From the NCBI GenBank assembly GCA_900315165.1, contig OMXZ01000008.1:1-64000 (forward strand): a stretch of 64,000 nucleotides of DNA, given 5' to 3'. Position 1 is the stretch's first letter, and each line of letters begins with the position of its first letter. Shown here in pieces: positions 1 to 64,000 of the stretch. Source of the DNA: an uncultured Actinomycetes bacterium (GTDB lineage: Bacteria; Actinomycetota; Coriobacteriia; Coriobacteriales; Atopobiaceae). The notes under the pieces are model-generated. The model saw nothing but the letters and a program-made list of their open reading frames with translations, was not told where the DNA came from and searched no databases. The translations under genes and the position numbers were made by a program.

Positions 1-2148
<2,148 letters not shown>

Positions 2149-2154
2149 CGGCTA

Positions 2155-2182
2155 GCCGCCAGGCCCTGCGGGGCCTGGCGGC
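2155..2182 (+). terminator. Hairpin after clpB
   Basis: A perfect 12-bp GC-rich stem (2155-2166 with 2171-2182) closes on a TGCG tetraloop 7 bases after the clpB stop. No T-tract follows, so it may be a weak or factor-assisted terminator, or an mRNA-stabilising hairpin. Confidence 0.6.
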
Positions 2183-2211
2183 GGGACATCCGCGCACACC
2201 TCCGCTATAGT
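2183..2211 (+). promoter_or_regulatory. Candidate promoter of the PASTA gene
   Basis: GGGACA (2183-2188) and TATAGT (2206-2211) are separated by 17 bp and lie just ahead of the PASTA-protein gene. This also argues against the upstream TTG codon at 2211 as the translation start, because it falls inside the -10 element. Confidence 0.4.
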
Positions 2212-2244
2212 TGTGGCAGCAAACGCGCACGAAACGGAGCTGCT

Positions 2245-3776
2245 ATGGCACGCCATATGGCCGAGGGCACACCCGAACAAGCGCCGGACGACGAGACGCC
2301 GAGGGCGAATCTGAGGAGACGACCCTGCTGCCCGCGGATGACGAGGAGGAGACGCGCCTGCTTGCCGATGCGGACCGGTTCGAGACCATCGGGCGGACCG
2401 AGCTCATGCCGACCCCGATCGAGGAAGATACCGACGACCCGCGCGTGCAGACGATGCGCATGGTCCCTGCGGGGCGCGACACCCTCTTCGACGAGGAGGC
2501 CCAGGCGCAGAAGAAGAAATCCCACCGGCGTCTCGCCGTGGTCTACCTGCTGATGGCGGTCTTGATCGCCGCCGCGGCTGCCTTTGTCTCCTATGGGGCC
2601 GAGCTCTGGGGCGGCAAGACCGTGCCTGGCGTGATCGGGCGCAGCCAGCAGGCGGCGACCTCCTTGCTCGAGGCCAGGGGATTTACGGTATCCGTGGTCG
2701 AGGAGCCTGCTGACGAGAAGATCGGCAAGGTGACCGCGCAGTCCCCTGCGGGCGGCGAGCGCCTCGAGGCGGGGGAGACCATCGAGATCACGGTCGCCGT
2801 GGCCCGGGTCGTGCCCAACGTGACGGGCATGGCGGCAGCCGATGCCGAGGCTGCCCTGCACGATGCCGGCGCCGAAACAATCAAGACGACCTATACGGCT
2901 TCCGACCAACCGGCGGGCACCGTACTCGGCACCGATCCCGAGGCAGGCCAGCCCTTCAAGTCCCACGACGCCATCACGCTCGTCGTGGCGCAGGCCTTCA
3001 GCGTTCCCGACCTGGTTGGCCAGAAGGAGGCCGACGCCATCAAGGCGCTCGAGTCCGTGGGCATGACTGCAAACGTGACCTACACTGATTCCGACCAGGA
3101 GGACCACACAGTCCTCTCCATGGATCCGGCTCCCGGGACCGAGGTCGCCGCGGGTGCCGAGGTCGCGCTGAGCGTGGCGGCACCCTATCCCGATGACGTC
3201 CATCTAGTGGCCGACTATGCGGCCCACCAGCCGGCGGACATCTCGAAATGGCTTGCCGACCAGGGCTTCCGCTGCACGGGGGGCGCGGTCGACAGCGCCG
3301 GCTATGCGGCGGCGACCTATTCCGACGGCGGCGCCACGGTGACCCTCACCTCCACGCCCTTCGTCAATTCCGTTGACCTCTCGGAAGGCAACCAGGGCGA
3401 CGTGCTCGCCGACGGCAAGTGGTTCGAGGGCGTGCGTTATGAGTTTGGCGCGAACGAGCAGCCGTCCGGCGCCTCGGCCCTTTCCGATGGAGCGGTGAGG
3501 TCGGCCATGGCCACCTGCGGGCTCAACGGTTGGACTGACACCTGCACCCAGGACTCGGTCGTGCTGCCCGCGCCGGCGACCGCCGAGGGACACCGCTTTA
3601 TCTGCGCCTATGGCGAGATGGGCGACAACTGCTGGACGGTCCTTGTCGAGGCGACCGATAGCGGCTCGCGGACCGTGGTCACCTACGCGCCCAAGTCGGT
3701 GTATGACTCTGCCAACCTGTCGGGTACCGGCGGCAGGATCTGCGACTACGTGGCCTATATGTATCTCTACAGCTGA
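2245..3776 (+). CDS. PASTA-domain single-pass membrane protein, apparent N-terminal frameshift
   Basis: The protein has an acidic, Thr-rich cytoplasmic part (about 2300-2500), one membrane helix (about 2530-2600), three tandem PASTA repeats (about 2611-2800, 2807-2996 and 2997-3185) and a Cys-containing C-terminal region of unknown function. PASTA repeats usually bind muropeptides or lipid II and are found on Ser/Thr kinases and penicillin-binding proteins; no kinase domain is present here. The ATG at 2245 has a GGAG ribosome site, but its frame turns Arg-rich after about 20 codons. The acidic frame that leads into the membrane helix is offset by one base from about position 2300. Motifs such as EETTLL and EETRLL resemble phospho-Thr sites read by FHA domains (inference). 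If there is no frameshift, the first in-frame ATG is 2407. Confidence 0.8.
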
Positions 3777-3783
3777 GGCGGTT

Positions 3784-3945
3784 ATGGACGACAAGAAGCG
3801 CAAGAAGGCAAACGAGGACCGGGCCAGGCGCGACCGCGAGTCCCCCTACCTGCGGCCCGAGAACGAGGATGACGACGGCTATGATCCCTTTTCTGATCGG
3901 CCGCCCGAGCGCGAGCCCCTCTTCCAGCGCGACCCCTGGTCTTAG
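3784..3945 (+). CDS. Small charged hypothetical protein
   Basis: A 53-residue, strongly charged protein with no membrane segment begins 7 bases after the PASTA gene stop and is probably co-transcribed with it. It starts MDDKKRKKANEDRARRD and ends in an acidic and proline-rich stretch. I do not recognise a family. Its last codons overlap the last codons of the opposite-strand gene at 3942. There is no strong ribosome site, which suggests translational coupling. Confidence 0.5.
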   Translation: MDDKKRKKANEDRARRDRESPYLRPENEDDDGYDPFSDRPPEREPLFQRDPWS

Positions 3946-4358
3946 GCGCCGGTAATCAGACGCACCGCCACGACCAGCAGAATCACGAGAATCGCGACAA
4001 TCACAGCCATGACGATGGCGGAGCGGCGCTGACGGGCCTGCTCGCGGGACGAGAAGATGGTCTTCTTGCCCTTAGGCACCTCGAGGTATTGGCCATATTG
4101 CGAATCGCGGCGCAGGCGGTCCCCCTGGCGGATGCGGTTTTGGCCGGACGCGGAGAAATTGGAGTCGTGCGTGTAGTTGCCGCGGGCGTCGAAGGCGTCC
4201 TGGTCGACGTCGTCGATGGAGGCCACGGTGCGGCGCGGCTTGGCGGGACGCACGTAGGCGGGGCGGTAGGCGTCCTGGGCCGGCGCGCTCGGCTCGGCAG
4301 GCGTGTCCACCGGCTCGGCGGGGGTGTCGTAGGGGGTATCGGTATCGAAGCTGTCCAT
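3942..4358 (-). CDS. C-terminally anchored small membrane protein
   Basis: A 138-residue protein whose first 110 residues are hydrophilic, Pro/Asp-rich and then basic, followed by one hydrophobic helix (AIVMAVIVAILVILLVVAV) a few residues from the C-terminus. This predicts a tail-anchored protein with its bulk in the cytoplasm. The family is not recognised. It is convergent with the small gene at 3784, with a 4-base overlap of the ends. Confidence 0.65.
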   Translation of the reverse strand: MDSFDTDTPYDTPAEPVDTPAEPSAPAQDAYRPAYVRPAKPRRTVASIDDVDQDAFDARGNYTHDSNFSASGQNRIRQGDRLRRDSQYGQYLEVPKGKKTIFSSREQARQRRSAIVMAVIVAILVILLVVAVRLITGA

Positions 4359-4630
4359 GCAGCGTCCTCCTGCATAAACGGGGTCCTCAAGTCACATTCG
4401 CTATCATAACCCAGCTCGCGGTGGGCTATGCGGTCGTTTGGCCGTCAGTCCCGCCTGTTCCAGACAATATCCGCGAGCGGGAAATCTATAACATACACAC
4501 TTAGATTTGCTGAGTATGTGTAGCTGAGAAAATCTTGAGTTGACGGTATAAAACTCCTGCGCCGGGGGACACTAGAGATTGACATCAAAGGAGCTCCAGA
4601 GGAGCGCCAAGGCAAGGTAAGGAGCACATC
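4359..4630 (+). promoter_or_regulatory. Upstream region of hsp20 with promoter and HspR-like half site
   Basis: CTGAGA (4524-4529) and TATAAA (4547-4552), 17 bp apart, form a credible promoter. CTTGAGT at 4534-4540, between the two hexamers, equals one arm of the actinobacterial HAIR operator for HspR. The matching inverted arm at 7 bp spacing is absent; only ACTCCTG occurs 12 bp further on. Heat-shock repression is therefore possible but weakly supported. The region is relatively AT-rich. Confidence 0.4.
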
Positions 4631-5062
4631 ATGACTACCATGGTTCCGTACGATCGTTACAACAGGCTCGCCCGTTCGATGTGGCCGTTCGGCTCTGATT
4701 GGGACGACCTCTTCAAGTGGCCGACCGAGATCGCCGACGCCGGCACCTTCAAGATGGACATCGAGGACGCCGACGATAAGTACGTCGTGAGCGCGCACGT
4801 CCCCGGCGTCAGCAAGGACGAGATTGACGTCGAGCTCAACGAGGGTCGTCTGTCCGTCTCCGTGGACCACAAGGAGTCCGACGAGGACAAGGGCAAGAAC
4901 TACCTGCACAAGGAGACGAGCGAGTGGCAGGCCACGCGCGGCGTCTACCTGAAGGACGCGGCCACCGCGGGCCTCACGGCCAAGCTCGCCGACGGCATCC
5001 TCACGATCAATGTGCCCAAGCAGGTTGAGCAGGCCAATGTGACCAAGGTCACGATCGACTAG
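4631..5062 (+). CDS. Hsp20/alpha-crystallin small heat-shock protein
   Basis: A 143-residue protein with a short N-terminal arm, an alpha-crystallin domain (about residues 35-135) and a short tail. The pattern VSAHVPGVSKDEIDVELNEG followed by a final strand, DGILTINVPK, is typical of bacterial Hsp20 proteins. These ATP-independent holdases bind unfolding proteins and pass them to DnaK/ClpB, which fits the clpB gene just upstream. The start ATG has a good AAGGAG site. It appears to be a single-gene unit ended by a strong terminator at 5117. Confidence 0.95.
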   Translation: MTTMVPYDRYNRLARSMWPFGSDWDDLFKWPTEIADAGTFKMDIEDADDKYVVSAHVPGVSKDEIDVELNEGRLSVSVDHKESDEDKGKNYLHKETSEWQATRGVYLKDAATAGLTAKLADGILTINVPKQVEQANVTKVTID

Positions 5063-5116
5063 CTCTCGGTCCCATCAACCGTTCTCGACAATCCTCCTCC
5101 AGGGATGCAGACGAGA

Positions 5117-5146
5117 GGGGCGGTGCTTCGGCGCCGCCCCTTTTTT
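5117..5146 (+). terminator. Rho-independent terminator after hsp20
   Basis: A 10-bp stem (5117-5126 with 5131-5140, one G-T pair) on a TTCG tetraloop is followed by six T residues. Confidence 0.92.
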
Positions 5147-5200
5147 GCGTCGCGGCTTTCTGCTAGCGTGATGCAGAAATTGGGAGCATCGGGAGGTGCC

Positions 5201-6187
5201 ATGACCATCAACGAGATTGCACAGCTGGCGGGCGTGTCGCGCGCTACCGTCTCGCGCTATCTCAACGACGGCTATGTGAGCGAGGAAAAGAAAAAGCGCA
5301 TCGCAAAGGTCATCGCCCAGACCGGCTATGTCCCCTCCCAGCAGGCGCGCACGCTGCGCACGGGCAAGACGCGCTTCGTGGGCGTGGTCATTCCCAAAAT
5401 CAATTCCGAATCGGTCGGCCGCGAGGTCGCGGGCATCACGTCGGTGCTCGGCGCGTCCGACTACCGCACGCTGCTTGCCAACACCGACAACGACGAGACC
5501 GCCGAGGTCGCTTACCTCAACGCCTTCCGCGAGCAGGGGCAGGTGGACGGCATCATCCTGATTGGCACGGTCATCACGGACGAGCATCGCCGCCTCTTCG
5601 AGGAGCTAAGCGTGCCGGTCGCCGTGACGGGACAGCGCGTCGAAGGGGTGAGCTGCGTCTACTTCGACGACTACAACGCGATGTACGACCTCACGCTTTG
5701 CTGTGCGGCTGGCCGCGAGCATCCTGCCTACATCGGCGTCTTCGAGCGCGACTATGCGGCGGGCCACCTGCGTACCCAGGCCTTCCTCGATGCGGCCCAC
5801 CAGCTGGGCTGCGCCGATCCCGTGGTCGAGCGGGGCCTGTTCGACATGGGGTCGGGGGCCACCTTGACCGACAAGATCATGAGCGAGCGCCCCGAGACCG
5901 ATGCGCTTGTCTGCGCCACCGACGAGATCGCGGCGGGCGCCTGCAAACGGCTGAGCCAGCTGGGCCTGCGAGTGCCCGAGGACGTGCATGTCACGGGCTT
6001 GGGCGACTCGAGCCTGGCCCGCGTCGTCACGCCGCAGCTGACCACGGTGCACTACTACTATCGCACGAGCGGCGTCGAGGCGGCTCGCATGCTGGTGGAG
6101 GCCATGGAGCAGGGCAACGCAGCCGTCCGCGAGACCAAGATGGGCTACAAGCTGGTCCTGCGCGAGAGCACGGCAGCCGACGCGTAG
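5201..6187 (+). CDS. scrR: LacI-family transcriptional regulator, sucrose-repressor type
   Basis: A 328-residue regulator. An N-terminal helix-turn-helix (MTINEIAQLAGVSRATVSRY) and hinge helix are followed by a periplasmic-binding-protein-like sugar sensor domain from about residue 60 onward. The ATG at 5201 is chosen because GGGAGG lies 5-10 bases ahead and because it places the HTH at the N-terminus; longer frames start inside the upstream terminator. It sits directly before the sucrose-type PTS gene on the same strand, and a LacI-type operator lies between the two genes. It probably represses the PTS/fructokinase/GH32 genes and is relieved by a sugar such as sucrose-6-phosphate or fructose (inference from neighbours). 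Confidence 0.88.
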   Translation: MTINEIAQLAGVSRATVSRYLNDGYVSEEKKKRIAKVIAQTGYVPSQQARTLRTGKTRFVGVVIPKINSESVGREVAGITSVLGASDYRTLLANTDNDETAEVAYLNAFREQGQVDGIILIGTVITDEHRRLFEELSVPVAVTGQRVEGVSCVYFDDYNAMYDLTLCCAAGREHPAYIGVFERDYAAGHLRTQAFLDAAHQLGCADPVVERGLFDMGSGATLTDKIMSERPETDALVCATDEIAAGACKRLSQLGLRVPEDVHVTGLGDSSLARVVTPQLTTVHYYYRTSGVEAARMLVEAMEQGNAAVRETKMGYKLVLRESTAADA

Positions 6188-6283
6188 GGTTGCCGCTCGC
6201 CGTCGAATTCCTACCGCTCGACCCTTCTCCATATCTGACGGAGTTTTATCTTCGGCCCGAGATTATCCTGAATGTGAAGCGTG

Positions 6284-6307
6284 TGAGAACGATTCCATAC
6301 ATCGTTC
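6284..6307. promoter_or_regulatory. LacI-type operator upstream of the PTS gene
   Basis: The sequence TGAGAACGATTCCA (6284-6297) has the central CG and partial dyad of LacI/GalR operators. It also begins a perfect 7-bp inverted repeat: GAACGAT at 6287-6293 pairs with ATCGTTC at 6301-6307 across 7 bases. The 12-base core AGAACGATTCCA recurs at 17343 and, inverted, at 59120-59131. Confidence 0.75.
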
Positions 6308-6364
6308 CGCATTCGGAGACAAGGGCCGGATCGTCCGACCACAAGGGCAAGAAGGGGGAACTGC

Positions 6365-8308
6365 ATGGCTTTAGACTACGCTGAGGCGGCAAAGGCCACA
6401 TTGGAGGCGATTGGCGGCTCGTCGAACGTCGTCAGCGCCGCGCACTGTGCCACGCGCCTGCGCCTTGTCATCGCCGACAATGACAAGATCGACAAGGACG
6501 CTCTCGAGGAGATTCCCGGCGCCAAGGGCAATTTCGAGGCATCCGGCCAGCTCCAGATCATCTTTGGCACCGGTACGGTCGACAAGGTATACGACGAGTT
6601 CATCAGCCAGGGCGGCATCACCGCCGCTAGCAAGGCCGAGGTCAAGGAGGCTGCCGCCCAGAACCAGAACAAGTTCATGGCGGCCATCAAGGTCCTCTCT
6701 GACGTCTTCGTACCGATCATCCCGGCCATCGTCGCCTCCGGCATGCTCATGGGTATCATGAGCGCCGTGCCCTACCTCTTCCCCGACGTCGACCTCTCGG
6801 CCAACGTCTATTGGAAGATCGCTGGCCTCATCAACGCTTGCGCCCTGGCCAACCTGCAGATTCTGATCGGCTTCTCCGCGGCGACCGTCTTCGGCGGCAA
6901 TCCCTATCTGGGCGCCTCGCTCGGCGCGCTTCTCATCAGCGGTGACTTCATCAACGCCTATAGTGCCTCCTCCGCGATCACTGACGGCACCATGATTACC
7001 TATGATGTGATCCCTGGTGTCTACAGCATCGACTGGATCGGCTATCAGGGCCACGTCATCCCCATCATCGTGGGCGTCTGGATCCTGTGTTTCTTCGAGA
7101 AGCGCCTGCACAAGGTCATCCCCGAGATGTTCGACCTCTTCCTGACGCCGCTGCTGTCCGTTTCCGGAGCCGCCTATATCACGATTCTCTTCATCGGCCC
7201 GATTTTTGTCTGGCTCGAGAACAACATCATCGGCCTGCTCATGGCTCTGCTCTCCGTGCCCCTGGGCCTCGGCTACATCGTTATCGGTCTCATCTACAGT
7301 CCGTCGGTCGTTACCGGTCTGCACCAGATGTACACCATCATCGATGTCTCGCTGCTCGGCCAGTACGGCGTGACCTACTGGCTGCCGATCGCCTCGGCGG
7401 CCAACATTGCCCAGGGCGGTGCCTGCCTGGCAGTCGCTCTCAAGACCAAGTCGGTCAAGACCAAGTCTCTGGCCGTTCCTTCCGGCGTCTCCTGCCTGCT
7501 CGGCATCACCGAGCCTGCCATCTTCGGCGTCAACCTGCCTAAGGTCAAGCCCTTTGTGGCCGGTATGATCGGTTCCGCCTGCGGTGCCTTCATCTGCTAC
7601 ATGACCAACCTCGGCGCAACGGGCACCGGCGTCACCGGTATCTTCGGCCTGCTGCTCTGCATCGCCCAGCCGATCCAGTACATCCTGATGTTCGCCGTCG
7701 CCTTCGGCGTCGCTTTTGCGATCACCTGGACCATCTACTCCGAGAAGCACGAGGGCGAGAAGGCTCCCAAGGCCGTCGCTACGGCCAAGGCCGCTGCCGA
7801 CGAGGAGGCCGTCCTGGCAGCCTCCGAGGCTGAGGAGGCTCCTGCCGCCGCCGCGACCGCCGAGACGATCGTTGCCCCCATGGCCGGCAAGGCTATCGCG
7901 CTGGCCGACGTCGCCGACCCCGTCTTCGCCTCCGAGGCGATGGGCAAGGGCATGGCCATCGAGCCCACCGAGGGCAAGGTCTTCGCCCCGGTCGACGGCA
8001 CCATCACGGTGCTCGCCGAGACTGGCCACGCGGTCGGCCTGCTGTCTGACGACGGCGCCGAGATTCTGCTCCACATCGGCATCGACACGGTCGAGCTTAA
8101 GGGCGAGCCCTTTACCGCGCATGTCAAGCAGATGCAGGAGGTCAAGAAGGGCGACCTGCTGATGGACGTCGACCTCGAGGCCGTCAAGGCGGCCGGCAAG
8201 GCCACGACCACCATGGTCATCATCACCAACACCGACGACTACGCCTCCGTCGACGCCCATGTCGGCGCGGACGTGGCCCCGGGCGACGCGGTCATCGACG
8301 TCAAGTAG
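6365..8308 (+). CDS. scrA: PTS sucrose/beta-glucoside-type permease EIIBCA
   Basis: A 647-residue three-domain PTS permease that takes up and phosphorylates its sugar at the membrane. Domain order is EIIB (residues 1-90, phospho-Cys28 in AAHCATRLRLV), EIIC (about 105-465, multiple membrane helices, with the ITEPAIFGVNLPK region) and, after an Ala/Glu-rich linker, EIIA (about 495-647, phospho-His570 in LLHIGIDTVELKG). The EIIC sequence and the neighbours (LacI-type repressor, fructokinase, GH32 hydrolases) favour sucrose over aryl-beta-glucosides. The product would be sucrose-6-phosphate. The ATG at 6365 has a purine-rich AAGGGGGAA site. The upstream LacI-type operator implies sugar induction. 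Confidence 0.92.
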   Translation: MALDYAEAAKATLEAIGGSSNVVSAAHCATRLRLVIADNDKIDKDALEEIPGAKGNFEASGQLQIIFGTGTVDKVYDEFISQGGITAASKAEVKEAAAQNQNKFMAAIKVLSDVFVPIIPAIVASGMLMGIMSAVPYLFPDVDLSANVYWKIAGLINACALANLQILIGFSAATVFGGNPYLGASLGALLISGDFINAYSASSAITDGTMITYDVIPGVYSIDWIGYQGHVIPIIVGVWILCFFEKRLHKVIPEMFDLFLTPLLSVSGAAYITILFIGPIFVWLENNIIGLLMALLSVPLGLGYIVIGLIYSPSVVTGLHQMYTIIDVSLLGQYGVTYWLPIASAANIAQGGACLAVALKTKSVKTKSLAVPSGVSCLLGITEPAIFGVNLPKVKPFVAGMIGSACGAFICYMTNLGATGTGVTGIFGLLLCIAQPIQYILMFAVAFGVAFAITWTIYSEKHEGEKAPKAVATAKAAADEEAVLAASEAEEAPAAAATAETIVAPMAGKAIALADVADPVFASEAMGKGMAIEPTEGKVFAPVDGTITVLAETGHAVGLLSDDGAEILLHIGIDTVELKGEPFTAHVKQMQEVKKGDLLMDVDLEAVKAAGKATTTMVIITNTDDYASVDAHVGADVAPGDAVIDVK

Positions 8309-8335
8309 ACGCCTGCCGCATCACGTACCGTACGA

Positions 8336-8363
8336 GGGGCGGCCGTCTGACGGTCGCCCCTTC
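8336..8363 (+). terminator. Terminator or attenuator after the PTS gene
   Basis: A 10-bp stem (8336-8345 with 8351-8360, one G-T pair) with a 5-base loop is followed by a short T/C stretch. It lies between the PTS and fructokinase genes and may reduce read-through. Confidence 0.6.
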
Positions 8364-8384
8364 TCGTCAAGAGAGGGAGTAGCG

Positions 8385-9341
8385 ATGATCAGCGTCACAG
8401 CTTTGGGCGAGGTCCTTATCGACTTCACGGATGCAGGGGTCTCCGAGGGAGGCCAGAAACTCTTCGAGCGCAACGCGGGCGGCGCCCCGGCCAACGTGCT
8501 GGTGGCCCTCCAGCGCATGGGCTTCGAGACAGCCTTTATCGGCAAGATCGGCAACGACATGCACGGTGAGTTCCTGCGCGGCACGCTGACGTCCAACGGC
8601 GTCAACTGCGACGGCCTCATCACCGACCCGGATTTCTTCACGACCCTCGCCTTCGTAGCCTTAGACGAGCAGGGCGACCGCAGCTTCTCCTTCGCGCGCA
8701 AGCCCGGCGCGGACACCCAGATCCGACCTGAGGAGATCGACGAGCGCATCATCCGCAACAGCCGTATCTTCCACATCGGCTCGCTCTCGCTGACCGACGA
8801 GCCCGCCCGCTCCGCCACGCACCACGCGCTCGAGCTTGCCAAGGAAGCCGGCTGCGTGCTGAGCTACGACCCCAACTACCGCGCCAACCTCTGGCCCAAC
8901 GTCGGCGCCGCCATGGAGCAGATGCGCTCCGTCCTGCCCATGATGGACCTCGTCAAGATCAGCGACGAGGAGTGCGGCCTGCTCACCGACTTTGATGAGC
9001 CCGAGGCCGCGGCCGCGGCCATCGTCGAGCAGGGCGCCTCCGTCTGCGTCGTGACCGTCGGCGGCGACGGCGCCTACGTGCGCACCGCCGAGGGTGGCGA
9101 GATTGTCCCGCCCTTCCCCGCAGGCGTCGTGGACACGACCGGCGCAGGCGACTCCTTCTGGGGCGGCTTCCTGTCCGCCTTCCTCGAGTCCAATCTGGAG
9201 CCGGCCAAGGTGACCCTGGCCGATGCCAAGATGATGGTCCGCGTGGGCAATGCGGTCGCGTCCCTGTGCGTCCGTAAGCGCGGCGGCATCCCCGCTATGC
9301 CCACCCGCCCCGAGGTCGAGGCGTTGCTGGATGCGCACTAA
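8385..9341 (+). CDS. scrK: PfkB-family fructokinase
   Basis: A 318-residue ribokinase-fold sugar kinase. The N-terminal glycine pair (RNAGGAPANVLVALQRMG) and the C-terminal signature DTTGAGDSFWGGF, containing the catalytic Asp and anion hole, are both intact. It would phosphorylate the fructose released from sucrose-6-phosphate by the GH32 enzymes to fructose-6-phosphate. The ATG at 8385 is chosen because GAGGGAG precedes it; the longer frame begins inside the PTS gene. It lies 76 bases after the PTS gene on the same strand. Confidence 0.92.
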   Translation: MISVTALGEVLIDFTDAGVSEGGQKLFERNAGGAPANVLVALQRMGFETAFIGKIGNDMHGEFLRGTLTSNGVNCDGLITDPDFFTTLAFVALDEQGDRSFSFARKPGADTQIRPEEIDERIIRNSRIFHIGSLSLTDEPARSATHHALELAKEAGCVLSYDPNYRANLWPNVGAAMEQMRSVLPMMDLVKISDEECGLLTDFDEPEAAAAAIVEQGASVCVVTVGGDGAYVRTAEGGEIVPPFPAGVVDTTGAGDSFWGGFLSAFLESNLEPAKVTLADAKMMVRVGNAVASLCVRKRGGIPAMPTRPEVEALLDAH

Positions 9342-9351
9342 TTGTTGATGA

Positions 9352-9493
9352 GGGGAGGGGTGGCGCGGCGCGGGGACAGTTTTTCGCTCGGCGCTCGCAA
9401 AAGAAAAACGCTTTTGCTCGCTTGCTCAACATCTGAAAAGAATTGAGTTTCGCAACTCGCAAAAACTATCCCCGCGCCGCGCCACCCCTCCTC
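9352..9493. repeat. MITE-like element with 33-bp terminal inverted repeats
   Basis: The arms 9352-9384 and 9461-9493 are inverted copies matching at 31 of 33 positions, each containing GGGTGGCGCGGCGCGGGG. The 76-base centre holds two smaller hairpins: GCAAAAG with CTTTTGC near 9396-9417, and GAGTT with AACTC near 9445-9457. There is no coding capacity. The form is that of a small non-autonomous repeat inserted between the fructokinase and GH32 genes. It may also act as a transcript hairpin within the operon. Confidence 0.75.
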
Positions 9494-9516
9494 GCAACTG
9501 AATTGAGGAGGTTGGC

Positions 9517-11040
9517 ATGGCGGTCGACATCAATTGGAACCCCAAGCACAACTGGCGGCTGCGCTTCCACTTGCAGACACCGACGGGCGGGCTCACGGAC
9601 CCCAATGGGCTTTCGCAGCTGGATGGCGTGTACCACTTCTTCCACCAGTACACGCCCAAATGGCCGGCGGTGGGACACGGCTGGGGGCACTGGACCAGCC
9701 CTGATCTTGTCAACTGGACCTTCCACGGCGAGACCATCCGGCCCGACTGCGAGCTCGACCGCAACGGGTCCTACTCAGGCTCGGCCCTTGTGCGCGACGG
9801 CAGGCTCTGGTGCTACTACACCGGCAACGTGCTGATGCCCGGCGATTATGATTACGACTTCGCGGGCCGCCTGGCCAACGAGAACCTCGTGATCTCCGAG
9901 GACGGTGACCACTTCACCGACAAGGTCTGCGTGCTCGGCAACGACGGCTACCCCGCCTACTGCTCCAACCACGTGCGCGACCCCAAGGTCTGGGAACAGG
10001 ACGGCCGCCTGCACATGCTGCTCGGCGCCCGCACCAAGGACAGCCGCGGCGGCGTGCTGCTTTACGCCTCCGACGACGGCTACTCCTGGGAGCTCGAGGG
10101 CTCTGCCACCAACCGGGGCAAGCGGGCCTTCGGCTACATGTGGGAGTGCCCCAACGTTGCCCAGATCGACGGGCGCGAGTTCCTCTTCGTCTGCCCCCAG
10201 GGCGTGCCCAAGCAGCCCTTCAAGTTCCAGAACATCCACAACTGCGGCTACTTTCCCGTGGAGGGCAAGGTCATCGACCTGCTCGCCCAGGATTCGGGGC
10301 TGATGGAGGCCGACGGTCCCTTCGCCTGCTTCGACGAGAAGGACTTCGTCGAGACGGACTACGGCTTCGACTACTACTGCCCGCAGATGTTCGTGGACGA
10401 GCGCGGCCGCACGATCCTGGGCGGCTGGGTGGGTCTGCCCGACATCGAGTTCCAATATGAGACGCCCACGCGCGAGTGGATGCACACGATGACCCTGCCG
10501 CGCGTCCTTTCGCTCAACGAGGCCGGGCGCGTCTGTTTCTGGCCCGTGGAGGAGGTCGAGGCCCTGCGCGAGACGCCCGTCGAGTTCACGGCGTCGGCAG
10601 CCCCGGGCGCCACGGGCTATGTGGGCTCGCAGACCACCTGCGACATGTTCGACGTCGAAGGCGCCGTGAGCGCCTGCTTCCCCAACGGGACCTGTGACGC
10701 CCTGATCGAGGGCATCCAGGGCGAGGGCCGCGTGATCATCGGAGCGGACCTCGAGCTCCTCATCCACGGCGACACCCTCGAGCTCGACTTCCAAAGCCCG
10801 TCGGGTCGCTGGCGCACCAACCGCCGTCTGCTCCTCTCGGACCTTTCCGCCGGCTGCGTGACCGATTTGCGTATCATGGTGGATACCTCCGTCGTGGAGA
10901 TTTACATCAACGGGGGCGAGAAGACCATGACCACGCGTTGGTACCCGCTCGACATCGCCAACCTGCACGTGACCTCCACGCTGCGGGCGTGCCACACCGG
11001 ATGGGAGATGGGAGCCTTTACCTTCGCTAACGTCGGATAG
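9517..11040 (+). CDS. GH32 sucrose(-6-phosphate) hydrolase, copy 1
   Basis: A 507-residue GH32 beta-fructosidase with no signal peptide, so cytoplasmic. It has an N-terminal five-blade propeller (to about residue 340) and a C-terminal beta-sandwich. The catalytic nucleophile Asp28 is in LTDPNGL, the transition-state Asp in HVRDPKVW, and the acid/base Glu in MWECPNV. The usual NDPNG motif is TDPNG here, a tolerated change. A strong GAGGAGG site supports the ATG at 9517. It likely hydrolyses sucrose-6-phosphate delivered by the PTS into glucose-6-phosphate and fructose; short fructo-oligosaccharides are an alternative substrate. Confidence 0.9.
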   Translation: MAVDINWNPKHNWRLRFHLQTPTGGLTDPNGLSQLDGVYHFFHQYTPKWPAVGHGWGHWTSPDLVNWTFHGETIRPDCELDRNGSYSGSALVRDGRLWCYYTGNVLMPGDYDYDFAGRLANENLVISEDGDHFTDKVCVLGNDGYPAYCSNHVRDPKVWEQDGRLHMLLGARTKDSRGGVLLYASDDGYSWELEGSATNRGKRAFGYMWECPNVAQIDGREFLFVCPQGVPKQPFKFQNIHNCGYFPVEGKVIDLLAQDSGLMEADGPFACFDEKDFVETDYGFDYYCPQMFVDERGRTILGGWVGLPDIEFQYETPTREWMHTMTLPRVLSLNEAGRVCFWPVEEVEALRETPVEFTASAAPGATGYVGSQTTCDMFDVEGAVSACFPNGTCDALIEGIQGEGRVIIGADLELLIHGDTLELDFQSPSGRWRTNRRLLLSDLSAGCVTDLRIMVDTSVVEIYINGGEKTMTTRWYPLDIANLHVTSTLRACHTGWEMGAFTFANVG

Positions 11041-11050
11041 GGGGCACCGC

Positions 11051-12526
11051 ATGACCGACAACGAGCGCTGGCGCCTGGGCTTCCACCTGATGCCGCCGGG
11101 CGGCACGGGCTGGCTCAACGACCCCAACGGCTGCTGCCAGTTCAAGGGCGTCTACCACGTCTTCCATCAGTACATGCCCAACTATCCGGACATGTTCCCC
11201 CGCGCTTGGGGCCATGCCTGGAGCGAGGACCTGGTCCATTGGCACCATACGGGCCTCTCGATCCACGAGGACTCGCCCATCGACGCGCACGGGTCCTTCT
11301 CGGGCTGTGCCTTCATCGAGGACGGCGGCCAGCGGATGCGCCTGTTCTTCACGGGCAACTTCAAGGAGCCGGGCACGCACGACTACGACTACGAGGGCCG
11401 CTGGGAGAGCCAGATCACAACCACCTCGACCGACGCCCTGCACTTCACCCGCAAGGACGTCCTGCTCATGCCGCGCGACTATCCCGACTACGTGACCTGC
11501 CATGTGCGCGACCCCAAAGTCTGGGTTGAGGACAACGGCGACGGCCGGCCCTACCGCATGATCCTGGGCGCGCGCGACAAGAGCGACAACGGCTTCATCA
11601 TGCTCTACGACAGCCGCGACAAGCTCCATTGGCAGCTGCGGTCCACCATCCGATCGCGCGAGTACTTCGGCTACATGTGGGAGTGCCCTGACCGGCTCGT
11701 CTTCCCGGACCAGAAGGGCAAGCTCCACGAGTACCTGGTCTTCTGCCCACAGCGCAGGCGCGACGAGGTGCCCGCCTGGGAGAACAACCACATCACGGGG
11801 TACATCCCCATGCCGGGCCGCGTGCTGAACGCGACGACGGTGGACACGGGGCGCTTCATTCCCTGGGACCACGGATTCGATTTCTACGCCACGCAGGCCT
11901 TTGTGGATGAGCAGGGCCGCACCATCATGTTCGCCTGGATGGGCGTGCCCGACCAGCCCTACGAGACCAAGCCCGGCAGCCTCGACTTCTGGCAGTGTCT
12001 GACCGTGCCGCGCATCATCACGCGCGGTGAGGACAACCTCCTGCGCAACTACCCTGTGCCCGAGATGAAACGCCTGCGCGCGGGCAAGGTCAAGCCGGTG
12101 GACGGCGCCTTCACCTTCCCCGAGCATCGCGCCGACTTGCGTATCAAGGGCATCCGGGGCGACTTCCGTATCCGACTGGACGACGCGCTCGAGTTCACCG
12201 TGGCCAAGGGCCGTGCGACGCTGCGCTTCGTGGGCGATCCCGCCATCGCAGGCGGCCGCGTCGAGCATCATTGCGATTGCGACCATGCCGACGACATTCG
12301 GGTGCTGGTCGATTCCAGCGCGGTCGAGATCTTCGTCAACGACGGCCTGCTCGCCTTTGCGACCCGCTGGTTCCCAACGGCCGATGAGCTGCGCGTCGAG
12401 ACGGTGGGCGAGGCCGAGACCCGCAAGGGCTGGAAGATGGCCGACGGCATGGCCGATGTCTGGAACGCAACGGCAGCGGCCGAGGCGGCAAAGCAAGGCT
12501 TCCCTGTTGAGGAGGAGAAGGCATGA
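11051..12526 (+). CDS. GH32 sucrose(-6-phosphate) hydrolase, copy 2
   Basis: A 491-residue cytoplasmic GH32 enzyme with the canonical nucleophile motif LNDPNGC (Asp24), HVRDPKVW and MWECPDR. It starts 10 bases after copy 1 and is only distantly similar to it outside the motifs, which suggests a different preference (for example a kestose or phosphorylated disaccharide) rather than a recent duplication. The last bases overlap the HAD gene start (ATGA), indicating translational coupling. It ends in a short acidic tail. Confidence 0.9.
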   Translation: MTDNERWRLGFHLMPPGGTGWLNDPNGCCQFKGVYHVFHQYMPNYPDMFPRAWGHAWSEDLVHWHHTGLSIHEDSPIDAHGSFSGCAFIEDGGQRMRLFFTGNFKEPGTHDYDYEGRWESQITTTSTDALHFTRKDVLLMPRDYPDYVTCHVRDPKVWVEDNGDGRPYRMILGARDKSDNGFIMLYDSRDKLHWQLRSTIRSREYFGYMWECPDRLVFPDQKGKLHEYLVFCPQRRRDEVPAWENNHITGYIPMPGRVLNATTVDTGRFIPWDHGFDFYATQAFVDEQGRTIMFAWMGVPDQPYETKPGSLDFWQCLTVPRIITRGEDNLLRNYPVPEMKRLRAGKVKPVDGAFTFPEHRADLRIKGIRGDFRIRLDDALEFTVAKGRATLRFVGDPAIAGGRVEHHCDCDHADDIRVLVDSSAVEIFVNDGLLAFATRWFPTADELRVETVGEAETRKGWKMADGMADVWNATAAAEAAKQGFPVEEEKA

Positions 12527-13347
12527 TTGAGAAACTCACGGCGGTGCTGGCAGATGTCGACGGGACCCTCACGCCCAAAGGCACGGGATTGATGCCACGC
12601 ACGGTCGCCGCCCTCGAGCGCCTGCACGAGGAGGGCGTCCTTTTTGGCACCGCATCGGGCCGACCGCTCGACCATCGGTCGCTCGACAAGGCCAGGGAGT
12701 GGGGCCTGAGCTTCGAGTTCGACCTCGCCATCGGCATGAACGGTGGCGACATCTGGGACAAGGACCACGAGGGCGTGGAGCATGCCATGCTGCTGCCCGC
12801 CGACGCGATTGCCGAGATCCTCGAGTTCATGTGGCCGCTCGACTGCGACTGCATCGTGTACCGCGATGCCTACGACCTCGTGTACGCCAAACGCGAGGAC
12901 CGCAAGCTACACGAGAGCATGGGGCGCAACCATTCCCACATCGAGTTCGTGTCGCCCGAAAAGATGGCCGAGGTGGACACGGGCAAGGTAGAGATTCAGT
13001 ACGAGCCCGAACTCGACGAGGAGATCATGGCCGTCGTGAACGCCCATCCCTCGGATAAGTGGGACAGCGTGCGGACCTTCCCCGGGACGGTCGAGTTCGT
13101 GAGGCCGGGCCTCAACAAGAGCGTGGGCCTGCGCCGCTATGCCGAGCGCAACGGCATTCCCGTGAGCGAGATCCTCGCCATCGGCGACATGGACAACGAC
13201 ACGGCGATGATCGAGGCAGCCGGCTGGGGCGTCTGCATGGCCAACGGCTGCGAGGCCAGCAAGGCCGTGGCCGACGCCGTCACGGAGTACGGGGTCGAGG
13301 AGGACGGCTTCGGCCGCTACTTCGAGGATCACTGGTTCAACAGGTGA
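12523..13347 (+). CDS. HAD-superfamily (Cof-type) phosphatase
   Basis: A 274-residue HAD hydrolase with a type IIB cap. Motif I is DVDGT (residues 10-14), motif III is the Lys in GLNKSVGLRRY, and motif IV is IGDMDNDTAMIEAA. Such enzymes dephosphorylate sugar phosphates with broad specificity. Coupling to the GH32 gene by a 4-base overlap suggests it acts on a sugar phosphate of this pathway, perhaps relieving sugar-phosphate stress. The exact substrate cannot be read from the sequence. Confidence 0.88.
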   Translation: MIEKLTAVLADVDGTLTPKGTGLMPRTVAALERLHEEGVLFGTASGRPLDHRSLDKAREWGLSFEFDLAIGMNGGDIWDKDHEGVEHAMLLPADAIAEILEFMWPLDCDCIVYRDAYDLVYAKREDRKLHESMGRNHSHIEFVSPEKMAEVDTGKVEIQYEPELDEEIMAVVNAHPSDKWDSVRTFPGTVEFVRPGLNKSVGLRRYAERNGIPVSEILAIGDMDNDTAMIEAAGWGVCMANGCEASKAVADAVTEYGVEEDGFGRYFEDHWFNR

Positions 13348-13370
13348 GGCAAGTCAGCAATTAGACGAGA

Positions 13371-13412
13371 AAAATGCGCCGCACGAGCTCAATAAGAAGC
13401 CGTGCGGCGCAT
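13371..13412 (-). terminator. Terminator between convergent HAD genes
   Basis: A perfect 12-bp stem (13374-13385 with 13401-13412) has a 15-base loop. On the minus strand it is followed by a run of five T residues, so it mainly ends the reverse operon. It could also slow forward transcription from the 12523 gene. Confidence 0.85.
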
Positions 13413-13430
13413 CTGTATCTGCAGTTGTCG

Positions 13431-14330
13431 CTAGGCCTCGTAAAACTCCCCGCGCAAAGCCGCCTCGAGCCACTTGGCCACACCGTCGTCCCACATGGAA
13501 TCGACGATGGCGTCGGCCTTGGACTTGACGAGGTCCGACGCGTTGCCCACGGCCACGAAGGTGCCCACGGCGGGCTGCATGGGCAGGTCGTTGCCCGAGT
13601 CGCCGAAGGCCACGGTCTGGTCGCGCGTGAGCCCCAGGTGGTCCGTGATCCATTCGACGCCCGAGCCCTTCTCGACGCCCACGAGCGTGATCTCGATCTC
13701 GGTGGGGGTGACGACAGCGATTTGCAGGTCGCCGCGCTCGTTCAGGATGGCGAGGTCGCGCTCGAGGTCGGCGCGGGTGTCGAAGCAGGCGCCCATCTTC
13801 TCCACGAAGTTGGTTGTGCCGTCGATGCGCAGGAGCTCGGGCGTGATGTCGTCGACCGTGAACTTGTTGGGCTGGCTGGTGATCTCCTTGTCCAAGCCGT
13901 CGTCGGTGAGCGTGCTCGCCGTGTCGACGCGATGGACCGCCTGGGTCATGTAGCTCACGAGGCGGTTCTCGAAATAGGCGCCCGTGGAGGTCAGGCAGTT
14001 GAGGCCGGCACCCTCCTCATGCAGCCATGCCGCCAGCTCCAGGGCAAGGTCCTGCGGGATGGCCTTGCTCACGAGGTGGTTTCCCGCGGCGTCGAGGATC
14101 TGCCCGCCGTTGACGGTGATGTAATAGTCCACGCAGGGCAGCTTAATGACCTCGGGCACGATAGGCAGGTTGCGGCCCGTGCTGATCACATTGGCGCAGC
14201 CCGCCTCATGCACGGCTTCCATGGCCGCGATGGTGCGGGGCGAGATGTAGTCGAGGTCCAGGATGGTGCCGTCGAGGTCGTAGAAGGCCGCACCGATGCC
14301 GCGGGGACAGTGGGGGTTGGCAGGCAGCAT
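13431..14330 (-). CDS. HAD-superfamily (Cof-type) phosphatase
   Basis: A 299-residue HAD hydrolase with motif I YDLDGT (about residues 17-22), a type IIB cap and motif IV FGDSGNDLPM. It is the last gene of the reverse operon with the sucrose phosphorylase and GH32 genes and starts about 14 bases after the phosphorylase stop. Its role as a sugar-phosphate phosphatase is inferred from family and context. It is convergent with and unlike the forward HAD gene at 12523, so the locus carries two independent phosphatases. Confidence 0.88.
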   Translation of the reverse strand: MLPANPHCPRGIGAAFYDLDGTILDLDYISPRTIAAMEAVHEAGCANVISTGRNLPIVPEVIKLPCVDYYITVNGGQILDAAGNHLVSKAIPQDLALELAAWLHEEGAGLNCLTSTGAYFENRLVSYMTQAVHRVDTASTLTDDGLDKEITSQPNKFTVDDITPELLRIDGTTNFVEKMGACFDTRADLERDLAILNERGDLQIAVVTPTEIEITLVGVEKGSGVEWITDHLGLTRDQTVAFGDSGNDLPMQPAVGTFVAVGNASDLVKSKADAIVDSMWDDGVAKWLEAALRGEFYEA

Positions 14331-14344
14331 GTTCGTCTTCCCCT

Positions 14345-15766
14345 CTAGGAGTGGGTGATCTCGAAGGTGTGCGCGGCCAGGTCGGCGTCGAGTGTGGCCC
14401 AGGCGGCGCCGTCGGAGGACGTGCGCTTGATGACCAGATGCGATCCCTCGCTTACGACCTCGAGGTCACCCTCGATATCGAAGGCGGGATGGCTGTTGCG
14501 GAACTCCATCAGACCGATGAGGTCCTTGACCACGGGACGCTGGACCTCGCGGTCGATCTCGTCGAGGGTGTAGTAATGGCGCAGGATGTTGCGGCCCTCC
14601 TTGGACGCCTCGAGGAACTCGATGTCGTTCACGCCGGCAAGGGCGCCCACGTAGTAGACCATCGGCACGCCGCGGGCGAAGAACTGGATGGCGCGGGCCA
14701 AAAGGTAGGCATCGTCGTCGTTGCCCAATGCGGAGTAATAGGTCGTGTTGACCTGGTAGACGTCCAGTACGTGATAGGCCTCGGTGTTGTAGACGCGCTT
14801 GACGTTGGCACCCTCCGAGAACATCTTGTCCTTGGTGTACTCGATCTTGTCGTCGGGCATGAGGTCCTTCACGTCCACGATGCCCAGGCCGTCGTGGGTG
14901 TCGAGGGTCGTGAACTGGTGCTTGGGGCTCATCTCGAGCCATTTGGCCAGGTACTGGCCGTCACCCGAGTAGAGTGCGTAGAGCGTGAGCACGGGGATGG
15001 CAAAGTCGTAGATCCAATAGCCCTTCTCAGCCACCTGGAACTGGATGGTGTAGTGCTCGTGGATCTCGGGCAGGACCATGGCGCCGTAGGGGTCGAGCAC
15101 GTGCTGCATGTCCTGGAGCAGCTCCGTGGTGTCGGGCTCCACGAAGAAGCAGTTGGTGTCGGGCTTCTTGGCCGCGTAGGCGAAGGCGTCCAGGCGCACG
15201 ATGCTCGCGTTGTTCTCGCCCATTTGCGTGAGGGTGTCGCGGAAGAACTTCTGGGCGCGCGCGGACCGGATGTTGATGTCGATCTGCTCCTCCGTGAAGG
15301 TGCACCAGACCTTCTCGGTGGTGCCGTCGGCGAACTCGGCGTCGATGTAGGGAGCGCGGGGCTTGCGCTTGTAGATTTTGTCCACCTGCTCGGGCATGGG
15401 CTCGCCGCCGGGCCAGAAGTCCTTGTAGCGGATGAAGAAGTCCGCGAACTCGGACTCGTCCTTTTTGGCCAAAAAGTCCTGGAAATAGGGGCTCTGGCGG
15501 CTGATGTGGTTGATCATGAAGTCGTACATCATGTAGCGGTCGCGGCCGATGGCGGCCACGTCGTCCCAGGTGCCGAACTTGGGGTCCACGATGTCGTAGC
15601 GCATGGGAGCGAATCCGCGGTCGGCCGAGCTGGGGAAGAAGGGCAGGATGTGCACGCCGCCGACGGCATTGTCATAGTAGGTGTCGATCACGTGCTTGAG
15701 GTCCTTGAGGTCGGACCCCATGCTGTCGGCGTAGGTGATCAGCATGATCTTGTTCTCGAACTTCAT
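14345..15766 (-). CDS. gtfA: GH13 sucrose phosphorylase
   Basis: A 473-residue cytoplasmic member of the GH13_18 group. The nucleophile is Asp193 in VRLDAFAYAAK and the acid/base is Glu234 in VLPEIHEHY; LDTHDGLGIVD supplies the third carboxylate. It would convert sucrose and phosphate to glucose-1-phosphate and fructose, saving ATP. The acceptor loop reads LDVYQVN, as in bifidobacterial sucrose phosphorylases. Because the only obvious importer is a PTS, the related sucrose-6-phosphate phosphorylase activity is an alternative. It is co-transcribed with GH32 copy 3 upstream and the HAD gene downstream. Confidence 0.92.
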   Translation of the reverse strand: MKFENKIMLITYADSMGSDLKDLKHVIDTYYDNAVGGVHILPFFPSSADRGFAPMRYDIVDPKFGTWDDVAAIGRDRYMMYDFMINHISRQSPYFQDFLAKKDESEFADFFIRYKDFWPGGEPMPEQVDKIYKRKPRAPYIDAEFADGTTEKVWCTFTEEQIDINIRSARAQKFFRDTLTQMGENNASIVRLDAFAYAAKKPDTNCFFVEPDTTELLQDMQHVLDPYGAMVLPEIHEHYTIQFQVAEKGYWIYDFAIPVLTLYALYSGDGQYLAKWLEMSPKHQFTTLDTHDGLGIVDVKDLMPDDKIEYTKDKMFSEGANVKRVYNTEAYHVLDVYQVNTTYYSALGNDDDAYLLARAIQFFARGVPMVYYVGALAGVNDIEFLEASKEGRNILRHYYTLDEIDREVQRPVVKDLIGLMEFRNSHPAFDIEGDLEVVSEGSHLVIKRTSSDGAAWATLDADLAAHTFEITHS

Positions 15767-15793
15767 GGCGGCGCTCCTTGCTCGCGGGATGGG

Positions 15794-17275
15794 CTAGCGG
15801 TCGACGACGTAGTTGATCGTGATGGGGTCCATGGGGTACCAGGTGTTCTGGGCGCCCGGCAGATCGGCGGTCACGGTGAGGGCGTCGGTCTCGGCGAAGT
15901 AGCGGGTGCCGAAAACGGTCTCGCCGCCGTTGAGGTAGATTTCGAGCACGGAGGTATCGACGATCACGCGAATGTCGCGAACCTGGCCGCAGAGGGCGCG
16001 GCGGACCTTGCGGCCCTGGCCCACCGTGTCGTCCGTGAAGACGAGCTCGGCCACGCCGTCCGCGATGCGGAGCTCGAGGGCGTCGTCGAAGCGCAGGGTG
16101 CCGTCGCCCGTGATGCCGCTGATGGTGACATCGGCACACTTGGGCATGGTAGCGGCGGATCCATCGAATGCCTGAGCCTCGCCGCGCAGCGCGTCGATTT
16201 CGCGGGCGGGCCACTGGAGGATGCGGCCGTCCGCGCCCAGGCTCAGCACGCGGGGGACGGTGAGACAGCCGCGCCAGGTGTCGGTGGGGTTGTCGTAGGG
16301 GCGCACGTCGTTCTTGTCGTGCGGCAGGCTCATCCAGCCGATCAGCATAGTGCGCCCGTCCTCGGCGGCCAGCGTCTGGCAGGCGTAGAAGTCGAAGCCG
16401 TGGTCCCACTCGACGAAGGTCTCCTGGTCGATGGCGGGATGCGGGCCCTCGGCGGCCATGAGCTCCGTGTCCTCATGCAAAAGGTCGAGCAGATCGCCCG
16501 CGAGCGGGAAGTAGCCGTTGCCGTGGACGTTCTGCAGCTTGTAAGGGAGGCCGAGCTCGTCGGTGCCCTGAGGGCAGGTAGCGAGGAACTGGTGCTCCGC
16601 GCCTGCGGCATCGGTCAGGACGATGCGGTCGGGGCACTCCCACATGTAGCCGAAGGGTTCGGCGGCCGTGTTGGTGACGGAACCCTCGAGCGCCCAATGC
16701 ACGCCGTCGTCGGAGCCGTAGCAGATGACCGAGCCGCGCGAGTCCTTGCGTGTGCGGGCGCCCAGCAGCATGTGGAGCCTGCCTTCCTGGCGCCAGACCT
16801 TGGGGTCGCGGACGTGGTTGGAGCAGTAGGAGGGATAGTCGGCGTTGGAGACGACGACCTCCTTGGGGCCGAGGTTGATGCCGTTGTAGGAACGCATACG
16901 GGTTTGGTTGGCCAGGCGGCCGTCGTAGGTGCCGTCGCCCGCGGGCCAGCGGATGTTGCCCGTGTAGTAGTACCAGACCTCGCCGCCGTGCGGAGCCTCG
17001 TCGGGGCCGGCGATGTAGGCGCCGCCGGAGTAGGAGCCGTCGCGGTCGCTTGCGGCGTCGGGCATCACATGGCAGCCGAGGAAGACCCAGTTCACGAGGT
17101 CGCGGCTTACGAAGTGGCCCCAGCCATGTGGGCTGTCGTAGTTGCCGGGGTACTCGGGCGCGTTCTGGCAGCATACGTGGTAGGTGCCGCGGAACTGGCA
17201 GAGGCCGTTGGGGTCGCTGATCGAGCCGTTGTGCGGGGCGAGGTGTAGCTTGGGGCGCCAGGAATCGTTGCTCAT
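15794..17275 (-). CDS. GH32 beta-fructosidase, copy 3
   Basis: A 493-residue cytoplasmic GH32 enzyme with nucleophile Asp21 in ISDPNGL, HVRDPKVW, and MWECPDR with the acid/base Glu. It heads the reverse operon, followed 27 bases later by sucrose phosphorylase. The start (MSNDSWRPKLHL) is preceded by a GGAAAGGA ribosome site. A LacI-type operator core lies about 70 bases upstream. It has no signal peptide, so the substrate must be imported; sucrose, sucrose-6-phosphate or short fructans fit. Confidence 0.9.
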   Translation of the reverse strand: MSNDSWRPKLHLAPHNGSISDPNGLCQFRGTYHVCCQNAPEYPGNYDSPHGWGHFVSRDLVNWVFLGCHVMPDAASDRDGSYSGGAYIAGPDEAPHGGEVWYYYTGNIRWPAGDGTYDGRLANQTRMRSYNGINLGPKEVVVSNADYPSYCSNHVRDPKVWRQEGRLHMLLGARTRKDSRGSVICYGSDDGVHWALEGSVTNTAAEPFGYMWECPDRIVLTDAAGAEHQFLATCPQGTDELGLPYKLQNVHGNGYFPLAGDLLDLLHEDTELMAAEGPHPAIDQETFVEWDHGFDFYACQTLAAEDGRTMLIGWMSLPHDKNDVRPYDNPTDTWRGCLTVPRVLSLGADGRILQWPAREIDALRGEAQAFDGSAATMPKCADVTISGITGDGTLRFDDALELRIADGVAELVFTDDTVGQGRKVRRALCGQVRDIRVIVDTSVLEIYLNGGETVFGTRYFAETDALTVTADLPGAQNTWYPMDPITINYVVDR

Positions 17276-17340
17276 GGGGGTCCTTTCCCTTGGCCGCGCG
17301 GGGGGAGGCGTGCGGCATGGTTGCCTTTTCTCATCGTATG

Positions 17341-17354
17341 CGAGAACGATTCCA
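17341..17354. promoter_or_regulatory. LacI-type operator upstream of the reverse GH32 operon
   Basis: CGAGAACGATTCCA carries the same 12-base core as the sites at 6286 and 59120. A second half, ATCGT at 17333-17337, forms an inverted repeat with ACGAT at 17346-17350. The position 65-80 bases before the start of the 15794-17275 gene fits promoter control. Confidence 0.7.
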
Positions 17355-17702
17355 CATCATGCTACGCCGCGGTGAGCGGCGCGAATGCGTGGTGAGCGGC
17401 GGCGAGGGTTTGCGGGGGCTCCTTGGCCCTCTGTCGCCCTCCGGCTTGACGTATCAACCCCGTACATTCGAACAAGATATGAAGAGTATGTGAGCAAGAA
17501 AAAAAGTCCCGATTCAGGTGGCTACCGAGCCGCGAAAAACCACCTTCCCCGCGCGGTATCAAAGCTGTCCTTTGATGAAAACTGTGCCAGTTACCTGCTA
17601 GTTTGATGGCAGATTTGTGCAAGTCGCCGCAAAATTCCCAGCCGCCTCAGCCTCGGGCGGCCCTATGCTTCGTCCACTGCGATAGACGGCGGAAGGAGCG
17701 TT
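17355..17702. other. Intergenic region, no gene supported
   Basis: This stretch separates the reverse GH32 operon from the forward gene at 17703. It is less GC-rich than its surroundings around 17460-17620. An 86-codon reverse frame (17362-17622) has no ribosome site and no recognisable domain. The last 20 bases contain the AAGGAG ribosome site of the 17703 gene. Confidence 0.5.
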
Positions 17703-18812
17703 ATGGGTTATCAGGAAAGCATGATTCCGATCGGCTGCCTCGCTGAGGCTGAGGGCATCAAGGACGGTATCGAATCATACCGTCGCGTGCATGGGTGCGG
17801 GCTGTTCTACTACTGCGCGGCGAGCGAACGGTACACCGGTCAGCTCTATGCCTGTGTGGGTGGGGATCGCTACCCCTATCAGTCGATGCCGGGCCCCTTC
17901 CCCATGATCTATCTCGATGACATCCTCGGCTGGGACGGCGAGCAGGCCTATGGCGACCATTTCGATGACTTGTCGCAGGCCGATGTGTTGGCCGATGTGC
18001 CCATGCATCTAGAGGAAATGTTCCTCGCCCGGTCGAACATGATTGAGTACCTTCGCTCAGTCGACCGGGAGATGGAGGCCGACTCTCGAGAGCGCAATGT
18101 TCCCCGTGCCCCCGACTACGAAGGCGAGTTGGAGGGAGGGGAATATCGGTGCTCAGCATATTCCGACCTTATCGAGACGCCGCTCGGATATTTTGTTGCG
18201 GTTGGCGATGGCTCGAGCCTCTGTGGCCTGAAGATGCAAGACGCAGACCGGCTTTATGATTTCAACGCCACGCTTGCGCCGGTCCCTAAAGGCTGTCACG
18301 GCTGGTTCCCTGATCCAGATGCGGAGCCCTTTCCCCAGCTGCGCAAATGGCTGGACGAATACTTTCTCGATGAGCGGCCAGAACCGGCCGAGGTGCCGAT
18401 TGACCCTTTCGGAACCGATGCGAAGCGCGCGATCTTCTCAGCGATTTGCGAGATTCCCTATGGGGAGCTGGCGACCTATAGCGAGATTGCGAAGGCGGCG
18501 ACCGCTGCCCGGGGCAAGCGTGTGTCGCCAGCGGTCGTGCATACCGTCGCGCAGCACAATCCCCTGCCCATCCTGATTCCGAGCCATCGTGTGATTTCTG
18601 CGGCGGGTCAGATCACGGAGGTCCAGGGCTCCGCGTCCATGACCGCCTGGCTGCTCGGGCATGAGAAGGCGGACCTGACGCGCGTCAGGCTCCCGTACCG
18701 TCTGCAGATGCCGGAGCATCCTGTCTATGACATCTATCGTTTTGGAAAGCATGATCTGCCCGAGGTCCTGCGGCAGGTCAAGGGGACGTTCGGCCTCGAT
18801 GATGCCGCGTAG
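17703..18812 (+). CDS. Alkyltransferase-like protein with extra N-terminal domain; active-site Cys is Ser
   Basis: A 369-residue protein. Residues about 235-335 match the C-terminal DNA-binding domain of O6-alkylguanine-DNA alkyltransferases: IPYGELATYSEIAKA, an Arg-containing recognition helix, then NPLPILIPSHRVIS. The conserved PCHRV nucleophile is replaced by Ser294 (codon AGC), so classical methyl transfer should not be possible. Alkyltransferase-like (ATL) proteins carry Trp or Ala there and flag lesions for nucleotide excision repair. The first ~160 residues, rich in Tyr, Cys and acidic residues, are not recognised. AAGGAG precedes the ATG. The opposite-strand gene at 18830 is convergent. 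Confidence 0.75.
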   Translation: MGYQESMIPIGCLAEAEGIKDGIESYRRVHGCGLFYYCAASERYTGQLYACVGGDRYPYQSMPGPFPMIYLDDILGWDGEQAYGDHFDDLSQADVLADVPMHLEEMFLARSNMIEYLRSVDREMEADSRERNVPRAPDYEGELEGGEYRCSAYSDLIETPLGYFVAVGDGSSLCGLKMQDADRLYDFNATLAPVPKGCHGWFPDPDAEPFPQLRKWLDEYFLDERPEPAEVPIDPFGTDAKRAIFSAICEIPYGELATYSEIAKAATAARGKRVSPAVVHTVAQHNPLPILIPSHRVISAAGQITEVQGSASMTAWLLGHEKADLTRVRLPYRLQMPEHPVYDIYRFGKHDLPEVLRQVKGTFGLDDAA

Positions 18813-18829
18813 AGATGAGCATTCCTCGC

Positions 18830-20230
18830 CTAATCCTGCCCCGTGCCGCCGTCAGTTGCCTCGGTGTCATCCACGGCGGTGCCGTCATCGGATGGCGCAT
18901 ACAGCTCCTGGGCCTTGTCGCGCAGGTCCGTGAGGAACTCGACGGTCTTGGGGTCGGCATTCTTCTTGATGAGCTCCTTGGCGCCCGTCTCCATTTTGGT
19001 CATGGCGGTGGTCACGGCCTCGTTCACGGCTTTGGCGACGGGGGCAAGGGCGGCGGCGGTGCTGGCGGTGGCGTCGGATGCGGCGCCGCGCATGGCTCCG
19101 CCCATGGCACCCCAGATGAAGTTGTACATAGTGGTGCGGTCGTCCTCGTCGAGCGAGTTGATGGAGTCGGTGACGGCGCGCAGGCCGGCCGCGCCGGACC
19201 CCATCATGTCCGAGACGGTGTGAAGTTCATGGTCGAGGCAGGCTTGGTAGAGCTCGCCGATGAACTTCTCGCGGCCGGGAAGGTCGCGGCTCGCGAGCAG
19301 GTCATTGAAGGCCTGGTTCACATTGACGCTGCCCGCCCGCTGCTCGCTGCCGCGGACGATGGACCCGCGCATGACCTGCCAGTCGACCTCGCTATGCTCC
19401 ATCACGCCGCTGCCCGCGGACTTGATGATCACAGGCTCGAGCGCATGCTCCATGATGGCGCCGACCACGCTGTATTCGGGGGTGAAGAGGTGGGTGCGGC
19501 TGAGGAGACGATCGAAGGACGAGAGGGGGACGACCTGGTCCTCGAAACCGGGGGAGTCATTGCACCACACATCGATGATGCGGCTGTCGAGCTCCGGAGC
19601 CATGACCGCGGCATAGGCCGCGAGGTTGCCGCCCTTGGAATGCCCACCGATGCGCAGGGGGCCCACGGTCTTGGCCGCGACCCGCCTCAGATAGCGCAGC
19701 GCGTGCTCTTGCGAGGGGATGATGCGATAGCTGATTTCGCAGTCCTCGACCCAGCCGACGATCGAGTCGTCGGTGCCGCGGAAGCTCACATAGGTCGTCC
19801 CATCGGGAAGGAGGACCGTGATGGCCGCGAACTGCTCATGGGTGTCCTCGTCGAGGACGCTCTCGTAATAGCCGACCCGGGCGTCGCGGTAGCGCTTGCC
19901 GGAGGTGGCCAGGTAGTCGAGCAGGTCGTTGGTGCGCTCGGAGATCAGCGGGCCGTTGTCGGGGAGCTGGACGCCGGGCGTGGCGATTGCCTCGCCGATG
20001 CGCATGAGCTCCGCCTGGCGCTTCTCAGTGTCGGAGGGTGCGTCGAGGCCATGGGCTGCCAGGAAGCGGGCCTGGGCCTCATAGGTCGCCATCATGTCGT
20101 CGGGGCCGATTGCCCCGTCGAGCTTCATATAGCTGAGCTGGGCAAGAACGAGGTTGTCCACCTCGCTGAAGGGGACGGTCTGGAAATCGAAGTCGCCGTA
20201 CCAGTCCAGATAGTCGAAGAGGTTTGCCAC
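18830..20230 (-). CDS. Alpha/beta hydrolase of the DUF2974 (Mbeg1-like) type
   Basis: A 466-residue protein with a lipase-like core: FRGTDDSIVGWVEDCEIS, then the nucleophile elbow GGHSKGGNLAAYAA with the catalytic Ser, in the arrangement of Mbeg1-like/DUF2974 hydrolases common in Firmicutes and Coriobacteria. There is no signal peptide. The GTG at 20230 (MANLFDYLDWYG) is preferred because GGAG lies 6 bases ahead; the frame is open to a TTG at 20242. The last ~120 residues are Ala-rich and helical. The true substrate is unknown. Confidence 0.8.
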   Translation of the reverse strand: MANLFDYLDWYGDFDFQTVPFSEVDNLVLAQLSYMKLDGAIGPDDMMATYEAQARFLAAHGLDAPSDTEKRQAELMRIGEAIATPGVQLPDNGPLISERTNDLLDYLATSGKRYRDARVGYYESVLDEDTHEQFAAITVLLPDGTTYVSFRGTDDSIVGWVEDCEISYRIIPSQEHALRYLRRVAAKTVGPLRIGGHSKGGNLAAYAAVMAPELDSRIIDVWCNDSPGFEDQVVPLSSFDRLLSRTHLFTPEYSVVGAIMEHALEPVIIKSAGSGVMEHSEVDWQVMRGSIVRGSEQRAGSVNVNQAFNDLLASRDLPGREKFIGELYQACLDHELHTVSDMMGSGAAGLRAVTDSINSLDEDDRTTMYNFIWGAMGGAMRGAASDATASTAAALAPVAKAVNEAVTTAMTKMETGAKELIKKNADPKTVEFLTDLRDKAQELYAPSDDGTAVDDTEATDGGTGQD

Positions 20231-20270
20231 GCCATGCTCCAATCAGATGCGCCGGGACAGGGCCATGGTC

Positions 20271-20789
20271 CTATGCCGTGAGAGCGTGCCAGATGGTGCT
20301 GGCGCCGTTGAAGACGAGGATGACGCCCGCAACGGTGCCCACGACGCTGACCAGGGTGAAAGGAGAGCAGATAAGGAGGATGCCGCAGGCGATCTGAAGC
20401 GCGGAGACGACCATCTGAGCGGTGCCGCCCACGATGTTTGCCGCATGCATGGCGCTTGCCGCGCTCATGGCCGTGATACCGCTGACGACCACGAAGATGC
20501 CCAGGATCACGATGAGCCAACTGACGAAGAAGCCGGGCATGTAGTTCAGGAGCATGCCGAAGAGCACCGCCACGATGCCCATGTACATATCGAGACCGGC
20601 GGTGATGGGGCCGGGGCTCTTCCAGGCACCGATGATGCCGACGATGCCGCCGATGATGGAGACCCAGCCGATGATTTTGACGATGCTCACGGTGACCCCA
20701 GTCGGGTTGCCGAAGAAGATACAGCCGAGCACGATCGAAGCGATGCCCGTGAGGATGAGGGTGAGTTTGCTTTGCTTTGCTTCTTGCAT
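20271..20789 (-). CDS. DUF308/HdeD-like membrane protein
   Basis: A 172-residue protein with six predicted membrane helices in paired repeats (for example IIGWVSIIGGIVGIIGAW and WLIVILGIFVVVSGI), as in HdeD-type DUF308 proteins linked to acid resistance. It lies about 40 bases upstream of the DUF2974 gene on the same strand and may be co-transcribed with it. A purine-rich GGGAGAACG site lies before its ATG. Confidence 0.8.
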   Translation of the reverse strand: MQEAKQSKLTLILTGIASIVLGCIFFGNPTGVTVSIVKIIGWVSIIGGIVGIIGAWKSPGPITAGLDMYMGIVAVLFGMLLNYMPGFFVSWLIVILGIFVVVSGITAMSAASAMHAANIVGGTAQMVVSALQIACGILLICSPFTLVSVVGTVAGVILVFNGASTIWHALTA

Positions 20790-20893
20790 GACGTTCTCCC
20801 TAGGTCGCGACGGCGCTTTGCCGTCCTGCCTGCAAGGTACCCGACGCCTGGACTTTCTAAACGAAAAGGCGGTTCAGAGTGACATTAAGGGAT

Positions 20894-20914
20894 GACATTG
20901 GGGGACGTTTCCCT
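20894..20914. repeat. Left arm of a palindromic repeat split by the IS
   Basis: These 21 bases, including GGGGGACGTTTCCC, are the exact reverse complement of 22507-22527. Similarity continues outward to about 20879 with one indel. The arm ends in CT, which recurs at the other IS junction. Confidence 0.85.
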
Positions 20915-20926
20915 CATATGACCGAC

Positions 20927-21281
20927 CCCCTGTCAAGCAAAAGATAAGACTGCCCAGGCCCCCGCGTCGGGGAGCCCGGGCAGCCGTCTTTCGCCCGCCG
21001 CCGGACGGGACCGCCACGACGTGTCCTTCGAACGTCAGGCTCTGTGAACAGTCTCATATCCGCGTGTCGCCGCCCCTCGCGGGGCTTGGTTGCCGCAAGT
21101 AGATGCCTTCGGCCGGGCCGGAGCCGCGGGTCGACCGGCAGGTCGTCCGGTTCTATTGCCGCGCGCGCCCCGCAAGGGGTGTGCAAGGGAAGTTCCGCGG
21201 GTCGCGCCCCAGGCGCCATCGGCGTCCCGTCGGGCGGCGGGCTATGTCCTGCGCGCCCCGTCGGGCGCGCGGGTCACCTGG
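20927..21281 (-). ncRNA. Candidate bridge/seek RNA region of the IS
   Basis: About 355 non-coding bases lie between the transposase stop and the IS end, rich in GC hairpins. IS1111-type elements encode their target-guiding RNA in this position (known for the family). A segment at 21185-21191 (AAGGGAA, read on the minus strand as TTCCCTT) equals seven target bases spanning the CT core. The RNA ends and fold are not established here. Confidence 0.4.
20938..20983 (-). terminator. Hairpin near the end of the IS
   Basis: CTGCCC at 20950-20955 pairs with GGGCAG at 20978-20983, with further inner pairs. On the minus strand the stem is followed by a T-rich stretch, so it may end the transposase and guide-RNA transcript. 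Confidence 0.5.
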
Positions 21282-22370
21282 TCATCGGCCCATGGTCGCC
21301 ACGTAGTAGACCCACTCGGCGAGCTCGCGGGCCACGGCGACCTTGGCCTTGTTGGCCGGCACGCCGCGCCGGCCGAGCGCGGCCCTGCGGGCGCGCAGGC
21401 GCTCCGAGCAGCGCAGCGCCTTGTCTGCCACGGCCCCCGGCACCCCCTCCGGCGCCCGGGCGGGCGGCCGCGGGGAGCGGGGGCCGATCCCGGAGGCGGC
21501 CTCCACGAGCAGGCGCCTCAGGTTGGCGTTGCCGCGCTTGTCGATCCCGCCGCGGCGCGTGCGCGAGCCGGTGGAGCGCTCCGACGGCGTGAGGCCCAGC
21601 CAGCTCGCGAAGGCCCGGCCGCTGCGGAAGCGCGAGAAGTCGTAGACCTCGCAGACGAGGGACATCGCCGTGACCCTGCCCACCCTGGGCAGGCACTCGA
21701 GCGCGGCGACGGCCGCGGACAGCCCCGGGTCGGCGGCCACGAGCCGCCCCATCTCGGCCTCTATGGCCGAGAGCCTCCCGAGCTGGCGCTCCTCCTCGCG
21801 GCAGAGGTCCCTGAGCACGTAGGTGTCCGCCGGGCAGGCCATCTCGTGGGTCCGGCACCAGCCGCGGAAGGCCTTGGTCCACCTCTTCTTCGTCAGCGTG
21901 TAGCGCGTGCCCGTGAGCAGCAGGAACGACGCCACCCTCTGCCTGGAGGCCCTGAGCTGGGCGGCCGCCTGGCCCCTGAGGGCCGACAGGTGCCTGAGGG
22001 CCTCCTCGGCCTCCGTGGGCACCCTCACCGGCCTCACCGCGCCGGACGCCAGGCACCTCGCCAGCCACTCGGCGTCGATCCTGTCCGTCTTCATCGCGTC
22101 CGTGCGCCTGGGCAGCTTCGAGGTCGCGGCCACCGTGCAGGGCCAGCCGGCCGCCACGAGGGCCCTGGCCAGCACGAAGCCGGTCGGCCCGGCCTCGTAG
22201 ACGCACATGGCGCCCTCCGGGGACCCCACGGCCCCCGCCAGCCACTCCGCGAGGTCGCCCGGGTCGGCGCCGAGCGTCGCCCTCCTCACCTCGCCGGTCT
22301 CCGTGTCGAGCGCGCAGACCTCGTTCTTGCGCGAGTGCGTGTCGATCCCTATGCATGTGCGATACTTCAT
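21282..22370 (-). CDS. IS110/IS1111-family transposase
   Basis: A 362-residue transposase. An N-terminal RuvC-like DEDD domain has Asp in IGIDTH, Glu in VYEAGPTGF and the Asp pair in KTDRIDAEWLA. A C-terminal Transposase_20 domain has the helix-hairpin-like PRVGRVTAMSL and the Ser/Gly-rich GLTPSERSTGSRTRRGGI, which includes the catalytic Ser. The length is typical and the frame intact, so it is probably active. The GC content is slightly higher than the surroundings and is rich in Arg codons. About 115 non-coding bases precede it inside the element. Confidence 0.95.
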   Translation of the reverse strand: MKYRTCIGIDTHSRKNEVCALDTETGEVRRATLGADPGDLAEWLAGAVGSPEGAMCVYEAGPTGFVLARALVAAGWPCTVAATSKLPRRTDAMKTDRIDAEWLARCLASGAVRPVRVPTEAEEALRHLSALRGQAAAQLRASRQRVASFLLLTGTRYTLTKKRWTKAFRGWCRTHEMACPADTYVLRDLCREEERQLGRLSAIEAEMGRLVAADPGLSAAVAALECLPRVGRVTAMSLVCEVYDFSRFRSGRAFASWLGLTPSERSTGSRTRRGGIDKRGNANLRRLLVEAASGIGPRSPRPPARAPEGVPGAVADKALRCSERLRARRAALGRRGVPANKAKVAVARELAEWVYYVATMGR

Positions 22371-22487
22371 CCGGGGGCCTCCCGTCCCTGCGTGTGGCTC
22401 TTGGCCACGTCCGTCTGTGACGAGAGGATTGTCGCCTAACCCACGGCCGGCAGGAGGGGGGCTCCCGACCCCGCTCGTCGGTCATAT

Positions 22488-22527
22488 CTTCTAATGTCAT
22501 GACAGAAGGGAAACGTCCCCCAATGTC
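22488..22527. repeat. Right arm and loop of the palindromic repeat split by the IS
   Basis: Bases 22507-22527 are the inverted copy of 20894-20914. The intervening bases 22488-22506 complete the stem end (CTTCT with AGAAG) and the loop AATGTCATGAC of the uninterrupted palindrome. Partial similarity extends to about 22541. Confidence 0.8.
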
Positions 22528-22599
22528 ATCCCCAATGTCACGAATGGTTACCATATCGACAACAGAACGCTCTCTAGGGATGATGAGGCGGACCTTAAC

Positions 22600-24063
22600 A
22601 TGGAATTTGCCGAGTGGGTATGCGAACTGTCGCAGCGGACCAACCGCTCGCTCGCCGGTGCGCGCGTCTATGTGCCCGATGGGGCGCAGTGCGATACGGT
22701 CTGTGCGCAAGGCGGGACGGATCTACTGCTGCGGCTGCGAGCATGGGGTCTTGTGCCTACGGGCGAACGTGAAGGCGCCGACTTCGTCTGGGGTGAGCTG
22801 CCCGAAGAGGCCGACTTGTCGGGCGCCTTGCTGATGGATCGGGCCGCCGCACATATGCCTGTCTCGACGGGGCTTGCGCGCGAACTGGGCGAGACGGGGC
22901 TTCTTGATGGCGTCCGCATCGGCATCTGTCTGGTCCTCGAACCCAAGACGAGCGTGCTGGTGCAGCTCCTGCATGACGTGGGCGCCGAGGTCGGCGTCTT
23001 CGCGCCCGCAGCAGAGGTGGACCAGCGGGTGGCCGACGATCTGCGCCGCCGCGGTTTCACCGTCGAGGCGGATGCTAGCTGGGACGCGACGGCCGACCAT
23101 GACGGGGCTCTGCGTCTGCTCGATGAGTTGCGGCCTGATTTGATCATCGACGATGGCGCGAGCTTCGCCCGGCTGGCGGTGCTCGAACGGCCGGAGCTTG
23201 CTGCGGCGTTGGGCGGCGTAGCCGAGGAGACGACCTCAGGCGTGCGCGCCTTCGTTGCCATGGACGAGGCGGACGCGTTGCCCTGGCCTGTGGTGGCCGT
23301 GAACGACTCACGGCTCAAGACCCGCTTCGACAACCGCCATGGCACGGGGGAGACCTGCGTGACGACCATGCAGCGCCTGCTCGGACCAACGTGTTTCGAC
23401 GGGGCGCGCGTGACCGTGGTCGGCTATGGGCCGGTGGGTGAGGGCTTCGCCCTGCGCGCCCGGGCGCTGGGCGCGGAGGTCACGGTCTGCGACGCCGATC
23501 CGACGCGGGCGCTAGAGGCGGCATTCGCGGGCTTCGCGGCACGCGACCTGACGGACGCCCTCGCCGATGCTGATATCGTGGTGTCTGCGACGGGCATCCG
23601 CCATACGCTGACGGTTGACCACCTGCGTTGCATGCGCAAGAACGCCACGCTTGCGGTGATTGGCGGCATTGCCAACGAGATCGCGCTTGACGAGCTTCCG
23701 CCCCTTGCCCCGACGCGGCAAGACGGAATCGATCTTCTCACCGTGCCGGGCGGACCGACACTGTGCCTGCTTGCAGGGGGCGACGGTGTCAACTATACGG
23801 CGGGTGGCGGCAACCCGATTGAGGTCATGGACCTGAGCTTCGCCGTGCAGCTCTCGGCGGTCGAGCATCTGCTTCGTCATCGCGGACAGCTGCCGCATCA
23901 CGTCCTGCGTCTGGACGCCGAGGTTGATGACCGTATCGCCCGCCGCGCGTTGGGCGTGCGCGGGTATGCGGCAAGCACGGTGTCGGGGGACACGAGCCCC
24001 ACGATCTCGGACTGGAAGCTCACACGGTTTGCCGACGAGGCACAGGGAGGTCGCCATGTCTGA
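22600..24063 (+). CDS. S-adenosylhomocysteine hydrolase-like protein, divergent
   Basis: A 487-residue member of the AHCY superfamily with a Rossmann NAD site (VTVVGYGPVGEGFALRAR). It keeps the Glu of EETTSG, the Asp of IIDDGAS and the Lys/Asp/Asn set in VNDSRLKTRFDN. It lacks the catalytic His of the usual HLEAKTA motif (here VLEPKTS), the GHFD His (here IGGIANEIAL) and the GHP His (here GNPIEVMD). Substrate handling should therefore differ from true AHCY. About 85 extra residues precede the domain. The last 8 bases overlap the amidohydrolase start, so the two are coupled. The palindrome and IS lie just upstream and may affect its promoter. Confidence 0.75.
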   Translation: MEFAEWVCELSQRTNRSLAGARVYVPDGAQCDTVCAQGGTDLLLRLRAWGLVPTGEREGADFVWGELPEEADLSGALLMDRAAAHMPVSTGLARELGETGLLDGVRIGICLVLEPKTSVLVQLLHDVGAEVGVFAPAAEVDQRVADDLRRRGFTVEADASWDATADHDGALRLLDELRPDLIIDDGASFARLAVLERPELAAALGGVAEETTSGVRAFVAMDEADALPWPVVAVNDSRLKTRFDNRHGTGETCVTTMQRLLGPTCFDGARVTVVGYGPVGEGFALRARALGAEVTVCDADPTRALEAAFAGFAARDLTDALADADIVVSATGIRHTLTVDHLRCMRKNATLAVIGGIANEIALDELPPLAPTRQDGIDLLTVPGGPTLCLLAGGDGVNYTAGGGNPIEVMDLSFAVQLSAVEHLLRHRGQLPHHVLRLDAEVDDRIARRALGVRGYAASTVSGDTSPTISDWKLTRFADEAQGGRHV

Positions 24064-25393
24064 TGTGATCGTCTATACCGCCCCGCTGGTTGTGCCCGTG
24101 ACTGCGCCGGTGATCCTGGACGGTGCCGTGGCAGTGCGCGACGGACGCGTCCTGCACGTCGGCACGCGCGCGTGGGTCCAGGCGGTGCTGCAGGAGGAGC
24201 TCGACGCCGCGGAGCTGGCCGCCTTGGTCGAGCGGCACTGGGATGGCCTCCTCACCCCGGGCCTCGTCAACGCCCATACGCACCTGCAATACACCGGCAT
24301 GGCATCGGTGGGGCAGGGGGTCTACGACAGCTTCCGTGCTTGGGAGCTGGCCTTCAACGCGATTTATGACAGCCCGGAGCGCAAGCCCTGGCAGGCCTGG
24401 GCGGAGGACGGCGCACGCCAGCTGCTGCGGGCGGGCACGACCTCCGCGGCCGATATCGCCTCCGACATGGAGGCGGTGCCCGCACTCAGTTCGCTCGGAA
24501 TGCACGGCATTACCTATTGGGAGGTCATGGACTGGGAGAACGAGCGGTGGTCGCGCGAGGGAGCCCGCACCCTTCTGGGCGAGCTGGCGGAGGCGAGCAC
24601 CACCAAGGGCATACGTCTGGGCATCAGTCCCCATGCACCCTATTCGCTTGGATCAGACCCCCTGCTCGATCTGCCCGACATCGCGCGCAGCCTGGGCATG
24701 CGCCTGCATATCCACCTGGGGGAGACGCCGATCGAGGGCGGCGCCATCCCCTCCAAGCTCACCAACCTAACCTCCTGGAGCTGGAGTCGCAGGGATTGGC
24801 AGAGTTATCCCGCGCTCAAGCAAGCGGGGTCGGACGCCAGCGCCATCCAGTTCGTCGACCAGCTTGGAGTGCTCGGGCCCGACGTCCATATCGCGCACGG
24901 GGTCTATGCGTCGCGTGAGGACCGCCGTATCCTGCGCCAGCGCGGCGCCGCCGTGGCTCTCTGCCCGCGGTCGAACCGCATCACCTGCACCAAGAAGGAC
25001 GCCCCCGTCGCACGTTATCTCGAGGAAGGCAACATGATCGCGGTGGGGACGGATTCGCTCTCAAGCTCGCCCTCGCTCGATGTGCTCGACGATGCGGCCA
25101 TGCTCTACGAGCTCGCCATCGAACAGGGCTACGACAGCGATGACCTCAGCCACCGCCTGATCCGCGCCCTCACGCTGGGCGGGGCGGAGGCGATGGGGCT
25201 CAACTGCGGGCCCGACCGAGTGGGCCAGATCAATCCGGGCGCCTTGGCCGACCTCGCCTTCTTCGACATCCCCGTGGACGTCGCCTCGCCCGTCGGCGTG
25301 GAGGAGACGCTCGAGCGCTTCGTGCGCGAGGGCGCTGGCACCTGCGTAGCTACGGTCCTGTCCGGTGAGCTCGCCTACAGCAGGGTCTGGTAA
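24056..25393 (+). CDS. Amidohydrolase of the MTA/SAH deaminase type
   Basis: A 445-residue metal-dependent amidohydrolase. The first metal motif is NAHTHLQYTGM, followed by SPHAPYS, HLGETP, AHGVYAS and the Asp in AVGTDSLSSSPS, which is the order seen in 5'-methylthioadenosine/SAH deaminases and related 8-oxoguanine or chlorohydrolase enzymes. The ATG at 24056 has a strong GGGAGG site and overlaps the AHCY-like gene. Pairing with that gene suggests both act on one modified nucleoside (inference). Confidence 0.85.
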   Translation: MSDVIVYTAPLVVPVTAPVILDGAVAVRDGRVLHVGTRAWVQAVLQEELDAAELAALVERHWDGLLTPGLVNAHTHLQYTGMASVGQGVYDSFRAWELAFNAIYDSPERKPWQAWAEDGARQLLRAGTTSAADIASDMEAVPALSSLGMHGITYWEVMDWENERWSREGARTLLGELAEASTTKGIRLGISPHAPYSLGSDPLLDLPDIARSLGMRLHIHLGETPIEGGAIPSKLTNLTSWSWSRRDWQSYPALKQAGSDASAIQFVDQLGVLGPDVHIAHGVYASREDRRILRQRGAAVALCPRSNRITCTKKDAPVARYLEEGNMIAVGTDSLSSSPSLDVLDDAAMLYELAIEQGYDSDDLSHRLIRALTLGGAEAMGLNCGPDRVGQINPGALADLAFFDIPVDVASPVGVEETLERFVREGAGTCVATVLSGELAYSRVW

Positions 25394-25410
25394 GGCCCGC
25401 GATCGCGCAG

Positions 25411-25474
25411 ATTACGCCGTCGGAGGGGCAGGTTGCGTCAAAACGCGCCGCACGGCACCGCATCGTCGTACCTT
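25411..25474 (+). promoter_or_regulatory. Candidate LytTR site and promoter of GH3 gene 1
   Basis: ATTACGCC (25411-25418) and GCGTCAAAA (25435-25443) place their CGYC cores exactly 21 bp apart (25415 and 25436). A -10-like TACCTT follows 33 bp after the second core (25469). The same arrangement precedes the two other GH3 genes of the window. Confidence 0.6.
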
Positions 25475-25506
25475 CAGCATGACAAGAGACATGCGAAGGA
25501 GACGAC

Positions 25507-27957
25507 ATGGCGTACGAGAGCCTGATCAAGCAGATGACCCTGGAGGAGAAATGTGCGCTCCTCTCCGGCGCGGAGCCTTTCAAGACGCGCGGGATGAAGA
25601 AGTACGGCATCCCGCAGATGCAGTTCTCGGACGGCCCCCATGGCTTGCGCCTGCAGGGCGAGGGCGCCAACCACCTGGGCATCGGCGTCAGCCTGCCGGC
25701 TACCTGCTTCCCCTCGGCGGCCACTGTCGCCAACAGCTGGGATCCTGCGGTCGCCGAGGCCATGGGACGGGCGCTGGGCGAGGAGGCGCTGGCCGAGAAG
25801 GTCGACGTGGTCCTGGGCCCGGGCCTCTGCATCAAGCGCAGCCCACTGTGCGGTCGCAACTTCGAGTACTTCTCCGAGGACCCCTACCTTGCAGGCAAGA
25901 TGGCGGCGGGCATGGTCCGTGGCATCGAGTCGACGGGCGTCTCGTCCTGCCCCAAGCATTTTGCGGCCAACCAGCAGGAGACCCGTCGACAGGCGTCGGA
26001 CTCCGTGCTGGATGAGCGCACGCTGCGCGAGATCTACCTGACGGGCTTCGAGCATGTGGTGCGCGAGGGCAAACCTGGCTGCATCATGAGCAGCTACAAC
26101 CGCGTGAACGGGACCTACGCCAACGAGAACCGCCATCTCTTGCAGGAAATCCTGCGTGACGAGTGGGGTTATACGGGGGCGGTCGTGACCGACTGGGGCG
26201 GTTCCAACGACCACGTGGCGGGCGTGCGCGAGGGGTCCACCTTCGAGATGCCCGACCCGGGGCTCTCGCCCGTGCGCGAGCTCATGGCGGCGGTGCGCGA
26301 CGGCCGCCTGGACGAGAAGGACGTGGACGCCCGCGTGGAGGAGGCCCTGACCCTGATCATGCGCACGACGGGGGCCACGCGGGCGTCCGCTGGCGAGTTC
26401 GATCGCGCGGCGCATCACGCCGCGGCACGTGAGGCCGCCGCGGCATCGATCGTCCTCCTCAAGAACGAGGAGACGGGCGGCGCGCCGATGCTGCCTCTGG
26501 CCGGCGGCACCCGTGTTGCCCTGATCGGCGATTTTGCGAATACGCCCCGCTATCAGGGCGCCGGATCATCGCTCGTGAACCCGACACAGCTGGATACCCT
26601 GTTGGGCTCGATCGAAGCCAGCGGCCTGGCCTGCGTGGGCTACGAGCCAGGCTTCGAGCGCCACGGCGGCGACAACGCGGGCAAGGCCGCGGCGGCGCTT
26701 GACCTGGCGAGGCAGGCTGACGTCGTCCTATTCTGCATGGGCCTGGACGAGCAGTCCGAGTCCGAGGGCGCCGACCGCACGACGATGGCCGTCAACCAGA
26801 ACCAGATCGACCTGCTCCATCAGGTTTCGCAGGTCAACGGCAGGGTCGTCGTGCTGCTGGTGGGCGGCAGCTCGATGGAGACGGGCTGGCTCGATGACGC
26901 GCGCGCCGTCCTTTACCTGTGTCTGGGAGGCCAGGCCGGCGCCAGCGCGGCGCTCGATGCCGTGACGGGCCGCGTCAACCCCTCGGGCAAGCTGGCCGAG
27001 ACCTGGGCACGCGGCCTCGCCGACACACCGACCGCCGGCAATTTCCCCGCCCAGGGCAAAAACGCCCTGTACCGCGAGGGCATCTATGTGGGCTACCGCT
27101 ACTACCAGACCGCCGGCGTGCCTGTGGCCTTCCCCTTCGGCTACGGCCTCTCCTATACGAGCTTCGCCTACAGCGGACTGGCAATCGACCATGTGAGCAA
27201 CGCGGGCGCAACCGTTCGCCTGACCGTGAAAAATACTGGTGACGTCGCCGGTGCCGAGGTCGTGCAGGTCTATGTGGCCAAACCCGAGCACGAGGTCTTC
27301 CGCCTCGCCCAGGAGCTCAAAGGCTTCGCCAAGGTCGAGCTGCTTCCGGGCGAGTCGCGCGAGGTTGTGATTGAGCTGGACGATACCGCCTTCCGCTACT
27401 TCAACGTGAGGACCGACGCCTGGGAGGTCGAGGGCGGCACGTACGAGATCCGTGTCGGCGCCTCCAGCGAGGATATCCGTTTGACGGCGACAGCCGAGGT
27501 CGCAGGCACCGACGCCCCCGACCCCTATGCTGGCCTCGATCTTGCACCCTACGAATACGGCCAGGTGGGCGAGGTCGACGATGAGACCTTCGAGGCGCTG
27601 CTGGGACACAAGTTGCCGAGCGAGCGTGCCACCATCGACCGCAACATGTGCTTCTGCGACTTCATCCACGGCCGCAGCCCGGTCCTCTGGCTGGTGTGGC
27701 TGGTGCTTTTCCTGATCAAGCGCGGCAGCGAACGCGCCGGCAGGCCCAACCTTAATGTCCTCTTCATCTGGAACATGCCGCTGCGCGCGCTGGCCAAGAA
27801 TGCGGGCGTGGTCTTCTCGGTGGCTGCGGTCGATGGTCTCGTGATGGAAGCCCGTGGCTTCTGGGTCATCGGCATCGTCCGCATGCTTGCGGGAATCATC
27901 GCCAACCTCGCACAGAATGCGAGCCAGTCCGCTCGCCTTGCCAAGCTCAACGCCTAG
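25507..27957 (+). CDS. GH3 beta-glycosidase, conventional domain order, with C-terminal hydrophobic tail
   Basis: An 816-residue GH3 enzyme. The TIM barrel comes first (substrate motif FSDGPHGLR near residue 40, KHFAANQQETRR, nucleophile Asp in VVTDWGGSND), then the alpha/beta sandwich from about residue 310 (SIVLLKNEE) and an FnIII-like domain (about 560-680). A final ~100 residues contain hydrophobic stretches (VLWLVWLVLFLI, VVFSVAAVDGLV), which are unusual for a GH3 and suggest membrane association. There is no signal peptide, so the catalytic part probably faces the cytoplasm. AAGGAG precedes the ATG. A GtrA-like gene follows after 15 bases. Confidence 0.9.
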   Translation: MAYESLIKQMTLEEKCALLSGAEPFKTRGMKKYGIPQMQFSDGPHGLRLQGEGANHLGIGVSLPATCFPSAATVANSWDPAVAEAMGRALGEEALAEKVDVVLGPGLCIKRSPLCGRNFEYFSEDPYLAGKMAAGMVRGIESTGVSSCPKHFAANQQETRRQASDSVLDERTLREIYLTGFEHVVREGKPGCIMSSYNRVNGTYANENRHLLQEILRDEWGYTGAVVTDWGGSNDHVAGVREGSTFEMPDPGLSPVRELMAAVRDGRLDEKDVDARVEEALTLIMRTTGATRASAGEFDRAAHHAAAREAAAASIVLLKNEETGGAPMLPLAGGTRVALIGDFANTPRYQGAGSSLVNPTQLDTLLGSIEASGLACVGYEPGFERHGGDNAGKAAAALDLARQADVVLFCMGLDEQSESEGADRTTMAVNQNQIDLLHQVSQVNGRVVVLLVGGSSMETGWLDDARAVLYLCLGGQAGASAALDAVTGRVNPSGKLAETWARGLADTPTAGNFPAQGKNALYREGIYVGYRYYQTAGVPVAFPFGYGLSYTSFAYSGLAIDHVSNAGATVRLTVKNTGDVAGAEVVQVYVAKPEHEVFRLAQELKGFAKVELLPGESREVVIELDDTAFRYFNVRTDAWEVEGGTYEIRVGASSEDIRLTATAEVAGTDAPDPYAGLDLAPYEYGQVGEVDDETFEALLGHKLPSERATIDRNMCFCDFIHGRSPVLWLVWLVLFLIKRGSERAGRPNLNVLFIWNMPLRALAKNAGVVFSVAAVDGLVMEARGFWVIGIVRMLAGIIANLAQNASQSARLAKLNA

Positions 27958-27972
27958 AAAGGGGCTATCGTC

Positions 27973-28473
27973 ATGGCCTTTAAGGATTTCACGGAAAAGC
28001 ACAAGACCCTCTGGGAGTTCATCAAGTTCAACCTGCTGTCCAACATCTCGACCATCACACGTATCGCCTTGGTCGCCGTCTTCTCCATCCTGCCCTTCCT
28101 GGCAAGCCGAACCGAGCCCTTCAACTTGTTCATCTGGCACTACCCGGCGAGCGCGGGCGGGGTCGGTGCCTTCTACGTCTTTCTGCTGGCCGAGATCCCG
28201 GCGCAGATCGTCAACTACATCGTGCAGATGAAGCTGACCTTCAAGTCGACCGTCTCGCATGCCTCTGCCGCACCGCGTTTCGCCCTGCTTGCCGTGATCA
28301 ACATCATCGTGAGCACGGTCCTGCCCGGCTACGTGAACGGCGCCCTCGCCGGCTTCGGCATAGGCGGCATGCTGGCCAACCTGCTCTCGACCCTGTTTAA
28401 CCTGGTCGCCCAGGTCATCATCTGCTTCTATCCCATGAAGTATTGGGTCTTCTCTGGCAGCAACGAGAAATAG
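27973..28473 (+). CDS. GtrA-like polytopic membrane protein
   Basis: A 166-residue protein with about four hydrophobic helices, an N-terminal EFIKFNLLSNISTITR and a C-terminal FYPMKYWVFSG, resembling GtrA-family proteins that assist transfer of polyprenyl-linked sugars across the membrane. It sits 15 bases after the GH3 gene on the same strand, with AAAGGGG ahead of its ATG, so the two form an operon. This hints at a cell-surface glycan substrate (inference). Confidence 0.75.
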   Translation: MAFKDFTEKHKTLWEFIKFNLLSNISTITRIALVAVFSILPFLASRTEPFNLFIWHYPASAGGVGAFYVFLLAEIPAQIVNYIVQMKLTFKSTVSHASAAPRFALLAVINIIVSTVLPGYVNGALAGFGIGGMLANLLSTLFNLVAQVIICFYPMKYWVFSGSNEK

Positions 28474-28495
28474 AACAAATATTTCCAAAATGAGC

Positions 28496-28524
28496 TTGTA
28501 AGACCGAAACACCCGTACTAATAT
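28496..28524 (+). promoter_or_regulatory. Candidate promoter of Uma2 gene 1
   Basis: TTGTAA (28496-28501) and TAATAT (28519-28524) are separated by 17 bp within an AT-rich stretch that is unlike the surrounding DNA. Confidence 0.6.
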
Positions 28525-28571
28525 ATAGGCGAAAGAAACACACGTGCTGTATTAGGGATGGGGTGCATGGT

Positions 28572-29153
28572 ATGATGCAATCAACGGCGGAAGCTTTATG
28601 GGATGGAACGGCTATGGACGGTGAGCAGGGCACTTATACGGCAGAGGACTATTGGGCTCTGCCTGAAGGGCAGCGTGCGGAGCTGATAAAGGGGAAGCTG
28701 TACGACCTGGCCGCTCCCAGCCGAGAGCACCAGAGGCTGGTCCTTCAAATCGGTCGACTCATGAGCGACTATATCGAAGCCAATGGTCTGCCCTGCGAGG
28801 CGGACGTCGCGCCGTTCGCCGTGAACCTGCGAGCCGACGACTCGACCTTCGTTGAGCCCGACGTGCTGGTCGTGTGCGACAAGGACAAGCTCTCCGAGCG
28901 CGGCTGCGAGGGCGCACCGGACCTGATTGTCGAGGTGGTGAGTCCTTCGAGCCGCCACATGGACTATGCGACGAAGAACGCCCTCTATAGCGATGCGGGC
29001 GTGCGCGAGTACTGGATCGTCGATCCCGAGCGTCAGCGCACTACGATTTACCGATACGAGGAAGACGCGGCGCCCATGATCCTCCCCTTCAGCATGCCGG
29101 TAGCATCGGGCATCTGCCCCGACTTCAGCCTTGTGCTGGCGGAGCTTCTGTAA
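28572..29153 (+). CDS. Uma2-family (DUF820) putative endonuclease, copy 1
   Basis: A 193-residue protein with the PD-(D/E)XK-like Uma2/DUF820 fold: LPEGQRAELIKGKLYDL at the start, VEPDVLVVCD with catalytic acidic residues, APDLIVEVVSPSSR, and AGVREYWIVDPE. Family members are widespread in cyanobacteria and Coriobacteria; their biological role is poorly known. The start is uncertain (GTG 28563 or ATG 28572 or 28575). A paralogue lies at 40006, so the pair brackets the two kinase/LytTR/GH3 units. Confidence 0.85.
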   Translation: MMQSTAEALWDGTAMDGEQGTYTAEDYWALPEGQRAELIKGKLYDLAAPSREHQRLVLQIGRLMSDYIEANGLPCEADVAPFAVNLRADDSTFVEPDVLVVCDKDKLSERGCEGAPDLIVEVVSPSSRHMDYATKNALYSDAGVREYWIVDPERQRTTIYRYEEDAAPMILPFSMPVASGICPDFSLVLAELL

Positions 29154-29167
29154 GGGTGAGAAAAAGG

Positions 29168-30523
29168 TTATAGCGACAAGAGGATGCGAGCCTGGCCTGG
29201 GCCGATGGTTAGCGTGCCGCCCAGGCGTGTCGCGACGGAGCGCGCTTGATCGAGCATCGTGGAGGACGGTACGGTATTGCCGGGTATGTTGGCGGCAAGC
29301 AAGTACAGCGCGCCCTGACGTCGGCTGGAGAGCAGTACGGTCGAGTCGTCGCTCTCCGCTGCCGCATCGACCGAGGAGTCCACGAGGCAGCCGACGAGCG
29401 CGTACAGGTCGGCGGGGGAGACGGCGGCAAGGGCGGACCCGTCCACCATGCATTCGAGGGAGACACCGCGCTGGCGTGCGAGCAAAGCCTTCTCGGTAAG
29501 GATGACGTCGAGCGCCTCGTTGCCAGTCTTTGCGCGCATGTCGTATACATCGATCTCGCGGGCGACCCGCGCAAGCTGGGACCGGTCGATGCGCACGGAG
29601 CCGTCGGCGCCCGTCCCACCCTCGCTCAGCTGCCGCAGCACAAGATGGCGAAGGTCGTGGCAGCGTCGGTCGATGGCGGCCACCGTCTCGCGCGCCAGCT
29701 CATACTGCCTCGCACCCGCATCGAGGAGGGCCTCGGCCGCGGCTTTCTCGTCGGCGATGCGCTGGGCATAGAGCAGGCGGTACTCTACCCAGAGCAGAAA
29801 ACCGCACATGAGGCCGTGCATCAGGCGGTAAGAGAGCTGGAGGCCGAAGGAGGCGTCCGTCACCGTCAGCAGTTTATTGGCAATATCGAACGAGATGACC
29901 AGGGTGCCCACGAGTGTCATCAGCACGAGCTGCCACACGCTGCCGCGACTCCCGAGGTCCTCGTGCTCGATTCTGCGGATGAAGACGAGGTAGCAGATGA
30001 GGTATACGCCGGCAAAGGTCGCAAGGGACAGGAGGAAGGATGGCGCGCTGACGGTCGACTGAGGGCCCGCCATCAGGTTCACTGGTGCTTTCTGCGCCTG
30101 CACAAAGAGCGCTTCGCTATCGAAAAGGTCGCCCGCGCCGTTCTGCCCCAGCGTGAAGCGCCAGAAATTCACCGTGCTGCTCGCGATGTTCTGCATGGTA
30201 TAGCCCGTCACGGCAGCGGCGCAGGCCGACCAGCGATCGATGCCGTGGCACCACCAGGCTCCCAATGCCATGACGCAAAGGGTTCCCAGGGACGAGGCGA
30301 GCGTCAGGAAGGACAGCTCGCACGGTCCGAGAAGGATGTTGCCATGGAACGCGGCGCAGGCGCCGAAGGTGAGGACAGGCACGAAATCGAGCGCGAGGAA
30401 GAACCCCAGGAGCCGAAGGGGGTAGGCGCGCCTGCGAGGGAGCGTGTGTACAAAGAGCAGCACGGCGACGAGGGTCTCCAAGGTTCCCACCTGGGTGACG
30501 AGCAGGTTGACGAGGGCCTTCAT
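29168..30523 (-). CDS. GHKL-type sensor kinase, unit 1, degenerate ATP site
   Basis: A 451-residue AgrC-like sensor. The N-terminal ~230 residues hold 6-7 membrane helices, including the motif GYTMQNIAS. A dimerisation/phosphoacceptor helix with CHDLRHL follows, then a GHKL-like region with GNEALDVILTEK. The usual N box Asn is not seen (LVGCLVDSSVDA replaces the LLDNAIEA type), and no glycine-rich G boxes follow, so normal ATP binding is doubtful. It overlaps the response regulator gene by 4 bases (ATGA). The paralogue at 34553 shares the same topology, GYTMQN motif and losses. Confidence 0.8.
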   Translation of the reverse strand: MKALVNLLVTQVGTLETLVAVLLFVHTLPRRRAYPLRLLGFFLALDFVPVLTFGACAAFHGNILLGPCELSFLTLASSLGTLCVMALGAWWCHGIDRWSACAAAVTGYTMQNIASSTVNFWRFTLGQNGAGDLFDSEALFVQAQKAPVNLMAGPQSTVSAPSFLLSLATFAGVYLICYLVFIRRIEHEDLGSRGSVWQLVLMTLVGTLVISFDIANKLLTVTDASFGLQLSYRLMHGLMCGFLLWVEYRLLYAQRIADEKAAAEALLDAGARQYELARETVAAIDRRCHDLRHLVLRQLSEGGTGADGSVRIDRSQLARVAREIDVYDMRAKTGNEALDVILTEKALLARQRGVSLECMVDGSALAAVSPADLYALVGCLVDSSVDAAAESDDSTVLLSSRRQGALYLLAANIPGNTVPSSTMLDQARSVATRLGGTLTIGPGQARILLSL

Positions 30524-31254
30524 GCGCCAGCTCCCATACGGGATGCAAGGGCGTCAAGCAAAGGGCCCCGTCGTGAGCGGGAGAGGGGAAAGGCGCGCCC
30601 GTCGTCCATGTGCACGTCGGCTGCGCCGACGGACGTCACGTGGTCGAGGTTGGCGAGGCAGGCGGGCGAGGTGCGGAAGAAGGCCCCCGTCCCGGCAAGC
30701 CGGCTCTCTGCTTCGGCAATAGTGCCGCGCACGCGGGGATCCTCGCCACCCGTCGACGCACCGGGCGCCAGACGGTAATACAGGTCGTGGCGGGTGGTCT
30801 CGACACAGACGATATCATCGGCATCGAGCGTCCAGGTGCGTTCGCGCGTGCTGATCGTAATCGTCTTCCTTCGCCGCAATTCCACCTCGTGCAGAATGCG
30901 CGGCATGCGGCGCGAGAGCACTCCGTACTCGACGGGCTTGATGATGAAGTCGGTCGCGTCGACTTCGTAACCACGCGCCGCATGGCGGGCAAGGCTCGTC
31001 ACAAAGACGAGTGTCGTTTGGCGGTCGAGCTCGCGCAGGTGCCGGGCGGCGGAAAAGCCGTCGACCCCGGGCATCTCGATATCCATGAAGATGAGATCGG
31101 CGGGATGGCGCTCGGGCTCGAAGTCGAAAGCAGATGCCACGCAGCGTATGTCAAGCGATACGCTGCCCTCGGCGGAATACCGTCGCAGGCAGGATGAGAG
31201 GCAGTCTGCGTCGGCGTCGTCATCCTCGATGACCAGCACCTTGAGTTCGTCCAT
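30520..31254 (-). CDS. LytTR-family response regulator, unit 1
   Basis: A 244-residue regulator with a receiver domain (acidic pocket VIEDDDAD, phospho-Asp in LIFMDIEMPG, Lys in IIKPVEYG) and a C-terminal LytTR DNA-binding domain (FFRTSPACLANLDHV, then FPLSRSRR). GGAAGG precedes the ATG. It is divergent from the GH3 gene 2; the ~100-base gap holds a 21-bp-spaced direct repeat of the type LytTR proteins bind. It probably activates GH3 gene 2 and perhaps gene 1. Confidence 0.92.
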   Translation of the reverse strand: MDELKVLVIEDDDADADCLSSCLRRYSAEGSVSLDIRCVASAFDFEPERHPADLIFMDIEMPGVDGFSAARHLRELDRQTTLVFVTSLARHAARGYEVDATDFIIKPVEYGVLSRRMPRILHEVELRRRKTITISTRERTWTLDADDIVCVETTRHDLYYRLAPGASTGGEDPRVRGTIAEAESRLAGTGAFFRTSPACLANLDHVTSVGAADVHMDDGRAFPLSRSRRGPLLDALASRMGAGA

Positions 31255-31265
31255 GGCACCTTCCG

Positions 31266-31329
31266 ATTACGCCAAAATCCGTTGCACGGGCGTCAAAAGA
31301 ACGCCGTGGGGCGCGCGCCTCCCTATCGT
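31266..31329 (+). promoter_or_regulatory. Candidate LytTR site and promoter of GH3 gene 2
   Basis: ATTACGCC (31266-31273) and GCGTCAAAA (31290-31298) have CGYC cores at 31270 and 31291, exactly 21 bp apart, and match the site at 25411 almost base for base. TATCGT (31324) lies 33 bp after the second core. Confidence 0.65.
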
Positions 31330-31374
31330 TTCCGATGATAGCAAGGAGAAGGTCTGTTGGCGAAAGGAGAAGGA

Positions 31375-34300
31375 GTGGCACATAATGAGAAAGGCGCGCG
31401 CTTGCGGATGCGACCGGGCAAGTTCCTGGCGCTCACGGTGGTGCCGATGGCGTTGGTGCTGGTTGTTGCTCTGCTGCTTACGGCTGCGGGTACGGTGTTT
31501 GCGCCGACGCTCGGCGCTCTTTTTGGCGAGGGTGCGCAGACGGTGCAGAACCCGGACGGCGTCGAGGAGGATGCCGCCGACTACTACGAGGAGAAGTACG
31601 GGAGCGCCGAGGAGGCCAAGGAGGCTGCTTACAAGACGGCAGCCCGCATCCTGCAAGAGGGCACCGTCCTGCTCAAGAACGACGGTGCGCTGCCGCTTGC
31701 CCAGGGGTCCGAAGTGACGCCGTACGGCTACGGCGCCCTGCATCCCGTCTACGGGCAGATGTCCCAGGGCGGCTCGACCAAGTGGGACGACGACCCGGTC
31801 ACGCCCGAGGAAGGGCTTTCGTCGGTCTACGAGGTCAACCGCTCGGCGCTCGAAGCCATGGAGGCGGCAGGCGACCCCGAGGTGCTTGCCGAGGCCGAGG
31901 GCGCGACGCCCGCGGGTGATACGGCAAGCCTGCTTGGCGGGGATAGCTTCATCTTCGAGTACGATCCTTCCATCTACGACGGCATCGATGCCGGCGGTAC
32001 GGGCGTGGTCTTCATCACGCGCACCGGCCAGGAGGGGCAGGACAAGAAGTTCGACGCCTATTCGGACGGTACTCCTCACTATCTGGCGCTTTCCGAAAAC
32101 GAAAAAGAGACCATCAGGGCGGCCAAGGAGCAGTGCGACAAGGTGGTCGTAGTCTTGGTTGCCTCGCAGACCATGGAGGTCGCTCCGCTGATGGACGGCG
32201 AGTACGAGGCCGATGCCATCGTGTGGATGGGCAATCCGGGCGAGCTGGGTTTCTCCGAGCTGGGGCATATCATGGACGGCGAGGTCAACCCCTCCGGCCG
32301 TACCGTGGACATCTGGGCGACCGACTTCACGGCCGACCCCAGCTATGCCAACATCGGCGACTTCCGCTACGACAACGCCGACTTCACGATGCCCGGCTTC
32401 ATGAGCGGCATGGAGAGCTCGATCGCCCGTCCCTACCTGGAGTATCAGGAGGGCGTCTATATGGGCTACCGCTATTACGAGACGGCCGATGTCGAGGACG
32501 ACGCCTTCACTTATGGCACGCTTGACGGCCAGGGCGGTATCGCCGAGGCTGGTGCGGTGACCTACCCCTTTGGCTACGGCCTGTCCTACACATCCTTCAC
32601 GCAGCAGATTAGCTCGTACGATGATTCGGGCGAAACTATCACGATGGACGTGACGGTAACCAACACGGGCGACGTCGCCGGCAAGGACGTTGTGCAGGTC
32701 TACTACGAGAGCCCCTACACGGACTACGACCGCGACCACAAGGTCGAGAAGCCCGTCTGCGTCCTCGCGGACTTCGCCAAGACGGGTCTGCTCGAACCGG
32801 GCGAGTCGCAGGCCGTGACCCTGTCCTTCGACAGGCAGGACATGGCCTCCTATGACTATACCCACGACAACGGCAACGGGACGACGGGCTGCTACCTGCT
32901 CGAGGCGGGCGACTACCAGGTGACCCTGCGCGCCAACAGCCACGATGTGATCGACACGCGTACGACGACCATCGCCGAGACGACCTTCTTCGACGGGTCC
33001 GATGCCGACCACATTCGTACCTCGGACAAGGAGGGCCAGTCCGAGCTCGACCCCGAGACCGGCGAGGCGGCGATCGACCCGTCTGCCGACTATGTCGCCG
33101 CCACCAACAAGTTCCAGGCGAGCTCCGACTACATGAACGAGGAGTCGACCATTCTTACCCGCTCCGACTGGAAGGGCACGCAGCCCGTCCGCGACGAGGA
33201 CCGTACCAAGTCGCTCGCCCAGCGCTATGCCGAGATGGCGGTGCTCGAGACCGAGTTCGACGTCGAGAACGATCGCACCTACGGCAATGTCGAGGGCAGC
33301 GTTGCCTATCACGCCGACCCGCCCGCCTCAGGCGAGGACAACGGCCTGACGCTGGCAAGCATGCGCGGCCTGTCCTACGACGACCCGCAATGGGAGAAGT
33401 TCCTCAACCAGATCGACTGGTCGGACCGCACCGCAATCGAGCAGAACTTCGCCGGTGATGCCTATCGTCTGGGCGGCATTGACAGCCTGGGCATGCCCCA
33501 GACCAAGGTCGAGGACGGCGGCAACGGCCTCAAGGTCGAGAGCATCTCGCAGTCCCAGTACGACATGGGCAAGTCCGCCTCCTATCCCTTCCACCCCACG
33601 GTGGCCTCCACTTGGAATGTCGACCTTCTCTATGAGATGGGTGCTGCCCTCGGCCAGGAGGCACTGGCAAACGGCATCAACGGCTGGTACAGCCCTGGCA
33701 TCAACCTGCACCGCTCGCCCTTCTCGGGTCGCGTCTTCGAGTACTACTCCGAGGACCCGCTGCTGTCGGGCAAGCTTGCCGCAGCCATCACCAGCGGCGC
33801 GGGCGACAACGGCCTCTTTGTGACCCTCAAGCACTTTGCGCTGAACGAGATGGAGACGAACCGCTCCAACTACTCGATGAACTGGGCCGACGAACAGACC
33901 ATGCGCGAGCTCTACCTGCGCCCCTTCGAGATCGCAGTCAAGGACGCGCGCATGACGGAGACCTATCTCGATGAGGATGGCACGCGTCAGACTAAGGTTA
34001 TGCGCGCCACGACGGGCATCATGCCCAACCAGGGCGGCGTGGGCCCCGTGGTCGGCACGGTCAACGCGGACCTGCTCCAGGGCGTGCTGCGCGGCGAGTG
34101 GGGCTTCCGCGGGCTGTGCTTCACCGACTACTGGGTGACCAGCAATAACTCCTTCCGCGACCTGGCCCTGCGCACTGGTTCCGACGCCTACCTCTCGATG
34201 TACCTGCCGATGTTCTGGAAGATGGTCGACTACGAGAGCCCCAGCGCCCAGTGGGCCATGCGCAACGCCATCCACAACATCGCCTATACGATGGCCAACT

Positions 34301-34491
34301 CCAATGCCGTGCAGGGTGCGGCGCCGGGAGCTACGTACAGGACGGCTGTCCCCGGCTGGCGTATCGGCCTGACCGTGGCAAACATTGTCGTCGCGGGTCT
34401 ATGGGTGTTGTGGCTCATCCGCGTGATCATGCGCTTCCGTGCGTGCAAGGCGCATCCGGAGACCTTCAAGCCGCGTCGTCGCGACAAGTAG
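31375..34491 (+). CDS. Membrane-tethered GH3 glycosidase with reversed domain order, gene 2
   Basis: A 1038-residue GH3 protein. After a basic N-terminus and one membrane helix (about residues 18-45) comes the alpha/beta sandwich (ILQEGTVLLKNDGALPL), then an FnIII-like part (VTNTGDVAGKDVVQVYY), then the TIM barrel (EYYSEDP, KHFALNE, nucleophile Asp in LCFTDYWV). A second membrane helix and a basic tail close the protein. Reversed order is known from Ruminococcus and Butyrivibrio beta-glucosidases. The loop usually reading MSSYN(R/A)VNG is TGIMPNQGGVGP, so specificity may be unusual. GTG 31375 (AAAGGAG, 5 bases away) and TTG 31357 (AAGGAG, 8 bases away) are both plausible starts. Confidence 0.88.
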   Translation: MAHNEKGARLRMRPGKFLALTVVPMALVLVVALLLTAAGTVFAPTLGALFGEGAQTVQNPDGVEEDAADYYEEKYGSAEEAKEAAYKTAARILQEGTVLLKNDGALPLAQGSEVTPYGYGALHPVYGQMSQGGSTKWDDDPVTPEEGLSSVYEVNRSALEAMEAAGDPEVLAEAEGATPAGDTASLLGGDSFIFEYDPSIYDGIDAGGTGVVFITRTGQEGQDKKFDAYSDGTPHYLALSENEKETIRAAKEQCDKVVVVLVASQTMEVAPLMDGEYEADAIVWMGNPGELGFSELGHIMDGEVNPSGRTVDIWATDFTADPSYANIGDFRYDNADFTMPGFMSGMESSIARPYLEYQEGVYMGYRYYETADVEDDAFTYGTLDGQGGIAEAGAVTYPFGYGLSYTSFTQQISSYDDSGETITMDVTVTNTGDVAGKDVVQVYYESPYTDYDRDHKVEKPVCVLADFAKTGLLEPGESQAVTLSFDRQDMASYDYTHDNGNGTTGCYLLEAGDYQVTLRANSHDVIDTRTTTIAETTFFDGSDADHIRTSDKEGQSELDPETGEAAIDPSADYVAATNKFQASSDYMNEESTILTRSDWKGTQPVRDEDRTKSLAQRYAEMAVLETEFDVENDRTYGNVEGSVAYHADPPASGEDNGLTLASMRGLSYDDPQWEKFLNQIDWSDRTAIEQNFAGDAYRLGGIDSLGMPQTKVEDGGNGLKVESISQSQYDMGKSASYPFHPTVASTWNVDLLYEMGAALGQEALANGINGWYSPGINLHRSPFSGRVFEYYSEDPLLSGKLAAAITSGAGDNGLFVTLKHFALNEMETNRSNYSMNWADEQTMRELYLRPFEIAVKDARMTETYLDEDGTRQTKVMRATTGIMPNQGGVGPVVGTVNADLLQGVLRGEWGFRGLCFTDYWVTSNNSFRDLALRTGSDAYLSMYLPMFWKMVDYESPSAQWAMRNAIHNIAYTMANSNAVQGAAPGATYRTAVPGWRIGLTVANIVVAGLWVLWLIRVIMRFRACKAHPETFKPRRRDK

Positions 34492-34518
34492 GCTACGGAA
34501 AGACCGTAAACCGTAATA

Positions 34519-34553
34519 GGCCGGGGTGGGTGATGCCTGCCCCGGCCACTTTT
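34519..34553 (+). terminator. Terminator after GH3 gene 2
   Basis: A 12-bp stem with two wobble pairs (34519-34530 with 34536-34547) and loop TGATG is followed by five T residues (34550-34554). It overlaps the end of the convergent kinase gene. Confidence 0.88.
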
Positions 34554-35842
34554 TATGGGGTGAGGAGAGCGGTTATCGTGCAGACGCCATCGGCGACACG
34601 GGCCGAGAGCGTGCCTTCGTAGCGGTCGGCGATGGCGCGCATCGCCGTGAGGTCGGCAGGGGAGTACGGACTGGCGTCGGCATAGAATTCCAGGCGGAGC
34701 GCCGCCATGCCCGCCCGTTCGCGCAGGTCGAGGCGGATGCTCGTACGGGATTTGTCTGAGAGCGCCTCGACGCCGGAAATCGCGCCATCGAGCGCGCGGC
34801 CGAAGAGGGCGTGGATGTCCGCCGGCGCCATGTCGCCCAGCGCGGTACCGTCCGCGATGCAGGAGAGCGTGATTCTCTTTTGCGCGCAGATGAGGCCCTT
34901 CTCGGTGAGGATGACGTCAAGGGCGGCGTTGCCCGTCTTGGCTTGGGCATCGTAGATGTCGAGCTCGCGTGAGACCTCGCGCAAGAGCCTGCCGTCGCTG
35001 CCGACGGCGGAGCTGGCAAGCAGGCCGATGACCTGATGGCGCATCTGATGGCTGCGGGCGTTAATGGCCGAGACGGTCGCCTGTGAGAGCTGCCACTGGC
35101 GCGCCTGCTCGTCCATGAGCTGCCGCTGGGAGGCGAGCTCGCCTTGCAGGCGTTTGTTGTAGAGCAGCTCGAAGCTCGCGGCCAGGACGGACACGCAGAC
35201 GACGCCGTGCACGACGCGCAGGGAGGCGATGATGCCGAAAGGCACGGCGAACACCTCAAGCGCTTTGTTGATCACGTCGAAGCCGATGACCGCGTTGGCG
35301 ACGATGAAGAGGACGACCAGCATGCGCCGGTCCTGCACGAGGGCGAGGCCTCGATCGCTGAGGCGGCGGATCAATAGCAGATAGCAGGGGATGTAGACGA
35401 TGGCGGTAACGGCGGCGGCGAAGGCGAGCGTGTGGATGAGGGGGAGGAGCCCGGCGTTTAGGCCCGAGGCACACAGGGTGCAGAAGCCCGAAAGTCCGCT
35501 CGCGAGGTTCTGCATCGTATAGCCAGAGGCGCAGCAGTACAGGGCCGACCAGGGGGAACAGTCGTAGATAAAGAGCACGGCGGCCACGCAGAGCACGAGC
35601 ACAAGGCCGAAGGTGAAGAAGACGGTGGCAAGCTGACGGGAGCCCATCAGGTCGGGCTGCGCCACCGTGCCGTACCACGAGGCGGTCAGGGTGCTTGCGG
35701 CGGTGAGCGCAAGGACGACAATGCCGCGCAGGGTGCCGTGGGCACGGAGGGGAAGCCTCCGTGCGAAGAGCCACTGTGCGAGGACGATCTGCACCATCGT
35801 GACGGCCGCTTCGCCCAGGACCGACGTCATGCGGGGATCCAT
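34553..35842 (-). CDS. GHKL-type sensor kinase, unit 2, degenerate ATP site
   Basis: A 429-residue paralogue of the kinase at 29168. It has 6-7 membrane helices with GYTMQNLASG, a phosphoacceptor-like helix with SHQMRHQ, and GNAALDVILTEKG. The N box position reads ALFGRALDGAISG without Asn, and glycine-rich lid motifs are absent. It may rely on another kinase for phosphoryl groups or signal by binding alone (inference). Its ATG overlaps the stop of the response regulator gene by one base, giving tight coupling. Confidence 0.8.
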   Translation of the reverse strand: MDPRMTSVLGEAAVTMVQIVLAQWLFARRLPLRAHGTLRGIVVLALTAASTLTASWYGTVAQPDLMGSRQLATVFFTFGLVLVLCVAAVLFIYDCSPWSALYCCASGYTMQNLASGLSGFCTLCASGLNAGLLPLIHTLAFAAAVTAIVYIPCYLLLIRRLSDRGLALVQDRRMLVVLFIVANAVIGFDVINKALEVFAVPFGIIASLRVVHGVVCVSVLAASFELLYNKRLQGELASQRQLMDEQARQWQLSQATVSAINARSHQMRHQVIGLLASSAVGSDGRLLREVSRELDIYDAQAKTGNAALDVILTEKGLICAQKRITLSCIADGTALGDMAPADIHALFGRALDGAISGVEALSDKSRTSIRLDLRERAGMAALRLEFYADASPYSPADLTAMRAIADRYEGTLSARVADGVCTITALLTP

Positions 35843-36555
35843 CAGGCCCCGCCCAGGTAGTCGGCGATGCGTTCGAGGGCGGCGCGTTTCTTGCCGCGGG
35901 AGAAAAAGGCCGACGAGCCGTCGGACAGCTCGACCTCGTCGCCATGGATGCGGCGGATGTGGGCCATATTGACCAGGCAGCTCGCCGACACGTTGACGAA
36001 GGGGGTGCCGAGCTCCTCGAGCTGGCGGGCAATGGACGACAGCGTTGCGCGCTGGGTCAGGGCGCCGCCGCCAGCCAGGTGGTAGGTGGCATCGTGGCCG
36101 CGCACGTCGATAGAAACCAGGTCGGCGACGTTGACCACGCGGACGCCGTCGTGCGTCGGGACGGTGAGCGTCTGTCTCCGCGAACGCTGGAGGGCACGCA
36201 TAACACGATCCATGCAGAGGGTGAAGTCCCCATACGAGATCGGCTTGACGATGAAGCCGAGGGCGTCGACCGCATAGCCGTGCACGGCGTATTGCGCCAG
36301 GTTGGTCACGAAGACGAGGGGCGTCTCCTGATCGTACTCGCGCAGTGTCTCGGCGGCCTCCATGCCGGTGAAGCCGGGGAGGTCGATGTCCATAAAGACG
36401 AGGTCAGCGGGATGCGACCCCTCGAGAAACTCGACGGCGGACCGCAGGCGCCGAGTCTGGAATTGCCCGCCGTGCTCCTCGGCGTAGCGGGCGAGGCAGC
36501 CTTCGAGGGCGATGGCCTCGGCATCCGCATCCTCCACGATCAGGACCCGATACAT
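35842..36555 (-). CDS. LytTR-family response regulator, unit 2
   Basis: A 237-residue regulator with a receiver domain (VLIVEDADAE, phospho-Asp in LVFMDIDLPG, Lys in IVKPISYG) and a LytTR domain (FVNVSASCLVNMAHI, then FFSRGKKR). The ATG at 36555 is chosen for its GGAGG site and because it begins the receiver fold; the longer frame runs into the promoter region of the divergent GH3 gene. It is a clear paralogue of the regulator at 30520. Confidence 0.92.
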   Translation of the reverse strand: MYRVLIVEDADAEAIALEGCLARYAEEHGGQFQTRRLRSAVEFLEGSHPADLVFMDIDLPGFTGMEAAETLREYDQETPLVFVTNLAQYAVHGYAVDALGFIVKPISYGDFTLCMDRVMRALQRSRRQTLTVPTHDGVRVVNVADLVSIDVRGHDATYHLAGGGALTQRATLSSIARQLEELGTPFVNVSASCLVNMAHIRRIHGDEVELSDGSSAFFSRGKKRAALERIADYLGGA

Positions 36556-36585
36556 ACCGCCTCCTCGCGCCGTCGTCTGCAAACC

Positions 36586-36645
36586 ATGCCAACCTATCGA
36601 CCGATTATGCCACGGACGGGCGCGCTGCCGCCGTGTCGGTATCTT
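36586..36645 (+). promoter_or_regulatory. Candidate LytTR site and promoter of GH3 gene 3
   Basis: ATGCCAAC (36586-36593) and ATGCCACG (36607-36614) are direct repeats exactly 21 bp apart. TATCTT (36640) lies 32 bp after the second TGCC core. A further direct repeat, TCTTCGAC, occurs at 36642 and 36661 in the leader. Confidence 0.55.
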
Positions 36646-36680
36646 CGACTTGTGCAGTAGTCTTCGACAAAGGGGGAGAT

Positions 36681-39600
36681 ATGCCGTTTGGGGAGAGGAA
36701 AGGGAAGGCGCCAAAACCGCTGACCCTGCCGAGCCGCGGGCGCAAGGTCGCGCGCGGTATCAAGATGGTGGTTAAGGGCGTGCTCACGGTCGTCATGGCC
36801 GTGCTGCTTGTGGTGGACAACACGGTGGTGCCGAGCATGACTGCGGGCATGGTCGGCCGCATGGCCAATGACATGTTGGGCTATCAGCAGTCCTGGGACA
36901 ATACGAATACCAAGGTCGATCCGGACAAGGGGGCCTATTACACGTCGGACTTCACCGAGGACGAGATTGGCGATGCCCAACATGCGCTCGACCGTCGGAT
37001 TGCCGACGAGGGCTATGTCCTGCTCAAGAACGACAATCACACGATGCCCTTTGCGGAAGGCACGACCTTCTCCTTCTTCGGTGAGTCCAGCAAACATCTT
37101 GGCGAGTCCCAGAGCCTGGTCACGCAGTTTATCGGGGCGTCCGGCAGCTATGACAAGCTGAACGAGGCCTTCGAGAACGAGGGCTTCTCGGTGAACACCG
37201 AACTTGAGGACTTCTACCTCTCCGACGACGCAAGCCAGTACGACTTGGGCAAGGGATCCATCAGCTTTGGCCAGGACGAGGACTTCGCCATCAACGAATG
37301 CCCCCTCAGCGTGCTCAAGGGGCGCAATGGCCTGCTCGACTCCGCCGAGGGCACCGTGCCCGTCTTTGCGCTCAAGCGCGTCGCCGGCGAGGGTCGCGAC
37401 ATGCCGCGCTCGATGTACAACCATACGGACAACGCGGACGACCAGCAGCTTAGCTACTTCACGCTCGACTCCGACGAGCGCGAGATCCTCTCGTACCTCA
37501 ACGACAACTTCGACCAGGTCGTCGTGGTCGTCAACACCGCCTCGGCGCTGGAGTTCGATTGGCTTGCCGACTATCCCAACGTCAAGGCCATTGTGTACAT
37601 GCCGTCTGCCGGCACCTATGGCATCGAGTCGCTCGCGGGCATCTTCTCGGGCAGCGTGAACCCGAGCGGACGTACCGTCGACACCTTCGCGGCGGACGCC
37701 TCCACCAGCCCCGCGGCCCAGAACTATGGCGACTACGCCTACCTCGAGGCCGACGGCAAACTGAGCGGCTACAACTACGTGACCTATGAGGAGGGCATCT
37801 ACGTCGGGTACCGCTATTACGAGACCCGCTACGAGGACGCCGTCCTGGGCCAAGGCAACGCCGGCGCCTATGACTACGCAGACGAGGTCGTGTATCCCTT
37901 CGGCTACGGCCTTTCCTACACCGATTTCGCCTGGAGTGACTTCACGAACGCACAGGACGGCACGACCGTCACGACCACGGTCACGGTGACCAATACGGGC
38001 GACGTGGCGGGCAGGGACGTCGTGGAGCTCTATGTGCAGAGTCCCTATACCGACTACGACAAGGCCAACGGTGTCGAGAAGGCCGCAGTCGAGCTCGTCC
38101 AGTATGCCAAGACGGACCTGCTCGACCCGGGTGAGAGCCAGACGCTGACCCTGAGTTTCGATGTCGACCAACTCAAGGCGTATGACGCGCAGACCGCCAA
38201 GACCTACATTCTCGACGGCGGCACTTACTATGTGACGGCGGCGACGGATGCTCATGCCGCGACCAACAACATCCTCGCAGCCAAGGGATCCGATGCGAGC
38301 GTACAGGCTTCCGGTGTCTCCGCAGGCAGCGAGACTGGCGATGCGGCGCTCGTCGCGCCTGTCGAGATTGCGGGCGATGTCGATACGACGACCTATGCGA
38401 CCGACTCCTATACGGGCACGGCCGTGACCAACCAGTTCGACGCGGCCAAGGGCGATGCGACCTACCTCACACGCTCCGACTGGGAGGGCACTTTCCCGAA
38501 GCATGACGGCGAGCCGATCGAGGGTGAGGTCTCGACCTGGGGCAACGAGATCAACGGGACCGACGGGGACGGCAATCCCGCCTCGCTGGTGTACGGCAAG
38601 ACGGCGAGCGACGAGCTCCTCGCCCAGCTCGACTCCTTCGAGTCCAACAACCCCGTCTCTGACGACGAGATCACGGATGAGCCGGTCTATGGACAGGACA
38701 ACGGCCTGACCCTGATCGACCTGCGTGGCCTCGACTTCGACGACCCGCAATGGGACGCCCTGCTCAATCAGCTGACCCCCGAGGACTACGAGGAGATCCT
38801 CGGTCACTCCGGCTACGGCATCGAGTACCTGGAGTCCGTGGGCAAGCCTTTCAACATCGACGCCGACACGGCGGCGGGCCTCATCTACGGAGGCGGTGGC
38901 TCCGCAATCGGCGGCGACTCCATGATGTTCTGCTCGCCGATCACGGTGGCGCAGACCTACAACCAGGACATTGCGACCGATTACGGCCATATGATTGGCA
39001 GCGAGGGCGTGCTCGGCGGCGCCTCCGGCTGGTATGCCCCCTCGATGAACATCCATCGCACCCCCTACTCCGGCCGCAACAACGAGTACTACTCCGAGGA
39101 CCCGTTCGTGTCTGGCACGGTTGCGTCGCTCGAGATCAAGGGTGCCGCCGACAAGGGCATGTATGCCTATATCAAGCACTTCGCCCTGAACGACCAGGAG
39201 AACCACCGCGGTGACAACAGCATTGGCACCCGCGGGGGCGGCCTCGTGACCTGGGCCAACGAGCAGTCCATCCGCGAGATGTACCTTCTGCCCTTCGAGA
39301 TGTGCATGAAGGTCGGCGACGTGGAGGAGACCTACGTCGACGCCGACGGCGACACCCAGACGCGCGAGCAGCGCGCCGCGCAGGGCATCATGAGCTCCTT
39401 CAACCGCATTGGCGCCACCTGGGCGGGCGGCGACTACGCACTGCTCACCGGCATCGCCCGCGACGAGTGGGGCTTCGATGGCATGGTCATCACCGACTCC
39501 GCCAACGGCGCCACGGACCTGATGAACGTGAGCCAGATGATCCGTGCGGGTGGCGATACCCGCCTGCTGTCCAACCCCAGCGATTACACGTTCGACGAGA

Positions 39601-39860
39601 CCGACGTGGCGGAGTACCACTATGCCCGCAAGGCGCTGCACCATGTCCTCTACATCACGGCCAACTCCCGCGCCATGCAGGGCGCCGTGCCCGGCAGCGT
39701 CTACAAGCCTGGCCTGCAGGCCATGGACCGCGCGCGTATCGCGGTCAACGTGATCGCCATCGTGTCGCTTGCCCTGCTCGCTGGTACCGGCTGGCGCAAC
39801 CACAAGCGCAACCAGCGCGAGCGTGAACTGGCCGCCTCGCTGACGGGCACGCAGAAGTAG
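36681..39860 (+). CDS. Membrane-tethered GH3 glycosidase with reversed domain order, gene 3
   Basis: A 1059-residue paralogue of GH3 gene 2. A basic N-terminus and membrane helix (VVKGVLTVVMAVLLVVDN) are followed by the alpha/beta sandwich (GYVLLKNDNHTMPF), an FnIII-like region, and the TIM barrel (EYYSEDPF, KHFALNDQENH, IMSSFNRIGATWA, nucleophile Asp in MVITDSANGA). A second helix (VNVIAIVSLALLAGTG) and a basic tail end it. Both termini should be cytoplasmic, with the enzyme outside. ATG 36681 has an AGGGGGAG site very close to it; the open frame extends to GTG 36633 without a ribosome site. The motifs are more canonical than in gene 2. Confidence 0.9.
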   Translation: MPFGERKGKAPKPLTLPSRGRKVARGIKMVVKGVLTVVMAVLLVVDNTVVPSMTAGMVGRMANDMLGYQQSWDNTNTKVDPDKGAYYTSDFTEDEIGDAQHALDRRIADEGYVLLKNDNHTMPFAEGTTFSFFGESSKHLGESQSLVTQFIGASGSYDKLNEAFENEGFSVNTELEDFYLSDDASQYDLGKGSISFGQDEDFAINECPLSVLKGRNGLLDSAEGTVPVFALKRVAGEGRDMPRSMYNHTDNADDQQLSYFTLDSDEREILSYLNDNFDQVVVVVNTASALEFDWLADYPNVKAIVYMPSAGTYGIESLAGIFSGSVNPSGRTVDTFAADASTSPAAQNYGDYAYLEADGKLSGYNYVTYEEGIYVGYRYYETRYEDAVLGQGNAGAYDYADEVVYPFGYGLSYTDFAWSDFTNAQDGTTVTTTVTVTNTGDVAGRDVVELYVQSPYTDYDKANGVEKAAVELVQYAKTDLLDPGESQTLTLSFDVDQLKAYDAQTAKTYILDGGTYYVTAATDAHAATNNILAAKGSDASVQASGVSAGSETGDAALVAPVEIAGDVDTTTYATDSYTGTAVTNQFDAAKGDATYLTRSDWEGTFPKHDGEPIEGEVSTWGNEINGTDGDGNPASLVYGKTASDELLAQLDSFESNNPVSDDEITDEPVYGQDNGLTLIDLRGLDFDDPQWDALLNQLTPEDYEEILGHSGYGIEYLESVGKPFNIDADTAAGLIYGGGGSAIGGDSMMFCSPITVAQTYNQDIATDYGHMIGSEGVLGGASGWYAPSMNIHRTPYSGRNNEYYSEDPFVSGTVASLEIKGAADKGMYAYIKHFALNDQENHRGDNSIGTRGGGLVTWANEQSIREMYLLPFEMCMKVGDVEETYVDADGDTQTREQRAAQGIMSSFNRIGATWAGGDYALLTGIARDEWGFDGMVITDSANGATDLMNVSQMIRAGGDTRLLSNPSDYTFDETDVAEYHYARKALHHVLYITANSRAMQGAVPGSVYKPGLQAMDRARIAVNVIAIVSLALLAGTGWRNHKRNQRERELAASLTGTQK

Positions 39861-39886
39861 CAAGCCCTCTATCAACAGCGTTAACG

Positions 39887-39919
39887 AGTCCTCCCGCGAT
39901 CCAGGTGGGAGGACTTTTT
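39887..39919 (+). terminator. Terminator after GH3 gene 3
   Basis: A perfect 9-bp stem (39887-39895 with 39907-39915), an 11-base loop and a run of five T residues. Confidence 0.92.
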
Positions 39920-39936
39920 ATTACGAACAAATGTTA

Positions 39937-39966
39937 TTGACAAATAAATACATGTGTACTTACTTA
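39937..39966 (+). promoter_or_regulatory. Candidate promoter of Uma2 gene 2
   Basis: A perfect -35 hexamer TTGACA (39937-39942) lies 18 bp before TACTTA (39961-39966) in an AT-rich island. Confidence 0.5.
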
Positions 39967-40005
39967 GAAATAGAAGAAACAACTGTACCGTATTGGAGGC
40001 GTGCT

Positions 40006-40587
40006 ATGATTCGGGCAAATACTGCAGTCGATTTCACGGAGGAAGCCATGGGCGCGGGGACTGTTCGCCATACGGTGGATGAGATTTACGCGCTTCCCGA
40101 GGGGCAGCGCGCCGAGCTCATTGACGGCGTCATCTATGACATGGCCTCGCCGAAGCGCATCCACCAAGAGCTCGTAATGTATCTCTCTGTAGAAATCAGC
40201 CTCTACATCCGGTCTCATAAGGGCTCTTGCAAGGTCTATCCCGCGCCTTTTGCCGTGCTCCTTTTCAACGATCGCTACAACTACGTGGAGCCCGACGTCT
40301 CGGTGATCTGCGACCCGTCCAAGCTCGATGACCGTGGCTGCAACGGTGCGCCCGACTGGGTCATCGAGATCGTCTCAGAGTCCAGCCGTACGATGGATAA
40401 CCTCATCAAGCTCGAAGAGTATCGCAAGGCGGGCGTTCGCGAATATTGGATCGTGGACCCCTCAAAACACACGGTCAGGGTGTATGGGTTCGACCCGCTC
40501 GCCTACGGGGAATACGCCTTCGGTCAGCCGGTGCCCTCAAACACCCTCGAGGGGCTCGAACTCGACTTTGCGGACTTCGCTGGCTAG
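40006..40587 (+). CDS. Uma2-family (DUF820) putative endonuclease, copy 2
   Basis: A 193-residue Uma2-fold protein, clearly paralogous to the one at 28572: LPEGQRAELIDGVIYDM, YVEPDVSVICDPSKL, APDWVIEIVSESSR and AGVREYWIVDPS are shared in the same order. The acidic residues of the PD-(D/E)XK-like core are kept. ATG 40006 has a GGAGG site 6 bases ahead. It is the last gene of the GH3/LytTR region and convergent with the peptidase at 40602. Confidence 0.87.
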   Translation: MIRANTAVDFTEEAMGAGTVRHTVDEIYALPEGQRAELIDGVIYDMASPKRIHQELVMYLSVEISLYIRSHKGSCKVYPAPFAVLLFNDRYNYVEPDVSVICDPSKLDDRGCNGAPDWVIEIVSESSRTMDNLIKLEEYRKAGVREYWIVDPSKHTVRVYGFDPLAYGEYAFGQPVPSNTLEGLELDFADFAG

Positions 40588-40601
40588 CGCGTGACCTCTG
40601 G

Positions 40602-41969
40602 CTAAATCCCCTCAAGATCGCCGCGGTTGCAAGCCTCATCGAAAAGGTGCCTGAAGACCTTGCCGCCATGCAGCCCGTCATGCTCGAACTCGTTGGTGAC
40701 CCAGGCGTGGCTCGTGCCGACGCGCGAGAGGGTGTCGAGTTGCATGCCCGAGTCGACGTAGAGGTCGTCGAAATAGACCGCGGACTGCAGCGGGACCGTG
40801 TTTGCCGCAAGCTGGCGCTGGTCGTAGACCTGGTCGAATTCTTTATCGGCCATCATCAGGTCGACTGCCGGCTTGAGCGGCGCGAGCAGGGGGTCGTCCT
40901 CAAACATCCAGGGGAAGCAGGCCTCGCCCGTGAGCATCAGCGGGCGGGCGCTAGCGTCGAACTCGGGGCGCCGCGCATATTCGTGGGCGGCCGCCCAATC
41001 GATGGGATGATCCATCTGACCGTCGGCGTAGATGAACTCCTGCAGAGTCCAGTAGAGCGGGTTGTCCGCCGTCGTGAGGTTCTGCAGGGCGCCCATCAGG
41101 AAGCCATCCGTGAGCTGGGCATGCGCGATATCGGTGGGAATGCCGCCGTTGCCCGCCTCGAAGGCGCTGTCGAGCAGGTTGTGGATGCGCTCGGGTGCGG
41201 GCTTCATGCCGAGGCCCTGACCGAGCTGCTGCAGGCGACGCGGCGTGAAGGGGCTGCCGTCGGGAAGGCGGACGTCGCCGGTGGCAAGACGGTCGGCGAC
41301 GGCAGCCATGCGGGCCTCGTCCTCGGGGTAGCGCTCGTAATAGGCACGGGTCTTCTTGATCATGCGCGGAAAGGTGTGCGCGTAGACTTCGGCTGCGCTG
41401 GCGGGCACGTGGGGGATGCCGCCGCAGGTGAAGCTGGCGCGGACGCCCTCGGGATAAAAGCTCAGGTAGGTGAGGGTGAGGAAGCCGCCGTAGCTCTGTC
41501 CGAGCGTGACCCACTGCTGCCCGTCGAACTCGGCCAGGCGCAGGTACTCGAAGTCGCGCACGATGGAGCGGGCGAGGAAGCGCTTGAGATAGTCGGCCTG
41601 CGCCTCTGCGTTCCCGCGGGCCGCGATCGACTGCCGGCTGACATGGCTGCTGCGGCCCGTGCCGCGCTGGTCGGGCAGCACCAGGCGGAAGTGCTTGATG
41701 GCCTCGGCAACCCAGCCGTCCGACGTGGGGGAGAGCAGACGCGGGCCCTTGCCACCGGGGCCGCCCTGCAGGTAGACGAGAAGGGGCAGGGGCTTGCCGA
41801 CGTTTTCCGCTGCGCAGACCACGCGATAGAAGAGCTCGAGGCGCTCGCCCTCGGGCAGGCCGTCCTTTGCGACGCGGGCAGGTTCCGTCCCCCGCCAGTC
41901 CAGGGGCACCTCGACGGCATGGTCCTCCACAAAGAGGCCGGGCAGGTAGTAGCTGGTGAGTTTCGACAT
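40602..41969 (-). CDS. pip: S33-family proline iminopeptidase-like alpha/beta hydrolase
   Basis: A 455-residue alpha/beta hydrolase. The oxyanion-hole motif LQGGPGGKGPR, the RGTGRS loop and the nucleophile elbow GQSYGG are those of proline iminopeptidases and prolyl aminopeptidases; the His is probably that of the C-terminal GTSHAW or HDGLHGG segment. It would release N-terminal proline from peptides in the cytoplasm (no signal peptide). AGGAGAGG precedes the ATG at 41969. The frame is open further upstream into the divergent ATPase gene, but without support. Confidence 0.87.
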   Translation of the reverse strand: MSKLTSYYLPGLFVEDHAVEVPLDWRGTEPARVAKDGLPEGERLELFYRVVCAAENVGKPLPLLVYLQGGPGGKGPRLLSPTSDGWVAEAIKHFRLVLPDQRGTGRSSHVSRQSIAARGNAEAQADYLKRFLARSIVRDFEYLRLAEFDGQQWVTLGQSYGGFLTLTYLSFYPEGVRASFTCGGIPHVPASAAEVYAHTFPRMIKKTRAYYERYPEDEARMAAVADRLATGDVRLPDGSPFTPRRLQQLGQGLGMKPAPERIHNLLDSAFEAGNGGIPTDIAHAQLTDGFLMGALQNLTTADNPLYWTLQEFIYADGQMDHPIDWAAAHEYARRPEFDASARPLMLTGEACFPWMFEDDPLLAPLKPAVDLMMADKEFDQVYDQRQLAANTVPLQSAVYFDDLYVDSGMQLDTLSRVGTSHAWVTNEFEHDGLHGGKVFRHLFDEACNRGDLEGI

Positions 41970-42011
41970 ACGCCTCTCCTGGGAGCGCCTTCCTTTGCCC
42001 CTAGTATAACG

Positions 42012-42038
42012 TACTTTGGAGTAAGATACTTTTGAGTA
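42012..42038. promoter_or_regulatory. Tandem palindromic operator candidate
   Basis: Two copies of a 12-base palindrome-like unit, TACTTTGGAGTA (42012-42023) and TACTTTTGAGTA (42027-42038), are repeated at a 15-base period. They lie directly before the ATPase gene and in the gap between it and the divergent peptidase gene. A transcription factor binding as a pair of dimers would explain the layout. Confidence 0.5.
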
Positions 42039-42059
42039 CATAAAATGCGAGGAGCCGAA

Positions 42060-43475
42060 ATGTTTGTAGGAAGAGATAAAGAGCTGGTTGCGCTCGAGCA
42101 GCATTATGCGACCGGCCGGTTCGAAATGGCCGTGATTTACGGCAGACGGCGTGTCGGCAAGACGGCCCTCATCTCGGAGTTCGTCAAAGGCAAGCCGTGC
42201 CTCTTCTTCACAGCCCAAGAGAAGAGCAATGAGATAAACCTGCGCGGGTTCTCGGAGAAAGCCTTCGAATTCTTTAGCATGGGAGGGTCTCTGCCAAGTT
42301 TTGGTACATGGGAGAGCGCCCTTTCGTTCGTCGCAGAGCGCGCAAGGGAATACAGCTTGCCGTTCGTGTTCGTGTTTGATGAGTTCCCCTATGCGGCCAA
42401 GGCACACCCCGCGTTGCCCTCGGCATTCCAAATCGCGGTAGACCATGAGTTTTCCGGCATCGATATGACCATGATTTTGTGCGGGAGCAATCAAGGCTTC
42501 ATGGAAAGCGAGGTGTTGGGCAGCAAGAGCCCCCTGTACGGAAGGCGCACCATGCAAATCAGGCTACGGCCGCTCGATTTCTTCGCCGCACTACCTCTGC
42601 TCGGAGGGTCGAGTGCTGAAGACAAGGTGCGTTTCTATGCGGCTTTTGGTGGCACACCGTACTATCTCGAGCAGATCGATCGCGACGCGAACTTTGCGGA
42701 AAATGTAAGCCGCCTCTTCTTCAACCCCTATGGGCTCTTGTTCAGGGAACCGGAGATGCTGCTACGGCAGGAGTTGCGCGAGACGGCGCTGTACAGCTCG
42801 ATTCTCGATGCGGTAGCCGCGGGCGCGACTCAGCCGAAACTCATTGCGGAGCGGGCTGGTGTAGAACAGAATTCCATTGGGAAATATCTGACAACGCTAT
42901 CGGGCCTGGGCCTTATACGTCGGGATGTGCCATTCGGCGAGAATCCCGACCGCTCCCGCAGTGGTATCTGGCATATAGACGATCCTTTTTTTGCCTATTG
43001 GTATCGGTTCGTCAGCCCTTATATCGACGCGATCGATCAGGGGGCGGGCAACGCCATCGCGGGGCGAGCCGCCAGGCCGGAGATGCTCGAGACCTATGTC
43101 GGCGGGCAGTTCGAGAACATCTGCATGCAGTGGGTTTACCGGAAAAATGCCATGGGAGACCTGGGCTTTCTCGCTGCAAAATTTGGCAAATGGTGGGGAG
43201 GCGACCCAACTCTGCGTGAACAGGTCGACATCGATGTGGTTGCGTCGGACTCACAGGGGCATGACCTATTGGCCGGTGAATGCAACTGGCGTAACTCTTT
43301 CGACGAGACGGATGCGATTGAGACGCTTGAGCATAGGGCTGGAATTATCGCGAAGTCGGCGAGACGTCACTACGTGCTCTTCACAAAAAGGCCCGTGTCG
43401 GACGGGACGAGAAAGAAGGCCGCCGATAGAGGCGACCTTCAGATTGTTACCGCTGATGATCTGACCGAACCCTAA
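42060..43475 (+). CDS. AAA-type ATPase with DUF234 C-terminal domain
   Basis: A 471-residue protein of the archaeal-type ATPase_2/DUF234 family. Walker A is YGRRRVGKTALI, Walker B is VFVFDEFPYA, and sensor-like LCGSNQGFM follows. A winged-helix segment and then the DUF234 region, a PD-(D/E)XK nuclease-like fold with EQVDIDVVASD and AGECNW, complete it. Functions of this family are uncertain; nucleic-acid processing or defence roles have been proposed. ATG 42060 has a GAGGAG site; ATG 42045 is an alternative. It is less GC-rich than its neighbours, which suggests acquisition by transfer. Confidence 0.85.
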   Translation: MFVGRDKELVALEQHYATGRFEMAVIYGRRRVGKTALISEFVKGKPCLFFTAQEKSNEINLRGFSEKAFEFFSMGGSLPSFGTWESALSFVAERAREYSLPFVFVFDEFPYAAKAHPALPSAFQIAVDHEFSGIDMTMILCGSNQGFMESEVLGSKSPLYGRRTMQIRLRPLDFFAALPLLGGSSAEDKVRFYAAFGGTPYYLEQIDRDANFAENVSRLFFNPYGLLFREPEMLLRQELRETALYSSILDAVAAGATQPKLIAERAGVEQNSIGKYLTTLSGLGLIRRDVPFGENPDRSRSGIWHIDDPFFAYWYRFVSPYIDAIDQGAGNAIAGRAARPEMLETYVGGQFENICMQWVYRKNAMGDLGFLAAKFGKWWGGDPTLREQVDIDVVASDSQGHDLLAGECNWRNSFDETDAIETLEHRAGIIAKSARRHYVLFTKRPVSDGTRKKAADRGDLQIVTADDLTEP

Positions 43476-43481
43476 CACGGT

Positions 43482-44186
43482 CTAGAGGACGCCGAGGGCA
43501 ACCTTCATCATGTCCTGGAAGGCCGTGCGGCGCTCCTCGGGCGTGGTCTCGGCATTGTCGACGAAGCTGTTGGACACCGTGAGGAGGCAGGCGGCCTGCT
43601 TGCCCAGGTGCTTGGCGTGGTGGAAGAGGGCGAAGCTCTCCATCTCCACGCAGCAGCAGCCACGCTCCATCGCGCCCGAGACGTAGTCGTCGGTATCGGC
43701 GTAATAGACGTCCGATGAGTGCAGACGCCCCTCGTAGAGCTTGATGCCCTGACGCTCGGCGCTGGCGCGCAGCTCGTCGTTGAGCTCGGCGGACGGCAGC
43801 TGGATGTCGTCGGGGTCGCCGGACTGGACGCGGGCGAAGCTTGAGTCGCTCCAGGCGCTGGTGGCCAGCACCGTGTCGTAGAGCGCGAGCTCGGGCAGGT
43901 AGGAGCCCGTGGTGCCGATGCGGATGATGCGGTCAACGTCATAGAACTTGTAGAGCTCGTAGGTGTAGATACCGAGGGAGGGCATGCCCATGCCGCTTGC
44001 CATCACGGTAACGGGCTTGCCGCCGTAGGTGCCCGTGTAGGCGCAGATGTCGCGGATGTCGCTCACGAGCGCCGCGCTGTCGAGGAAGGTCTCGGCGATG
44101 AAACGGGCGCGCTGCGGGTCGCCCGGCATGAGGACGGTCTTGGCGATCTGGTCCTTTTGGGCTGCGTTGTGAGGGGTGGGGGGCAT
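43482..44186 (-). CDS. deoD: Purine nucleoside phosphorylase, DeoD type
   Basis: A 234-residue member of the PNP/UDP phosphorylase superfamily. The N-terminal MPGDPQRARFIAE phosphate loop, GTTGSY, and CCCVEMESFALF (ribose-binding Met-Glu) are characteristic of hexameric DeoD enzymes. It would split inosine or guanosine with phosphate into base and ribose-1-phosphate. It is the third gene of a reverse operon after the amidohydrolase and AHCY genes, separated from AHCY by a hairpin with a T-tract. The ATG at 44186 has an AAGGAAG site; the open frame further upstream is a shadow of the AHCY gene. Confidence 0.92.
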   Translation of the reverse strand: MPPTPHNAAQKDQIAKTVLMPGDPQRARFIAETFLDSAALVSDIRDICAYTGTYGGKPVTVMASGMGMPSLGIYTYELYKFYDVDRIIRIGTTGSYLPELALYDTVLATSAWSDSSFARVQSGDPDDIQLPSAELNDELRASAERQGIKLYEGRLHSSDVYYADTDDYVSGAMERGCCCVEMESFALFHHAKHLGKQAACLLTVSNSFVDNAETTPEERRTAFQDMMKVALGVL

Positions 44187-44201
44187 GGTCTCTTCCTTTC
44201 T

Positions 44202-44233
44202 AAAAAACGCCACCGTCGCCGGGACGGTGGCGT
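44202..44233 (-). terminator. Terminator or attenuator between AHCY and deoD
   Basis: A perfect 11-bp stem (44207-44217 with 44223-44233) with a 5-base loop is followed on the minus strand by six T residues. Partial read-through would lower deoD expression relative to the two upstream genes. Confidence 0.88.
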
Positions 44234-44254
44234 GTCCTGCGCGTTTGCGTGTCT

Positions 44255-45511
44255 TTAAGCCTCGGCGGAATTGAGGTAGCGCTCCTGCTCGGGGGTCAGT
44301 GTGTCGATGCCCTTGCCCATGAAGGCGAGCTTCTTTTTGGCCGTCTCCATATCGACCTCCTCGGGCACGTCCATCAGCATCTCGGTGAACTGGCCCTGGT
44401 GCTCCACCAGGTACTTGGCCGAGAGCGCTTGGATGGCGAAGGACATGTCCATGATCTCGGCGGGGTGGCCGTCGCCGCAGGCCAGGTTGACCAGACGACC
44501 CTCGCCCAGCACGTAGATCCAGCGGCCGTTCTCCAGCTTGTAGCCCATGATGTTGTGGCGCATCTCGCGGCTCTCGACGGCCATCTCGCGCAGGCCCGCC
44601 ATGTCGACCTCGCAGTCGAAGTGGCCGGCGTTGGCGCAGATGGCGCCGTCCTTCATCACGAGGAAGTCCTCGTGGTCGATGACCTTGTTGCAGCCCGTGA
44701 CGGTGACGAAGAAGTCGCCCACCTTGGCGGCCTCGTTCATGGGCATGACGTCGAAGCCGTCCATGACCGCCTCGATGGCCTTGACGGGGTTGATCTCGGT
44801 GACGATCACGCGGGCGCCCAGGCCCTTGGCGCGCATGGCGACGCCCTTGCCACACCAGCCGTAGCCGGCCACAACAACGATTTTGCCGGCGACCACGAGG
44901 TTGGTCGTGCGGTTGATGCCGTCCCAGACGGACTGGCCCGTGCCGTAGCGGTTGTCGAAGAAGTGCTTCATCATCGCGTTGTTCACGCGCACCATCGGGA
45001 ACTTGAGCGTGCCCTCGCGGTTCATGGCCTCCAGGCGGATGATGCCCGTGGTGGTCTCCTCGCAGCCGCCGATGATATTGGGGATGAGCTCGGGATACTT
45101 GGTGTGGATGCGGTAGACGAGGTCGCCGCCGTCGTCGATCACGATGTTGGGGCCGGCTGAGAGCACGGCGTCGATGCAGCGGTCGTAGTCCTCGTCGGAG
45201 ATGCCGTGCCAGGCGTGGACCTCGAGGCCCTCGTGCACGAGCGCCGCGGCCACGTCGTCCTGAGTGGAGAGCGGGTTGGAGCCCGTCACATACATGTCGG
45301 CCCCGCCGGCGGCAAGCACCAGGCACAGGTAGGCCGTCTTGGCCTCCAGATGGATGGAAAGCGTGACCTTCTTGCCCGCGAAGGGCTTGGTCTCGCTGAA
45401 CTCCTTGTAAAGCATGCCGAGCAGGGGGCAGTTGCGGCGCACCCACTCGATCTTCTGCAGGCCGGACTCGTAGAGGCCGGGGTCCTTGATCTCACTGTTT
45501 TCTGCGGGCAT
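44255..45511 (-). CDS. ahcY: Adenosylhomocysteinase homologue (S-inosylhomocysteine hydrolase candidate)
   Basis: A 418-residue NAD-dependent AHCY of the short archaeal/Thermotoga type, without the ~40-residue insertion of many bacterial forms. All key motifs are intact: SIHLEAKTAYL, SNPLSTQDD, IDDGGD, EETTTG, MMKHFFDNRYGTGQ, VVAGYGWCGKGVA, NAGHFDCEV and GDGHPAEIMD. It would hydrolyse S-adenosylhomocysteine, or its deaminated form S-inosylhomocysteine, to homocysteine and nucleoside. The upstream amidohydrolase and downstream DeoD favour the inosyl route known from Methanocaldococcus. AAAGGAAGG precedes the ATG. Confidence 0.92.
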   Translation of the reverse strand: MPAENSEIKDPGLYESGLQKIEWVRRNCPLLGMLYKEFSETKPFAGKKVTLSIHLEAKTAYLCLVLAAGGADMYVTGSNPLSTQDDVAAALVHEGLEVHAWHGISDEDYDRCIDAVLSAGPNIVIDDGGDLVYRIHTKYPELIPNIIGGCEETTTGIIRLEAMNREGTLKFPMVRVNNAMMKHFFDNRYGTGQSVWDGINRTTNLVVAGKIVVVAGYGWCGKGVAMRAKGLGARVIVTEINPVKAIEAVMDGFDVMPMNEAAKVGDFFVTVTGCNKVIDHEDFLVMKDGAICANAGHFDCEVDMAGLREMAVESREMRHNIMGYKLENGRWIYVLGEGRLVNLACGDGHPAEIMDMSFAIQALSAKYLVEHQGQFTEMLMDVPEEVDMETAKKKLAFMGKGIDTLTPEQERYLNSAEA

Positions 45512-45538
45512 GGATGCCTTCCTTTCCCGGGCACGGGC

Positions 45539-46822
45539 TTATGCGTCGAGACCCAGTCTATGACAAATGCGGCGGATTTCGGAGAAGACGCGTTCCTCGT
45601 CGATCGTGAGGAGCTCGCGGTGGTCCATGACGATTTTGCCGTCGATGATGACCGTCTCGACCTCGGAGCCGTTGGCGGAATAGGCGAGGGCTGCGATGAG
45701 GTTGTTGTTGGGCATCATCGAGGGGGTGTCCAGGTCGAGCAGGGCCATGTCGGCGAGACGTCCGACTTCGATGGCCCCGGTGTTCAGCCCTAGCGCACGG
45801 GCCCCGTTCGCGGTCGCCATGCGGAAGGTCTCGTCGGCGGAGATGCACTGCGAGGTGTCGTGCGTGCCCTTGTGGATGAGGGAGACGAGCTGCATCTCGC
45901 GGAACATGTTCTGGGCGTTGTTGGAGGCGGCGCCGTCCGTGCCGAGGCAGACATTGACGCCGGCCGCCATGAGCTCGGGCACGGGGGCGAAGCCGTTGCC
46001 CAGCTTCATGTTGGACGCCGGGTTGGTCACGACGCTCACATGGTTGTCGGCCAGGATCCTGATGTCGGACTCGCTCACGCGGATGCAGTGGGCGGCGACG
46101 GTGGGGGAGTCGAAGATACCCGCGTCGCGTACATACTCGACCGGGGTGCAGTGGTGGTCGCGCCACATGTTGTCGCTCTCGGCCTGGCCCTCGGCTATGT
46201 GGATATGGATGCCGAGGCCGCGCTCGCGGGCCACATCGGCGACCATGCGCAGGTAGTCGGGGCCGCAGCTGTAGGGGGCGTGCGGGTTGAGACGGAAGGA
46301 CAGGCGGTCGCAGTCCGCGGAATCGGCCATCTCCTCGAGCGCCTCGGCGAGGCGGTAGTCCGACCGGTCGTAGGCGTCGCCCACGAGCCCGCGGCCGATC
46401 ACGGCACGCATGCCGCTGTCGCGCACGGCGCGGCCGGTCTGGTGGATGTGCATCTGCTGGTCGTTGAAGCAGGTGGTGCCGGAGCGGATCATCTCGGCCT
46501 GGCCGAGCAGCGACGCCCAGTAGCAGTCCTCGGGCTCGAGCCGGTCCTCGATGGGCTGCACGGTGTTGAAGAGCCAGTCGGTGAAGCTGAGGTCGTCGGC
46601 GATGTTGCGCATCATGGACATGTAGGTGTGCGTGTGCGCGTTGATGAGGCCGGGGATGGCGAGCCGGTCCGCGCCGTCGATCACCGTGTCGGCGACGAAG
46701 CCCGCCGGCGCCTCGTCGAGCGCCGTGATCTTCTTGCCCTCGATATAGATGTCGTGCCGCTCGACGGCGTCGGCGTCGCCCGCGGGGACGACCGCCAGAA
46801 CGCCTTTGATCAGAATACCCAT
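45539..46822 (-). CDS. mtaD: 5'-methylthioadenosine/S-adenosylhomocysteine deaminase
   Basis: A 427-residue amidohydrolase. The motifs NAHTHTYMSMMR, NPHAPYSCGP, HIHIAEGQ, AHCIRVSESD and LGTDGAASNN are those of MtaD/DadD deaminases, which bind one metal ion. It would deaminate S-adenosylhomocysteine and related 5'-substituted adenosines. It is the first gene of the operon with AHCY (27 bases apart) and deoD. The ATG at 46822 (MGILIKGVL) has a GGGAG site 5 bases ahead; the longer frame adds 17 low-complexity residues. It is divergent from the ABC transporter operon. Confidence 0.9.
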   Translation of the reverse strand: MGILIKGVLAVVPAGDADAVERHDIYIEGKKITALDEAPAGFVADTVIDGADRLAIPGLINAHTHTYMSMMRNIADDLSFTDWLFNTVQPIEDRLEPEDCYWASLLGQAEMIRSGTTCFNDQQMHIHQTGRAVRDSGMRAVIGRGLVGDAYDRSDYRLAEALEEMADSADCDRLSFRLNPHAPYSCGPDYLRMVADVARERGLGIHIHIAEGQAESDNMWRDHHCTPVEYVRDAGIFDSPTVAAHCIRVSESDIRILADNHVSVVTNPASNMKLGNGFAPVPELMAAGVNVCLGTDGAASNNAQNMFREMQLVSLIHKGTHDTSQCISADETFRMATANGARALGLNTGAIEVGRLADMALLDLDTPSMMPNNNLIAALAYSANGSEVETVIIDGKIVMDHRELLTIDEERVFSEIRRICHRLGLDA

Positions 46823-46918
46823 GGCTGCTCCCGTCATGGCGCCCGCAGGCGCCGTTGCTTTCGGTTTGTCCAATGTAACACTGCGGAAAAATGAGGAGGT
46901 TCGTGTCCGCCCCTCTTG

Positions 46919-46934
46919 CTACCATCGATGGTAG
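46919..46934. promoter_or_regulatory. Perfect 16-bp palindrome between divergent operons
   Basis: CTACCATCGATGGTAG is a perfect palindrome located 52 bases before the ABC transporter gene and 97 bases before the deaminase gene. It could be an operator for one or both, or a short transcript hairpin. Confidence 0.45.
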
Positions 46935-46985
46935 GGGGTCCGTGCAGAAAGGCACGGCCGAAATACAAGAGGGGGAAGAGAAACT

Positions 46986-47894
46986 ATGGCAAATCTTGAT
47001 CGTCGCAATTTCCTGAAGGGCGCTGGCGTTGCCGCGAGCGCTGCCGTGCTTGCGGGCTGCGGCTCCACCTCGGGGGCCGCTTCCGGCTCCGCTGCCGGGT
47101 CTGCGGCTGGCTCCGCTGCCGCCGCCGAGCCCGCGACCAGCGATGCCGCCAAGGTCACCTTTGAGCCCGGCTACCTGACCGTCGCCACGGGCGACCCCGC
47201 CTGGGAGCCTTGGGTCAAGAACGACGACCCCGAGAGCGGCGAGGGCTTCGAGGCCGCCGTCATCTACGCGCTGGCCGACAAGCTGGAGTTCCCCAAGGAC
47301 ACCGTCAAGTGGGTCCGCACCACCTTTGATGAGGCCTATGCCCCCGGCGACAAGGACTGGGACCTCAACATCCAGCAGGTCTCCATCACCGAGGAGCGCA
47401 AGCAGGCCGTCGACTTCTCGCCCGCTTACTATCGCCCGACCCAGTCTGTCATCGCCAAGAAGGACTCCGACTTCGCCTCCGCCAAGACGATCGCCGACCT
47501 CCAGGACGCCGTCTTCGCCGTCATGACCGGCACCACCGCTTATGACTTCGTCAAGAACATCGTCTTCGGCGGCGACGACAGCAAGATCGAGCTTTACAAC
47601 AACAACTCCGACGCCGTGGCCGCCCTTGACGCCAAGCAGGTCGACGTCCTCGTGACCGACACGCCCCAGTGCGTCTACATGGTCCAGTCCGAGCAGGTCA
47701 CCGACGGCGTCGTCGTCGGCCAGATCCCCGGCACCGAGGACCCCGACGGCCTCGGCATCGTCCTGCCGCTGGGCTCCGAGCTCACCCCGTACGTCACCGA
47801 CGCGATGAACGCGCTGCTCGACGACGGCACGATCGACGGCCTGGTTCAGGAGTGGCTCAAGGATTACGTCGAGGTCCCCGAGCTCACCGCCTAG
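46986..47894 (+). CDS. Substrate-binding lipoprotein of a polar amino acid ABC transporter
   Basis: A 302-residue SBP_bac_3 protein. The N-terminus has a twin-arginine-like DRRNFLKGAG and a lipobox LAGC (Cys at about residue 23), followed by an Ala/Gly/Ser linker and the binding domain (FEAAVIYALADKL, SITEERKQAVDFSPAYY). It would be anchored outside the membrane. GAGGGGGAAGAG precedes the ATG. Ligand class is polar amino acids by family; divergence from the AHCY operon makes methionine- or homocysteine-related compounds possible, but this is only a guess. Confidence 0.92.
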   Translation: MANLDRRNFLKGAGVAASAAVLAGCGSTSGAASGSAAGSAAGSAAAAEPATSDAAKVTFEPGYLTVATGDPAWEPWVKNDDPESGEGFEAAVIYALADKLEFPKDTVKWVRTTFDEAYAPGDKDWDLNIQQVSITEERKQAVDFSPAYYRPTQSVIAKKDSDFASAKTIADLQDAVFAVMTGTTAYDFVKNIVFGGDDSKIELYNNNSDAVAALDAKQVDVLVTDTPQCVYMVQSEQVTDGVVVGQIPGTEDPDGLGIVLPLGSELTPYVTDAMNALLDDGTIDGLVQEWLKDYVEVPELTA

Positions 47895-47908
47895 TACGTC
47901 TTGTGGAC

Positions 47909-47937
47909 GGGCGGGCGCCCCTGTGCGCCCGCCCTTT
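47909..47937 (+). terminator. Intra-operon hairpin after the binding-protein gene
   Basis: A perfect 10-bp stem (47909-47918 with 47925-47934) and a 6-base loop are followed by TTT. Such a site would allow more binding protein than permease to be made. Confidence 0.7.
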
Positions 47938-47998
47938 CTCGGCACGTGAACGAGCTGCCGGCATGAGTGGCACAGCCCAGGAAAACGGGAGGATGCGC

Positions 47999-48856
47999 AT
48001 GTCAGAAACCACGGCCCCGGAGGTCAGCGAGGTCGAGCGGGAACGCGAGGAATACCGGCGCCGCCAGGAGCTCCGCGCCCATCTCACCAGCGTTGCGAGC
48101 GCCATCGCGTTCGTGCTGATCGTCGCCTTCATCCTGCATATCTCGCCGGGCTGGCCCCGCGTGAAGGAGTCCTTCTTCTCGCCCGAGTATTTCGTCCAGG
48201 CCTGGCCCAAGGTTGTCGACGGCCTCCTGCTCAACCTCAAGGTCTTGCTCGCGGCGCTTCCGCTCACCGCCCTTTTCGGCACGCTGCTCGCGCTCATTCG
48301 ACTCACCAAGTCGCCCGTGATGTTCCCGCTGCGTGTGGCTGCGAGGCTCTACACGACGATCATGCGCGGCATCCCGATGCTGGTGGTCCTGTACCTGATC
48401 GGTTTCGGCATTCCCGGCCTCGGGCTTTTCGGCCGTATCGACAAGGCCGTGCTCGGCACCATCGCCGTCGTGATGAGCTATTCCGCCTATATCGCCGAGG
48501 TCCTGCGCGCCGGCTTCGAAGACGTGCACCCCTCCCAGCGCGCCTCCGCCCGTTCGCTGGGGCTCACCTCCAGCCAGACCACCTGGCTGGTCATCATCCC
48601 GCAGGCGCTGCGCAAGATGGCGCCGGCCCTGATGAACGACTTCATCTCCATGCAGAAGGACGTGGGCATGATCTCGACCCTGGGCGCTGTCGACGCGGTC
48701 CGCGCCGCCCAGATCGTCGTCGCCAAGACCTACAACTTCACCCCGTATGTCGTCGCGAGCGTCCTCTTCATCATGCTCAGCGTCCCGTTCATCCTGATTA
48801 ACGACCGCTATACCGCCAATCTGCGCCGTCGTGAGCAGACCGGCGGCATGGTGTAG
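47999..48856 (+). CDS. Polar amino acid ABC transporter permease
   Basis: A 285-residue inner-membrane permease of the His/Glu/Gln/Arg family. Several membrane helices surround the EAA loop region (EVLRAGFEDVHPSQRASARSL) that contacts the ATPase. An N-terminal charged stretch of ~30 residues precedes the first helix. The ATG at 47999 is chosen for GGGAGG 6 bases ahead; ATGs at 47993 and 47963 are in frame. It is second in the three-gene operon. Confidence 0.93.
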   Translation: MSETTAPEVSEVEREREEYRRRQELRAHLTSVASAIAFVLIVAFILHISPGWPRVKESFFSPEYFVQAWPKVVDGLLLNLKVLLAALPLTALFGTLLALIRLTKSPVMFPLRVAARLYTTIMRGIPMLVVLYLIGFGIPGLGLFGRIDKAVLGTIAVVMSYSAYIAEVLRAGFEDVHPSQRASARSLGLTSSQTTWLVIIPQALRKMAPALMNDFISMQKDVGMISTLGAVDAVRAAQIVVAKTYNFTPYVVASVLFIMLSVPFILINDRYTANLRRREQTGGMV

Positions 48857-48865
48857 GAGGCGTCC

Positions 48866-49669
48866 ATGGCAGAGGAAACCAAGACGGTCACGCCGACGAC
48901 AGCAGCCGAAGGCGCCGAGCGCAAGCTGGGCGAGCCCGTCCTGCGTATCGACAACGTCGTGAAGCGCTTCGGCGACAACACCGTGCTCGACCACATCAGC
49001 TTCGACGTGTGCAAACACGAGACGGTGGCCCTGCTGGGCCCCTCGGGCTCGGGCAAATCGACCCTCATGAAATGCGTGAACCTGCTCGAGCAGGTCAACG
49101 ACGGTCAGATCTGGCTGGGCGACACGGACATCACCGACCCGCGCATCGACGAGGACAAGACCCGTGCCCGCATCGGCGTCGTCTTCCAGCAGTTCAACCT
49201 CTTCCCGCACATGACCGTGCTCAACAACGTGACCCTCGCGGCGCGCAAGGTCTTCGGCTGGGACCGCGACAAGGCCGAGGACAAAGCGATGGTCCTGCTC
49301 AAGCGCATCGGTATGGACCAGAAGGCTAAGGAATACCCCGATCGCCTGTCCGGTGGCCAGCAACAGCGCGTGGCCATCGCGCGCGCCCTGATGATGGAGC
49401 CCGAGCTGCTCCTGCTCGACGAGATCACCTCGGCCCTCGACCCGCTGCTCGTGGGCGAGGTCCTCGAGATGGTCGCCGAGCTCAAGGACCAGGGGGCGAC
49501 GATTCTGATGGCGACGCACGAGATGGGCTTCGCCCACCGTGCGGCCGACCGCATCGTCCTGCTCCGCCGGGGCAAGATCGCCGAGAATGGCTCGCCGGCC
49601 GAGGTCATGGACAACCCGTCGGATCCCGAGACCCGAGCCTTCTTCCATTCCTACCGCGATTGGAACTGA
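48866..49669 (+). CDS. Polar amino acid ABC transporter ATPase
   Basis: A 267-residue ATP-binding subunit of the GlnQ/ArtP type. Walker A is GPSGSGKST, the signature is LSGGQQQRVAIARALM, and Walker B is LLLLDEITSALD. A ~25-residue extension precedes the domain. It starts 9 bases after the permease stop with a strong TAGGAGG site and completes the operon. The reverse-strand GGDEF gene ends 54 bases downstream. Confidence 0.95.
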   Translation: MAEETKTVTPTTAAEGAERKLGEPVLRIDNVVKRFGDNTVLDHISFDVCKHETVALLGPSGSGKSTLMKCVNLLEQVNDGQIWLGDTDITDPRIDEDKTRARIGVVFQQFNLFPHMTVLNNVTLAARKVFGWDRDKAEDKAMVLLKRIGMDQKAKEYPDRLSGGQQQRVAIARALMMEPELLLLDEITSALDPLLVGEVLEMVAELKDQGATILMATHEMGFAHRAADRIVLLRRGKIAENGSPAEVMDNPSDPETRAFFHSYRDWN

Positions 49670-49723
49670 GGCCAGGCCCAATCGTTTGACCGGATCCGGT
49701 ATATCGGCGTGAATATCCCTCGC

Positions 49724-51961
49724 CTAGTGATTACGGTGCCAGGCCCGCTTCTCGCGGAGCAGGGCCTCGTCTGCCTCGTTGATCTTTGCCTCGATGTCCA
49801 CGTCGGGTGCGATGCGGAAGGCGCAGGCGCCGATGGATAGTGATAGGTCATAGGGCTTGTCCCCGTTTGCGTTGTAGCGCGCGATGGCCGCCTTTACATT
49901 GACGATTGTCTTTGCGGTGTCGATGTCGTGCTGCGCCGGGATGAAGAAGACATACTCATCGCCGCCGAAACGGGAGACGAGGGCGTCGCCCCCGATGGCG
50001 GACTTGATGAGGTCGGCCACTGCGACGATGGCCTGGTCGCCCTCGTTGTGGCCATAGGTGTCGTTGACGCTCTTGAAGGAGTTGACGTCGGCATAGAAGA
50101 TGGCCCCGCAGGGGGAGTCCTTCCTCTCGAGGACGTCGCCCAGCTCGCGGAAGAAGCCGCGGCGATTGAGGAGCTGGGTGAGCGGGTCCACTGAGCTCTC
50201 GAGCACGAGGCTCGAGTTGGAGCGGTTGAGCATCTGGATGAGGTGGTCCTGCTCCTCCAGCATGCGGATGTGATCGAGTGCATAGGAGATCTGCAGCGAG
50301 CTGAAGTAGAAGGAGCCGGCGTCATCGCTGGATATCTCGGCGATCAAGATGCCGTTGTAGCCCTTCTGGTCGTTGAGGCCGATGATCTTGTAGAGCCCGC
50401 CCTCCGCATGGCTGACGAATTGGCCGATGATGCCGCGGATGGGAACGGACTTGCCCTCGTCGCTGAAGACGTGGCTCTTGCCATCGCCGAGCACGAGGCG
50501 GAGGTTCATGCTAGGCGGGAGCGGGAGGTTGGTGTCGGACAGGAGCAGGGGCTGGGCGAAGGTCAGAAGCGACGCGTACTTGAACCCGATCTCGGCCAGA
50601 GCGTTGGCGATGCCCGTCATGACCTTGCCCTGGTCGAGCCCGGCCTCGATCGTCTCGCGGACGACGCTGTTGATGGTCCACTGGCGGGCGGTGACGACGG
50701 CCACCTTCTCGACCTGCTGACTCTGGGATCTCCGAGCCACGGATTGGGCAAAATACGTGGCTATGCGCAGGGCGTTTTCCCGCTCGCCCGACGGGGCGAC
50801 GTCGGCCAGGGCGCTCAGGTAGTCGTTCATGGCGTTGAAGTAGAGCTCCTCCGAGGCGCGCCGGCCGTACTTGGCCAGCAGGCTCACGACCCGGCGGGCT
50901 GAGTATTGGTTGATCTGCGCGAGGTCGCGAAGGCCGTCGTGGTAGGCCGTGACCATCTCCTGCAGGGCATCGCGTAAATCGAGGTAGTCGTCGACGCTGT
51001 TTCCGCGCACGATGCGCTCGGTGAGCAGGTCGGCCATCTCGCGGGCCGGGAAGGGGTCGCGGGTCAGAAGCCCGCGGTAGATGTCCGCCTCGGAGATGCG
51101 GGACTCGCCGCAGGAGTAGCGGTGGGAGAGCGTCCCGCTCAGAAGCGACGTCGTCTGGGGGAGGCCTTCCGCCAGGCGGAGCGCGTCGCGGCCGGCGGCC
51201 TGCCCGAGCATGAAGGGCGAGAGGCTGACCGTTGTGAGCGGCGGATCCATGAGCGATGCGCCCTCCATGTCGTCGTAGCCCGTGACCGCTATGTCCCGGC
51301 CGGGGCGTAGACCGCGCGTCTTCAGGACCTGGTAGAGCTCGCCGGCGATCGTGTCGTTGCCGCAGACGATGGCCTCGAGGTCGGGGTGGGCGGCGACGTA
51401 GTCGTCGATGAGGTCGAGGCAGCCGCCGTCGAAGCGCGCGTGCACGATGGTGTGCTCGTCCATGGGCAGCCCATAACGGCGCATGTCCTCCGCAAAGGCG
51501 GCCTCGCGCTGCTGGGCGCCCCCGCTCGAGACCGCGCCTGAGATCATGCCGATGCGCCGGTAGTGGTGGTGCTCGACCAGGTGCTCCATGACCAGGTGGA
51601 TGCCGGTCGCGTTCTCCTTCCCGATGCTGCGATAGCCTGGGACGGTCTCCTCGATGACGATGACCTTCTCTTTTGGCAGGCGGTACAAAAAGCCCTGCGA
51701 CTTGGTGTCGTCGTCTTTCCTATGGGCGTTGAACATGCCGACAGGCACGATGTAGACGTCCAGGTCGAGCGCCGCGGCGGTCATGAAGGCATAGTCGAGA
51801 TGGGCGTCCTGCGCGATGTCGTATTGCTGGAGCGTGCCGGACAGGACGAAAAGGTTGTGACCCTTCGGCGCGAGCACGCTGCGCATACCGTCGACGATGC
51901 CGCCGATATAGCGCTCGTCGCCGTTGTTGACCAGAATGCCGATGTTGTATCGCTCGTCCAT
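49724..51961 (-). CDS. LacI-type sugar-sensor/GGDEF fusion protein
   Basis: A 745-residue protein with no membrane helix or signal peptide. Residues 1 to about 290 form a LacI/GalR-type periplasmic-binding fold lacking the helix-turn-helix (IGMISGAVSSGGAQQR, EAIVCGNDTIAGEL, VTGYDDMEGASLMDPPLTTV). A long middle region with GAF-like features follows (about 300-570), then a GGDEF domain (DPLTQLLNRRGF, DVNSFKSVNDTYGHNEGD, RFGGDEYVFF). The GGDEY form keeps the catalytic residues, so it may make cyclic di-GMP in response to a cytoplasmic ligand. The middle domain assignment is uncertain. Confidence 0.85.
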   Translation of the reverse strand: MDERYNIGILVNNGDERYIGGIVDGMRSVLAPKGHNLFVLSGTLQQYDIAQDAHLDYAFMTAAALDLDVYIVPVGMFNAHRKDDDTKSQGFLYRLPKEKVIVIEETVPGYRSIGKENATGIHLVMEHLVEHHHYRRIGMISGAVSSGGAQQREAAFAEDMRRYGLPMDEHTIVHARFDGGCLDLIDDYVAAHPDLEAIVCGNDTIAGELYQVLKTRGLRPGRDIAVTGYDDMEGASLMDPPLTTVSLSPFMLGQAAGRDALRLAEGLPQTTSLLSGTLSHRYSCGESRISEADIYRGLLTRDPFPAREMADLLTERIVRGNSVDDYLDLRDALQEMVTAYHDGLRDLAQINQYSARRVVSLLAKYGRRASEELYFNAMNDYLSALADVAPSGERENALRIATYFAQSVARRSQSQQVEKVAVVTARQWTINSVVRETIEAGLDQGKVMTGIANALAEIGFKYASLLTFAQPLLLSDTNLPLPPSMNLRLVLGDGKSHVFSDEGKSVPIRGIIGQFVSHAEGGLYKIIGLNDQKGYNGILIAEISSDDAGSFYFSSLQISYALDHIRMLEEQDHLIQMLNRSNSSLVLESSVDPLTQLLNRRGFFRELGDVLERKDSPCGAIFYADVNSFKSVNDTYGHNEGDQAIVAVADLIKSAIGGDALVSRFGGDEYVFFIPAQHDIDTAKTIVNVKAAIARYNANGDKPYDLSLSIGACAFRIAPDVDIEAKINEADEALLREKRAWHRNH

Positions 51962-52107
51962 CGCCCCGTGTCTCTTGTCGCGAAGATAAGTCTAGGGTAC
52001 TCGTTTGCGGGCGTGTCGACGCTGGCGTTTGTCCCAATGGGCGGATGGCTCGGTGGAGTCCGCCCGGTCGGCTACACTAGGGGAGGAAAACGAGCGCGGG
52101 AGGCAGC

Positions 52108-54167
52108 ATGGAGTCCCTGTATCGGAAATATCGTCCGCAGACCTTCGACGACGTCGTGGGTCAGCAGCACGTGGTGGCTACCCTCGAGCACGCGGTGCTC
52201 GAGGGGCGCACGAGCCACGCGTATCTCTTCTGCGGCCCGCGCGGCACGGGCAAGACGACCATGGCCCGACTCCTCGCCAAGGCGCTCATGTGCGAGCAGG
52301 GCCCGGGCCACCTGCCCGACGGCACCTGCGAGCAGTGCCGCCTGATCGCTGCGGGCGAGCATCCGGACGTCTACGAGCTCGATGCCGCGTCGCGTACCGG
52401 CGTCGACAACGTCCGCGAAGAGATTATTAATCGCGTGAGCTACGCGCCGGTGTCGGGCACCCATAAGGTGTACATCATCGACGAGGTCCACATGCTCACG
52501 ACGGCAGCCTTCAACGCGCTGCTCAAGACCCTCGAGGAGCCGCCGGCCCATGTCGTCTTCGTCCTGTGCACGACCGATCCACAGAAGGTGCCCGAGACGA
52601 TTCTCTCGCGCGTGCAGCGCTTCGACTTCCATGCGATCAGCCCTGCCGAGCTGTCCGCCCGCCTCGTCTATGTGTGTCAACAGGAGGGCTTCTCCTACGA
52701 CCAGGCGGCGCTCGACCTCGTCGTGCGTCATGCTCGCGGCGGCATGCGCGATGCCCTCTCCACGCTCGAGCAGCTGTCGGTTTTCGGCGACGGCACCATC
52801 TCGCTCGGGGCGGCCCAGGACCTTTTGGGCGAGGTTGCCGTCTCCACGCTGAGCTCCGCCGCCGATGCCCTTGCGCGACGCGACGTCCCGGCCCTCTTTG
52901 CCGAGGTGGGCGAGCTCGTCGACGCGGGTCGCGACCTGTTGCAGTTCTCCCGCGAGCTCGCTGCCCACCTGCGTGACGTGTACGTGGTCGCCGCGGTCGG
53001 CGCGCGCGAGAACGTCCTTGCCGTGACGCCCGAGGAGCTGACCGTTCTCCAGAATGAGGCCGCCGCTTTCGGGTCGGTCGATCGCCTGTCACGTGCGCTG
53101 GGCATTCTCGGTGACGCCTCCAGCGAGATGCGCACCGCGACCAACCAGCGCCTGGTGCTACGATCGAGGCCCTGGCCGAGCGCGTGGGACGCCTTGAGCA
53201 GCAGGTCCGCGCTCTCTCTCAGCCGGGAAGGGCGGCTGCGGCTGCGCCTGCCCCCCAAGCCGCCCCTGCCGCGCCGGCGCAATCGGCGCCTGTCGGCCGG
53301 CCCGTTCCTGTGGCGCCGCCGGTCTCCCAGTCCACCTCAGCGCCGCAGCCAACGCCTGCACCTCGACCGGCGTCCGTGCCCCAGCCCCAAACTGCGCCTC
53401 AGCCAGTCGCATCGGCCCAGCCTTCCTCCAGCCAGGGCGCGGTCACGGATCAGGGCGAGCTTCAGCGTCGTTGGCGTCAGGTGGTTGACTATCTGCTCAA
53501 GACCGCTCCTGCTCGAGGGTCGCTCCTCATGAGTGCGTCGCTCGAGGCCGATAGCGGCACGGAGCTCACGGTCGACTTGCATCAGGCGTCGCCCTTTGCG
53601 TCTAAGCAGCTCACGCGTGCGGACGTGAGCGCCCTCGTCGATCAGGCCGCGTCCGAGGTCTTCGGCCGCCGCCACGTCACCTACCATGCGTCGGGCGCTC
53701 CGGCCACTGTGCCACAGAACGCCCCTGCGCCGACCCCTGTGCCGACTCCAGCACCAGCGCCTGCGCCGACTCCAGCACCAATGCCTATGATCACGCAGGA
53801 GCAGCCGCCCTTCGAGGAGCCTCAGTATGCCGATGAGCTCCCAACTGAAGCCTATAACATGCCGCCGGTGCCGCCCGCTCCCGCCATGCCACAACAGCCG
53901 GCGGCACCGCAGACGGCATCTGCTTCCGCTCCGCAGGCGGCGCACGACTCCGTGCACCAGCCGGCTACCGTCCCACAGGCGGCATCCGCACCTGCGCCGC
54001 AGTCTCAGGTCAACGTCCCGCAGCCCCCGACGCTCATCCCCAAGCCCGCGCCCCAATCCGATGCCGCGAACGATTACGTCTCGTTCGACCCGACCGATGC
54101 GGCGAGTGTGATGGCCATGCTGACGGATATCTTCGGGGCCGGCGTGAAGGACGTCTCGGACAAGTAG
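52108..54167 (+). CDS. dnaX: DNA polymerase III gamma/tau subunit, with an apparent frameshift
   Basis: DnaX loads the sliding clamp. The first frame (from 52108) has Walker A GPRGTGKTTM, a Cys zinc site, IIDEVHMLTTAAFNALLKTLEEPP and AHLRDVYV, and reads correctly to ATNQRLVL near 53159. From there the sensible sequence (TIEALAERVGRLEQQ, then a Pro/Ala/Gln-rich linker and a tau-like C-terminal domain ending at 54167) is one base behind. The original frame stays open to 53532 but becomes an Arg/Pro-rich shadow. There is no classic slippery A-rich heptamer, so a one-base deletion or sequencing error is the likelier cause. GGGAGG precedes the ATG. Confidence 0.9.
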
Positions 54168-54577
54168 CGCTGTGCTCATCAGGACAAACTTGTAATGATT
54201 GCATGATGCAGTGGTTTGCTGTTAGGTGGAATCGCGCATTCGGAATCGGCTTGCAGATTAATTTCTGCAATTGGCATGTGCATGCGTGCTAACTGGTCGT
54301 GGGTGACAACGAACTCGTAGCCCTCAACAAAGACTACGTAGGCGCGAACAATAAACCCGTCGATCTGTGAGCTACGGACCCTCCCAGCTCACAAAACGAC
54401 GTCATTGTTGTTTGGGACAACGAGCTCGTCGTCGGCGGCTACGAGCTCGTTGTTGATGCCTACGTATTCTTCGTCTGCAGCCGTGTGTTTTGACGCCAGA
54501 AACGGGAGCCTCGCCTTGGCACAGGAGAGCCCGGGTCGCGTGCGGGTCCGGACCGCAACGGGAATCAGCTTGGCTGC
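54168..54577. other. Intergenic region with inverted repeat element
   Basis: This 410-base gap between dnaX and the reverse gene at 54578 has no supported gene. Its left part (54180-54290) is AT-richer than average. Its centre carries the repeat described at 54304-54473. Confidence 0.5.
54304..54473. repeat. Long imperfect inverted repeat
   Basis: Related blocks such as CTACGTAGGC or CTCGTAGCC on the plus strand and TACGTAGGC or CGAGCTCGTAGCC on the minus strand converge on a central perfect hairpin (TGTGAGCT at 54366-54373 with AGCTCACA at 54386-54393). Short open frames of similar wording run inward on both strands and stop at the centre (minus strand: DDELVVPNNNDVVL then stop). The form fits a dispersed intergenic repeat or a bidirectional terminator-like structure. 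Confidence 0.6.
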
Positions 54578-55537
54578 TTAGCCGACCGTGACGTCGACCG
54601 TGCCCGCGTCGGTCTCGACATGCAGGACGGTGTCCTCCAACGTGACGGACGATATGTTGCCGTCGCCGCCCACGGGGTTGCCGTCCGCATCGGCCACCTG
54701 CACGGGCACGGAACCGTCGGCCAGTGTGTACGCGATCACGTCCCAGGAGCCGTCGAGGTTCTCGGGCACGATCAGCGCGCCGTTGCAGAGGACCAGCTGG
54801 ACGGGGGTGCCGGTCAGCGTGAAGAGCGCCGTTGCCTCGCCATCGCCATACGCACGAGTGAGGGCATAACTGCCGTCATCCTGCTGGGTTAGGCGATAGG
54901 TGGCGTCGTTATAGGTGATCGCCTGATCGACGGCGACCTGGGTTTGCTCGAGCTGCGTGGGGGTGTCGGGCTGATCGCTGCCGGCGGACAGAAGGCTGTG
55001 AAGCAGGAAGAATCCGACGGCGACCACGGCGGCCACGGCGATGGCGATACCGATGAAGACCTTGCGGCTGCCCGTGGTCTTGGTCTGGTGTGAGGCCACC
55101 TTGGGCCGGCGCGACTGGCTCATACGACGGTCGCCGCTGTATTCGCGCGAGATGGTCGCGGCCTCGCGCGCCTCCATCGCGTTGTCCCGGGTGGTGAGGC
55201 GGGCGCCCTGGCCGGAGCTCAGACGCGAGAAGGAGCCCGTCTCGGACGGGTCCACGCCGATGGGGCGCGGTGCATCGGCCTCGAGGGGCACGAAGGCGCT
55301 CGTCGCGTCCGGACCGCTCGGGTGGACGGGGACGCTCATCGTGTCGCCGGGCGAGACGGGGGAGGACCGTGGGAAGCGGGCGCGGGCCGGGGTCTGCGGC
55401 GTCGACTGCGCGGGCGCTGCATGCCTACTCGTGCGCGGGGCGTTCGCGGAATCGGATGCGGATGCTGCGCCACCAGCCATGTGACGGCCGTGGCGAGGGG
55501 CGGGTGCGTCCGTGCGTTTATGGGGAGTGGTGGCCAT
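54578..55537 (-). CDS. Single-pass membrane protein of unknown function
   Basis: A 319-residue protein. The first ~170 residues are low-complexity, rich in Ala, Pro, Ser, Thr and Arg, and presumably cytoplasmic. One membrane helix (IGIAIAVAAVVAVGFFLLHS) follows, then about 120 residues outside, rich in beta-strand-like segments (YRLTQQDDGSYALTRAYGDG). I do not recognise the family. It lies between dnaX and recR on the recR strand, 50 bases after recR, and may be co-transcribed with it. Confidence 0.7.
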   Translation of the reverse strand: MATTPHKRTDAPAPRHGRHMAGGAASASDSANAPRTSRHAAPAQSTPQTPARARFPRSSPVSPGDTMSVPVHPSGPDATSAFVPLEADAPRPIGVDPSETGSFSRLSSGQGARLTTRDNAMEAREAATISREYSGDRRMSQSRRPKVASHQTKTTGSRKVFIGIAIAVAAVVAVGFFLLHSLLSAGSDQPDTPTQLEQTQVAVDQAITYNDATYRLTQQDDGSYALTRAYGDGEATALFTLTGTPVQLVLCNGALIVPENLDGSWDVIAYTLADGSVPVQVADADGNPVGGDGNISSVTLEDTVLHVETDAGTVDVTVG

Positions 55538-55587
55538 AGTGAGCCTTTCGCTTGTCGTGCACCACAGATATTCTAACCAAGCCGCGC

Positions 55588-56193
55588 CTAGAGCACGCGC
55601 CGCGCCTCGATAGCCCGGCCCAGGGTCACCTCGTCCGCATATTCGAGGTCGCCGCCCACGGGCAGGCCGCTCGCCAGGCGCGAGGTCGCCACGCCGAGCG
55701 GGGCGATGGTGCGCGCGAGATAGGTCGCAGTCGTCTCGCCCTCCACGTTGGGGTTGGTGGCGAGAATGACCTCCTTGACGTCGCCATCGCGCAGGCGTGA
55801 GATCAGCTCGCGCACGTGCAGCTGGTCTGGACCGATTTTGTCCATCGGACTGATCACACCGCCGAGCACGTGGTAGAGGCCGTGGTAGGCACCGGTCCGC
55901 TCGATGGCCTGGACGTCACGCGGTTCCGAGACCACGCAGATCGTGCTGCGGTCGCGGCTGCCGTCGGAGCAGATATCGCAGGTATCCCGCGTGGCGTAGT
56001 TGAAGCAGACGGGGCAGAAATGCACCTGCTGCTTGAGATCGAGAATGGCATGGGCCAGGCGCCGCGCCTGTTCGTCGTCGGCCTCGAGCAGGTAGTAGGC
56101 GATGCGCTGGGCCGATTTGGGACCGATGCCCGGCAGGCGTCCGAGCTCGTCGAGCAGGCGCTGCAGGGCGCGGCCGTCGTTGGTCGTCTTCAC
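55588..56193 (-). CDS. recR: Recombination protein RecR
   Basis: A 201-residue RecR. The N-terminal helix-hairpin-helix ([18 protein letters not shown]), the four-Cys zinc finger ([16 protein letters not shown]) and the Toprim domain ([30 protein letters not shown]) are all intact. It acts with RecF/RecO in loading RecA at gaps. It begins 3 bases after the YbaB gene stop. The normal dnaX-ybaB-recR order is broken here: dnaX is on the opposite strand and convergent. Confidence 0.97.
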
Positions 56194-56196
56194 GGG

Positions 56197-56514
56197 CTAC
56201 ATCAGCCCCGGGATATTCATGCCGCCGGTCACGTAACCTAGCTGCTGGTTCGCGGCGTCCTGGGCGCTCTCGAGGGCGTCGTTGACGGCGGCCAGCACCA
56301 TGTCCTGCAGCATCTCGACGTCGTCGGGGTCGAGCGCCGCGGGGTCGATGGTGATCGACTTCAGGCGCATATCCGCTGAGGCGGTCACCTTGACCATGCC
56401 GCCGCCCGTGGAGGACGAAACCTCGATCTCGGGCAACTTGGCCTGGGCGGCCTCGAGCTGCTCCTGCATCTTACGGGCCTGCTTCATCATCTGCTGCATG
56501 TTCATCTGGGGCAT
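56197..56514 (-). CDS. ybaB: YbaB/EbfC-family nucleoid-associated protein
   Basis: A 105-residue YbaB/EbfC protein: MQQMMKQARKMQEQLEAAQ at the N-terminus, then ASADMRLKSITIDPAAL and a final NQQLGYVTGGMNIPG. It binds DNA as a dimer. The ATG at 56514 (MPQMNMQQ) has a GGGAGG site; the frame is open 13 codons further. It is the first gene of the unit with recR. Confidence 0.95.
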   Translation of the reverse strand: MPQMNMQQMMKQARKMQEQLEAAQAKLPEIEVSSSTGGGMVKVTASADMRLKSITIDPAALDPDDVEMLQDMVLAAVNDALESAQDAANQQLGYVTGGMNIPGLM

Positions 56515-56597
56515 GGCGACCTCCCGGTCTGCTTGCGTTGGATTCCTCAACACTTTACCTGCGTGTGGTGGACTTGTGCATTATTTCAAAAAACTGC

Positions 56598-56627
56598 TAG
56601 ACAAGACCCGACGCATCTGATTAAATA
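56598..56627 (+). promoter_or_regulatory. Candidate promoter of tRNA-Asp
   Basis: TAGACA (56598-56603) and TAAATA (56622-56627), 18 bp apart, lie about 20 bases before the mature tRNA. Confidence 0.5.
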
Positions 56628-56646
56628 GCTTCCGCACCTGATGCAC

Positions 56647-56724
<78 letters not shown>

Positions 56725-56734
56725 TTGCCTGCAC

Positions 56735-56762
56735 AAGGGCCTCGGTTTCCGAGGCCCTTTTT
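56735..56762 (+). terminator. Terminator after tRNA-Asp
   Basis: A perfect 9-bp stem (56737-56745 with 56749-56757) on a TTT loop, extended by A-T pairs, is followed by five T residues. Confidence 0.92.
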
Positions 56763-56793
56763 GTTTGTGCCCCGCGACCCGGGAGACGATGCG

Positions 56794-57661
56794 ATGAAGG
56801 TCGGCAATAAGGACGTGCGCGGCGGTACGGATGTCTTCGGCCGTACGGCGGGGTCTGCCTTCGCCGACGAGCGGCTCGTGGACTTCCGCGACCTCGTGCG
56901 CGCCCAGGGCGAGGAGCATTATCGCGACCTGCCCTGGCGGCGTACGCGCGATCCCTATGCCATCTGGATCAGCGAGGTCATGCTCCAGCAGACCCAGGTC
57001 GCGCGCGTGGACGGGCGCTGGCAGCGCTGGCTCGACCGCTTTCCCGACATCGCATCCCTGGCCGCGGCCGACCCTGCCGACGTTCTGGGGGAGTGGCAGG
57101 GCATGGGCTACAACCGCCGCGCACTGGCCCTGCGGGATGCCGCGCGGACAGTCGTGGCAACTGGTGGCGAGCTACCCCGCGAGGCCGAGGGGCTGGTGCG
57201 CCTGCCGGGCATCGGCCCCGCGACGGCGGCGGGCATCCGCGCCTTCGCCTGGGAGCTGCCCGGCGTATATCTCGAGACCAACGTGCGCACAGTCTTTCTC
57301 CACGAGCTCTTCCCCGGCGAGCTCGACGTGCCCGACAAGGCCATCGTCCCCCTAGTCGCGGCCACCTGCCCGACCGATGCGTCCGACCCCGCCGACACGC
57401 CGCGCACCTGGTATTACGCCCTGCTCGACTATGGCGGGGTCGCATCGGCAGAAACGCGCCGCTCTGGTCCGCCTCCTTTTGGCCCATCGCACCCAGGGCG
57501 CGGCCGTGCCCGCCACGACCGAAACTTTTACGGAAGAGCTCTCCAAAATCGAGCGGGAAGCGGGTAGACTAGCCCTAGATGCGGCTGAGGTCGCCGACCT
57601 TCTGGCGGAGCTCGAGCACGAGGGCTTCTGCCGCCGCGAGGGCGACGTCTGGCGCGTGTAG
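56794..57661 (+). pseudogene. mutY: MutY-like adenine DNA glycosylase, frameshifted
   Basis: The first frame (from ATG 56794) encodes a HhH-GPD glycosylase: DLPWRRTRDPYAIWISEVMLQQTQ with the catalytic Glu, then RLPGIGPATAAGIRAFA (helix-hairpin-helix). The usual catalytic Asp position reads ETNVR, a variant I recall in some MutY-like groups. After YYALLDYGG near 57435 this frame becomes nonsense and stops at 57567. The sensible continuation (SHRQKRAALVRLLLAHR to WRV, stop 57661) is in the next frame. The segment normally between these parts seems missing, so a deletion of non-triplet length is likely. No iron-sulphur Cys cluster is visible. Confidence 0.7.
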
Positions 57662-57694
57662 TAGCAGGGATGTTTCTGGAGAGGAGTAGGTCCG

Positions 57695-58240
57695 ATGGCT
57701 ATCGATTTCGAGAATTCCGAGACCAAGAAGAACCTGGAGGCCGCGTTTGCCGGCGAGTCCCAGGCGACCAACAAGTACGCGTATTACGCGAGCAAGGCCA
57801 AGAAGGAGGGCTATGTCCAGATCTCCGACATCTTCACGGAGACCTCCGGCAACGAGCGCGAGCACGCCAAGCTCTGGTTCAAGTACCTCCACGGCGGCGA
57901 GGTGCCCGACACCCTGACCAACATCAAGGACGCCGCGGCCGGCGAGAACTACGAGTGGACCGAGATGTACAAGGAGTTCGCCGAGAAGGCCGACGAGGAG
58001 GGCTTCAAGGAGATCGCCGCCAAGTTCCGCATGGTGGGCGAGATCGAGAAGCACCACGAGGAGCGCTACAACAAGCTGGCCGAGCGCGTCGAGAAGGGCG
58101 AGGTCTTCGGCCGCGAGGGCGTCAAGGTCTGGAAGTGCCTCAACTGCGGTCACCTGCATGTGGGCCCCGAGGCCCCCAAGGTCTGCCCGGTCTGCAACCA
58201 CCCGCAGAGCTACTTCGAGGAGCAGGTCGTCAACTACTAA
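57695..58240 (+). CDS. Rubrerythrin
   Basis: A 181-residue protein with an N-terminal four-helix diiron domain ([40 protein letters not shown]) and a C-terminal rubredoxin-like iron site ([12 protein letters not shown] and CPVCNHPQ). It reduces hydrogen peroxide in the cytoplasm of anaerobes, which fits an obligately anaerobic gut actinobacterium. A GGAGAGGAG site precedes its ATG and a strong terminator follows. Confidence 0.96.
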
Positions 58241-58265
58241 GGACGGCTGACACAAGCGAAAAGAA

Positions 58266-58296
58266 GGGCGGTGCGCTTCGGCGTGCCGTCCTTTTT
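58266..58296 (+). terminator. Terminator after rubrerythrin
   Basis: An 11-bp stem with wobble pairs (58266-58276 with 58281-58291) on a TTCG loop is followed by five T residues. Confidence 0.9.
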
Positions 58297-58336
58297 GTAC
58301 TGATGATCGATGCGTGCGTGAATCTGTGTGCGCCGC

Positions 58337-59017
58337 CTACTTTTTCGTGCGCTTGCGGTAGCGGTCAGGGTTGCCGGCGCTGGGACAGAGGTCGACCAGG
58401 GGACAGTCGTCGCATTTGGGCCGCTGGGAGGGGCAGATTTCGCGGCCCAGGCGAATCCAGGTCTCGTTCACCCCGCTCCAGAGCTCCTGTGGGATGAGGT
58501 CGAGCAGGTCGGCCTCGGCCGCGGCGGGGGAGGGGGCCCGGGTGAAGCCCAGGCGGGTCGCGATGCGGTACACATGGGTGTCCACGGCGATGCCCTCCAC
58601 GATGCCGAAGGCCTTGTTGAGCACGATGTTGGCCGTCTTGCGGCCGACGCCGGGCAGGCTCGTGAGCTCCTCCATGCTTGCGGGCACCTCGCCGCCAAAA
58701 TCGGTCACGAGCGCTTGCGCCAGCTCCACGGCGTGCCGGGCCTTGCTGTGGTAGAAGCCCAGGGAGTGGATGACCGTCTCGACCTCGCCCACGTCGGCGG
58801 CCGCGAGCTCGGCGGGCCCCGGCCAGCGGGAGAAGAGCTCGGGCGTGACCTTGTTGACGGCGCGGTCGGTCGTCTGGGCCGAGAGCATCACGGCGACCAG
58901 CAGCGTGTAGGGGGAGTCGAAGTCCAGCGCACTGCCCACGTCGCCATAGCGCTCCTCCATTCTGTGGCACACCTCGATCGCGCGTTCGCGCTTTGCCTTC
59001 TTGGATTCCCGTGTCAT
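58337..59017 (-). CDS. nth: Endonuclease III
   Basis: A 226-residue HhH-GPD base-excision enzyme removing oxidised pyrimidines. It has the helix-hairpin-helix with catalytic Lys (SLPGVGRKTANIVL), the catalytic Asp in VDTHVYRI, and the [4Fe-4S] cluster pattern C-X6-C-X2-C-X5-C (CPSQRPKCDDCPLVDLC). A basic C-terminal tail follows. The ATG at 59017 (MTRESKKAK) has a GGGAGG site; the frame extends 6 codons further. It is divergent from glgB. Confidence 0.96.
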   Translation of the reverse strand: MTRESKKAKRERAIEVCHRMEERYGDVGSALDFDSPYTLLVAVMLSAQTTDRAVNKVTPELFSRWPGPAELAAADVGEVETVIHSLGFYHSKARHAVELAQALVTDFGGEVPASMEELTSLPGVGRKTANIVLNKAFGIVEGIAVDTHVYRIATRLGFTRAPSPAAAEADLLDLIPQELWSGVNETWIRLGREICPSQRPKCDDCPLVDLCPSAGNPDRYRKRTKK

Positions 59018-59103
59018 AGCGCCTCCCGCCCGCATGGTGTTCCGTCCGCCGCGCAGGTCTGCCGCACGGGGGTTTCATGGAACATTATGTCCCCCCGCGG
59101 GGC

Positions 59104-59134
59104 TAGAATGTGGACGCTATGGAATCGTTCTTGC
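59104..59134 (+). promoter_or_regulatory. glgB promoter with overlapping LacI-type operator
   Basis: TAGAAT (59104-59109) is a -10 candidate. About 10 bases later comes TGGAATCGTTCT (59120-59131), the reverse complement of the 12-base operator core at 6286 and 17343. It lies where a bound repressor would block transcription. An 8-bp hairpin (CTTGCGGG at 59130-59137 with CCCGCAAG at 59144-59151) follows. Confidence 0.65.
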
Positions 59135-59191
59135 GGGATGGCGCCCGCAAGGGGCCGTCCGTATCGGCACGCGACCAGTTGGAGGTAAGCC

Positions 59192-61309
59192 ATGGCCAAT
59201 CCCGACGTTGTCCACGCACTCACCAATGATGACATCTATATGCTGGCGGAAGGCGATTGGTTCCGCAGCTACGAGAAGCTGGGCGCGCACCCGGCCACGG
59301 TCGACGGGAAGAAGGGCTACTCCTTCGCCGTCTGGGCCCCCGGCGTGCGTGGCGTCCATGTGATCGGCGAGTTCAACGGCTGGGACCCCGAGGCCACGCC
59401 GCTTTCCGTCACGCCCTATGGCGGCGTCTGGGAGGGGTTTGTGCCCGGCGTCGTGGAGGGCCAGCTCTACAAGTACCTGATCGAGACCCAGAACGGCGAC
59501 CTGCTCTACAAGGCCGACCCCTATGCCTTCTCGGCCGAGCTCATCCCCGGCACCGCCTCCCGCACGGCCGACCTGTCCGGCTACACATGGGGCGACAAGA
59601 AATGGATGGACGCGCGCAAGAAGCGCGAGCACCTCAAGGAACCCCTCAACATCTTCGAGGTGCACCTGGGTTCCTGGAAGCGCCATGACGATGGCCTGGC
59701 TGGCAACGGCGACCCCGACTCCGACGACCACGCGGGTACCTACCTCACCTATGACGACCTGTCGGTCGAGCTCGTCGACTACGTCAAGAAGATGGGCTAT
59801 TCCCATATCGAGATTCTCCCCGTGATGGAGCATCCCTTCGACGGGTCGTGGGGCTATCAGGTCACGGGCTATTACGCGCCGACCTCCCGCTACGGCACGC
59901 CCAAGCAGTTCAAGCATTTCGTCGATGCCTGCCACGAGGCGGGCATCGGCGTCATCCTCGACTGGGTGCCTGGCGGCTTCTGCCGCGACGAGCAGGGCCT
60001 GGTGCACTTCAACGGCGACAAGCTCTACGAGAAGGAGGAGCACCCCAACTGGGGCACCTTCAAGTTCGACCTGGGCCGCGGCGAGGTGCAGACTTTCCTG
60101 ATCTCCAACCTGCTCTACTGGGTGGACGAATACCACGCCGACGGCATCCGCATGGACGGTGTGACCTCTATGCTCTACCTCAACTTCGGCATCGACGACC
60201 CGCGCATGAAGAAGTTCAACGACAAGGGCACGGAGGAGGACTTCGCCTCCATCGAGTTCATCCGCAACTGCAACAAGACCATCGGCAAGTACTATCCCGA
60301 CGTCATGATGATCGCCGAGGAGTCCACGGCCTGGCCGCTCGTGACCTACCCGCCCGAGGACGGCGGCCTGGGCTTCAACTTTAAGTGGGACATGGGTTGG
60401 ATGAACGACACGCTGCACTACATGCAGACCGACTTCCCCTATCGCCCGGGCAACCACGGCTTCCTCACCTTCTCGATCATGTACGCCTTCAACGAGAACT
60501 TCGTGCTGCCCCTGTCCCACGACGAGGTCGTCCATGGCAAGTGCTCGCTCATCACTCGCATGCCGGGCGACTACTGGCGTCAGTTCGCGGGCATGCGCGC
60601 CCTGGCTTTCTACCAGATGACCCATCCCGGCGCCAAGCTCAACTTCATGGGCAACGAGATCGCCCAGTTCATCGAATGGCGCTATTACGAGGGCATTCAG
60701 TACTTCCTGACGGAGCAATACGAGGCCCATGCCAGCCAGCAGCACTTCGTTGCCGCCCTCAACAAGTTCTACAACGAGCACCCCGCCCTCTGGCAGCGTG
60801 CCTACGCGTCCGACGGCTTCGAGTGGGTCAACGCCAACGACGCCGACCAGTCCATCATCAGCTTCGTGCGTCACGGCGACGACCCCACAGACGACCTGGT
60901 CATCCTCATCAACTTCGACCCGGCGACCTATGAGGAGTTCCGCATCGGCCTTCCGCGCGCGGGCCTCTGGAAGGAAGTCTTCAACACCGATGCCGAGGAA
61001 TTCGGCGGTTCGGGCGTCACCAATAGCGGCACCGTGTACGAGTCCCTTCCAGAGGACTGTGACGGGCGCGATAATTCTGTCATCATCCGTGTTCCGCCCA
61101 TAGGCGGTGTCGTGCTAGCCTACGAGGGACCGCTTCCAAAGAAGGAGAAGGCGGCAAAGGCGCCCGCGACCAAGAAGGAGACCGTCACCAAGAAGGCGCC
61201 GCGCAAGGCCGCCGCAGGCAAGAAATCCCCTGCGGCTCCCAAGGCAACGGCAAAGAAGGCGGCAGCGAAGTCGACCCCGACCGCGAAGAAGCGCTCCAAA
61301 AAGGCGTAG
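59192..61309 (+). CDS. glgB: 1,4-alpha-glucan branching enzyme with a Lys/Ala-rich C-terminal tail
   Basis: A 705-residue GH13 branching enzyme. A CBM48 domain (FAVWAPGVRGVHVIGEFNGWD) is followed by the catalytic barrel with nucleophile Asp in IRMDGVTSMLY, acid/base Glu in MIAEESTAW and LSHDEVVHGK, and a C-terminal beta domain. It makes alpha-1,6 branches in glycogen. Unusually the last ~55 residues are almost only Lys, Ala, Pro, Thr and Ser (for example KKAAAKSTPTAKKRSKKA), like linker-histone or actinobacterial HU tails. GGAGG precedes the ATG. The glycogen phosphorylase gene follows after 70 bases. Confidence 0.95.
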   Translation: MANPDVVHALTNDDIYMLAEGDWFRSYEKLGAHPATVDGKKGYSFAVWAPGVRGVHVIGEFNGWDPEATPLSVTPYGGVWEGFVPGVVEGQLYKYLIETQNGDLLYKADPYAFSAELIPGTASRTADLSGYTWGDKKWMDARKKREHLKEPLNIFEVHLGSWKRHDDGLAGNGDPDSDDHAGTYLTYDDLSVELVDYVKKMGYSHIEILPVMEHPFDGSWGYQVTGYYAPTSRYGTPKQFKHFVDACHEAGIGVILDWVPGGFCRDEQGLVHFNGDKLYEKEEHPNWGTFKFDLGRGEVQTFLISNLLYWVDEYHADGIRMDGVTSMLYLNFGIDDPRMKKFNDKGTEEDFASIEFIRNCNKTIGKYYPDVMMIAEESTAWPLVTYPPEDGGLGFNFKWDMGWMNDTLHYMQTDFPYRPGNHGFLTFSIMYAFNENFVLPLSHDEVVHGKCSLITRMPGDYWRQFAGMRALAFYQMTHPGAKLNFMGNEIAQFIEWRYYEGIQYFLTEQYEAHASQQHFVAALNKFYNEHPALWQRAYASDGFEWVNANDADQSIISFVRHGDDPTDDLVILINFDPATYEEFRIGLPRAGLWKEVFNTDAEEFGGSGVTNSGTVYESLPEDCDGRDNSVIIRVPPIGGVVLAYEGPLPKKEKAAKAPATKKETVTKKAPRKAAAGKKSPAAPKATAKKAAAKSTPTAKKRSKKA

Positions 61310-61379
61310 GCGCGGCGGGAACCGGACCGGGAGAGGACCGGGCGTCTGAGCTGCGCACAACCAGCGTCGAAAGGCAACC

Positions 61380-63833
61380 ATGCAATTCCAGACGAAACAG
61401 GATAAGGGCATCGGCGGCAAGGTGTTCGAGACCAAGGAGCAGTTCGAGGAGCAGTTCGAGGACAGCTGCCAGGCGGCTTTCGGCCGCACCTTCGCGAACT
61501 GCAGCGACTATGAGCGCTTCTATGTGCTGGCCTCCCTCATCGCCCGCCGCTCGCACAACATCGAGCTGAAGACCCACAAGCCCAAGCAGGAGAAGCGCGT
61601 CTTCTACTTCTCCCTCGAGTTCCTGATCGGTCCGCTGCTGGACAACTACCTGCTCAACCTGGGCGTTCGCGACCTCGTGAAGGAGGGCCTGAAGGATCTG
61701 GGTACCGATCTGGACACCCTCGAGGCCCAGGAGGTCGACCCCGGCCTTGGCAACGGTGGCCTTGGACGTCTGGCTGCGTGCTTCCTAGATTCCATGGCCA
61801 CGGAGGGCATCGCCGGCTACGGCAACGGCATGCGCTACCGCTACGGCCTCTTCCACCAGGACATCGAGGGCGGCCGCCAGGTCGAGCGCACGGACAACTG
61901 GCTCGAGCGCGGCTACCCCTGGGAGACTCGCAAGGACGGCAGCGCCGTCACGGTACAGTTCGGCGGCCAGGTCGTCCGCCACGAGAAGGACGGCTACTAC
62001 TGGTTCACCCAGGAGGGCGGCGAGGTCGTCCGCGCCGTCCCCTATGACGTGCCCATCGTGGGCTACGGCGGCGAGCTCGTGAACCGCCTGCGCATCTGGA
62101 AGGCCGAGCCCAACAGCGAGGACTTCGACCTGGACGCCTTCAACGCCGGCGACTACGCCAAGGCCAGCAAGTTCCGTACGGACGTCGAGGCCATCTCGAC
62201 GATCCTGTATCCCAACGACGCCGGCGAGCACGGCCGTATGCTCCGCCTCAAGCAGGAGTACCTCTTCGTCTCTGCCGGACTCCAGACCATCCTGCGCGAC
62301 TACGTGAAGGATTTCGGCGACGACGCCTGGGACCAGCTGTCCGACTACGTGGCCATCCACACCAACGACACGCACCCCGCCATGTGCGGCCCCGAGCTCA
62401 TGCGCCAGCTGGTCGACGTCCACCACGTCGATTTCGACCGTGCCTACCAGATCGCCTGCAAGACGATTTCCTACACCAACCACACCGTCATGCCCGAGGC
62501 GCTGGAGAAGTGGCCGATCAACACCTTCCGCGCCCTGCTGCCGCGCGTCTACATGTTCATCGAGGAGATCGACCGCCGCTATCGCGAGAACTTCCCCCAG
62601 ACCGCACCCAACTGGCACGAGCAGCTGCAGAACACCGCCATCCTCTGGGACGGCCAGGTGCGCATGGCCAACCTCTCGGTCATCTTCTCGCACTCCGTCA
62701 ACGGCGTGTCCGCCCTCCATACCTCGATTCTCGAGCAGAGCGTGCTGAAGGACTTCTACGAGCTTGAGCCCGCCAAGTTCAACAACAAGACCAACGGCGT
62801 CTCGCACCGCCGCTTCCTCGGCAACGCCAACCCGCCCTACGCCAAGCTCATCTGCGACGCGATCGGCGAGGGCTGGCTCAAGGACGCCGACGAGCTCAAG
62901 AAGCTCGAACAGTTTGAGAACGACCCGAGCTTCCTGGAAGGCTTTGAGAAGGCAAAGGCGGCCGACAAGGTCCGTCTGGCCAAGTACGTCAAGGACACCA
63001 CGGGCGTCGAGTTGGACACCAACATGATCTTCGACGTGCAGGTCAAGCGCTTCCATGCCTACAAGCGCCAGCTCCTCAACGCCTTCAAGGTGATGGACAT
63101 CTACAACCGCCTGCTCGCCGACCCGAGCTACGACATCCACCCCACGGCTTTCATCTTCGCCGGCAAGGCGGCCCAGAGCTACACCTTCGCCAAGGAGGTC
63201 ATCCGCCTGATCAACTCGCTGGCCGACGTCATCAACCACGACGATCGCGTCAACAAGAAGATCATGGTGGCCTTCGTGCCCAACTTCGCGGTCAGCAACG
63301 CGCAGTTCATTTACTCCGCCGCCGACATCTCCGAGCAGATCTCGGTCGCCGGCGCCGAGGCCTCCGGCACGTCCAACATGAAGCTCATGATGAACGGCGC
63401 CATCACCCTGGGCACCTACGACGGCTCCAACGTCGAGATCAGCCAGCTCGTGGGCGACGACAACATCAAGATCTTCGGCCTGCGTGCCAACGAGGTCGAC
63501 GAGCTGCGTGCTTCCCACAGCTACTACGCCTGGGATATGTACAACGGCGACCGCGCCCGTCTCGGCCACATCGTCGACCAGCTAACCGACGGCACCTTCG
63601 CCCGCCTGTCCGGCAATTTCGAGAGCATCCATGACGCCCTGATGGTCAATAACGACCAGGACCTCGTGCTCAAGGACTTCTATTCCTACGTCCAGGCTTG
63701 GGAGGAGCTCACGACCTTCTACGCCGACCGCGCCGCCTGGAACCGCTGCGGCGTCCACAACACAGCCGAGTCCGGCTTCTTCAGCTCCGACCGCACGATC
63801 CGCGAGTACGCCAAGGAGGTCTGGGGGATGTAA
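61380..63833 (+). CDS. glgP: Glycogen/starch phosphorylase
   Basis: An 817-residue GT35 phosphorylase of full length. FSLEFLIGPLLDNYLLNLG, GLGNGGLGRLAACFLDSMA and the pyridoxal-phosphate Lys in EASGTSNMKLMMNGA (usually SGTGNMK) are recognisable. It releases glucose-1-phosphate from glycogen, using the polymer that GlgB branches; both are probably transcribed together from the promoter at 59104. AAAGG lies a few bases before the ATG. A strong terminator follows. Confidence 0.96.
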   Translation: MQFQTKQDKGIGGKVFETKEQFEEQFEDSCQAAFGRTFANCSDYERFYVLASLIARRSHNIELKTHKPKQEKRVFYFSLEFLIGPLLDNYLLNLGVRDLVKEGLKDLGTDLDTLEAQEVDPGLGNGGLGRLAACFLDSMATEGIAGYGNGMRYRYGLFHQDIEGGRQVERTDNWLERGYPWETRKDGSAVTVQFGGQVVRHEKDGYYWFTQEGGEVVRAVPYDVPIVGYGGELVNRLRIWKAEPNSEDFDLDAFNAGDYAKASKFRTDVEAISTILYPNDAGEHGRMLRLKQEYLFVSAGLQTILRDYVKDFGDDAWDQLSDYVAIHTNDTHPAMCGPELMRQLVDVHHVDFDRAYQIACKTISYTNHTVMPEALEKWPINTFRALLPRVYMFIEEIDRRYRENFPQTAPNWHEQLQNTAILWDGQVRMANLSVIFSHSVNGVSALHTSILEQSVLKDFYELEPAKFNNKTNGVSHRRFLGNANPPYAKLICDAIGEGWLKDADELKKLEQFENDPSFLEGFEKAKAADKVRLAKYVKDTTGVELDTNMIFDVQVKRFHAYKRQLLNAFKVMDIYNRLLADPSYDIHPTAFIFAGKAAQSYTFAKEVIRLINSLADVINHDDRVNKKIMVAFVPNFAVSNAQFIYSAADISEQISVAGAEASGTSNMKLMMNGAITLGTYDGSNVEISQLVGDDNIKIFGLRANEVDELRASHSYYAWDMYNGDRARLGHIVDQLTDGTFARLSGNFESIHDALMVNNDQDLVLKDFYSYVQAWEELTTFYADRAAWNRCGVHNTAESGFFSSDRTIREYAKEVWGM

Positions 63834-63861
63834 CGCACCCCTCTGATACATCCGACCTGTC

Positions 63862-63895
63862 GGGGGCGCCGTTCGCAGATTCGGCGCCCCCTTTT
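63862..63895 (+). terminator. Terminator after glgP
   Basis: A perfect 10-bp stem (63862-63871 with 63882-63891) with a 10-base loop is followed by four T residues. Confidence 0.92.
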
Positions 63896-64000
63896 CATGC
63901 CTCGGCAGCGATACTGTAGGCGCCCCTGTGCTCACGGCACGGAAACAAAAGGGATTTTCCGCCCGGCACCGGGCGGTGGAGGAAAAGTTAGGAAGTACGA
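63896..64000 (+). other. Start of a leader region at the window end
   Basis: The last 105 bases hold a tight hairpin (CCGCCCGG with CCGGGCGG near 63960-63977) and a purine-rich stretch, but no gene start. It may be the 5' leader of the next gene. I do not recognise a riboswitch class. Confidence 0.3.

What the first reader, a model, noticed from the sequence alone, without database searches (positions are those of the whole stretch)
20879..22541. IS1111-type element inserted into a perfect long palindrome with a CT core
Removing 20915-22487 and one of the two flanking CT dinucleotides restores a palindrome with a perfect 24-bp stem and the loop AATGTCATGAC. The element has 11-bp subterminal inverted repeats and no target duplication beyond CT. 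Targeting of palindromic REP-like repeats is known for some IS110 relatives such as IS621, which also uses a CT core. The exact reconstruction gives precise ends and a precise target.
Basis: partly seen in the sequence, partly recalled or inferred. Interest (0 to 1): 0.72.

Follow-up and report, generated by a model that had tools for sequence, protein, structure and literature searches.

The report
RNA-guided jumping gene in a repeat

Summary
An intact IS1111-type element sits in an inverted pair of REP units, between an HdeD/DUF308-like gene and an adenosylhomocysteinase-like gene. The reconstructed junction is wrong by 3 bp at one end. All 57 relatives examined have ends of the form [core]-NNN-ATATG…CATAT-N-[core]. 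Uninterrupted REPs in Gordonibacter (29 of the predicted form; 0 exact of the other) and beside a RAYT gene in genome G037 put the border after AG, so AAG belongs to the element. The joined ends give a TTGACA–17 bp–GAAGAT promoter-like sequence only with these ends. The real core copies are CT at 20913-20914 and CT at 22491-22492 (not 22488-22489); the element is 20915-22492.

Its 3' non-coding region encodes a predicted bridge/seekRNA. One guide complements the right flank (AGGGAA, 6/6), the other copies the left flank (CAATAG vs CATTAG, 5/6), and a donor segment reads ATATGAGA like the circle junction. Across 19 relatives the guides follow each element's own flank (right guide 69 matches vs 32.4±5.3 shuffled). 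The target is a RAYT-type REP family with about 30 arms in this genome.

REP-seeking, RNA-guided IS1111 elements are already described, so this is a new member of a known kind. It is not IS621-type.

The parts
20915..22492 (-). IS1111-type element, 1578 bp, counted with one core copy (22491-22492) as in the IS1111 convention
   Evidence: Ends by comparison with 57 relatives and uninterrupted REPs
20913..20914 (.). core dinucleotide CT (AG in transposase orientation), copy next to the right end (RE)
22488..22490 (-). three LE bases (AAG in transposase orientation) between core and sTIR; part of the element, not of the target
   Evidence: All 57 relatives have 3 nt here; the uninterrupted sister REP in G037 lacks them
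20916..20926 (-). right-end subterminal inverted repeat GTCGGTCATAT
22477..22487 (-). left-end subterminal inverted repeat ATATGACCGAC
21282..22370 (-). transposase, 362 aa, DEDD RuvC-like plus Transposase_20 domain, intact
   Evidence: PF01548 and PF02371, NF033542 IS110 family RNA-guided transposase 213 bits vs cut-off 140
21033..21220 (-). predicted bridge RNA / seekRNA in the 3' non-coding region
   Evidence: Conserved in relatives at 41-57% transposase identity; 5 of 23 predicted pairs with two-sided changes
21186..21191 (-). guide 1 UUCCCU, complement of the right flank AGGGAA (6/6 from the core)
21153..21158 (-). guide 2 CAAUAG, copy of the left flank CATTAG (5/6)
21052..21059 (-). donor segment AUAUGAGA, same as the joined circle ends CATATG-AG-A
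   Evidence: the base after ATAT follows the RE base (G, C or T) among relatives
20931..20936 (-). outward TTGACA, -35-like; 17 bp from GAAGAT when the ends join
20893..20914 (.). interrupted REP unit 1, left part TGACATTGGGGGACGTTTCCCT (continues at 22493-22499, AATGTCA)
22493..22499 (.). interrupted REP unit 1, remaining part AATGTCA
22500..22528 (.). REP unit 2, inverted, TGACAGAAGGGAAACGTCCCCCAATGTCA

Best explanation
This is an intact IS1111-group insertion sequence that moves by a circular intermediate and is steered by its own bridge/seekRNA to one arm of a REP repeat. Joining the ends in the circle makes a promoter (TTGACA-17 bp-GAAGAT) that transcribes the transposase and the 3' RNA. 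The RNA pairs through a donor segment with the joined ends around AG, and through two guides with both strands of the target around AG. The transposase then exchanges strands at the AG core (CT on the + strand), leaving one core copy on each side and no other duplication. Shown here: the anatomy, the ends, the repeat family, and the agreement of guides with flanks across relatives. Inferred from experiments on relatives: RNA expression, the circle, and the recombination chemistry.
For: Both IS110-family domains and the RNA-guided IS110 NCBIfam model match. The nearest solved structures are the IS621 and ISCro4 transposases. The DEDD positions and a GL-P----(S/T)G motif are visible in the alignment. 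sTIRs are 11 bp; the non-coding lengths are about 117 bp 5' and 369 bp 3'. Fifty-seven relatives share [core]NNN-ATATG...CATAT-N-[core]. TTGACA lies 17 bp from a -10-like hexamer in 53 of 57 joined ends. Guide-to-own-flank matches: right 69 vs 32.4 +- 5.3 (0 of 50,000 shuffles), left 46 vs 33.7 +- 2.2 (2 of 50,000). The programmed 10-mer CAATAGGGAA has 8 sites in the own genome vs 0 for the reversed control, 5 of them in REPs. In Gordonibacter the programmed CGTAGGGCAA has 51 sites vs 19, with 29 uninterrupted REPs among those read. In genome G037 the element is inserted in the REP just behind a REP-associated tyrosine transposase gene, and an uninterrupted REP copy lies about 1.1 kb away.
Against: No second copy of this very element and no empty version of this very site was found. 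The syntenic locus in same-genus genome G002 lacks the REP as well. RNA covariation is modest and the single-sequence fold is not more stable than shuffles (z -1.1). No Rfam family matches.
Confidence: 0.93

Rival explanations
1. One reading: same element, but the core is the CT directly next to the sTIR (22488-22489), and the empty site is a 29-bp perfect palindrome with loop AATGTCATGAC.
For: It gives the longest perfect stem (29 vs 26 bp), and guide 1 would pair one base further (AAGGGAA).
Against: 57 of 57 relatives have 3 nt between core and ATATG. 29 of 29 REP arms have 3 nt, never 6, between CGTTTCCC and TGTC (partly selected by the search). The joined ends would space TTGACA and GAAGAT at 14 bp.
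Confidence: 0.04
2. The element recognises hairpin structure in the palindrome (structure-directed insertion) rather than sequence through an RNA guide.
For: Several relatives sit in palindromes or terminator hairpins.
Against: Close relatives in genomes G288/G289 and others sit in non-palindromic sites that still match their guides. IS1111 seekRNAs were shown experimentally to set the target (PMC11187229).
Confidence: 0.03

Closest known systems
ISPa11 and other REP-targeting IS1111-family elements (ISPpu9, ISPpu10)
   Same: Elements reported in REP sequences (PMC1525189). For ISPa11 a seekRNA from the 3' non-coding region matches the REP target, the complement of the top strand preceding the bottom-strand match (PMC11187229), as in this element.
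   Different: Those are in Pseudomonas; this one is in Coriobacteriales, in a different REP family and with different guides.
IS621 (IS110 group)
   Same: RNA-guided DEDD transposase that inserts into REPs; core dinucleotide exchange; closest solved structure by sequence.
   Different: In IS621 the bridge RNA is 5' of the gene and the group's inverted repeats are 2-3 bp (PMC11208160); here the RNA is 3', sTIRs are 11 bp and the core is AG in transposase orientation.
IS element of Gordonibacter sp. Marseille-P2775 (LT827128; L004, L024, L030)
   Same: 57% identical transposase, same RNA architecture, AG core, inserted in a GTAG-type REP.
   Different: Guides read CGTAG and TTGCCCT instead of CAATAG and TTCCCT, matching that genome's own REP.

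Membership tests
IS1111 group of the IS110 family | DEDD RuvC-like N-terminal domain plus Transposase_20 C-terminal domain | tested here: met
   PF01548 58 bits, PF02371 77 bits; NF033542
IS1111 group of the IS110 family | subterminal inverted repeats, 7-17 bp | tested here: met
   11 bp perfect
IS1111 group of the IS110 family | extensions of 7 bp (left) and 3 bp (right) beyond the sTIR | tested here: inconclusive
Met if the sTIR is counted from ATG (AGAAGAT / ATG); with the full 11-bp sTIR it is 5 and 1.
IS1111 group of the IS110 family | long non-coding region downstream of tnp with RNA holding two target matches, top-strand complement first | tested here: met
   369 bp downstream; guide 1 (complement) precedes guide 2 (copy)
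IS1111 group of the IS110 family | promoter formed by joined ends | tested here: met
   TTGACA-17-GAAGAT by sequence only; activity not tested
IS1111 group of the IS110 family | circular intermediate and RNA bound to transposase | not testable with these tools
   Needs experiment
IS621-like IS110 group | bridge RNA in the left end, upstream of tnp | tested here: not met
   Left non-coding end is about 117 bp; the conserved RNA lies downstream
RAYT-associated REP | short dispersed palindrome, often in inverted pairs | tested here: met
   About 30 arms in the own genome, several as inverted pairs
RAYT-associated REP | a REP-associated tyrosine transposase gene flanked by the same REP | tested here: inconclusive
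   None in the own genome (88.7% complete) or its four congeners. Present beside the same REP type in same-family genome G035 (L192) and beside the targeted REP in G037 (L201); NF047646 is their only NCBIfam hit, below its cut-off

The most novel reading that the evidence does not exclude
In Coriobacteriales one clade of IS1111 elements repeatedly rewrites its target guides to follow whatever REP family its host genome carries, living off RAYT-spread repeats; a sister clade in Collinsella has rewritten them to find intrinsic terminators.
Probability: 0.5. Interest if true: 0.5.

Novelty: new member of a known kind. Interest (0 to 1): 0.4.

Why it matters
It extends REP-seeking, RNA-guided IS1111 elements to Coriobacteriales. 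It also offers a natural series of guides matched to different targets (window, Gordonibacter, G037, G288 and others), useful for working out the pairing rules of IS1111 bridge RNAs. It is a caution that the longest reconstructed palindrome is not always the true empty site.

Tried and rejected
A direct empty site was sought in the same genus: G002 is syntenic but has no REP; G003 is not syntenic past the first gene. A search for close copies gave none from the single protein in genome contigs, none from the alignment in viral contigs, and only partial 60-80% DNA matches in plasmids. Rfam gave no match. A RAYT gene was sought in the own genome and not found. Structure-directed insertion was considered and rejected because close relatives use non-palindromic sites. 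No structure prediction was run because the transposase is placed clearly by sequence.

Full report
What is there. Window 20915-22492 holds an intact insertion sequence whose single gene (21282-22370, minus strand, 362 aa) encodes a DEDD transposase of the IS110 family. It lies between an HdeD/DUF308-like gene and an adenosylhomocysteinase-like gene. In gene orientation the left non-coding end is short (about 117 bp to the sTIR) and the right one long (369 bp), the IS1111 pattern described by Siddiquee et al. 2024 (PMC11187229) and Durrant et al. 2024 (PMC11208160). The 11-bp repeats ATATGACCGAC / GTCGGTCATAT lie just inside the ends.

The palindrome. The flanks are two REP units in inverted orientation: TGACATTGGGGGACGTTTCCCT|AATGTCA (unit 1, interrupted) and TGACAGAAGGGAAACGTCCCCCAATGTCA (unit 2). 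The arm AARGGRAACGTCCC occurs 19 times in this 2.3-Mb genome and its reversed control never. With CGTTTCCC as seed, 29 of 29 arms that reach a TGTC have exactly three bases in between; five seeds have no TGTC nearby. Some of these arms were gathered with a pattern that fixed this spacing, but the arms from the set, gathered without it, agree. The same REP type lies beside a Y1 transposase gene in same-family genome G035 (L192), whose only NCBIfam match is REP-associated tyrosine transposase, below its cut-off. The host genome itself shows no such gene at 88.7% completeness.

Where the ends are. That yields a 29-bp perfect stem, but it is wrong by three bases. The three copies in Gordonibacter sp. 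Marseille-P2775 (G145, LT827128) read GTAG-AAG-ATATGACC at the left end and CATAT-G-AGGGCAAGG at the right, and uninterrupted REPs there read GTAGGGCAAGGGC (29 read). In G037 an element sits behind a RAYT gene with the border GAGCACAG|AAG-ATATG, and an uninterrupted REP about 1.1 kb away reads GAGCACAGGGGACGG. The G037 left and right ends come from different contigs (L032, L011), but the left border alone settles the point. Of 57 relatives with recognisable ends, all have three bases between the core and ATATG; the core is AG in most, and TG, AA or AT in a few. So the AAG matching the stem is a coincidence of three bases.

How it finds its target. The right non-coding region contains a conserved RNA-like stretch (21033-21220) shared with relatives whose transposases are 41-57% identical. 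Guide 1 (UUCCCU) complements the right flank from the core, AGGGAA. Guide 2 (CAAUAG) copies the left flank with one mismatch, CATTAG. A third segment (AUAUGAGA) reads like the joined ends; its variable base follows the right-end base (G, C or T) in other subgroups. In the anchored comparison of 19 relatives the guides match their own flanks far better than those of others: right 69 vs 32.4±5.3 with 0 of 50,000 shuffles as high, left 46 vs 33.7±2.2 with 2 of 50,000. The relatives are not independent, so these are not strict probabilities. An unanchored version over 46 elements agrees. The programmed 10-mer CAATAGGGAA occurs 8 times in the host genome (0 for the reversed control), 5 times inside REPs; the actual target differs from it by one base. 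The near relatives in G288 and G289 sit in non-palindromic sites, and the two G288 copies carry different guides, so the palindrome is the target because the guide names it, not because it folds.

Limits. No second copy of this element and no empty version of this very site was found; the syntenic locus in same-genus genome G002 has neither REP nor IS. RNA covariation is modest (5 of 23 pairs with two-sided change) and the single fold is unremarkable (z -1.1). Expression, circle formation and strand exchange are inferred from published work on relatives.

Known or new. REP insertion by ISPa11, ISPpu9 and ISPpu10 was described by Tobes and Pareja (PMC1525189). The guiding RNA of IS1111 elements, including ISPa11 at REPs, was shown by Siddiquee et al. 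and predicted broadly by Durrant et al.. This element is therefore a new member of a known kind. It is not IS621-like in the strict sense: the RNA is on the other side of the gene, and the CT core is AG when read in the element's own orientation.

Noticed in passing
L015, L017, L018, L061-L071, L077, L080, L103 (right flanks): A sister clade in Collinsella and relatives often sits at an A-tract followed by a GC-rich hairpin, i.e. intrinsic terminators of the opposite strand; in several its guide 1 carries a run of T. About ten of 18 flanks tested have a clear hairpin.
   Followed up: partly
window about 22420-22445 and the same place in relatives: A motif like GTGGGTTAGGCGACAAT is conserved between the left sTIR and the transposase start in distant relatives; its role is unknown.
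   Followed up: no
L201 and L032 (G037:C43): An IS1111 element is inserted in the REP right behind a REP-associated tyrosine transposase gene, so it interrupts the RAYT-REP unit itself.
   Followed up: partly
G000:C44:2016-2333 (L001): A second, partial IS110-type transposase gene in the same genome.
   Followed up: no
own genome, about 30 REP arms: REPs are abundant though no RAYT gene was found in this genome or its four congeners; the REP at this locus is absent from the syntenic site in G002.
   Followed up: partly

Follow-up and report, generated by a model that had tools for sequence, protein, structure and literature searches.

A paired direct-repeat site upstream of GH3 genes in Atopobiaceae and its probable use by LytTR-type response regulators

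Each of the three GH3 genes in the window (i.e., the whole 64-kb stretch of DNA analysed) is preceded by a pair of ~12-bp direct repeats with a period of 21 bp, and a TAnnnT hexamer lies 27–28 bp past the second repeat. The repeats, their spacing, their offset from the −10-like box, their orientation and their association with GH3 genes are conserved among related Atopobiaceae genomes. Very probably, a LytTR-type response regulator activates these promoters via the paired half-sites. The regulon is new, while the kind of promoter is already known.

Genes and promoters of the locus

The genes considered here are as follows.
GH3a, 25507..27957, + strand: canonical GH3, beta-glucosidase-like; no adjoining regulator
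HK1, 29168..30523, − strand: GHKL-type sensor, ATP-binding boxes lost
RR1, 30520..31254, − strand: receiver plus LytTR response regulator
GH3b, 31375..34491, + strand: permuted GH3 (C-Fn3-N); likely start GTG 31375, open reading frame from 31357
HK2, 34553..35842, − strand: GHKL-type sensor, ATP-binding boxes lost
RR2, 35842..36558, − strand: receiver plus LytTR response regulator
GH3c, 36681..39860, + strand: permuted GH3; likely start ATG 36681, open reading frame from 36633, upstream of the −10 box

The domain order of GH3a is N, C and Fn3-like, and its nearest solved structures are beta-glucosidases. GH3b and GH3c are permuted (C, Fn3, N) and carry hydrophobic segments at both ends. NCBIfam named no exact substrate for these GH3 proteins. 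The LytTR domains of the linked regulators RR1 and RR2 were confirmed with Pfam, so that two of the promoters do adjoin LytTR regulators, as the original prediction held. A GHKL-like histidine region is present in both HK1 and HK2, which are polytopic membrane proteins.

The promoter elements, all on the + strand, are listed below.
Site 1 upstream half-site, 25408..25419: CAGATTACGCCG
Site 1 downstream half-site, 25429..25440: CAGGTTGCGTCA, 21 bp on
Site 1 −10-like box, 25469..25474: TACCTT, 28 bp past the half-site; conserved in the sister genome G004
Site 2 upstream half-site, 31263..31274: CCGATTACGCCA
Site 2 downstream half-site, 31284..31295: GCACGGGCGTCA, weak except GCGTCA
Site 2 −10-like box, 31324..31329: TATCGT, 28 bp past the half-site
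Site 3 upstream half-site, 36580..36591: CAAACCATGCCA, weak
Site 3 downstream half-site, 36601..36612: CCGATTATGCCA, strong
Site 3 −10-like box, 36640..36645: TATCTT, 27 bp past the half-site

The cores within these half-sites are CGCC at 25415 and CGTC at 25436 (site 1), CGCC at 31270 and CGTC at 31291 (site 2), and TGCC at 36587 and 36608 (site 3), each pair being 21 bp apart. Every coordinate originally given for the cores and the TAnnnT boxes was right on the sequence; the proposed YGYC core is present at all six core positions, and GATTn(T/C)GyCA is a better description of it. The sequence said to be shared by two of the sites is ATTACGCC-N16-GCGTCAAAA, common to sites 1 and 2. In the 2.3-Mb source genome, these two sites are the only perfect matches to the 16-base pattern TTACGCC-N16-GCGTCAAAA, and the next best match (n = 1) has 2 mismatches; when all matches are counted, which are mostly 3-mismatch background, the reversed control gives 12 vs 13 for the pattern itself.

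The window was also scanned with a matrix trained without the source genome or its sister. Site 3 (score 26.7) and site 1 (20.8) ranked highest among the 21-bp pairs in the 64 kb and were also the sole ones with a correctly placed −10 box; the best score over 30 simulated windows was 9.8. Site 2 was not picked up by this matrix in the window, and its downstream arm fits in the last six bases only. We nevertheless accept site 2 because of its identity with site 1 and the perfect conservation of both of its arms in G004 despite a changed spacer. For site 3, an alternative pairing that takes the strong element ATTATGCC as upstream arm, with a weak match 24 bp away, was rejected, because the 21-bp pairing with the weaker upstream arm scores best and has the right distance to the −10 box.

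Conservation of the site in Atopobiaceae

Relatives of RR1 are found in 56 of 140 Atopobiaceae genomes, with up to 11 per genome, and in most of the relative loci that were fetched a GH3 gene is divergent from the regulator-sensor pair. Motifs were searched de novo, with site knowledge withheld, in 70 non-redundant regulator-upstream regions from ~80 related Atopobiaceae regulator genes, both window regions included, with a second-order Markov background and at most one site per sequence. This version replaced a first mixture-model search, the output of which was dominated by purine-rich ribosome-binding sites. The half-site aCCGATTnTGyCA was recovered, and the wider motif consisted of the same half-site twice, 21 bp apart. 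Pairs of half-sites occurred 26 times at 21 bp and 13 times at 22 bp, compared to 0–5 times at any other spacing and to 0–3 pairs per spacing with the reverse-complement and reversed-matrix controls. Both the single matches (112 vs 44 on the other strand) and the 21–22 bp pairs (39 vs 3) are oriented toward the GH3 gene, and the pair is mostly absent upstream of regulators without a divergent GH3 gene.

The distance to the −10-like box is similarly constant. A TAnnnT hexamer lies 27–29 bp past the second half-site in 25 of the 26 promoters with a 21-bp period (chance expectation ~0.26 per position) and 28–29 bp past it in 8 of 12 promoters with a 22-bp period (chance expectation ≤0.26 per position). 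No conserved −35 box was found in these promoters, which fits dependence on an activator.

At the corresponding locus (L078) of G004, a sister species from the same genus, the two arms of site 2 are identical, and the 16-base spacer differs at several positions. The GH3a promoter of G004 keeps TTACGCC, TTGCGTCAAA and GTACCTTCA, and the sequence preceding the first arm no longer aligns. G004 is without GH3c, yet it retains the strong arm of site 3. The original prediction had staked itself on conservation of the repeats and their spacing at orthologous promoters; both are kept, as are orientation and TAnnnT distance, in the survey of ~140 genomes. The proper reference group is the family Atopobiaceae (order Coriobacteriales), not the family of Collinsella, the type of genome that the original prediction had named for its check.

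GH3 genes without an adjoining regulator

A GH3a-type gene is found in 84 of the 140 genomes. Of 78 true orthologs, 55 have a site pair upstream at a threshold of 14 bits, most of them without an adjoining regulator. These sites lie 60–111 bp before the start codon with a period that is almost always 21 bp, and 52 of 56 GH3a sites (that of G004 counted) have TAnnnT 28 bp past the half-site, where the chance expectation is <0.5 per position. The site is present in 46 of 53 genomes with the RR1-type family and in 9 of 25 without it (p = 1e-5, uncorrected for kinship). This pattern supports, at the level of sequence, the claim that the regulon includes the GH3a gene at 25507 as a conserved member under putative regulation in trans, as had been proposed for this gene without an adjacent regulator.

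The nine site-bearing genomes scored as being without the RR1-type family still have LytTR regulators of a more general kind, and in these genomes another LytTR protein may be the binder at GH3a. They are also the ground for suspecting that a different protein, whether a global or sugar-responsive regulator or an unlinked general LytTR protein, binds these sites in place of RR1/RR2-type regulators. We consider this unlikely, as the site is strongly linked to adjacent RR1-type genes and, genome-wide, to their presence, and its half-site, period and position agree with LytTR sites. Recognition by RR1/RR2-type regulators remains our preferred reading.

For genome scans we used R1, a sequence-only profile of 33 promoters with sites 1 and 2 included in training and site 3 left out. 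Among the 150 of 1842 first-look candidates that were scored in the source genome, three matches had E < 1e-3, all before GH3 genes: GH3a, GH3c (outside the training set) and, on contig C21 (positions 9823–9889), a further site that lies immediately before a fourth GH3 gene, of the permuted type. Contig C21 bears no LytTR gene. Site 2, the second arm of which is poor, was missed by R1 despite training on it. The model ACCGATTnTGyCA with a 21-bp period, then 28 bp, then TAnnnT, is predictive for unlinked glycosidase genes. The fourth GH3 gene and its site had escaped the original prediction. In other genomes, R1 also matched before additional GH3 genes of the permuted type, and one lineage had matches before nitroreductase-family genes.

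Relatives of the regulator are also found beside GH3 genes in Clostridia. Loci L305 and L306 have convincing sites ahead of TATAAT-like boxes, and L314 also has a site; no convincing site was found at L299–L302, L307 and L308. Extension of the regulon across phyla to Clostridia is thus provisional.

Proposed mechanism

We propose that a regulator dimer would bind the two direct half-sites, 21 or sometimes 22 bp apart, a spacing that would put both on the same side of the helix. With a transcription start 7 bp past the −10 box, the pair would be centred near −57, and the bound regulator could recruit RNA polymerase to the −10 box ~28 bp downstream. In most cassettes, regulator and membrane sensor share an operon that diverges from the GH3 gene, and the site points at GH3 alone. 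The same regulators would act in trans on unlinked GH3 genes, i.e., GH3a and the permuted GH3 gene on contig C21, and on a presumed inducing signal, membrane-anchored and canonical beta-glycosidases are predicted to be induced together.

The likeliest regulator of sites 1 and 2 is RR1, and that of site 3 is RR2; this is suggested by specific bases that are common to sites 1 and 2 and absent from site 3. Given the same difference in bases, the single regulon originally proposed may be two overlapping ones. Across the family, the matching of GH3a sites to regulator-adjacent sites of their own genome appears weak (15.1 of 24 positions in the same genome vs 14.5 in other genomes; p = 0.026, confounded by kinship).

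That the bound regulator is a repressor of the GH3 genes is about as unlikely as binding by a different protein. Some LytTR proteins do repress from other positions, e.g., AgrA downstream of the bsaA promoter (PMC4227749), but the fixed place upstream of the would-be −35 region and the lack of a conserved −35 box are the layout of an activator. Slightly less probable is that the sites serve autoregulation of the divergent regulator-sensor operon and that the GH3 genes are mere neighbours. The upstream half-sites of sites 2 and 3 are 8–22 bp from the start codons of RR1 and RR2, close enough that binding of the regulator should influence this operon, and LytTR Regulatory System operons are autoregulated through such repeats (PMC6193735). 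The repeats and the −10 box face GH3, however, the site is mostly absent where a regulator has no divergent GH3 gene, and GH3a and the contig C21 gene bear it with no regulator adjoining. Chance resemblance in GC-rich intergenic DNA, to which short, degenerate single arms and the poor second arm of site 2 might point, is negligible: simulated windows never came near the scores of sites 1 and 3, for which it is refuted, site 2 is backed by the bases it shares with site 1 and by being conserved in G004, and spacing and −10 offset are kept across dozens of genomes. Activation of the GH3 genes by a LytTR-type regulator thus remains the favoured explanation.

Comparison with known LytTR promoters

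In published LytTR sites, ACC..TT-like repeats of 9 bp are separated by 12 bp (in a minority by 11 or 13), i.e., have a period of 21 bp (in a minority 20 or 22), and lie 8–10 bp upstream of the −35 box (PMC6193735); AgrA sites are centred near −60 (PMC4227749). Period and position of the sites described here agree with those of LytTR activator sites (PMC6193735; PMC4227749; PMC2838878), which bears out the original view of such repeats as a hallmark of LytTR activators. As at AgrA P2/P3 of Staphylococcus, the HdrR/BrsR promoters of Streptococcus mutans and the VirR boxes of Clostridium perfringens, the direct repeats lie at a set place immediately before the core promoter. The HdrR/BrsR promoters share the 21-bp period and an ACC..TT-like half-site; the AgrA pair is centred near −60 vs near −57 here; and the VirR pair spans 34 nt upstream of the −35 box. 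The 27–28 bp from repeat to −10 box in the window equal the published layout of 8–10 bp, a −35 box and ~17 bp. Unlike those promoters, the ones described here have a half-site extended by TGyCA and no recognisable −35 box, and their targets are GH3 glycosidases, not quorum, competence, bacteriocin or toxin genes.

Sensors without ATP-binding motifs

The N box (GNALDNA) and the G box (HGFGMRSM) are retained by the sensors of most relatives. Both boxes are lost in HK1, HK2 and both of their G004 orthologs, so that the window's partner kinases lack the intact N and G boxes of a two-component system, and the Pfam GHKL model HATPase_c_5 gives 16 bits or no match vs 60–69 bits for intact relatives. 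The regulators have a two-component receiver in which the phospho-acceptor D58 as well as T86 and K106 are invariant. This kinase-dead look of both partner sensors was not part of the original prediction. A quick tree has 18 degenerate sensors among 77, and 7 changes are needed to explain them, at least 4 on well-supported branches, although several long branches make this count rough. Degenerate sensors stand beside well-conserved sites at L093, L110, L118, L126, L129 and L130 as well as in the window.

Plain autophosphorylation by the partner sensor is an unlikely signal route in the source genome, because the ATP-binding boxes of HK1 and HK2 are lost while the regulators keep the phospho-acceptor Asp. 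The options for signal transfer are sequestration, phosphatase action and cross-talk with another kinase. It is possible, though on balance doubtful, that sensors dead in ATP binding gate an intact LytTR regulator by direct binding, as phosphatases or through cross-talk, with signalling by their own kinase abandoned.

The arrangement resembles LytTR Regulatory Systems, which consist of a regulator and a membrane inhibitor with no kinase (PMC6193735), in its direct-repeat promoter and in having, in the source genome, a membrane partner without an intact kinase. It differs in that the regulators have a complete receiver domain, which sets them apart from non-phospho-regulators, and in that the membrane partner clearly descends from a GHKL kinase, intact in most relatives. 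With AgrC/AgrA-type systems it shares a polytopic membrane sensor that continues into a GHKL-type region, and a regulator made of receiver and LytTR domains. The gene order here is regulator-sensor, divergent from GH3, and both window sensors are without N and G boxes, in contrast to AgrC/AgrA.

Significance

LytTR regulators are known mostly from quorum sensing, competence and toxins. We found no report in the open literature that links them with GH3 glycosidases. In Atopobiaceae, a large family-wide regulon connects LytTR regulators with GH3 glycosidases, a link that is less clear in Clostridia, and the site model assigns unlinked glycosidase genes to this regulon. If the sensors do gate the regulators as suggested, a two-component system would have been turned into a LytTR regulator plus membrane switch for glycoside sensing, with loss of the kinase repeated in the family. 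With the kinase motifs lost and the rest of the circuit conserved, these loci are a natural test of function without phosphorylation by the partner.

Sensors and Permuted GH3 Proteins of the Window

Neither GHKL-type sensor of the window (29168-30523 and 34553-35842) retains the N box or the G box of the ATP-binding site. The same loss was found in 18 of the 77 sensor homologs of the family, at several positions in the tree.

The GH3 proteins encoded by the ORFs at 31357-34491 and 36633-39860 have a permuted domain order (C-Fn3-N). Both of their ends carry hydrophobic segments, and each of these proteins apparently has two membrane anchors. The second ORF, GH3c, is immediately followed by:

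39931-40587: Uma2-family gene (putative endonuclease)

The sister genome G004 lacks GH3c and carries two Uma2-like copies in tandem (L078 9654-12432).

21-bp Sites Beyond the Window

A fourth GH3 gene is preceded by a 21-bp site in the window's own genome:

C21:9823-9889 (L277): 21-bp site, with a domain-permuted GH3 gene downstream

No LytTR gene was found on contig C21. In G004, a weak match to the promoter profile (C28:35846) lies on the same contig as a GH3-similar stretch. Good sites were also present in the promoters of GH3a, the canonical GH3 gene, at L182, L183, L193, L195 and L200, and no RR1-type regulator was found in the genomes of these five loci at E <= 1e-20.

Outside the family, three loci (L305, L306 and L314) combine a LytTR regulator with a 21-bp pair preceding TATAAT-like boxes; the pair lies before GH3 in L305 and L306 and before the regulator in L314. 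These sites may reflect either transfer across phyla or deep ancestry.

Within a single lineage (g33), the same promoter architecture was observed upstream of nitroreductase-like genes (L279, L280, L282, L283 and L295), whose identity was confirmed with Pfam for L282 and L283. Its presence there hints that the regulon is wider than glycosidases.
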